Below are positions 1 through 30,049 of a stretch of DNA of 30,049 bases, piece by piece. The notes under the pieces are model-generated. The model searched no databases. It was not told where the DNA came from and saw nothing but the letters and a program-made list of their open reading frames with translations. Every line of letters begins with the position of its first letter. The first letter of the stretch is position 1. The translations under genes and the position numbers were made by a program. Source of the DNA: a virus; IMG/VR virus record IMGVR_UViG_3300021961_000420, positions 1-30,049 of that record, one strand, 5' to 3'.

Positions 1-388
1 TCTGACGCTGTTGTTGCATATCGGCCAAGCTCTGCTGTTGTTGAGCTGCACCTTCAGTTAGTGCACCAAGTCCACCGAGAAGCGCACGACCGCCTGCCGC
101 ACCGAGAGCCTGAGTACCTCCAGAAAGAGCACGATTGACGTTCTCCATTTGGCGATTCATAATGTTCTGGTCGTAAGACTCTTTGTATGCCTTGTAGTAT
201 TCAGACGGAGTATCGAGTGAAGGAGCCGAAGCCTTTACACGCTCAAGCTCTTTGTTAGCCTTCTTATTGGCGGCGATACCGTAGGCCAGTTGACCGATTC
301 CAGCGGCTGCTTGTAAGCCAGCACCAATTGCTGCGGTTGGACCTATTCCTCCTCCAGCGTATTTCTTGTATGACTTCTTGGACTTCAT
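1..388 (-). CDS. Partial N-terminal part of a putative virion cargo/internal protein
   Basis: Open reading frame beginning at an ATG at 388 on the minus strand and running off the left edge of the window, so only about 129 residues are visible. The N-terminus is lysine-rich, then carries the tag-like motif KKYAGGG, followed by an Ala/Gly-rich, probably helical hydrophobic stretch (residues about 15-42), then a Lys/Glu-rich and finally a Gln-rich region. The Ala/Gly character resembles internal or ejected proteins of podoviruses that contact membrane. Its position directly after the 1411-residue stabilization protein matches the place of the first cargo protein in crAss-like phages as I recall it; that function is inferred. 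A similar Tyr-Ala-x-Gly-Gly motif opens the 222-residue protein at 10.6-11.3 kb. A TAnnTTTG box ends only four bases before the ATG, suggesting a leaderless or near-leaderless message. Confidence 0.7.
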   Translation of the reverse strand, partial: MKSKKSYKKYAGGGIGPTAAIGAGLQAAAGIGQLAYGIAANKKANKELERVKASAPSLDTPSEYYKAYKESYDQNIMNRQMENVNRALSGGTQALGAAGGRALLGGLGALTEGAAQQQQSLADMQQQRQ

Positions 389-392
389 AATA

Positions 393-400
393 CAAAGATA
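393..400 (-). promoter_or_regulatory. TAnnTTTG promoter -7 box (TATCTTTG)
   Basis: Exact match to the Bacteroidota -7 consensus TAnnTTTG on the minus strand, inside the 16-base gap between the stop of the 1411-residue gene and the ATG at 388. Only four bases separate it from the ATG. No TTG was found at the expected -33 distance. Confidence 0.5.
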
Positions 401-404
401 CCTA

Positions 405-3400
405 TTAGTTAACTAATTCATTGTGAAGCATAGAACGATTAAAGTAAGCGTTAAATGCGTATGCCTCGACAGGACTAGTCGAAGTGTTTGTGAAAGTAAA
501 CATCGCGTAAGGACCTCTAATCTTGTCCCCATCGATGAATGAGTTTGAGTTGACTGCTATCACCGTGCCAACCACTGGAACGTATGAGCCAACGAAATCT
601 ATAACGTTTCTATCAGATATAGATGATATGGCAGTTGTTACACTTCCAAAGTTTCCGCCACCTGTGCTCACACTTATCGTACCGTTAAGCGGGAACGATA
701 GATTGTAAACATCAGACGAGAACGTAACTCTGTATCCGCCAGTTATGGCAACCACAGATGAAACCTTTCCGAGCGGGACGATATTAGAGGTGGACGATAT
801 CGCGGTAGGAACACTAGAATAGTATGCTCCCTCTCGCTTGTCCATAGATGTTACAGTATCAGTTGACTGCTCCTTCGTCTCCACAGAAAAGTTCCACGCA
901 GCGTCACCTTCGATGCTTATTGCCTCGTATACCTTGACCATAGAGTTATTCTGAGACGATACAACCTTCACCTGACTGACTCCAGCGTTTCCGTAGAACG
1001 TGTTTCTGGTCGATGCATCGGTGTGCTCCCAGGCAGCTCCGTTCTTGAACGTAATCATTACGTTGTCTACGTATATGCCAGACTCTGGTATGAATGAGTA
1101 TCTAGTTCTCCAAACCCCACCTTTGACATCGAAAGCTATTGTTTCATCTGAGTAGGTGCCAGGAGATAATCTCTTCTGGAACGATATGATGTACTCACCA
1201 CGCTCAGGGTCCATAGCTCCTACGAACTTGAAGTTGCTATCTCCAATCTTGATAGCGTCTGCTAGCTTAGTCTGAATGTATGAGTCAACACCCTCTTCGC
1301 TAATCGGAGTGATTCCATCTGGACCGAGCCTAATTACTTTGCCAGTGTTAACGTCAGCGAAGTATACTCTACCGAAGAAGTTCACAACAGACTCAGGGTG
1401 CTTGCCTACTCCGTAATCTCCAGCGTAGAAGCTCTGGGCTCCGATGAAGTTTGTAGATACGGTCACTCCTGCTCCTCCACCGATGTACTCAATGAGGTTT
1501 CTATTGATTGGTGCAACTGAACACTTACGCTCCTGAAGTACCGTGATTGAGTCACCACCATCCACGATGTACTGTATGCCACCATAAACAGGCGAGAAGT
1601 CAACGAAGTTAGCCTGAGCTAGATTGAATGATGATAGTGACAATACCTGAGAGTCCAGAACGTAAGGCTCTGAATACGTGATTGTTGATTTTCGATACAC
1701 CTGTCCAGCAGTTGGTGCTGGTGCGTTGGGACGACCTAAGCTAGTGAACTTAGAGTCCGCAAAGTCAGTAATCGAATTATCCTCCACGAATGTATCCTCG
1801 AACGTTGTGGTCATAAGAGGAGTGCTCGTGTATGAAGTCACCACGTTCATTTGGCGGAGCCTGTAGTATACATCTCCGTTAAACGTTTCGATAACTGCTT
1901 GAGTCAAGTTAGATATATTAGCCAGAGAGTATCCTCCGTTAGGCGGTACTGATGTTCCAAGCTGTCCAACTACGTTAGCATTAGCAACAGAGAATGTTAC
2001 TCCGGCACCAACTCTCTTAATAGTTCCGACTCTAACTTCATAAGATGTAAGAATACCTAATATGGTAATACTAATAGTTATGAGGTCACCTGTTCTGATG
2101 TCAAGTGACGTGGTAGCGAATCCGTTGTTTACGGTTATATTGGAAGTCCCAGACGCCCAAGTGTACGAGTAGTCTCTGTCTCCTTTGTGTCTGTATGTAC
2201 CTGAAACGTTCACGACATCGTATACTTCAGATATCTCTCTGTATATGTTTATGTCGGCCTGCTTTATCGGTCTGTAAATCTCAACAACGGTGTTCTTATT
2301 CCACAGGTCAGTATCTCCAATGACCTCAGTCTTAGTAAACCCTCCAGCGTCGGCGTTATTCTTCAGTTTCAAGAACCATCCACTCTTCCTGTCGTCACTA
2401 ACTGTTGTTGTAACAGGGAAATCTGCGGCATTGTAGTATTCGTATCCAACAACGTCAAACTCGTAATCAACGTAGACATTGTCACCACCAGGAAGTGTTC
2501 CAGTCTCATACTTAACTAGCCTTACCTTGTCTCCCTCTCCGAATACATACTCGACTTTAGCGTTCTTGAAGTCTATGTATGAGTACGACTTACCCTCGAG
2601 GGTATTCATAGATACGTAGATGGTATCATCCTTGTCTGCCGCGAACGCCTCGCTCACGCTATGCTGAAGGCAGTAGTTGTAAGACGTGAATGGGGAGTAG
2701 AGCAGTTGCCACTTCCTAGCCCAGCTCGGCGGATTGTGGCTGAGTCTGAACTGCAAAGAGGCAGGGCCGCGTCCGTCAGCTGGACGTTGAGAGTACCAAG
2801 AAATCTCCTTGGCTCCAATCTCGTTAACAGCACCGCTTCTGTTGAACTTGTCGTAGTATACGATTCCGAACTTGTGCTGCTGTCCAGCCTTGAATGTTCT
2901 GTCCGACGGAGTGTAGTATTGTCTAGAGTTGTAGTTCTTGTAGGCTCTAAACTGAAGGAAGCGAGTGGTGTATGCCGTAGCAAGCAACGTTGGGTCAAGC
3001 GTCAACGATATGAATTCTGATGAGCTCATAGGAGCTCCGGTGGCCACATCGTATCCACTTGTGGTCTCTATGCTCACGGCTGTAACTTTCACCAAAAAAG
3101 AAATCTGAGTCGTACCGTAGTTAACAGCGTCAAGAGATATGTTTATAGTTGCATTCCCCTTCAAGTTATGAACCCATCCAGAAGGTTGCAGCGTAGCCTC
3201 ACCTTCCGTGATAGGCACAGTGTAGTTGCCGATGATGTTGTTTATAAATACCGCATACACATCAGGGCTTCCAGTGGTTAGTCCATCGTACGCAGGCAGG
3301 GTGAACTGTTTCGTGATATCGAGCTTTATATCTCCAAGCGAAATGTCAGTCGCAGCGTCATCGTCAGTAAAGTCGATAGCTCCCTCACTTCCAGGAAGTA

Positions 3401-4640
3401 TGCTAATCAATGAAGAAAGCTGAAAATCCATAAACACCTCACTTGGGAACGAGGTAGAGTTTATAGTGTCGCCAACTACGACGTTGAACTTAGAAGTGAT
3501 TACACTTCCTGACGGATTGTAGTATACAGTAGATGCGGTTGTAGGGTTTACGCTGATATATACAGACTGTCCCTTCTCGTTATTAAGCTCTGTTATTGTT
3601 ACGCTTGGGTCCACGTTATCGTAGAACTCAGTGTATCCACCGTAAACGAGTCTATTGCCAGATATAGCCTGTGAGTTAGCTTTCTGCGGCACATTGTCAT
3701 ACATCTTGTTTTGCTCGGCCTGAGCGATGTATGAGCGAAGTTTACTGTTAGTGAACGTTATGGTTTCAGTCGTAGATGTGCGAAGGTTATCTATCTCATC
3801 AGCAACAAAGAAGCCAGTAACGTCAGCAGAGCGAGCAAGTAGTCTAATCTTAGATACGTCAGCACGACTATGGTTAACTGTTACATTGATTGCGTTAAGG
3901 ATATCCTTAGTGGCATCAGACACAAATCCGTCAAGAAGTTGATATGCATTGACTGCAATATCACTATACGGAGATATAGCGGAAACCTCACCATCCTCGT
4001 ATACATACTGGTACGCGAACTGAAAGAACTCATCGTAAACAAAGTTGTCTTCGTTCGGAACTGAAGTGAACGCAACGGTCGGAGGAGCCAGTGGTGGCTG
4101 CTTAGCGGTGGTAATACATACAAGCTTCTCCTCGTCCGTGTAGTTGTACACTCCAGCAGACTTGTATGGGTAACCGGTCCCGAGTAACGCTTTAGTTATG
4201 TTAATTTTCTTTGGGTCAGTAATCCCGTCAGTGAAGTAAGTTATAGTATCTCCGTTCTCCTTGACTATAAAGTCAAACTTAACGAAACACATAGGAGTGA
4301 AACCTAATACGGAATCTCTATATACAAGCCTTACTTGGTCAGTTGACGTTGCGTAATGATACAGGCTGTGGCTTCCATTAGAGTTGTACACAGCGAAGAC
4401 AATCTCGCTCTTCTCTACGTTAAGTCCAGACCCAACAACGATATTGCTACCAGCTGGCAGTTCAGAACCAATGGCGATGCTAATTGCTGAGTTACCACGG
4501 CTGTTCTTCAATACGTCAGAGTTACCATCTTCGTTATTACCAACGTGAACATTCAACGCGTCGACCATCTCGACAGACTTCACAATCAAGAAGTCGTCGT
4601 CCTTATTCAGATAACGAGGAGTTAGCTTGTCTATTGGCAT
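405..4640 (-). CDS. Large tail stabilization (muzzle-type) protein
   Basis: A 1411-residue protein with no signal peptide or membrane segment, rich in Thr, Ser, Val, Tyr and Asn, which suggests a mostly beta-stranded structural protein. The N-terminus (MPIDKLTPRYLNKDDD, then SVEMVDALNV) resembles the start of the large stabilization protein annotated in crAss-like phages, and the length suits that family. In those phages the product is thought to sit at the distal end of the short tail barrel and close it (muzzle); here this is inferred from resemblance and gene order. Two ring-protein genes lie upstream, separated only by an inserted GIY-YIG endonuclease gene, and a cargo-like gene follows. 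Start is the ATG five bases after the endonuclease stop. Alternative: a tail needle or large tail protein of a non-crAss podovirus. Confidence 0.75.
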   Translation of the reverse strand: MPIDKLTPRYLNKDDDFLIVKSVEMVDALNVHVGNNEDGNSDVLKNSRGNSAISIAIGSELPAGSNIVVGSGLNVEKSEIVFAVYNSNGSHSLYHYATSTDQVRLVYRDSVLGFTPMCFVKFDFIVKENGDTITYFTDGITDPKKINITKALLGTGYPYKSAGVYNYTDEEKLVCITTAKQPPLAPPTVAFTSVPNEDNFVYDEFFQFAYQYVYEDGEVSAISPYSDIAVNAYQLLDGFVSDATKDILNAINVTVNHSRADVSKIRLLARSADVTGFFVADEIDNLRTSTTETITFTNSKLRSYIAQAEQNKMYDNVPQKANSQAISGNRLVYGGYTEFYDNVDPSVTITELNNEKGQSVYISVNPTTASTVYYNPSGSVITSKFNVVVGDTINSTSFPSEVFMDFQLSSLISILPGSEGAIDFTDDDAATDISLGDIKLDITKQFTLPAYDGLTTGSPDVYAVFINNIIGNYTVPITEGEATLQPSGWVHNLKGNATINISLDAVNYGTTQISFLVKVTAVSIETTSGYDVATGAPMSSSEFISLTLDPTLLATAYTTRFLQFRAYKNYNSRQYYTPSDRTFKAGQQHKFGIVYYDKFNRSGAVNEIGAKEISWYSQRPADGRGPASLQFRLSHNPPSWARKWQLLYSPFTSYNYCLQHSVSEAFAADKDDTIYVSMNTLEGKSYSYIDFKNAKVEYVFGEGDKVRLVKYETGTLPGGDNVYVDYEFDVVGYEYYNAADFPVTTTVSDDRKSGWFLKLKNNADAGGFTKTEVIGDTDLWNKNTVVEIYRPIKQADINIYREISEVYDVVNVSGTYRHKGDRDYSYTWASGTSNITVNNGFATTSLDIRTGDLITISITILGILTSYEVRVGTIKRVGAGVTFSVANANVVGQLGTSVPPNGGYSLANISNLTQAVIETFNGDVYYRLRQMNVVTSYTSTPLMTTTFEDTFVEDNSITDFADSKFTSLGRPNAPAPTAGQVYRKSTITYSEPYVLDSQVLSLSSFNLAQANFVDFSPVYGGIQYIVDGGDSITVLQERKCSVAPINRNLIEYIGGGAGVTVSTNFIGAQSFYAGDYGVGKHPESVVNFFGRVYFADVNTGKVIRLGPDGITPISEEGVDSYIQTKLADAIKIGDSNFKFVGAMDPERGEYIISFQKRLSPGTYSDETIAFDVKGGVWRTRYSFIPESGIYVDNVMITFKNGAAWEHTDASTRNTFYGNAGVSQVKVVSSQNNSMVKVYEAISIEGDAAWNFSVETKEQSTDTVTSMDKREGAYYSSVPTAISSTSNIVPLGKVSSVVAITGGYRVTFSSDVYNLSFPLNGTISVSTGGGNFGSVTTAISSISDRNVIDFVGSYVPVVGTVIAVNSNSFIDGDKIRGPYAMFTFTNTSTSPVEAYAFNAYFNRSMLHNELVN

Positions 4641-4645
4641 CGGCC

Positions 4646-5044
4646 TTAGTATTTATGTTGAAACCCATTGTATCCCCGTTGATGAAACATAGTTTCGTAC
4701 AGGTGAGCATCTATGGGGCTTTCACAGATGCATAATACTTCATAACCGATAGTAGACTTATTCTTTTTTCTATGGTCAATCATTCTTGTTCTTATATTGT
4801 TTGTAAATCCAACATAGTGCTCTTCAGGAAGATAGTATACTGCATACCCATTTGTTTCACTAAGATACTTTTCTCTAAATCTACGATTGTTGTTCTTTAC
4901 TTTATCTGGATTTTTAACCCTGTAGCTTTTAGCGTAATCTTTCTTGCACATTTTGCAAACAGTATCAACACCATCGGAAGTCCGTGGGTGCTTATTAAAA
5001 CCTTCTAGAGGTTTTACTGTATTGCATTTGTTGCAGTTCTTCAT
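4646..5044 (-). CDS. Zinc-finger GIY-YIG homing-type endonuclease
   Basis: A 132-residue protein with two parts. Residues 4-33 carry a four-cysteine zinc-binding pattern (C4, C7, C30, C33) with the K-P-L-x-x-F and DG spacing often found at the front of phage HNH/GIY-YIG endonucleases. Residues 67-125 form a compact GIY-YIG nuclease: VYY at 69-71, YVG at 77-79, R85/R87, H91 and the likely catalytic E117. Such enzymes nick or cut DNA and usually promote their own spread. The gene sits between two structural genes: its ATG overlaps the stop of the upstream ring protein (TAATG) and its stop is five bases from the next ATG, so it is expressed in the late operon. The DNA looks noticeably more AT-rich than both neighbours, consistent with recent acquisition. 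Function as a homing enzyme is inferred; the nuclease fold is well supported. Confidence 0.85.
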   Translation of the reverse strand: MKNCNKCNTVKPLEGFNKHPRTSDGVDTVCKMCKKDYAKSYRVKNPDKVKNNNRRFREKYLSETNGYAVYYLPEEHYVGFTNNIRTRMIDHRKKNKSTIGYEVLCICESPIDAHLYETMFHQRGYNGFQHKY

Positions 5045-5856
5045 TACATTTTTGGGGATTGCTTGAAATTCTTGCGGATAGTCTTGAGTGCCTCATCTTT
5101 GTTGAAGCTCTTCAGTCTAGCGTTCGCAAGTCTTCTTTCGTTGTAGTATTCCTGTCTGGCTCTGGATTTCTCCCCGAGAGGGACCGTGTTTTTGCGCTCT
5201 ATCAGACGGTAGTAGATATATGAGCGCAGGGCAGGCTCTGCATAGATATGTACCAGTGGGTTAGCGCTACGTGCTTCGTCAGCCACGTACTCAATCACCA
5301 CATAGTCGATGTTGCTCCCTATTGAAAGCTCGATTCTGTTCTGCTCGTGGTTCATTCTGTACTCACCGTTGTAGTGACCTCCACCGAGTCCGTATACCGC
5401 ACCGTATGAGTTGTCGTACAGGAAGTTCCTGAAGATGTATTGGTCGTAACCCTTCACTGACTGGGTGAGCTCGATTGTTCCCTTGTCGTCCTGTCTGTCG
5501 TATACGCCGTCACCGTCCGTGTCAATGGGTAGGCCGTTAGCGTCCTTGACATAAACCTGTGAGTAGTTGATGTTCTTATTGTGCCCGAATATGTAAACGA
5601 GTCCATCAGTTCCTACGTATCCAATCTTCACGATGTCAACGTAATCGTCTGGGAGGTCCACAGTTCTTAGCGCCTGATTCACAGGAAGCTTGATGCTCTT
5701 GACAACCTTAAGCATATCAAACCCGAACTCGCGGAGTCCACGAAGGGCTAGGTTACGAACGAGCGTATCCGTAGCGTCAGATGCGAAGTCGTCCTGCCCC
5801 ACGGTGAGGATGAAGTCATTTACTACCTCGTCGATTGTGATTAGATTCCTAGCCAT
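5044..5856 (-). CDS. Ring/neck (tail tubular-type) protein
   Basis: A 270-residue protein resembling the crAss-like ring proteins that stack below the portal to form the tail barrel, related in role to the gp4/gp11-type connector proteins of podoviruses. The N-terminal half is helical (residues 1-50, ending in a region like FGFDMLK), then a beta-rich part containing LPDDYVD and a calcium-loop-like segment D112-T-D114-G-D116-G-V-Y-D120. The C-terminal third is helical and basic, with a YYRLIERKN segment near residue 215. The gene lies two bases after the other ring protein and its TAA overlaps the ATG of the endonuclease gene. The assignment rests on motif resemblance and on location between capsid and stabilization genes. 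Confidence 0.75.
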   Translation of the reverse strand: MARNLITIDEVVNDFILTVGQDDFASDATDTLVRNLALRGLREFGFDMLKVVKSIKLPVNQALRTVDLPDDYVDIVKIGYVGTDGLVYIFGHNKNINYSQVYVKDANGLPIDTDGDGVYDRQDDKGTIELTQSVKGYDQYIFRNFLYDNSYGAVYGLGGGHYNGEYRMNHEQNRIELSIGSNIDYVVIEYVADEARSANPLVHIYAEPALRSYIYYRLIERKNTVPLGEKSRARQEYYNERRLANARLKSFNKDEALKTIRKNFKQSPKM

Positions 5857-5858
5857 CC

Positions 5859-6590
5859 TTACTGCTTAGTTTGTTCAGACGACGCATACGAGAAGATGTC
5901 GCTGTCTTTAATGTTTACACCAATCATCTTAGCCAACTCAACAATAAGCTGCGGAGTGTAGTGCTCTGGAAGCTCGAAGTCAACGCTAGTTGCCGCATCG
6001 TACACCTCCTTATTGCTCACAACAGTGTAGCCAAACTTAGGAAGTGACACAACACGAGCCTTAGTCGTGGGATTGATTCCAGATGGCTGCTTGTAATACT
6101 TGAGCTTAATCTTCTTTACGTTGGTTGGGTAAACAGTGATGCTGTCAGATACTACGGCGATAGGGTTATTCTCGGTTGGACGAGACAGCGTGCTTCTGAA
6201 TATGTATTCCGCCTTAAGCTCGTCGTAGATGAGGTCAATTGGAATAGAGGTGGTCTGACCCAAGATGAACGTACCGAACGTCTTAGCGGCGATAATTCTA
6301 GCCAAATCAGCTGGCTTTGCGAATGTTCCGTCTACCTGAGAGATAGTGGACTCCTTAGAGAAGAACGCTAGGTCCTCTCTTAACTGCTTGCTTAGGGCCA
6401 TATCTCTATGACCGTCAAGACCTCTGCTCTTGGAAGTAGACGACAGCATATTCTTAGAGAACAAGCTATTGAATACATTCTGCTGAGCCAGCGCAGCAAA
6501 TGCGTTGAAGGTTGACGGTGTGACGAATCCGCGCTCGTCTTTGTTCGCCAAATCCTTCAAAGTAGAATATACTGTATAGACGCTAGCCAT
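5859..6590 (-). CDS. Ring/neck protein (second)
   Basis: A 243-residue soluble protein whose N-terminus (YSTLKDLANKDERGFVTPS, then FNAFAALAQQNVF) resembles a ring/neck protein family conserved in crAss-like phages. The N-terminal half looks helical, the centre (residues 120-190) beta-rich with a YPTNVKKIKLKYYKQP segment, and the C-terminus is a short helix (LPEHYTPQLIVELAKMIG). It probably forms one of the dodecameric rings joining portal to tail; this is inferred from the family. It is the first gene after a strong terminator and has its own TAnnTTTG box 18 bases before the ATG, so it begins a new transcription unit that continues through the second ring protein, endonuclease and stabilization genes. 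Confidence 0.7.
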   Translation of the reverse strand: MASVYTVYSTLKDLANKDERGFVTPSTFNAFAALAQQNVFNSLFSKNMLSSTSKSRGLDGHRDMALSKQLREDLAFFSKESTISQVDGTFAKPADLARIIAAKTFGTFILGQTTSIPIDLIYDELKAEYIFRSTLSRPTENNPIAVVSDSITVYPTNVKKIKLKYYKQPSGINPTTKARVVSLPKFGYTVVSNKEVYDAATSVDFELPEHYTPQLIVELAKMIGVNIKDSDIFSYASSEQTKQ

Positions 6591-6608
6591 TATAGGTTAC
6601 TTTATGTG

Positions 6609-6616
6609 CAAATATA
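6609..6616 (-). promoter_or_regulatory. TAnnTTTG promoter -7 box (TATATTTG)
   Basis: Exact Bacteroidota -7 box on the minus strand, 18 bases before the first ring-protein ATG and just after the T-tract of the terminator at 6622-6647. The surrounding 14 bases, TTGGTATATTTGCA, are identical to those in front of the 119-residue protein at 24.7 kb. No clear -33 TTG at standard spacing. Confidence 0.6.
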
Positions 6617-6621
6617 CCAAT

Positions 6622-6647
6622 AAAAAAGGGGCCACTCTCGTAGCCCC
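6622..6647 (-). terminator. Intrinsic terminator after the 279-residue gene
   Basis: On the minus strand an 8-base-pair stem GGGGCTAC / GTGGCCCC (one G-T wobble) closes a GAGA tetraloop of GNRA type and is followed by TTTTTT. It lies 21 bases after the stop of the 279-residue gene and directly before the promoter box of the ring-protein unit. Confidence 0.85.
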
Positions 6648-6668
6648 TCTGTTAGTCAAGCAGTTAGA

Positions 6669-7508
6669 TTATGCCAAGTGCTCGAGTCTGTTTATCAGTT
6701 CGTCGTAGATGGGCGCACCCTTCTCTGTCATACAGTAACGACTCAGGACATCAATTGGCTCCTGACCTGCCGGAGATGCGATGATGAGTCGGTTGGTATC
6801 GTACCAGTAGATTCCGTCTGGACGCTCACGCAGAATCTGGAAGTCAACCGCCTGCTTAACGGCAGAGCGAATCTTTACGATTGGATTGTCGAACATCTCA
6901 ATGAATACCTTAGGGTTAGCCTTGGCCTCCACGAGGAGCTCACGTCGAATCTCCTGGTTCTTCTGCTCGATGTTGATTCCGAGGTACATAGCGACAGATA
7001 GCAGTTCATCGATTGCCTTGTCACGAACCAATGAGATGGCATCGTGAAGCAGGAACTCTCTATCCAAATCCTCCTCGGCCTTACGTGACGAGTCTACCTC
7101 GAAGAATACGTTACCTCCGTTCTTCTTGTTGTCGGGGTGCGCGTCGAGGTAATCCTGAAGGTTAGGCTTGTTTACTGCAACTGCTATATATCCATCACGA
7201 AACACGATGTGCTCACGCATAGCGTTGACTGACTGCTCATCAGTGTAGATTGACGGCTCATTAGCGCAATAACGAATTGCCCTCACGGTGTCTTTCTCAG
7301 CGTCGTAGATGGTAATGTTGTTTTGGTTCAGCTTGAACCAGATGCCTCCTCCAGAGATTACGGAGTAGACCTTTTGTTTTCTGCCCTCTTTCTGCTTCTC
7401 AATCTGACGCTTAGGTCGGAATGAAGCTGCCACGGGTGCAGGGGTGGATACGTGTGTTTCGGGTGCGTCAAGGATAGCTTCCTCTCTGCGGATTGCTGGA
7501 CGTGCCAT
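6669..7508 (-). CDS. Conserved-looking phage protein of unknown function, possibly a head protein
   Basis: A 279-residue protein I cannot assign to a named family. The first 45 residues are Ala/Pro-rich and then strongly basic (PKRQIEKQKEGRKQK). Residues 45-130 look beta-rich (YSVISGGGIWFKLNQNNITIY). Residues 140-260 look helical, with an AIDELLSVAMYLGI segment. The C-terminus ends YDELINRLEHLA. No membrane segment or signal peptide. It stands alone between two strong terminators, immediately after the major capsid gene, so a capsid auxiliary, head-completion or DNA-binding role is plausible but only positional inference. No TAnnTTTG box was found in front of it, so expression may depend on readthrough past the capsid terminator. 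Confidence 0.75.
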   Translation of the reverse strand: MARPAIRREEAILDAPETHVSTPAPVAASFRPKRQIEKQKEGRKQKVYSVISGGGIWFKLNQNNITIYDAEKDTVRAIRYCANEPSIYTDEQSVNAMREHIVFRDGYIAVAVNKPNLQDYLDAHPDNKKNGGNVFFEVDSSRKAEEDLDREFLLHDAISLVRDKAIDELLSVAMYLGINIEQKNQEIRRELLVEAKANPKVFIEMFDNPIVKIRSAVKQAVDFQILRERPDGIYWYDTNRLIIASPAGQEPIDVLSRYCMTEKGAPIYDELINRLEHLA

Positions 7509-7528
7509 ATTGAATAGAATTAACGATT

Positions 7529-7572
7529 AAAAAAGAAAGGGCTAGGGGGGCCCGAAGACCCCCCGTCCCTTA
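7529..7572 (-). terminator. Very strong intrinsic terminator after the major capsid gene
   Basis: On the minus strand GGGGGGTC and GGCCCCCC pair around a C(TTCG)G tetraloop, one of the most stable RNA loops known. Outer AAGGG/CCCTT pairing extends the stem across a small internal loop. The tract TTTCTTTTTT follows. It begins about ten bases after the capsid stop codon, so capsid mRNA should have a sharply defined, structured 3' end. Confidence 0.9.
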
Positions 7573-7581
7573 ACCTAATGA

Positions 7582-8922
7582 TTAGGCCTTCTTGAGAAGC
7601 ACGTGGCGGTTAGCGCCGCGCGTTACAAGAGCGATTTCAGAAAGGTAGTTGAACTGAACCAAGTCTTTGGTGTCGTTCGAAGCTCCCATAAATGAACCGG
7701 TCAACCAGTGGTGCATCTCACGGCTAACACCGTTAGTTGCTTTGTAGTTGATTTCGAGTGATGGGTTGCGGTCGCCCGACTTGGGGTCAACTACAGTAGC
7801 CATCGGAATAGCAACACCAGCGAAGTTAGCACCAGCCAACAAGGTGGGGTCGTTCAGAAGCTTCCAGTCGTGCTTGTGGAAAGTGTAACCACCACGTCCG
7901 AATGATTTGAAGCCAAGCTTGATAGCCATATCAGCGCTGTTGTTGAAGGCTCCGTATTGCGTAGCAACACCAGCAGTCAATGAACCAGCGTTACCCTTAG
8001 CAACCAAGTCGTCAAGCAACAGGTCCTGCGTGCGGTCAACGTACAGAGCGTACTCGGGAGAAGCACCCTGCTTGTCAAGCTCCTTGATGATAAGGTCAAG
8101 GTCAGACAACTCAGTGATGTAACCGTTGGTAACCAAACCACGATTCTCGATAGCGGCGAAGTAACCTTCAGAACCTTCTACAGAAACGTTAGCAGTGTTG
8201 GTAACCTTCTGGCCCAGCAACATCATCATCTCACGCTTGTCGAGGAAGCGCTGACGCGTGTCGGCCTCACCCTTCATAAACCAACGGTAGTCACCATTGC
8301 CAAGGTCAATCCATCCGAGGTTCGTAGCTTGTGAGCCAGTCACCTTGAAGATTTCCTTAACAATCATATATGGGTTCGTGCGCTTAACAACGTTCGACTC
8401 GAGGTACTCGGTCGGTTGGTCAGTGCCTTGTCCGTAAAGGTTACCGATGATTGGGAACTCGTAAGTACCAGCAACGATTTGGCTGAGGGGAGCGTCCTCG
8501 AGGTTAGCTACCGTGAAAGAGGTAGTACCAGTGATGGCGGTAACGATAGCGCGCTCCTTGCCGCTCAACAGAACTACGTCGTTAACGCGAACAACGGGAG
8601 CCTGAGCACCGAAGGCGATAACCATAGTCTTACCAGCGGTCGTGTCAGCGGCCAATACAGCCTTCTGGGTTTGGTGGAGGCGAACCTCTTCCCACCACTG
8701 AACTTGGTCAGCAGTTCCAGCGCTCTTTACAGCACCTACCATCTGCAGGAAGCCAGTGATACCCTGAGCACCGAAAGCCTTAACGAGGGCGTCGCGGTTG
8801 TCGGGCTTGTTAACCTCGTTGAAGTAGTCACCCAAAGCGACGTACTTGGCGGGGTCGAGACGCTTGATAGCGTTTGCACCAGAGAAGAAAGTTCCCTGAG
8901 TTGCGGAAGTCATATTTGCCAT
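7582..8922 (-). CDS. Major capsid protein
   Basis: A 446-residue soluble protein with the features of an HK97-fold major capsid protein: a helical N-terminal arm, a segment NPYMIVKEIFKVTGSQAT near residue 185, a central region with VSVEGSEGYFAAIENRG and ITELSDLDLIIKEL, and a beta-rich end (LVQFNYLSEIALVTRGANRHVLLK). Phage capsids often show this type of viral fold and length; crAss-like capsids are slightly longer. Gene context is strong: it directly follows a scaffold-like gene and is followed by the strongest terminator in the window, as expected for the most abundant virion protein. The start is an ATG preceded by an A-rich stretch (AAAAGAAA) rather than a Shine-Dalgarno sequence, as in Bacteroidota. 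It probably shares the promoter upstream of the scaffold gene. Confidence 0.8.
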   Translation of the reverse strand: MANMTSATQGTFFSGANAIKRLDPAKYVALGDYFNEVNKPDNRDALVKAFGAQGITGFLQMVGAVKSAGTADQVQWWEEVRLHQTQKAVLAADTTAGKTMVIAFGAQAPVVRVNDVVLLSGKERAIVTAITGTTSFTVANLEDAPLSQIVAGTYEFPIIGNLYGQGTDQPTEYLESNVVKRTNPYMIVKEIFKVTGSQATNLGWIDLGNGDYRWFMKGEADTRQRFLDKREMMMLLGQKVTNTANVSVEGSEGYFAAIENRGLVTNGYITELSDLDLIIKELDKQGASPEYALYVDRTQDLLLDDLVAKGNAGSLTAGVATQYGAFNNSADMAIKLGFKSFGRGGYTFHKHDWKLLNDPTLLAGANFAGVAIPMATVVDPKSGDRNPSLEINYKATNGVSREMHHWLTGSFMGASNDTKDLVQFNYLSEIALVTRGANRHVLLKKA

Positions 8923-8949
8923 TTTCTTTTAGTTTTTAGGCGTTAGACG

Positions 8950-10143
8950 TTAAAATCGGAATCTCATCATCGAGTCAGACTCTCCGATGATTTGGCGAAG
9001 CTGCTCCTCTACATTGTTACCTGGCTGTACGTTACCTACGTTAGGTGTATTCACCTTCACGTTTGCTGCCGTCTCTACAACCCGTCTCTGTCCGTCGCTC
9101 ATACCCTGCTGATAAACTGCTTTGACAATTTCGTCTATGTTATCAACTACGGTGCGATGCATACTGAACAGTTCGTGGTTCCATTTACCGCCGCGGTCAA
9201 CGTACTGGTCGAAGTAACTCTCCAGATTAGCGTTTTTGCTTTTGATTGTCTCGCGGTACTTGTCGTTGATTCCGAACGTAAACAACTTCTCTCCAGGGAG
9301 TTCGAAGTCAATTCCATCCAGAGCGTCAACTTCTTGTTCCATCTCTGACAACCATTGCTCGTCAACAAACGATTCAGCCTTAGTCTCTTCCTGAGCAGTC
9401 CTTTCGACTGGTTTCAGGTATGAGCTTCTGAGTGAATCAATCTGCTTTCTAGCGTTACCCGCGTCAATCTTAAGCTGAAGGCTTGCCATCTTCTGCTCCT
9501 TCTCGTCTATAAATTCGGAATCAGTCTTGTATTTCGCCGATACAAGCATATTAACCTCCTCACTAGACAAGTCGGGGTAATCGTTCTGCATCTGGAGCTT
9601 AACCACCGATAGGTCATCCATTTCGGACGGATTCAGTGATTGGTACAGGAACCAGTCCTGTGGGTCGCGCCCAGTTTCTTGAACGAATCTCAGAATCGGC
9701 TCTAGCCGTTCATCAATCGACGCTGGTGTATTGATACGGTATAGGATGTCCTCGAGGTCAAGTCCTAACTGCTCCTGCAGGTATTCATTGACAAACGATT
9801 GGACTTCCTCCTCCGTTGGTTCGTCGGTGGACGACTCTACATCGTCCGTGTCTTGCTGGCGGTACACATATCTATTATCATCAGACTCATCAGTTGAGTT
9901 GTCATCGGATACGGGCTCACTGGGTGTCTCAACAGTTGGCTCCTCGATTTGCGCTGTCTCGTCAGCTAAAGAACTTTCGCTAGCTTCTTCAGTGGTAGCG
10001 TCACTGTTTTGTATTGCGTCAGGTGAATCAACAATCTGCGGATTTACTGACTGATTATCTTGAAAGTCTTCTCCGGGCTGGTCCACGATATTGAGTCCCA
10101 TATCCCTTACGAGGTCTTCCAAGTTGGAAATTCCGTCTGCCAT
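8950..10143 (-). CDS. Putative capsid scaffold (assembly) protein
   Basis: A 397-residue, highly acidic protein. Residues about 15-125 are a low-complexity Asp/Glu/Ser/Thr-rich segment. The rest is predicted helical, with charged heptad-like stretches (for example around residues 190-240) and a Gln-rich tail ending MMRFRF. No enzyme motif, signal or membrane segment. An acidic, coiled, apparently disordered protein encoded just upstream of the major capsid gene (27 bases) is the classic arrangement for an internal scaffold that is removed from the procapsid. The assignment rests on composition and position, not on recognised homology. It is the first gene of its unit, with a TAnnTTTG box 24 bases before the ATG. 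A divergent promoter faces the plus-strand gene on the other side. Confidence 0.65.
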   Translation of the reverse strand: MADGISNLEDLVRDMGLNIVDQPGEDFQDNQSVNPQIVDSPDAIQNSDATTEEASESSLADETAQIEEPTVETPSEPVSDDNSTDESDDNRYVYRQQDTDDVESSTDEPTEEEVQSFVNEYLQEQLGLDLEDILYRINTPASIDERLEPILRFVQETGRDPQDWFLYQSLNPSEMDDLSVVKLQMQNDYPDLSSEEVNMLVSAKYKTDSEFIDEKEQKMASLQLKIDAGNARKQIDSLRSSYLKPVERTAQEETKAESFVDEQWLSEMEQEVDALDGIDFELPGEKLFTFGINDKYRETIKSKNANLESYFDQYVDRGGKWNHELFSMHRTVVDNIDEIVKAVYQQGMSDGQRRVVETAANVKVNTPNVGNVQPGNNVEEQLRQIIGESDSMMRFRF

Positions 10144-10167
10144 AATGAGTTGAATTAAAGTTCTTTA

Positions 10168-10175
10168 CAAAATTA
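10168..10175 (-). promoter_or_regulatory. TAnnTTTG promoter -7 box (TAATTTTG) for scaffold and capsid
   Basis: Exact -7 box on the minus strand, 24 bases before the scaffold ATG. It shares a 109-base divergent region with the plus-strand promoter at 10198-10229. No TTG at standard -33 spacing was found. Confidence 0.6.
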
Positions 10176-10197
10176 TCAAGTCTTGTTCTCACTAAAG

Positions 10198-10229
10198 TTT
10201 GCAGAATTGAAAACTATTTCGTATATTTG
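10198..10229 (+). promoter_or_regulatory. Complete Bacteroidota-type promoter for the plus-strand gene
   Basis: TTTG at 10198-10201, then 20 bases, then TATATTTG at 10222-10229. This matches the known Bacteroidota housekeeping consensus TTTG(-33)/TAnnTTTG(-7) at standard spacing. The ATG follows 23 bases after the box, leaving a leader of roughly 15-20 bases. Confidence 0.75.
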
Positions 10230-10252
10230 AATCAAATAACAAACTAATTCTT

Positions 10253-10567
10253 ATGAAAACATCAATTGCATCACTGTTATTAGTCCTGTCTCTAGGACTC
10301 TTCGCTCAAGAACCTCCTCGCTTCATCCAAGGATTCAACTACACCGTAGAGACTTGCTTAAGTTCTGACGGAACATCGTTTGATTACTTCGAAGTAAAGG
10401 ATGACCAGTACAAGGAACTGAAGAAGGTAATCAACAAACTAAACCGTCGTCGATTCATTCGAATTGACAAGTCTGGACTGCTTATCACTAAGCGCTACGT
10501 GGACCAATGGACCGTTATGACATTCAGTGGTTTTGATTTCAAGCGAATCAGCATCTTCCAAGAATAA
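10253..10567 (+). CDS. Small secreted protein, moron-like
   Basis: A 104-residue protein and the only plus-strand gene in the window. Residues 1-18 form a convincing Sec signal peptide (MKTS, hydrophobic core IASLLLVLSLGL, cleavage after FA before QEPP). The mature part of about 86 residues has one cysteine, a basic stretch KKVINKLNRRRF and alternating hydrophobic residues toward the C-terminus. I do not recognise a family. In a didermic host the mature protein would end in the periplasm or beyond. It has its own complete promoter and a terminator starting at the base after its stop codon, and interrupts a block of minus-strand late genes. This is the arrangement of a moron, a gene that could act independently of the lytic programme, for example in superinfection exclusion or host surface modification. 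That role is inference. Confidence 0.8.
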   Translation: MKTSIASLLLVLSLGLFAQEPPRFIQGFNYTVETCLSSDGTSFDYFEVKDDQYKELKKVINKLNRRRFIRIDKSGLLITKRYVDQWTVMTFSGFDFKRISIFQE

Positions 10568-10597
10568 GAAAGGGGGCTAGCGCCCCCTTCTTTATTT
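10568..10597 (+). terminator. Hairpin terminator between convergent genes, probably bidirectional
   Basis: GGGGGC-TAGC-GCCCCC (10572-10587) with flanking A-rich and T-rich sides: TTCTTTATTTT on the plus strand and TTTCTTATT on the minus strand. It begins at the base after the plus-strand stop and ends 15 bases before the stop of the convergent 222-residue gene, so it can serve both. Confidence 0.85.
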
Positions 10598-10611
10598 TAT
10601 GCCTATCGAGA

Positions 10612-11280
10612 TTACTTGTTAGGCTTTCTGTATTCGGCCGTAGATACTCCAACAGTTCCACCACCGACTGGCTTGTAGAATGCAGGAACACCTAAAGCTC
10701 TATTGTACTGCTCTGGATTAGCCTCCATACGCTTCCTCTTGTCGATTTCCGTTTTACGGCGATTTGAGTTAGCCTTCTCGACCTGCTCTTCCTGCTTCTT
10801 CTTTCTATTCTCTTCGTATGCAGACACCTGCTTCTTTTCAAGCTCCTTGTCTTTCTTTCTGGGGTCGGGAGTAATTGGTCCCCCATTAGCGTACGTCTTT
10901 GGCTTTAGATGTGAATAAGCATTAGTCTTCACAGTCTTAAAGGGGTCCCGGAGACTTTTCGGATTTGGACCTAATTGTTTAGAAGCTTTAGGGTTGGCAG
11001 AGTTAGCAGCGTGAGTCTCTTCCCGATACTTTCCATACATATGTCTGTTTTCTGGATTCTTCAACCAAGCGGAAAGTTCTCCAGAGTTCATAGTCGATTG
11101 TTTCTTACCATTTACCGATAAATCAACGCTAGCACCAGACTCTGATAATTTCGTAATACGTTTAGGCTGGTAAGTCATTGATTGCTCCTTAGGCTTAACA
11201 ACTGCCTTCTCTACCTTAGGACGCTCTTCTTGCTTCTTGGGGTCCGTCTTGCCTCCTTGGGCGTATTTTCTAGCTTTCAT
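10612..11280 (-). CDS. Basic tagged protein of unknown function, possible virion component
   Basis: A 222-residue, strongly basic (pI clearly high), Lys/Asn/Pro/Glu-rich protein without membrane segments. It contains the motif Tyr-Ala-x-Gly-Gly twice: KYAQGG at residues 5-10 and TYANGG at 129-134. Each is followed within a few residues by DP and a Lys/Arg run, suggesting internal duplication of a short tag plus charged helix. The C-terminal half (140-190) is a dense charged helix (EENRKKKQEEQVEKA); the tail is Gly/Val-rich. A comparable N-terminal motif occurs on the cargo-like partial protein at the left edge. I cannot name a function; an encapsidated or DNA-associated role is speculative. 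A TAnnTTTG box lies 17 bases before the ATG, so it appears to be a single-gene unit ending at the shared terminator. Confidence 0.75.
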   Translation of the reverse strand: MKARKYAQGGKTDPKKQEERPKVEKAVVKPKEQSMTYQPKRITKLSESGASVDLSVNGKKQSTMNSGELSAWLKNPENRHMYGKYREETHAANSANPKASKQLGPNPKSLRDPFKTVKTNAYSHLKPKTYANGGPITPDPRKKDKELEKKQVSAYEENRKKKQEEQVEKANSNRRKTEIDKRKRMEANPEQYNRALGVPAFYKPVGGGTVGVSTAEYRKPNK

Positions 11281-11297
11281 AATTGTGAAACTTTGTA

Positions 11298-11305
11298 CAA
11301 ATATA
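11298..11305 (-). promoter_or_regulatory. TAnnTTTG promoter -7 box (TATATTTG)
   Basis: Exact -7 box on the minus strand in the 37-base gap between the 94-residue and 222-residue genes, 17 bases before the ATG at 11280. No -33 TTG at standard distance. Confidence 0.6.
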
Positions 11306-11317
11306 GAAATCAGTTAG

Positions 11318-11602
11318 TTACCATTTTACACGGTCAGCCCAATACGCCGCGCTCATCTTACCCTTAGCGATATTCTTAGCGTGACGTGCCTTGAAGCTAG
11401 CACGCTTCTTAGCTCTGGCTCCGGTTGGGTTGCTCTCAGTTACGGTGTCGGCCCCCTTCTCCCCGAATCTAATCAGTTTGGTTCTGCTGCCCTCCTTAGC
11501 TAGCACGATGTGCGACTTCTTAGGGTGCGACGGAGTAGCCTTGGCTTTGTTTACACCAGCGAGTCCGTGCTTCTTAATGAGGTTCTTGATTCTGTTTTCC
11601 AT
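11318..11602 (-). CDS. Small basic conserved phage protein
   Basis: A 94-residue, very basic protein. The C-terminal half (SFKARHAKNIAKGKMSAAYW and following residues) and the centre (HIVLAKEGSRTKLIRFG) resemble a small protein found in many marine and freshwater tailed phages, whose function is not known to me. The high Lys/Arg content suggests nucleic-acid contact or packaging. Its ATG overlaps the TAA of the preceding 103-residue membrane gene by one base (TAATG), so translation is probably coupled. It is the last gene of a four-gene unit that otherwise encodes membrane proteins. Confidence 0.75.
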   Translation of the reverse strand: MENRIKNLIKKHGLAGVNKAKATPSHPKKSHIVLAKEGSRTKLIRFGEKGADTVTESNPTGARAKKRASFKARHAKNIAKGKMSAAYWADRVKW

Positions 11603-11913
11603 TATTTGCGCATCTTTAGCGCTTGATTCTCACGCTCCAAGAAGTCCACCTTGACTCTTAACGTGTGAACCTCAGCAGTAAGGTCCAAAATCTTTTTACG
11701 GAGTTCATCTTTCTCATCCGCAGAGCGGGCCAACAGTTCTTCCAAATTACGTACTCTGTTCTTTAGGTCGTCACGATATAGGTGGGTGTCACTGTTTGCC
11801 AACTCATCCTTTTTAGAGTCTGCAATCATTTTCATTCTGTTGGTGTAGAACTGGAAAGCGGCACCACTACCGAGTACCGTTACAACCGTGATGGCAATCT
11901 GAGCGAGGTCCAT
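11602..11913 (-). CDS. Single-span membrane coiled-coil protein (candidate inner-membrane spanin)
   Basis: A 103-residue protein with one N-terminal membrane segment (residues about 3-23, IAITVVTVLGSGAAF) followed by a long charged helix (residues 30-100) with a clear coiled-coil pattern (KKDEL, RNLEELL, ERENQALK). This is the layout of an i-spanin (Rz-like) protein, which spans the inner membrane and reaches across the periplasm during lysis. No overlapping Rz1-type lipoprotein gene is visible, so the assignment is tentative. It is also the layout of many small unassigned phage membrane proteins. The ATG overlaps the stop of the upstream membrane gene (TAATG), indicating coupled expression. 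Confidence 0.7.
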   Translation of the reverse strand: MDLAQIAITVVTVLGSGAAFQFYTNRMKMIADSKKDELANSDTHLYRDDLKNRVRNLEELLARSADEKDELRKKILDLTAEVHTLRVKVDFLERENQALKMRK

Positions 11914-12311
11914 TATTTAGACGAGTATTTCTTTTTGATTTCTTCGATGTGCTTCTGATTCTCTACACGGATAATGTTCCATCCAGAGAAACCCAAAACC
12001 AGTAACCAGCCCATATTCGAACCGTGCAACATACCCTCCATAAGGTAATTCAGAACCGTAGCTACGGCAACGAGGAAGGCAATCTTAACGGCATTAGCAC
12101 GAATACCCAAACCACCGTGCCAGAGAACTGCGTAACCCTGATAGACACCACAAGCCATAGACGCTAAACAGAGCCACGGAGAAGAGAACATCTCGGTGTA
12201 TAGTGCAGCAGGGAGGATGAATGTGTGGAGCACGGACGTGAACACCTCATTAGGCTCGCTGTCACTGTATTTAAATATGCTAACGACCCTCTTAATACCT
12301 TTCTCTTCCAT
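11913..12311 (-). CDS. Multi-span membrane protein, unknown
   Basis: About 132 residues with three to four hydrophobic segments (numbered from a possible GTG one codon earlier at 12314): about 26-43 (TSVLHTFILPAALYTEM), 45-65 (SPWLCLASMACGVYQGYAVLW), 74-96 (NAVKIAFLVAVATVLNYLM) and 101-117 (MGWLLVLGFSGWNIIRV), with a basic cytoplasmic-looking tail ending KKKYSSK. I chose the ATG at 12311; the frame also has a GTG at 12314 immediately before it. No family was recognised. Sitting between a two-span small membrane protein and a spanin-like protein, it may belong to a lysis cassette as a holin or holin partner, but no endolysin gene is present in the window. Confidence 0.7.
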   Translation of the reverse strand: MEEKGIKRVVSIFKYSDSEPNEVFTSVLHTFILPAALYTEMFSSPWLCLASMACGVYQGYAVLWHGGLGIRANAVKIAFLVAVATVLNYLMEGMLHGSNMGWLLVLGFSGWNIIRVENQKHIEEIKKKYSSK

Positions 12312-12328
12312 CACGTCTGCTATGTGTA

Positions 12329-12583
12329 TTATTTCTTATTTGCGAACTTCTCTAATCCAGCAATACCGAATGAACCTAGCGTGATAATCACGAATGAGTT
12401 GTAGGTGAACTCGTTGATTACTAGGTCATTGCCCATAAAGCCAGACACAACGTCAGCAACCATTACCATAACCATTACAGCGAACGACATAAAGCCAATG
12501 ATGGTCTTCTCGTTCCAAGAGTTGTCGTCCTTAAAGATGGCAGCAAAGCCCATAATCTTTTCTTTTACGTAGGTGAGTATCAT
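12329..12583 (-). CDS. Small two-span membrane protein (candidate holin)
   Basis: Up to 84 residues with two hydrophobic segments: about 28-49 (IIGFMSFAVMVMVMVADVV) and 60-79 (TYNSFVIITLGSFGIAGL), joined by a short acidic loop and ending in FANKK. This size and topology fit class II holins and related phage membrane proteins. The ATG at 12583 gives a basic ten-residue extension; a second ATG at 12553 (MGFAAIFKDD) is preceded by AAAAGATT and may be the real start. It is the first gene of a unit that starts right after a terminator, with a TACTTTTG box 30 bases before the first ATG. Holin function is inferred only from topology and neighbours. Confidence 0.65.
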   Translation of the reverse strand: MILTYVKEKIMGFAAIFKDDNSWNEKTIIGFMSFAVMVMVMVADVVSGFMGNDLVINEFTYNSFVIITLGSFGIAGLEKFANKK

Positions 12584-12613
12584 CTGCTTAACTGAACGGT
12601 TTTCAACTGGTTA

Positions 12614-12621
12614 CAAAAGTA
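12614..12621 (-). promoter_or_regulatory. TAnnTTTG promoter -7 box (TACTTTTG)
   Basis: Exact -7 box on the minus strand, seven bases after the end of the terminator T-tract and 30 bases before the ATG at 12583. The same octamer variant occurs in the same terminator-linked position at 22768-22775. Confidence 0.6.
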
Positions 12622-12625
12622 AGGC

Positions 12626-12651
12626 AAAAAGAAAAGCCCCACGATGGGGCT
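12626..12651 (-). terminator. Intrinsic terminator after the 91-residue gene
   Basis: On the minus strand AGCCCC-ATCGT-GGGGCT (12651-12635) is followed by a TTTCTTTTT tract. It lies 26 bases after the stop of the 91-residue gene and directly precedes the promoter box of the membrane-protein unit. Confidence 0.85.
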
Positions 12652-12677
12652 CAACTTGCGTTATGTTAGAGGATGTG

Positions 12678-12953
12678 TTACTTCACAACCTTCAGTTCGG
12701 GAGTCTCTTGCTCTTGAGCAGTGAACTCACCGGTCTCAAGGTCAAGTGTTCCGTGTCCGTGCTCTTCGGCAAGTTCAGCCATCAGAGACTGAATCTCCTC
12801 ACCGCTCTTGCGGAGTTCAGCAACCAGAGCCTCCTGACGTGCTGCGAGGTCTTTCTCGCTTACGTAGAGAGCACCAAGTTCCATTTGGATTTGCTGCTGC
12901 TTTGAACGAATCTCACGAGCACTGTTTAATTGGGCTTCAGAAATCTGTGCCAT
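12678..12953 (-). CDS. Small coiled-coil phage protein
   Basis: A 91-residue acidic protein. Residues 5-65 form a long amphipathic helix with coiled-coil spacing (IRSKQQQIQMELGAL, ARQEALVAELRKSGEEIQSL), followed by HGHGTLDLETGEF, a short C-terminal pattern I associate with small proteins of other marine phages. No membrane segment. Function unknown; a homotypic or heterotypic coiled-coil contact is likely. It is the second gene of a two-gene unit and ends before a strong terminator. Confidence 0.75.
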   Translation of the reverse strand: MAQISEAQLNSAREIRSKQQQIQMELGALYVSEKDLAARQEALVAELRKSGEEIQSLMAELAEEHGHGTLDLETGEFTAQEQETPELKVVK

Positions 12954-12982
12954 AGTGAATTAAAGTTTGAGTTAGTAAATGA

Positions 12983-13354
12983 TTAGAGTTCTCCCTCGCC
13001 TTCACTGGGGGTAACCACCGGCTCAACAACAGGAAGAGCGATGGTCTTAGTTACGGACGTAGGGGTGATTAGTGCAGCCACTTGCGAATCAACAGAAGCA
13101 TTCAGTTCGGCTACTCTGTCTTCGCCCATAGCCTCCTCAACCCAAGCAATCACTTGCTCGTGCGTGAGAGACTCGAAGGGGATGAACCCTTCAGGCTGGA
13201 TGGTTTCTACGGTGAGGTGCTGCGTACCGATAACGGTGGCAGAGTGCTCGCCTTCAGCACCGGTCAAGCGCCAGTGTACGTTGTATACAACATCGGTCAA
13301 TTCTCCCTGAGTAGGATAAGTGTCAACCGTTCTGCAATCCCAAGAGTAAGTCAT
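12983..13354 (-). CDS. Small conserved-looking phage protein
   Basis: A 123-residue soluble acidic protein. The N-terminal half appears beta-stranded (VVYNVHWRLTGAEGEHSATV, then TQHLTVE), followed by FIPFESLTHEQVIAWVEEAM and a helical end, then a Pro/Val/Glu tail. This pattern, a small beta domain followed by F-x-P-F-x-x-L-T-x-x-x-V-x-x-W, occurs in small proteins of many aquatic phages; their function is not known to me. It is first in a two-gene unit, with a TAnnTTTG box 20 bases before the ATG. Confidence 0.75.
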   Translation of the reverse strand: MTYSWDCRTVDTYPTQGELTDVVYNVHWRLTGAEGEHSATVIGTQHLTVETIQPEGFIPFESLTHEQVIAWVEEAMGEDRVAELNASVDSQVAALITPTSVTKTIALPVVEPVVTPSEGEGEL

Positions 13355-13374
13355 AGTTCTACTAATTAGTGAGA

Positions 13375-13382
13375 CAAATATA
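13375..13382 (-). promoter_or_regulatory. TAnnTTTG promoter -7 box (TATATTTG)
   Basis: Exact -7 box on the minus strand within the 36-base gap after the 128-residue gene, 20 bases before the ATG at 13354. A TTG lies 12 bases upstream, too close for the usual -33 position. Confidence 0.6.
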
Positions 13383-13390
13383 CAAAAAGA

Positions 13391-13777
13391 TTAACAAGTA
13401 AACACATCGGTTATCTTTCCTGTTGAATTGATTAGGTACGAGTAGCCACCTGAATACCACCACTTATCTACACCGTCAAACGCAGCCTCAAGAGTATTGT
13501 TCGTGTAGACGGTTACGTTTAGCGCAAGCGCAGACTCAGCGGCATATACTACTTGCGTTCCAGCCGATGCACCATCAACACAGCATTGTTCAGCGTCTGC
13601 ATATCCAACATCAGATATCTGAAATTCTGTTGCCATCGAGAATCCGTAGAACTCACTCATTGAATCAGGAGTTGAGAATCCAGCAAGAGAGGAGAGGGTC
13701 CTCAAGCTTCCACTTGCAGAACCCAACTCCGTCTTGATGTCGTTGATACTTATAGCGCCGGCTGACTGAAGTGCCAT
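13391..13777 (-). CDS. Small fibre-associated protein
   Basis: A 128-residue protein. The N-terminus (AISINDIKTELG, a short variable link, then SMSEFYGFSM) matches a pattern common in small tail-fibre or receptor-contact proteins of aquatic phages, where I-x-x-N-D-I-x-x-E-x-G leads to a surface domain. The rest is probably a compact beta domain with an adjacent cysteine pair (QCC, residues 83-84) and a C-terminal cysteine (DVFTC), which may form a disulfide or bind metal. Its ATG overlaps the stop of the 1413-residue fibre gene (TAATG), implying coupled translation with that fibre. A tip adhesin or fibre assembly partner is the likely role; this is inferred. Confidence 0.7.
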   Translation of the reverse strand: MALQSAGAISINDIKTELGSASGSLRTLSSLAGFSTPDSMSEFYGFSMATEFQISDVGYADAEQCCVDGASAGTQVVYAAESALALNVTVYTNNTLEAAFDGVDKWWYSGGYSYLINSTGKITDVFTC

Positions 13778-16700
13778 TATTGTTTAAGTTTTTCTTCCAA
13801 AAGTTCAACACGTGCTGCGAGTTCTTTGTTTGACTCAATCAAGAGTGCAATCAGTTTCTCGTAGCGTACAGCCAAGAACCCAGTGTCGTTAGTTCTTACA
13901 GCAGTCGGCATAACCTCTTGCACCTGCTGAGCGATTACTCCGGTGTCGTGGCCTTCGTGTCCGTGTGCGTCCTTGTGTTCAGGCTTCCAATCAAACTCAA
14001 CACCAGTGAGTGACTTCACTTTCTCAAGTGCGTTCTCAATCGGAGTGATGTTTTCTTTGAGACGCTCGTCTGAAGAGTTGAACGCTACGATGTCGTTGGA
14101 TGCGTCAATACGTCCAGCAGTTCCCGATGGGGCTATGCTTCCTACGCCGAGGGATACACCGTTGATGTGTACGTCCTTGTTGAGGTTTATTCTTGCGAAC
14201 GCACCGGCACCGATAACCAAGTAGTTGGATGAGTTGGTGAACATCGCACTAACGGAGACTCCGCTTGTTGTGTGGATGCGGTATCCCTTAGTGTTGTCGG
14301 AGTGGTTGTTTACAAGGATTGATGGAGCGTAGATTGTATCGCTAGCCTTGATGTTTCCTGACACATCAAGTTTTTCTGAAGGTGCTGTGGTATTGATTCC
14401 TACTTTTTGACCGCTTTGCGTTTGCAGTAAGATATCTCTTCCTGATACATTTTCAGTATCAATATATAAGTCTCCACCATCGCCTAGAATATATCTATTG
14501 CCACCACGTAAAGTTAAATCTCCACTTTGTATGGTCTTACCATTACCATCAATCTGCCATTGTATTTCACCACCTCTTGAACCAATAATAAAGTGTCTAA
14601 TCTCAGAGGAAGGACTATCTGTTAGTCTACCACGCTCAATGAAGATACCATTTGACGTACTACCGCTCGTGTTATTTAGATTAGCATAGATAGCGGTTTG
14701 CGTATATGTAGAGCCATTACCATTACCAGTAAATATTAGAGGTGTTGTACCATTTATAGTTTGATTGGTTCCAACATATAAACTTGTAGCAAACGTAGCA
14801 GCTCCATCTTGATACGAATTACCGCTAACTCGTAGTTTGTATCCAGAATCCGATGTAGTTCCAATAAGGACGTTGCCGTTTTGTAAAAGCGTTAAGACAG
14901 ATGTCGCTTGGTCATCTTTAACAAAACGAAAATCATTAGTTCCGTTTTGATTGTAGTCATTTATCAAAGTCCACCTTGGAACAGTTCCACTTGCAACACC
15001 ATTTAAGAAGTCAAGGCGGGTAGCACGATTGGTTGAGCCAGTACCAGCAAGTAGTTTAAGGCCAGCTTGACCCGTATCTGTTGCTGCATAAATAATTGAA
15101 TTAGCGCCACTTGAAGCGTTTACAACTAATTTTTCCGCTGGCGCCGTCGTGCCAATGCCGACGTTGCCAGAACCATTGATAATCATATCAGTAGTTCCAC
15201 CTCTGTCGAACTTAAGAACAGCTACAGAATAATTCCTTGTTATCCTTGCCTCCTCTGTCCCTGCAATATCATAGTATATCTCAAGGTTTGAAGTGGTATT
15301 CCATCTTCCAAACTTTGTTCTTGTTACATATGCAGAAACATATTCGTTGAGTATTCCTTGATGGTATGTAGCATCTAAGTCTGTTATAAATGAGCCACCA
15401 TATACGTGAAGCTTCCCAGATGGAGTCGTAGTACCAATGCCGACGTTGCCATTACCCTTGATGACCATCTTCTGTGTGGCATCATTAAGGTTTGATGTAT
15501 TTTCGTCGTGAGTATAAAAGTTTAGCTGCGTACTCCAGTCAACAGCATTCTGGCTTCTTGAACCTGTAATACCACTCCAGTGAGTTCCTATAGCGCTTCC
15601 GGTGGCAAAGTAAATTCCCACCATATCGTCATCATTATTTGAAAGGGTGTTGATTATCCCCTTCATATTGGTTTGTCTAGTTATGGTACTAGAGTATGCA
15701 TTCGCTCCAGACGATGACACGTGAAGAGATGAATCAGGAGCAGTGTAGTTGATACCTATGTTGCCGCCATTTTTCAAGTATAGCTGAGATGTAGAAGCAT
15801 TAGTTCCTAAGCTTAGGTCTACACTAGCGTTTGTATAAATCTTATGTAGTGATGTAGTATCGGCATCTAAAACCAAAGTGTTTGTAGGAGATGCTTGAGT
15901 TACATATACTCCGCCTCTAGCTTGAGCTACTCCCTGAACTGATAAGGTAAATGTTGGACTCGTCGTACCAATACCGACGTTGCCAGTTGACGTGATTCGC
16001 ATTCGCTCGCCTGGGTTAGAGCCATCTGAACGAGTGTAAAACGCCAAGTATCCTGCCTTATTTGCAAAAGTTATGTTTTCTTTAGCGCCTTGAATTGCAC
16101 CATAAACAAATCCACCATCACCTGCTTCACCACCAAGACCTATAGTGCCCCCACGTCCAGGGCTTTGTGGTGTTGTTGTTATGACTGTTAAGTTATACGC
16201 ATCACCAGATGATATGCTATAGTTTGCATCTGATACGTGTAATTTGGCACCAGGACTCGTAGTACCAATACCGACGTTGCCACCCCAAGGGAGCATAACA
16301 ATATTAGCCGCTTTTGTATCAGCTGCAGAAGTTTCAATATACATCTGCTCGGTAATTCCGTAGTCAGACCCCACACCCCACGTTGTCACATAAAATGACA
16401 GCTTACCGGTGTAGGAATAACTAGGAGAAGGTGCAGCTTTTACAGCTCCTGCAGCATAAGCTACCCCCGCAGGAGTACTACCTAGGTACAGTCCTCCTTC
16501 GTATGAGCCATAGTTTGAACGAATAACTTGAGCTACGTCTAAAGCATATTGAGGAGCCGTAGTACCAATGCCGACGTTGCCGGCGGCGGTTATACGCATT
16601 TTTTCATTACCATTAGTATAGAATACTAAAGGTTTATTGTCTAAAACATAGATGTCCCCAGTACTACTTGATAATCCAAACAACATTCCTTCAGAAGTTG

Positions 16701-18018
16701 ATGCTTGATTGGATAGAGCTACTGATATATAAGCCTGGCTAGATACTGCTCCTTTGAAAGAAGCCACATAGCCATACGTTGCATTATTGTATGTTTGAGA
16801 AGTTGTCCCTACTTGAAGAGTACCATCTGTGGTGATACGCACCCGCTCTGAACCGGCAGTTCCGAATGCCAAAGCCATACCCGTTGAGGTATCTATTAAG
16901 GCATTTGTATCTTGACCTACTACGTTAGGGTTTAACAATATGCTTTTAGTGCCTCTTGTGAAATATGACACTCCATCGCCTTTTACTTCAAACAAGCCAG
17001 ATGGACTAGTAGTGCCAATGCCGACCACGCCTGCGCTGGTGATGCGGAGGCGTTCCGAAGAATTGGTATTAAAAATCATAGCATTGGTTGCAGCCAATGT
17101 GCCATTTGTACCATCGGCTTCCATCTGAAGAACGCCTGCTCCTGCACCAATGCGACTAACACGAACAATACCACCCCCAGAAGCGTCAACGTGCAAAGCA
17201 ACAGCCGGACTAGTAGTCCCAATGCCGACGTTGCCACTTGTCGTTAGATGCAACACTGGTGTTGTTGAACTAATGTCATCCCCAGTACCAATGCTAAAAT
17301 TGTTATTAACCCCACCTCCTCTGCGTAGAACACCTTGATACCATCCAGCCGCACCACTAAGAGTGTGTAAGATTTGAGATGCCCTTAGGTTGCTACCCCG
17401 GTCTATTTGAATACTAGCACCACCAGAGGCATTTCTATTGCTCACCATCAACTGAGTGGTATCCCCCACCGCATCTGCATCAATATGTAGCATAGATGTT
17501 GGACTCGTCGTGCCAATTCCGACGTTGCCTGCGCTAGTGATGCGCATTGCTTCGGAGCTATTTGTATAAAAACTTAAAATGCTTGAGCCATCTGCTCTCA
17601 ATCTTGCATCTCCGGTTCCGCCAAATTCACTTGTACCCCCAGTTGTTTTTATATAAGCATAAGTACTTGATAAAGAGTTTGACCTTAATACTCTTAATTC
17701 AGCTACATTGCTATTGTCATCACCGACAGTTAGTTTAGCTCCAGGACTCGCCGTACCAATGCCTACGTTGCCACTACCAAGAATGGTAACTCTGTTGTAT
17801 GCTGTACCTCCAGCATCAGTTGTTTGAAATTTGAATCCCTCATTGTTATGGCCTTGAAAAACCATATAATAAGACTCCAAGAATATAGACTTATCAGTAG
17901 AAGATGTCTCACTTCCAAATATCAATCTCGGAGAGTTTCCAAGATTTCCAGCATATAGCTGAGTATATCCAGTTGTACTAAGAGTTCCAGTGATGCTGGT
18001 ACTTAAAAGATTAGCCAT
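13777..18018 (-). CDS. Giant fibre protein with GNVGIGTTSP repeats and S74 chaperone
   Basis: A 1413-residue fibre. After about 80 residues come some 13 copies of a module beginning (G)NVGIGTTSP and then a x-x-L-H-V strand, each followed by 60-130 residues of variable beta-rich sequence. Residues about 1315-1413 are an S74 intramolecular chaperone: SSDERLKENI holds the Ser-Lys dyad used for self-cleavage, then a His-rich insertion HKDAHGHEGHDTG, GVIAQQVQEVMP, and a final coiled coil ending ELLEEKLKQ. S74 domains help trimeric beta-helical fibres fold and are then cut off. The protein is thus almost certainly a trimeric host-contact fibre. It begins one base after the stop of the 1573-residue fibre. 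Whether it is mounted on the tail or on the head is unresolved: the portal-side position recalls head fibres of crAss-like phages. Confidence 0.88.
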   Translation of the reverse strand: MANLLSTSITGTLSTTGYTQLYAGNLGNSPRLIFGSETSSTDKSIFLESYYMVFQGHNNEGFKFQTTDAGGTAYNRVTILGSGNVGIGTASPGAKLTVGDDNSNVAELRVLRSNSLSSTYAYIKTTGGTSEFGGTGDARLRADGSSILSFYTNSSEAMRITSAGNVGIGTTSPTSMLHIDADAVGDTTQLMVSNRNASGGASIQIDRGSNLRASQILHTLSGAAGWYQGVLRRGGGVNNNFSIGTGDDISSTTPVLHLTTSGNVGIGTTSPAVALHVDASGGGIVRVSRIGAGAGVLQMEADGTNGTLAATNAMIFNTNSSERLRITSAGVVGIGTTSPSGLFEVKGDGVSYFTRGTKSILLNPNVVGQDTNALIDTSTGMALAFGTAGSERVRITTDGTLQVGTTSQTYNNATYGYVASFKGAVSSQAYISVALSNQASTSEGMLFGLSSSTGDIYVLDNKPLVFYTNGNEKMRITAAGNVGIGTTAPQYALDVAQVIRSNYGSYEGGLYLGSTPAGVAYAAGAVKAAPSPSYSYTGKLSFYVTTWGVGSDYGITEQMYIETSAADTKAANIVMLPWGGNVGIGTTSPGAKLHVSDANYSISSGDAYNLTVITTTPQSPGRGGTIGLGGEAGDGGFVYGAIQGAKENITFANKAGYLAFYTRSDGSNPGERMRITSTGNVGIGTTSPTFTLSVQGVAQARGGVYVTQASPTNTLVLDADTTSLHKIYTNASVDLSLGTNASTSQLYLKNGGNIGINYTAPDSSLHVSSSGANAYSSTITRQTNMKGIINTLSNNDDDMVGIYFATGSAIGTHWSGITGSRSQNAVDWSTQLNFYTHDENTSNLNDATQKMVIKGNGNVGIGTTTPSGKLHVYGGSFITDLDATYHQGILNEYVSAYVTRTKFGRWNTTSNLEIYYDIAGTEEARITRNYSVAVLKFDRGGTTDMIINGSGNVGIGTTAPAEKLVVNASSGANSIIYAATDTGQAGLKLLAGTGSTNRATRLDFLNGVASGTVPRWTLINDYNQNGTNDFRFVKDDQATSVLTLLQNGNVLIGTTSDSGYKLRVSGNSYQDGAATFATSLYVGTNQTINGTTPLIFTGNGNGSTYTQTAIYANLNNTSGSTSNGIFIERGRLTDSPSSEIRHFIIGSRGGEIQWQIDGNGKTIQSGDLTLRGGNRYILGDGGDLYIDTENVSGRDILLQTQSGQKVGINTTAPSEKLDVSGNIKASDTIYAPSILVNNHSDNTKGYRIHTTSGVSVSAMFTNSSNYLVIGAGAFARINLNKDVHINGVSLGVGSIAPSGTAGRIDASNDIVAFNSSDERLKENITPIENALEKVKSLTGVEFDWKPEHKDAHGHEGHDTGVIAQQVQEVMPTAVRTNDTGFLAVRYEKLIALLIESNKELAARVELLEEKLKQ

Positions 18019-18019
18019 A

Positions 18020-21000
18020 TTACTTGTTTTCTAACTTGTTTACTCGTTCCGTCAATTCTTGCACTGCCTTCAGCAAAATTACTGACAACCGTTGATACTG
18101 GACCCCTTGAGGCTGTCCTTCCTCGTTGTACGTTACAACCTCTGGGAACAGCTCTGCTACCTCTTCTGCAATCAAACCAATCTCTCGGTCATCTGCACCA
18201 ACCTTGTTGTACGAGACTGGATTTAAAGCGTTGACAGCCTCTAGGGATTGTGGAAGCGGTTCTATGTTCTCCTTAAATCGGATAGAAGAGCTTTCTGTGA
18301 ATGTTCCTTCTACTGTTACACTACCTGTAAAGGTTACTGTTTCTGCTTGGATTGTAAGAGGTTCAGTGCTATTAGCTTTGATGTATTCAGCATCAGCGTG
18401 GTTACCCCAAGAGTATGCTGAATTCCAGTTAGTAGAATTACCACCAGTGGCTGTGATTACACCGCTTACGTGCAGTCTAGTTGATGGAGAATCAGTACCG
18501 ATGCCTACGTTGCCAATTGCTCCTACTCCAGCTGGCATTAAGGCAAAGTTGTTGTTGGTATACCAAGTAGATGCAGTTGATGACTGAAAGAACGCCATTA
18601 CTTGCGTTCCATTGCCCATCACAATATCATTGCCCCCATATCCACTACTTCCGATAGAGCCTATCTGAAGTCTGTTGGCTGGGTTTGTTGTACCAATACC
18701 TACGTATCCATTTGACTTAATTGTCATCAACTCAGAATTACTCCAAGCATCAGCAAGGGTTCCGTAGTTAAAGGCAATTCTGTCACCAGTGTTAGAGCCA
18801 GTTGAGCCAGTGTTTGCCCAAGCGGTAATTCCGAACTTGTGGATTAATGCTCCGGTTGAAGAATTGAATCTACCAAATCCAATAGAGTTTGCAACTGTAC
18901 TATTGTCGTCTAATGACAACAAGTCCATATTGCCGTCTACACCAGATACAACAAGCTTGCTGTCGCCTTGAATTGCTGCTGCCAAAGGAGTACCAGAACT
19001 ACTTATATGTAGTTTGGCTATTGGACTAGTCGTACCAACACCCACATTCCCGTCTGGGTTAATGTAAATAGCGTCTACAAAACTGTCACCTCTGTTTACA
19101 GTAAACATAAGGTCACCTGTAGCAGCGCCACCCGGAGCAGAAGCTGTGCTTCTAATTCTTGCAGCAGTTGAGCTTGCTCCACCAGTACTATTAGGTGAGC
19201 CGCCAACAAACAAGATGTCGTGAGCGCCTGTCCATCCGTTAGAAATAGCAATAGCAGAACCCGCCACTGTAAGTTTAGAGCCGGGCGTTGTAGTTCCAAT
19301 GCCGACGTTGCCAGATGCGTCAATAACGTATCGATATGATGTTGCCGTCCTGTCGTAGAAATAAAACTTACCGTCATTTCCGCCAATCATATCATAGGCA
19401 CGTCCTGTTCCACTTGTTGAGTTAAACTTAAATCTAGCTTCTCCTTGGTCAGACAAAATTGTTCCAACAACGTGTAGCTTCTCACTAGGACTAGTCGTGC
19501 CAATTCCGACATTACCATCACGATTAATCATCATCCGTAAATCGGACTGAAGAAGTTCGGTAGCGTCGGCGTTGTTGTTGCTTACGTAAAAACCTAAATA
19601 TCCAGCATCATAAGATGTTGTTCTCGTATGACCGATGGCACTTCTAGACCAAGCAGCGTTTTCACAGCCTAAACCAATTAACGTGGTGTGACCCCCAGTA
19701 TCAGCATAGCTAGACTTAGCAAGCTTCTGTGCGAACTGGAACGTATCGGAGCCTCCAACAACTCTAAGGTTGCCCACGGTGATAGCGTTGGTTGTAGTAG
19801 CTCCACGCCCAGTAACCGTAGCCAACGTATCTGATTCAGAACTGATGTATCCATAAGCCGCAAGGTCTTCACTAGTAAGCAGACCATCAAGCGTAACGGT
19901 GTTACCGTTGGTGATGGTTAGGTTCTTACTTACTCCGTCCCACTCAAGGTTTTGTGAGTCGGTTTCAGAGGTGAGGTATCTACCATCTAAGTCTACAGTT
20001 ACCGTGCCCCCATCCTGTTGCGTTAACGTAAGTACACCATCTGCGGTGTTAAATGAAGCAGAGTTAATCTTGTCGTTGTATGCAGCGTTCCAGTTGGTAG
20101 ATGTACCACCTGTTGCGGTGATGACTCCGTTTACATCGAGCTTGGTGGTTGGACTTGTCGTGCCAATACCTACATTGCCACTATTGTGGTCTATAACGAG
20201 ATTATTAGATGTATTGCCGGCAAAAGTTAAAGCACCACTCGTACCTAGGCTTCTGTCATTTTGTATAGCAAATGTTCCATTGGTAGTCTTTAATTCTAAT
20301 CGTGCGTCATCTGTGGCATCTGTACCGTTTGATTCAATGAGCACAACCGAATCATCAGCACTTGCTACGTGTAACGTATAAGAAGGACTAGTAGTACCAA
20401 TGCCGACGTTTCCAGACTGAAGCACAACCATCTTGGGAGACCACGTGTCGTTGGATGCATCGGCGTCTTGACTTCCAACAGAAATCTCAAACGCAGCATT
20501 AACACTTTCTTGTGCTGCAATTTGCCAATTGTAATGAGTTGCTCCAGTTTGAAAGGTTATTTCAGGCGAACTATCTGATAAAGTTACGTTACCCTCTACG
20601 TGGAGTTTATCGGCTGGACTTGTAGTACCAATGCCGACGTTGCCATTACCCTGCAACTTCATTATGTCGCTAAATCCTCCACCATTATGCATAGTGAACT
20701 GAAGATTTGCGTATGAACCAAATGAAGATGTTATAGACGTTACTTGACCTAATCCTATATTTCCAGCAAGTGCACCATTATCACTATATAACCCACCAGA
20801 TGCTTTTATAGAGCCTGCAACGTGTAACTTCTCAGAAGGACTAGTTATACCAATACCGACGTTGCCTGCACTTGTGACACGCATACGCTCATTATATGAT
20901 GTACCGTTCCAGTATTGAATAGCAAAGTCAGCCTCTCCTGTACCCAGTGAATTTGAAACAAGCTGATACGATTTATCGTTTGCTCCAAAATATGTGGTTC

Positions 21001-22741
21001 CGTGCGTAAGTACTATCTGAGCATACTTAGATGCTCCTGGAGCATTTGACTGCCTTACAGATATAATAGCATTATCGGCTGCAACAACATCAAGCTTAGA
21101 GTTTGGGCTAGTCGTGCCAATGCCGACATTGCCAGCCTCCTGAATAACCATCAAAGTATTACCGGAGCCCTCCCTAAACTGGAATATACGACCAGTATCA
21201 TTGTTGTCGGAGTCAATAGTGAATATCATTGACTCTTTTGCATTGATTCCAATTCCGTCAGCCGGAGTGAAATTCAAGTCTCCGTTTATATAGATAGCTC
21301 CGGAAGTAGTTGCACCTCTTGCGGTAACCGTAGCTAACGTATCTGACTCGGTGTATCCAGTGATGTACCCCTGACCAGTAACAAACTCCTCAGTGGCTAA
21401 TCCATCAAGGGTGATGTCGTTACCACCAGAGATGCCAAGCGTCTTAGTTTCTGCCTCCCAAGTGAGTGTCTGTGCGTCAGTATCCGTATCGTAATCAGTC
21501 CACGTAGCGGTCACCGTACCACCGTCCTGCTGCGTAAGAGTAAGGGTCTTAGTGCCCGTACCTGTAACAGCGGCAGTGCGGATAGAGTCGTTGTATGCTG
21601 CCGTCCATTGAGACTTCTCCGTCTCAGTAATAGACTTAACGTGAGCAGGAACTGTTGGGTCGGTCTCCGTGAAAGTAGTGAGGTAGTTCGGGCTCCAGTT
21701 CTCCCATATGCCGCCGTTGTAGCGAAGAAGCTGTCCGTTGCTGGCAGAACTAATGGTAACGTCGTGAACCTCGTGAAGGTCGAGACCTTGAGACATTCTA
21801 ACGCCAATCGCACCATTGTTAGCCGAACTAACTACAAAGGCAATAGGTAACTTAAGATTAGGCGCTGTAGGCTCTGTGCTGGTAAAGCCTCCCGGAATCG
21901 CAGGGTCGGCCCACAATACAGTTCCAAGAGTATATATAGATGTATCAATACCTCTAATTGTACCCTCCGTCATAGCGTAGGCAAAACCGCCTACTTCTAC
22001 GTCATCCATCATAACACCAAGAGCAAACTTGCCACTAACGGAACCGTCCGCAATAAGTGGTGACACCTCAATGTTTCCAGAGTTACCCACCGCTCCGGTG
22101 GCCATAACAATTGTACCCTTCGTTATCGGAGCCTCGTGGCCGTTCTTAACGTACCACATCTGCGCTTGGCCCACATCGAAATGCTTTCCATCAGCATAGT
22201 ATATCTCTACGCTATTATGGTCGGTTCCCCACTTTAGGATTCCCTTTGTGTCAAGTAGGCTAGACTCTCCGACAAGCAGGAGGTAGTTAGACGTTGCTCC
22301 ACCAACGGTAATTGTATTAGTGGTCGTGTTGCCTCTCGTGGTAACGGTGGCCAACGTATCAGTCTCAGTATAGCTGGTAAGGTATCCCTGATTCTTTACA
22401 AACGCTGTAGTTGCGATTTGCGTAGAGTTGGTCGCAGTGGAGGCGGTTGGGGCTGTGGGGACCCCAGTAAGTGCGGGAGACGCAAGCGGAGCATAGGGAG
22501 ACGTGATGTTCATCCATACTGGTATACTCTCACCTAAAGGAATCCTGTACGCTAATATCTGGTCTACCTGTGGAGATGTAATTATTACATCGGTTAGGGC
22601 ATTAAGATTGGTAGCGCCAGCGCTAACACTTCCCCAATAAACGGCGCCGTCCCCATCAGTCGTGAGTACCTGTCCGTTGCTTCCATCAACTATCGGCAGG
22701 GTGTACTCCGTGTTGACGTTAATCTGAGATAAAAACTTCAT
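18020..22741 (-). CDS. Giant fibre protein with internal duplications and S74 chaperone
   Basis: A 1573-residue fibre. The N-terminus (INVNTEYTLPIVDGSNGQVL, then TTDGDGAVYW) is typical of phage fibre starts. Residues about 130-1000 contain three copies of an E-(S/T)-DTLATVTxRG segment and two copies of LTLTQQDGGTVT followed by a TLDGL-type end. About ten GNVGIGTTSP modules span the rest. The C-terminus (residues about 1484-1573) is an S74 chaperone: SSSIRFKENI with Ser and Lys placed for self-cleavage, REIGLIAEEVAELFPEVV, then a coiled coil ending TERVNKLENK. It is the first gene of its unit, with a terminator and TACTTTTG box just upstream, and is followed after one base by a second S74 fibre. 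Confidence 0.88.
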   Translation of the reverse strand: MKFLSQINVNTEYTLPIVDGSNGQVLTTDGDGAVYWGSVSAGATNLNALTDVIITSPQVDQILAYRIPLGESIPVWMNITSPYAPLASPALTGVPTAPTASTATNSTQIATTAFVKNQGYLTSYTETDTLATVTTRGNTTTNTITVGGATSNYLLLVGESSLLDTKGILKWGTDHNSVEIYYADGKHFDVGQAQMWYVKNGHEAPITKGTIVMATGAVGNSGNIEVSPLIADGSVSGKFALGVMMDDVEVGGFAYAMTEGTIRGIDTSIYTLGTVLWADPAIPGGFTSTEPTAPNLKLPIAFVVSSANNGAIGVRMSQGLDLHEVHDVTISSASNGQLLRYNGGIWENWSPNYLTTFTETDPTVPAHVKSITETEKSQWTAAYNDSIRTAAVTGTGTKTLTLTQQDGGTVTATWTDYDTDTDAQTLTWEAETKTLGISGGNDITLDGLATEEFVTGQGYITGYTESDTLATVTARGATTSGAIYINGDLNFTPADGIGINAKESMIFTIDSDNNDTGRIFQFREGSGNTLMVIQEAGNVGIGTTSPNSKLDVVAADNAIISVRQSNAPGASKYAQIVLTHGTTYFGANDKSYQLVSNSLGTGEADFAIQYWNGTSYNERMRVTSAGNVGIGITSPSEKLHVAGSIKASGGLYSDNGALAGNIGLGQVTSITSSFGSYANLQFTMHNGGGFSDIMKLQGNGNVGIGTTSPADKLHVEGNVTLSDSSPEITFQTGATHYNWQIAAQESVNAAFEISVGSQDADASNDTWSPKMVVLQSGNVGIGTTSPSYTLHVASADDSVVLIESNGTDATDDARLELKTTNGTFAIQNDRSLGTSGALTFAGNTSNNLVIDHNSGNVGIGTTSPTTKLDVNGVITATGGTSTNWNAAYNDKINSASFNTADGVLTLTQQDGGTVTVDLDGRYLTSETDSQNLEWDGVSKNLTITNGNTVTLDGLLTSEDLAAYGYISSESDTLATVTGRGATTTNAITVGNLRVVGGSDTFQFAQKLAKSSYADTGGHTTLIGLGCENAAWSRSAIGHTRTTSYDAGYLGFYVSNNNADATELLQSDLRMMINRDGNVGIGTTSPSEKLHVVGTILSDQGEARFKFNSTSGTGRAYDMIGGNDGKFYFYDRTATSYRYVIDASGNVGIGTTTPGSKLTVAGSAIAISNGWTGAHDILFVGGSPNSTGGASSTAARIRSTASAPGGAATGDLMFTVNRGDSFVDAIYINPDGNVGVGTTSPIAKLHISSSGTPLAAAIQGDSKLVVSGVDGNMDLLSLDDNSTVANSIGFGRFNSSTGALIHKFGITAWANTGSTGSNTGDRIAFNYGTLADAWSNSELMTIKSNGYVGIGTTNPANRLQIGSIGSSGYGGNDIVMGNGTQVMAFFQSSTASTWYTNNNFALMPAGVGAIGNVGIGTDSPSTRLHVSGVITATGGNSTNWNSAYSWGNHADAEYIKANSTEPLTIQAETVTFTGSVTVEGTFTESSSIRFKENIEPLPQSLEAVNALNPVSYNKVGADDREIGLIAEEVAELFPEVVTYNEEGQPQGVQYQRLSVILLKAVQELTERVNKLENK

Positions 22742-22767
22742 AGTTTACCAGCCTAATATAGTATAAG

Positions 22768-22775
22768 CAAAAGTA
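22768..22775 (-). promoter_or_regulatory. TAnnTTTG promoter -7 box (TACTTTTG) for the giant fibres
   Basis: Exact -7 box on the minus strand, two bases after the terminator T-tract and 26 bases before the ATG of the 1573-residue fibre. No TTG at standard -33 spacing, since that position falls in the terminator stem. Confidence 0.6.
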
Positions 22776-22807
22776 CGAAAAAGAAAGGGGAGACTATTGC
22801 CTCCCCT
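22776..22807 (-). terminator. Intrinsic terminator after the 395-residue fibre gene
   Basis: On the minus strand AGGGGAG / CTCCCCT pairs seven bases around an eight-base loop and is followed by TTCTTTTT. It starts 23 bases after the stop of the 395-residue gene and directly abuts the promoter box of the giant-fibre unit. Confidence 0.85.
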
Positions 22808-22830
22808 CATTGTAAACTATTTATCGATTA

Positions 22831-24018
22831 TCACGGCTCGCCAAGCTGCTGAGGAGCCTCAGGGAGCGTGCTATCTCCGTTAATCTTAGCGGCAGACAAG
22901 ATTGCAATGTATGCGCCATCGGTTACAGCAGAAGCGAACGTAACCACCACGGTGCTGTTAGTTGGTCTAGCCACGTCAACCATTACAGTCTCGTACGTAG
23001 CAGCGTCAAGAATCTGAACGACAATAGCTCTAGATGCGAACGTGTGCGTGATGGTGTATGCGTTACCAGACTTGGTTACAGTATCCTGTGCTGGGTCAAG
23101 AGTCCACCACTTAGGCGCACCCATAAGCTCAGCAACGTCAACGAACCCAGACTTCTTAATCTCACCAGTCTCGCCACTGGCGTTGTGGTACATAAAGAAG
23201 TAGTCTTGGTTGTCAAGACCAGTGATTGACTCTACGTCACCTACGTGCAACTTAGACGTTCCAGTGGTGAATCGGTCAGCCGTCTCATCCCATACGAAGC
23301 TTACGTTGGTCTCAGTACCACGCTCAACCTCGAAACCACCGTTCTGCGAAGGTGTTCCAGTCTCGTCAGAGTTGAGTCTGATGATGCTGTCACCGATGTT
23401 AACCTCGTTGGAGTTGATGCTCGTCGTTGTTCCAGTAACGATGAGGTTACCCTGAATCGTAATGGTTGGGTTGCTCTCAAGGTCTACCGTGCGGATAATC
23501 GGAGCGTTCTCCAACTGCCCACCGGGGCCCCACATCAGAATGTTGTACTGAGTAAGGTTAGAGTAGTTCTTGAACTCAATAGCGTTAGCAAGAAGTTCAA
23601 TACCAGCATTAGCAGTTACACCGATGTTAAGGGTTACGTCACCAGTAAGCTCACCACCGCCAGTCAGACCGCTACCTGCGATAACGTCAAGACCAGTGTG
23701 GTCTACGTTGCGGGTGTTTGCAAGGTCAAGCTGTACAGCGTCAGTGGTTACAGTGATACCGGTACCAGCACCAACGTCAAGCGTAACAGCTCCACTAGTA
23801 CCGCCGCCAGTAAGACCGGAACCAGCGACTACCTGCTGAATGTCACCCTTGATGTCAACCCACGCACTTCCGTTCCAGAAGTACATCGTGTTAGCTGCGG
23901 TGTCATAGTAAATCTGACCAGCTACAGGAGAGCCAGGTGCTGTGGCAAGGTTATGGATTCGAGCGTTCTGAAGCTCTAACTTGCCAAGGTTAATAGGCGA
24001 TAAATAAAGAATAGCCAT
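22831..24018 (-). CDS. Fibre protein with head/tail-attachment type N-terminus
   Basis: A 395-residue protein. The N-terminus (LYLSPINLGKLELQNARIHN, then YYDTAANTMYFWNGSAW) is a common start of phage fibre and appendage proteins. Two near copies of AGSGLTGGG (about residues 67 and 115) with V-T-L-D/N-V/I-G follow, then a beta-rich middle with NLIVTGTTTSINSNEVNIGD and FEVERGTE, patterns repeatedly seen in structural fibre proteins. The last 70 residues form a beta-sandwich-like domain (YTITHTFASRAIVVQILD, then VVTFASAVTDGAYIAIL) that resembles the whole C-terminal half of the neighbouring 109-residue protein. It is the last gene of a three-gene unit and is followed by a terminator. Likely a short fibre or the adaptor for the giant fibres; that role is inferred. 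Confidence 0.8.
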   Translation of the reverse strand: MAILYLSPINLGKLELQNARIHNLATAPGSPVAGQIYYDTAANTMYFWNGSAWVDIKGDIQQVVAGSGLTGGGTSGAVTLDVGAGTGITVTTDAVQLDLANTRNVDHTGLDVIAGSGLTGGGELTGDVTLNIGVTANAGIELLANAIEFKNYSNLTQYNILMWGPGGQLENAPIIRTVDLESNPTITIQGNLIVTGTTTSINSNEVNIGDSIIRLNSDETGTPSQNGGFEVERGTETNVSFVWDETADRFTTGTSKLHVGDVESITGLDNQDYFFMYHNASGETGEIKKSGFVDVAELMGAPKWWTLDPAQDTVTKSGNAYTITHTFASRAIVVQILDAATYETVMVDVARPTNSTVVVTFASAVTDGAYIAILSAAKINGDSTLPEAPQQLGEP

Positions 24019-24023
24019 AGTTA

Positions 24024-24350
24024 TTAGTTAAAGTATGCCTTGCCACTAAAGGCTCCGACAAAAGTTAAACGTACAGTGTTAAGAGTTACATATTCAATCC
24101 CCCCCATAACTACAGTATCAGCAGAATCAACCACAATAACCGACGGCTTCTTGCCAAGGTTGTGAGTGACCTCCCATACTGACTCAGGAGTAGACTGTGT
24201 GTGTGAGTAGTGTGCGTCGCCTCCGCCGCCAGTGACACCCTTAACGGATACCGAAGTGGTCGGTCTTGGTATGACAACGGTATTTTGTAGCGTGGGCTGA
24301 CCTACACTTACGTTGATAGAATCTCCGCTATTTATAGTTATATCACTCAT
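24024..24350 (-). CDS. Small beta-domain fibre/appendage protein
   Basis: A 108-residue protein starting MSDITINSGDSINVSVGQ. The C-terminal half (WEVTHNLGKKPSVIVVDSAD, then VRLTFVGAFSGKAYFN) is a domain widely seen at the ends of phage fibre and appendage proteins, with the recognisable HNLGxxPxVxVVDSA signature. The open frame extends 14 codons further upstream, but the ATG at 24350 overlaps the TGA of the preceding gene (ATGA) and has GAGGACG ahead of it, so I chose this start. Translation is probably coupled to the 119-residue gene. A role as fibre base or decoration is inferred. Confidence 0.8.
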   Translation of the reverse strand: MSDITINSGDSINVSVGQPTLQNTVVIPRPTTSVSVKGVTGGGGDAHYSHTQSTPESVWEVTHNLGKKPSVIVVDSADTVVMGGIEYVTLNTVRLTFVGAFSGKAYFN

Positions 24351-24706
24351 AGCGTAACGTCCTCGTTTACTTTGAAGATTCCGTAAAGCCAAGTCTTGAC
24401 GTTACCTGCGTCACTACTCTGTAGGTCGTATACGTAAATACCCCCATCTATTTCCTCCATCGTCGTGGCGGAGGCAGTAATTCTAAGCAATCCCTCAGCA
24501 CTTCCCGTGTATGATAACGAGTCGTCTTCAATTATAGCAGACGCTGAAGTGTCCGTCTCTCTAACATCAAGCTTCCAAGTGTAGCTCGTTAGGTCCATAG
24601 CATCGCCGTCAGGGTCATTGAATGTTAGTTCAAGAGAGAACGTATCACCTTTTCTACAAGTGATATCTACTCTCTGTGCGGTATCTAAGTTAATCTTGGC
24701 TGCCAT
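24347..24706 (-). CDS. Small Ig-like/baseplate-type beta protein
   Basis: A 119-residue soluble protein. Its pattern R-K-G-D-T-F-S-L-E-L-T-F, MDLTSYTWKLDVRET, GLLRITASATTMEEIDGGIY, YDLQSS and a final G-x-F-K-V-x-x-D-V-T-L matches a small beta-sandwich family common in phages next to fibre genes, related in shape to the upper baseplate (BppU) N-terminal domain. It probably provides an attachment point for fibres; this is family-based inference. It follows the portal gene by 17 bases. A TAnnTTTG box lies only four bases before its ATG, so the message may be leaderless. Confidence 0.78.
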   Translation of the reverse strand: MAAKINLDTAQRVDITCRKGDTFSLELTFNDPDGDAMDLTSYTWKLDVRETDTSASAIIEDDSLSYTGSAEGLLRITASATTMEEIDGGIYVYDLQSSDAGNVKTWLYGIFKVNEDVTL

Positions 24707-24710
24707 AATG

Positions 24711-24718
24711 CAAATATA
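24711..24718 (-). promoter_or_regulatory. TAnnTTTG promoter -7 box (TATATTTG)
   Basis: Exact -7 box on the minus strand within the 17-base gap after the portal gene, four bases from the ATG at 24706. A TTG lies 16 bases upstream (24735-24737), slightly short of usual spacing. The 14 bases TTGGTATATTTGCA are identical to those at the ring-protein promoter. Confidence 0.55.
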
Positions 24719-24723
24719 CCAAC

Positions 24724-27165
24724 TTATTGATTGCCAAGAATTTGCATCAATGGGTCCTGATCCTCCTCAAGTGGCGGACGCTGTCCCTGTCTTTGTGCGA
24801 TTAACTGCGACTGCTTGACAGCCTGTTGGTCTACACGCTCGTCTTTGCGGTCTTCTTTCTCTCTATCAAGAGCGGCCTTCATTTGGCTACTCATTGCAGT
24901 AGACTGCGTAGACGCTCCTGATCTAATGCGGGCAATCTCTAACTCGTAACTGTACTGTACGTTGAGCAGTCTTTCTTTGGCCTGAGCCTCAGCCACAATC
25001 TGCTGCAACTTAAGTTCGTTTTCTATCTGAGACTTCTGCATTTCGCTTTGCATAGCAACCTGAGCCGACTGCTGGTTTGCTTGTGCTTGAGCGTTGATGT
25101 TTTCAAGTTGCATCTGCTGACGTGACTTGACACGCTTCTTTCTGCGTACGATTAGGAGTCTCTCAGCCTGATCAATGTCCTTCAAGTTGCGGATGGCGAT
25201 AGCGTCTTCGAGGTCAATCTCTCCGCTAGACAATGCAATCTGAATGTTCTGCTCTAGGTATGCTCTATCGTTGTCGTCCATATTGGAAACGATACGAACT
25301 CCAAAGTTGTACATCGGTAGGTCCTTGAACGAAGAGATGATACTCATATTCGTTTCGCCGATGGCATTAGCATAGATTCTGTAGAGGATAGACTCTTCCG
25401 GGATAATCTGCAGACAGCGTACGATATCCTCGGCAACCTTCTTGTAGAGAACAGTTGCAGCGTTTGTGATGTCGTAGATGGCGTTGTTTCCAGCCATCAT
25501 CTGCTGCTGACGTACGCCAACAAGAGCGTCACCCTTGGGGGTAGAGCCGTCCATAACCTCGTTGATTCCTGTAGCATCACGAATCATACGGAGGTAGTGG
25601 TTGTAAAGATTTACAAACTGCTCAATGTTTCGGATGGCATTTTCAATCGGGCGAACCGGAGGATTTTGGAATCCACCTTCGGGGTTCTTGGAGCGGTAGT
25701 AGAAGATACCAGTCTGCTCGTAGATGTCTTGAATCTCAAGAGGCTGTAATTCCCCGCCACGGCCTAGTTGTACGTTCTCAAGACCCTCAATGTCAATGAT
25801 AAGTCCGTCAGGCTTTGCCTTGGCGATGGACTGCTGAATCTTAAGGTGCGTGAGTTGCAACTGATCCGCAAAGCCAATAACGCTAGACACCATAGACTTA
25901 GGAATCATTCTGCGGATGTTGGTGGCAACAGCCGAGTACGACAGCTTTGTCTTGGTGATGTCGTGAATGTTCTTTGGGATATTCTTCTGCATCCCATAGT
26001 TGTAGATGTAGTTGGTTCCCAAGATGTAGCAACCTCCGTACAAGGTGGTGTTGGTCATACAGTGGGCCTCTCTATCGTATACACTTTGGGTTGGCTTCTT
26101 GTAGTCGTAGCCCTTGTAGTAGAACCCAGTGTTGCCGTGGCGTGACATCTTCTCTTCAAAGTAGATGGTGTCAACGGACAAGAACTCAAAGTCAAGAATC
26201 TCTACGAAATACTCATCGTATCCGTAAGCGGAGCGCTGTAGGTGCTTGTCGTAGTACGAGTGCGTGAGGTTGGCCGGGTTGTTTGTGAACAGGCTCTTTA
26301 CGCTTGAAGCAATCTTTTGGTACTCCTCCTCGGTGAACTGATCTCCAGCTTGACGCTTGAGCTCTTGGATAGTGATGCGCTTGATGTGGCCTGCGTACAC
26401 GAGGTCATCAAAGTTGGGGTCTTCGGTGTACGAGTGGATAAAGTACGTGGGGTCCACATAGTTTTCTACGATGCCGTAATTGGGGTCGTTGTCACGCTTG
26501 GTGACAGCCATTCCCAAAGTGCATAGGTCGTTAACGCAGCGGCGGTATGTTCCGTCGGTGAAGTTGTTCCACTCAAGCGTCATATATGTAGCAAGCTGCG
26601 CAGCAACTTCCGCCTCAATCTTGACGTTGGTGTCCATAAAGATTTCAGCCTCCTCAAGAGTTTCGGGGATAGCATCGGGATCAGTCTCGGTTTCAAAGCC
26701 AAAATTCTTTGCCTTCTTTAGAAAGTCACGAGTAAGGATTTGTGCCTTGAGCTTGTTCTTCTTCTTGTCCTTCTCCGTGCGGCTAAGGGGGTCGATAGCC
26801 TCAATGTTTGGGTACGGCTCTCCAGAGAGAATCTTGTTCACCACAATACGGATGAACTTAGGAACGATGGGAACAGGCGACCAGTCAAGGTTTAGCAGCG
26901 TTCCATCGCCATTGTTTGGGTCCAGCGAGTTTAGGATAGACTTGTACTTACTCGTGTCTTGCACGCCGTTGGCGTAGTCACGATTAATTTCAAACTCTTT
27001 CTTTCTCCGGGAATACAGAGACTGATCGTTGGTAGAATGTCCCCACTGCGATTCAATCGCCTTAGCATACTTCAAGCCGTACCTAGTGGTAGACTTAATC
27101 TCTTGGGGAGCAAGAGGGTCGGGGAAGTTGCCGTATTTGTCTGTCTCTGTGTAATTATCCAACAT
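24724..27165 (-). CDS. Portal protein
   Basis: About 813 residues from the ATG at 27165. The frame also has a TTG at 27192, but that start would overlap the promoter box, so I prefer the ATG (MLDNYTETDKYGNFPDPLAP). The protein has the usual portal character: an N-terminal helical region, a central segment with FIRIVVNKILSGEPYPN, long helices around the IGFADQLQLTHLKIQQS part, and DATGINEVMDGSTPKGDALV followed by a helix, a motif set often seen in large podoviral portals. The last 130 residues are a Gln/Ala/Glu-rich coiled coil ending PLMQILGNQ. Portals form the dodecameric DNA channel at one capsid vertex. It lies directly after the terminase, which is the classical order, and its length fits crAss-like portals. 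Confidence 0.85.
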   Translation of the reverse strand: MLDNYTETDKYGNFPDPLAPQEIKSTTRYGLKYAKAIESQWGHSTNDQSLYSRRKKEFEINRDYANGVQDTSKYKSILNSLDPNNGDGTLLNLDWSPVPIVPKFIRIVVNKILSGEPYPNIEAIDPLSRTEKDKKKNKLKAQILTRDFLKKAKNFGFETETDPDAIPETLEEAEIFMDTNVKIEAEVAAQLATYMTLEWNNFTDGTYRRCVNDLCTLGMAVTKRDNDPNYGIVENYVDPTYFIHSYTEDPNFDDLVYAGHIKRITIQELKRQAGDQFTEEEYQKIASSVKSLFTNNPANLTHSYYDKHLQRSAYGYDEYFVEILDFEFLSVDTIYFEEKMSRHGNTGFYYKGYDYKKPTQSVYDREAHCMTNTTLYGGCYILGTNYIYNYGMQKNIPKNIHDITKTKLSYSAVATNIRRMIPKSMVSSVIGFADQLQLTHLKIQQSIAKAKPDGLIIDIEGLENVQLGRGGELQPLEIQDIYEQTGIFYYRSKNPEGGFQNPPVRPIENAIRNIEQFVNLYNHYLRMIRDATGINEVMDGSTPKGDALVGVRQQQMMAGNNAIYDITNAATVLYKKVAEDIVRCLQIIPEESILYRIYANAIGETNMSIISSFKDLPMYNFGVRIVSNMDDNDRAYLEQNIQIALSSGEIDLEDAIAIRNLKDIDQAERLLIVRRKKRVKSRQQMQLENINAQAQANQQSAQVAMQSEMQKSQIENELKLQQIVAEAQAKERLLNVQYSYELEIARIRSGASTQSTAMSSQMKAALDREKEDRKDERVDQQAVKQSQLIAQRQGQRPPLEEDQDPLMQILGNQ

Positions 27166-27189
27166 TTCGCAAGATAACAATTGTTCACG

Positions 27190-27197
27190 CAAATATA
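27190..27197 (-). promoter_or_regulatory. TAnnTTTG promoter -7 box (TATATTTG) for the portal
   Basis: Exact -7 box on the minus strand, 24 bases before the chosen portal ATG, in the gap after the terminase stop at 27232. A TTG lies 15 bases upstream (27213-27215), shorter than the usual spacing. Confidence 0.55.
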
Positions 27198-27231
27198 CTG
27201 ATTATTAGCGTACAACATTGCTTGCCTTAAA

Positions 27232-29352
27232 CTATGCGTTGAACTTGTAGGTTCTAAAGAACTTTTTTTCAGTGAAGTCGGACTTCTTTAATTCTTGCTT
27301 AACCTTTTGTGCGCCAAGCAGGGCTAGCCCAGAACTAATAGAAAGGTCATACTTTGTTCGGTCGTCCACCTTAAAACCAATCCAGTCCTCTAGCGTCCTG
27401 TTGAAGTACATAGCCCCCATTAGTCCATTCTCGTTGTTTAGGCCAACGTGCTCGTGGATGTACGCCTCTATCGCTTGGGCGTGAGCGTGGATTACGTCCG
27501 ATGAGTTTGATGGGATTCCCTTTGTCTTTACGTTTACCTGTGACGATGAGCTAGATAGATGCTGTGGTCTGTCCATTATGTAGCCATCGTATCCACGTGC
27601 TTCAAAGTATCTAACGATGCCGTACTTGTTGTTTTCTATAAGCAGCGGGTATCCGTAGAACACGGCACACATAAGAACGTCCTCGTAGAAGATGCGTGCT
27701 AGCGGGGGGCGTGATGCATATTCCACTACGAACATATTGCCCGGCACGGACATATTGAACTTGTTGTACATATGGAGGGCACCCTTAGAACCTCGGCCGT
27801 CGAGCGTGGCATCAATGTCATAGGAGTCTACACCACCTACACCAACCAGATGATTCCCAGGCATTTTTTTGCCACGCTCTTCGACGACCTTGTTTCGCAT
27901 TTCCGAAGGTGGAAACCAAGCCACCCGGAATCTGCCGTTAGGATCAGGAGACCATAAGACCTCCGTATCCTGTTGCCCATCCTTCCAAACAAAGTTACCT
28001 GTTACAACTGGATTAGGAAAGAGATTGTCGTTATGTTGTACCTGCTCGTAAATCTTTGTGAGGTTAAACAACGAACCCTGGATACTATCACGGAACGCTT
28101 CGTCCTCGCTAAAGGGAAACTGTCGAATGTATTCGTTTAGTTCTGAGTGGTCGTTCTTTAGTGCATCACGTTCGTTCTTTAGAAACGTCTTTGCTCCGAT
28201 ATATATTGGCTCGTTGTCTATTCCTATCGCTGGCTTTTCCGGGTCTTCAACAATAGCGTTTCCGTACTTGTCAAAGAATCCCTCTAGCGCTTCATATGCA
28301 GGAACGAATATTCTATACAGACCTGACCGGGTTCTTCCGTTGGCGTTGCGTTCTAGCGGGTTAGAGTCCTGCCATAACTCTTTATATTCCTTTCCGCCCT
28401 TAGACATCGGGTTTACAGTAGAGCCGACAAGAGCCTTTCCAATTACCTTTTTACCAACGATAAGACACGTACGTTCAATGCGCCAAGCTTCACGTATGTC
28501 GGTCGGCTTCTCCCACTTACCAGCCTCGTCCAAGTAAAGCATATGCAGTTTTTCACCATCGTATGCATTGTTGGTCGTGTTCTTCCAATTGATTACGGTG
28601 TTGAGTGCTTCACCACGAGAGGCTGTCTTGTTCTTCTTTGTGATTCGCTTTGATGGCTCACGGAATGCTAGCTCCATACGTGGGTTTGTCGTACCGTCTT
28701 GGATGGGCTTGAAGAAGAACGGATATGATTGGTATATCGTTACAATCTTCTTCATAAAGATGTTCTCTTGTGCGTCCTTACCAGTCTTTGACTGAAGCCC
28801 AAGTAACTTCTCCTTTACCTGCGTCCCCTCGTCAACAAGTCGACAAGCGCTCATATTGGTATATCCTGATCTTCGGCACTTGGTGTAGAGTTGTCCAAGG
28901 CTACGTGGGTCTACCTCGCAAGCCTTTTGATGCAAGAATAACTGACGCTGAAAGTCAAGGAACGAAGGATAGCCTATGTCTATCTTGCTCCATTGAAGCA
29001 TCATATAGTGCGGGCCAGTTATGTATGTTGGTTCTCCGTTGTTATAGAACCAAACTCCTTCTACCCTACGCTTAAATTCATTCTCAATGTATGGCGTGAA
29101 TTTTTCACGGAATTCTTTTGGCATCTCCGCCCACTCGTCCATTGAGCGGATACGCATCAACTCTTGTGGGAGTTCTTTTCTTTTCCACGCCTGATCTTTT
29201 TGCTGGATGTCGTGGTTTAGTATTTCGTTTTTTGGAGGTAGAGTGGGGAGCTGGATACGAAGTCCTGCTATCTCAATAATCTCCCCCTCGCTCCCATTGG
29301 GGCAGATGTTGATGACAAAGTCATCGAAGCCTTCTACTTCAACAAGTCCCAA
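27232..29352 (-). CDS. terL: Terminase large subunit
   Basis: A 706-residue DNA-packaging motor. ATPase part: an atypical Walker A-like loop CRRSGYT at residues 159-165, Walker B LYLDE at 272-276 followed by AGK, and a coupling-type motif VGSTVNP at 309-315. Nuclease part (RNase H-like fold): D509 in GVDSYD, E573 in LLIENNKYG and D669 in KYDLSISSGLALLGAQ, which fit the three acidic metal ligands. It would cut concatemers and pump DNA through the portal encoded next. The only plausible start is TTG at 29352: the frame is closed by a TGA 27 bases upstream and the first ATG is at residue 66, inside sequence that still looks coding. The start lies 11 bases after the previous stop. Confidence 0.92.
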   Translation of the reverse strand: MGLVEVEGFDDFVINICPNGSEGEIIEIAGLRIQLPTLPPKNEILNHDIQQKDQAWKRKELPQELMRIRSMDEWAEMPKEFREKFTPYIENEFKRRVEGVWFYNNGEPTYITGPHYMMLQWSKIDIGYPSFLDFQRQLFLHQKACEVDPRSLGQLYTKCRRSGYTNMSACRLVDEGTQVKEKLLGLQSKTGKDAQENIFMKKIVTIYQSYPFFFKPIQDGTTNPRMELAFREPSKRITKKNKTASRGEALNTVINWKNTTNNAYDGEKLHMLYLDEAGKWEKPTDIREAWRIERTCLIVGKKVIGKALVGSTVNPMSKGGKEYKELWQDSNPLERNANGRTRSGLYRIFVPAYEALEGFFDKYGNAIVEDPEKPAIGIDNEPIYIGAKTFLKNERDALKNDHSELNEYIRQFPFSEDEAFRDSIQGSLFNLTKIYEQVQHNDNLFPNPVVTGNFVWKDGQQDTEVLWSPDPNGRFRVAWFPPSEMRNKVVEERGKKMPGNHLVGVGGVDSYDIDATLDGRGSKGALHMYNKFNMSVPGNMFVVEYASRPPLARIFYEDVLMCAVFYGYPLLIENNKYGIVRYFEARGYDGYIMDRPQHLSSSSSQVNVKTKGIPSNSSDVIHAHAQAIEAYIHEHVGLNNENGLMGAMYFNRTLEDWIGFKVDDRTKYDLSISSGLALLGAQKVKQELKKSDFTEKKFFRTYKFNA

Positions 29353-29363
29353 TTTCGTTCCGT

Positions 29364-29576
29364 TTATACGGTGTGGTCAATAGTCTCGGCGATGAGTCTA
29401 TCAATCATCTCGCTATCGTATCGGCGGATTTTGCGTAGACGTTGCCGCTCTTCTATCTTGGCTTTCTCGTAGTCCTTTTTTGGCGAGTCGGCTCCAAGGT
29501 TAGCAAACATAATTGCATTGCGACGAAGCACACAGTCAATCACTCTCTTTGCATCGGGGTTATCGTAGTATCCCAT
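29364..29576 (-). CDS. Small unknown protein upstream of the terminase
   Basis: A 70-residue soluble protein starting MGYYDNPDAKRVIDCVLRRN, mainly helical, with a charged central helix (KKDYEKAKIEERQRLRKIRR) and an acidic end (IDRLIAETIDHTV). I do not recognise it. It sits in the place where many phages encode the small terminase subunit and is helical and basic enough for DNA contact, but it is shorter than typical small terminases, so that role is only a possibility. It starts a unit with the terminase and has a TAnnTTTG box 19 bases before its ATG. Confidence 0.65.
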   Translation of the reverse strand: MGYYDNPDAKRVIDCVLRRNAIMFANLGADSPKKDYEKAKIEERQRLRKIRRYDSEMIDRLIAETIDHTV

Positions 29577-29595
29577 AGCGTTTGAATTTATTAAA

Positions 29596-29603
29596 CAAAG
29601 TTA
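29596..29603 (-). promoter_or_regulatory. TAnnTTTG promoter -7 box (TAACTTTG)
   Basis: Exact -7 box on the minus strand in the 31-base gap between the MazG-like gene and the 70-residue gene, 19 bases before the ATG at 29576. No TTG at standard -33 distance. Confidence 0.55.
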
Positions 29604-29607
29604 ACAA

Positions 29608-29907
29608 TTATTCCTTGATGAAAACTCCGTCAATTGTTTTTCCCTTCCGGTTCTTGATTTCTTCGTAGGCTGTCTCCAAGCATTCCCACGGATTTAGTTC
29701 GAGTTGGTATGAAAGGATGATGATGGTAACCAGTACGTCACCGATAGCGTCAATAGTTGAATCTTCGTTTCCTTTGGCGATAGCGCTAGCGAGTTCTCCA
29801 ACCTCCTCCATCACCTTAAGCATCTGCTTGGGTGCGTTTTTGGGATCAGTAATTCCACGGACAAGTGCCCACGCTACAATCTTCTCTTCAAGTTCTAATG
29901 GATTCAT
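29608..29907 (-). CDS. MazG-like nucleotide pyrophosphohydrolase
   Basis: A 99-residue all-alpha protein of the MazG/dUTPase-like superfamily as found in many phages. The metal-binding motif E34-E35-x-x-E38 (MEEVGELA) and the second acidic motif around D53-A-I-G-D57 (DAIGDVLVTIIIL) are both present, and the length is that of a single-domain enzyme. Such enzymes hydrolyse (d)NTPs to the monophosphate and pyrophosphate; in phages they may adjust nucleotide pools or lower alarmone levels. The exact substrate cannot be told from sequence. Its ATG overlaps the TGA of the gene before it (ATGA), so the two are probably translated together. It is the last metabolic-type gene before the packaging genes. 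Confidence 0.85.
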   Translation of the reverse strand: MNPLELEEKIVAWALVRGITDPKNAPKQMLKVMEEVGELASAIAKGNEDSTIDAIGDVLVTIIILSYQLELNPWECLETAYEEIKNRKGKTIDGVFIKE

Positions 29908-30049
29908 TTCTCTAATTCTAAAATTAAACTAAGTGCGTTGACATACCCCTCCCAATACTTGGCCTCGGTATCTCTACGGCTGTACAGGCAAACGTTTCGA
30001 TTGTACTGAGCCTTCCTGTACTGCTCAAGTATTAGTCTCTGATTCTTCA
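29904..30049 (-). CDS. Partial small unknown protein at the right edge
   Basis: Minus-strand frame entering from the right edge, about 47 complete codons then a TGA at 29904-29906. The first two bases at the edge are TG followed by AAG AAT, so an ATG would result if the next base outside the window is the right one, making the gene almost complete here. The peptide is helical and Tyr/Arg-rich (ILEQYRKAQYNRNVCLYSRR, ending ALSLILELEK). No family recognised. Its stop overlaps the MazG-like start codon (ATGA), which supports real translation. Confidence 0.55.
   Translation of the reverse strand, partial: KNQRLILEQYRKAQYNRNVCLYSRRDTEAKYWEGYVNALSLILELEK

What the first reader, a model, noticed from the sequence alone, without database searches (positions are those of the whole stretch)
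10144..10597. Autonomous secreted-protein gene inside the late virion block
A 104-residue protein with a clear signal peptide, complete host-type promoter and immediate terminator lies opposite to all neighbours, between a tagged virion-like gene and the scaffold/capsid genes. This is the classic moron layout. A secreted product from a phage points to superinfection exclusion, receptor masking or surface change, and I recognise no family.
Basis: partly seen in the sequence, partly recalled or inferred. Interest (0 to 1): 0.65.

Follow-up and report, generated by a model that had tools for sequence, protein, structure and literature searches.

The report
Swappable secreted-protein slot in Bacteroidota phages
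A bacterial virus carries, backwards among its capsid genes, a small exported protein with its own early-type promoter; about a third of its relatives use the same spot for an exported protein, but the working part comes in at least ten unrelated versions, as expected of a gene caught in a contest at the cell envelope, perhaps to keep rival viruses out.

Summary
Window 10253-10567 (+) encodes a 104-aa protein with a rule-based signal peptide (cut about A18|Q19), a perfect Bacteroidota sigma-A promoter (10198-10229) and a hairpin terminator. It lies opposite the late block between a tagged small gene and the scaffold-like/capsid genes of an Elemovirus/Callevirus-like phage. Of 77 informative relatives, 29 carry an opposite-strand signal-peptide gene in this slot and 48 have the slot closed (gaps of at most about 112 bp). 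The mature domains form ten groups with no profile similarity; within one clade (capsid protein 93-97% identical) three alternate, in one pair switching just behind a near-identical promoter and signal peptide. In a 67-kb relative this promoter type also begins early replication operons, and the gene points in the early direction, so early host-polymerase expression is likely. No family, solved or viral structure, isolate or bacterial homologue was found. Predicted fold: beta-beta-alpha-beta4. Best explanation: an early periplasmic protein of an exchangeable accessory locus, most likely for superinfection exclusion, working like T4 Spackle but unrelated to it. Slot, promoter and swapping are shown by sequence; export, timing and function are inferred.

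The parts
10198..10229 (+). Bacteroidota sigma-A promoter: TTTG (10198-10201), 20-nt spacer, TATATTTG (10222-10229)
   Evidence: -7 box TAnnTTTG as in PMC9723704
10253..10567 (+). secreted accessory protein gene, 104 aa, mature-domain type A
10253..10306 (+). signal peptide, residues 1-18; the part shared with type B genes of close relatives
   Evidence: rule-based; first residues low-confidence in the AF2 model
10307..10564 (+). mature domain, predicted fold beta-beta-alpha-beta-beta-beta-beta; the part that is exchanged between phages
10561..10598 (.). G+C-rich hairpin terminator (AAGGGGGC-TAGC-GCCCCCTT, A/T-rich flanks), probably serving both convergent genes
   Evidence: hairpins also follow most other slot genes
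10144..10252 (.). divergent intergenic region holding the promoter; its counterpart is 99% identical between L039 (type A) and L081 (type B)
8950..10143 (-). left flank: scaffold-like gene (by position, upstream of the capsid-type gene 7582-8922)
10612..11280 (-). right flank: small gene with N-terminal MKARKYAQGGK tag, variable among relatives

Best explanation
The gene is one occupant of a variable accessory (moron) slot in Elemovirus/Callevirus-like Bacteroidota phages. Host RNA polymerase transcribes it early from its own promoter, against the later late-gene transcription; the terminator isolates it (promoter and terminator shown by sequence, timing inferred). The product is exported by a signal peptide and cleaved to an ~86-residue soluble periplasmic protein (inferred). 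Phages exchange the mature domain by recombination behind a near-constant promoter and signal peptide, or lose the cassette (shown by comparison). Most likely the protein makes the infected cell resistant to related incoming phages by binding a periplasmic entry component (an ejected virion protein, a virion-borne peptidoglycan hydrolase, or a host envelope protein needed for DNA entry), in the manner of T4 Spackle (inferred); domain variety would reflect a contest with variable partners.
For: Slot specificity: 27 strict signal-peptide ORFs on this strand in 59 kb of slot against 0 in 398 kb upstream and 2 in 645 kb downstream; with L018 and L081, which the strict rule missed, 29 of 77 informative relatives. 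48 empty slots with flanks intact. Ten mature groups, best pairwise hhalign probability 3.6%. Swap boundary: L039 (A) and L081 (B), capsid distance ~0.003, scaffold 97%, intergenic 99%, signal peptide 93%, mature 44%. Window against L017: flank 97%, signal peptide 95%, mature 64%. Promoter conserved in place, and two further promoters of the same kind stand before early operons of the 67-kb relative, whose early genes (exonuclease, primase/helicase, ribonucleotide reductase) run in the slot gene's direction. No phage integrase (PF00589) in four long relatives. T4 Spackle is a precedent: early, periplasmic, 75-aa mature, inhibits the tail lysozyme (PMC7677548).
Against: No functional homology of any kind. 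Pfam found no lysozyme domain in the 2596-aa late protein of G001, its 448-aa late protein or the window's 1410-aa protein, so a Spackle-type target is unidentified. Window and G004 share type A although their large fibre proteins are largely unrelated in the centre (28%), which speaks against simple receptor- or fibre-matched blocking. Signal peptide is rule-based; expression was not measured.
Confidence: 0.45

Rival explanations
1. Early periplasmic host-takeover or counter-defence protein: it binds a variable host envelope target (protease, stress sensor, envelope-located defence) to protect the current infection, not to exclude others.
For: Accessory, exchangeable, early-type promoter, exported; variety would follow host variety.
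Against: No similarity to known anti-defence or inhibitor proteins in Pfam, PHROGs, NCBIfam or PDB. No host target known.
Confidence: 0.28
2. Lysis-timing protein: a periplasmic regulator of the phage's own holin, endolysin or spanin, comparable to T4 RI in lysis inhibition.
For: Small secreted protein; holin-like membrane genes 11602-12314 lie 1-2 kb away.
Against: Own early-type promoter on the opposite strand, absent from 48 of 77 relatives, ten unrelated forms while the neighbouring membrane genes stay similar in those close relatives that have them.
Confidence: 0.12
3. Secreted or surface product serving the infected population outside the phage cycle (bacterial competition, adhesion).
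For: Host-type promoter and secretion, as in lysogenic-conversion morons.
Against: No integrase PF00589 found, so the infected cell would soon die; no homologue in bacterial genomes in two scans.
Confidence: 0.06
4. Minor virion or assembly protein that happens to have a hydrophobic N-terminus.
For: Lies inside the late block.
Against: Opposite strand, early-type promoter, missing from most relatives and from the isolates elemo, phi38:1, Gundel_1 and the genome ctfjg026.
Confidence: 0.03

Closest known systems
T4 Spackle (gp61.3), early periplasmic superinfection-exclusion protein (PMC7677548)
   Same: Virulent phage, early gene, small exported soluble protein (75-aa mature; here ~86), accessory envelope function
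   Different: Spackle is an alpha-helical bundle with a disulfide; this is beta-beta-alpha-beta4; no sequence or structure match; here the locus exchanges unrelated mature domains
Glo of Vibrio cholerae, soluble periplasmic exclusion protein (cited in PMC3952083)
   Same: Soluble periplasmic exclusion protein, not anchored
   Different: Named there as the exception among exclusion proteins with membrane or lipid anchors; no relationship tested here
Ltp-type superinfection-exclusion lipoproteins (PMC3952083)
   Same: Phage-encoded exported exclusion proteins from an accessory locus; two Ltp proteins differ in which phages they inhibit
   Different: Lipid-anchored, in the lysogeny module of temperate phages, one family; here no lipobox in the window protein (only L096 has one), phages without PF00589 integrase, unrelated families in one slot
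Phage morons
   Same: Own promoter and terminator, opposite strand within the late block, present or absent with flanks intact
   Different: Slot keeps promoter and, between close relatives, signal peptide while the mature domain alone is swapped
Elemovirus elemoF and Callevirus phi38una (isolated relatives)
   Same: Homologous portal and capsid-type genes and gene order (portal 30-32%, capsid-type protein 35% identity for elemo)
   Different: Portal and the gene before the capsid gene are adjacent; no slot gene

Membership tests
Phage moron (accessory autonomous gene) | own promoter | tested here: met
Phage moron (accessory autonomous gene) | own terminator | tested here: met
Phage moron (accessory autonomous gene) | absent from relatives with flanks intact | tested here: met
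   48 of 77 informative relatives, gaps at most ~112 bp; at least 4 changes of presence forced, 7 most parsimonious
T4 Spackle family | sequence or profile similarity, or same fold | tested here: not met
   No hits; predicted mixed alpha/beta against helical bundle
T4 Spackle family | early expression and periplasmic location | not testable with these tools
   Consistent: early-type promoter, signal peptide by rule
T4 Spackle family | inhibits virion lysozyme | tested here: inconclusive
   No lysozyme domain found by Pfam in three late proteins; binding not testable
Superinfection-exclusion proteins (functional class) | blocks infection by related phage | not testable with these tools
   needs an infection experiment
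Exclusion lipoproteins (Ltp type) | lipobox cysteine after the hydrophobic core | tested here: not met
   Window protein has A18-Q19 and no cysteine there; L096 alone has ..FSSC
Virion structural protein | conserved in relatives, co-transcribed with late genes | tested here: not met

The most novel reading that the evidence does not exclude
A dedicated cargo slot in which virulent Bacteroidota phages trade envelope-acting mature domains behind a fixed early promoter and, between close relatives, a fixed signal peptide, giving a typing system in which each domain type excludes a different set of competing phages.
Probability: 0.3. Interest if true: 0.72.

Novelty: new variant of a known kind. 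Interest (0 to 1): 0.58.

Why it matters
It points to a slot that can be found by synteny alone and that holds at least ten unannotated families of small exported phage proteins, each a candidate exclusion or envelope-acting factor for flavobacterial phages. Natural pairs with near-identical flanks but different cargo (L039/L081, L021/L022) make the function directly testable, and the swap point behind the signal peptide is an unusually clear case of cargo exchange in phages that look virulent.

Tried and rejected
Family searches with the window protein (PHROGs, Pfam, NCBIfam) and with ten other slot proteins (Pfam, PHROGs; four also NCBIfam and PADLOC): only sub-threshold hits; the PADLOC hits for the window protein (E 0.0014, 0.0048) are weak partial matches and were not believed. 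Rep3_N at E 0.074 rejected. PDB profile search: one hit, E 0.46. Foldseek PDB and BFVD: none under 0.001, TM at most about 0.45. AF2 model of type B poor (pLDDT 51), so a shared fold with type A (similar order of elements) is undecided. tblastn of six slot types (A, B, D, E, G, J) against isolated phages: none. Two scans of 84,980 genomes with type A: none (patterns reach limited distance). Tail-fibre type against slot type: fibres are all different mosaics, so no proper test; only the type A pair window/G004 is informative. Virion-component and pseudogene readings rejected (absence in relatives; purifying selection).

Full report
What is there. ORF 10253-10567 on the plus strand encodes 104 residues, MKTSIASLLLVLSLGLFA|QEPPRF..., with a typical export signal by rule. 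TTTG-N20-TATATTTG ends 23 nt before the ATG; TAnnTTTG is the -7 box of flavobacterial sigma-A promoters (PMC9723704). A strong hairpin with an A/T-rich tail follows the stop codon. Flanking genes on the minus strand are the scaffold-like 8950-10143 and the tagged 10612-11280. The phage belongs with Elemovirus and Callevirus: portal about 30-32% and capsid-type protein about 35% identical to isolates of Flavobacterium and Cellulophaga. The window itself is a whole 30-kb virus record, probably a fragment. Capsid and scaffold are named by gene order; PHROGs calls the capsid-type gene only a virion structural protein.

The same slot in relatives. Eighty loci were fetched through the capsid-type gene. 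In 78 the scaffold-like gene could be placed; one of these (L059) ends in the slot, leaving 77. A strict signal-peptide rule, run on the strand opposite the late genes, finds 27 ORFs in the 59 kb of slot, none in 398 kb upstream and two in 645 kb downstream. L018 and L081, missed by the strict rule, make 29. The other 48 have a co-directional gene 15 to 112 bp before the scaffold-like gene and no opposite-strand ORF. Related loci are not independent; on a tree of the capsid-type protein presence changes at least 7 times by parsimony, 4 forced by well-supported branches. The assignment of L052 (type H) and of the J group to exactly this slot is less certain, because the scaffold start is poorly placed there or the distance is larger.

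Mature domains are exchanged. The mature parts fall into ten groups (A-J) with no detectable profile similarity (best hhalign probability 3.6%). In the window's own clade, capsid-type protein 93-97% identical, types A, B and C alternate, and B occurs in two places of the tree. L039 (A) and L081 (B) are 97% identical in the scaffold gene, 99% in the divergent promoter region, 93% in the signal peptide and 44% (unrelated) in the mature part; L021 (A) and L022 (C) are 97% and 94% and then diverge from the start of the gene; the window and L017, both A, are 97%, 99%, 95% and then 64%, with synonymous divergence 0.21 in the signal peptide and about 1.7 in the mature part. So replacement by recombination, not rapid point mutation, makes the variety; within type A dN/dS is about 0.1-0.24. 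The downstream tagged gene often changes as well, so the right crossover may lie beyond the terminator.

When it is expressed. In the 67-kb relative G001 the late genes run on one strand (about 11.8-53.7 kb), and the replication genes on the other (exonuclease, primase/helicase, both ribonucleotide reductase subunits), in the slot gene's direction. The strict promoter pattern occurs four times there: ahead of the early block (54881), before an early gene (1590), in the slot (31921) and once without the shared TTTGCA start (62437). G002 has counterparts of both other early sites, G003 of one. Early host-polymerase transcription is therefore likely, but no expression data were found. Slot genes of types D, E, F, H, I and J lack the strict promoter; E, H and I have a relaxed form with the same spacing.

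What it could do. The type A model is confident outside the signal peptide (mean pLDDT 83; beta-beta-alpha-beta-beta-beta-beta) but matches nothing significantly. No family library, isolated phage or bacterial genome holds a relative at the sensitivity used. The features (early-type promoter, export, small size, accessory, exchangeable mature part, phages without PF00589 integrase) match the logic of T4 Spackle, an early periplasmic protein that inhibits the tail lysozyme of superinfecting phage (PMC7677548). It is not a member of that family: sequence and predicted fold differ. Counter-defence or host-envelope takeover would leave the same genomic traces and is the main rival. Simple matching to the tail fibre is not favoured, since the window and G004 share type A while their large fibre proteins are mostly unrelated.

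Verdict. Observation confirmed; moron reading supported; function inferred only. The new part is the slot: one position, in the window's clade one early-type promoter and a shared export signal, and across relatives at least ten cargoes. A search of the held literature for exclusion proteins of Bacteroidota phages found no description of such a slot, but that library lacks most subscription papers.

Noticed in passing
window 10612-11280; L099 1603-2496 (G001 21603-22496); L026 5748-6767: Short tag of the form K-Y-(A/K)-x-G-G-(K/G) at the start of, or inside, several small basic late proteins of these phages, on otherwise different bodies; possibly a packaging or processing tag.
   Followed up: no
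window 13777-22741: Two very large fibre genes are mosaics: conserved ends (C-terminal ~100-180 aa at 63-80%) with unrelated centres among close relatives.
   Followed up: partly
window 405-4640: The 1411-aa late protein bears the crAss-phage muzzle C-terminal domain PF25729 (E 3.9e-8), linking these podoviruses to Crassvirales tail architecture.
   Followed up: no
window 4646-5044; L099 12835-13371 (G001 32835-33371): Endonuclease VII/HNH-like gene between late genes in the window, and in L017/G001 an extra 178-aa protein inserted beside the slot that looks like a homing endonuclease; present in some relatives only, probably mobile.
   Followed up: no
window 10144-10190 and the same place in L017-L023, L039, L081: Strongly conserved A/T-rich block (ATAATGAGTTGAATTAAAGTTCnTTACAAAATTATC) before the scaffold-like gene, perhaps its late promoter on the minus strand.
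   Followed up: no
L099 13649-14017 (G001 33649-34017, minus strand): A second signal-peptide protein (MRLLLLSLLLCSLSMYSQS...), on the late strand near the slot in G001; possibly a spanin or lysis protein.
   Followed up: no
L049 10125-10831: Matches to the genes of window 5044-5856 and 5859-6590 appear shortened and inverted within the late block; real inversion or assembly error.
   Followed up: no
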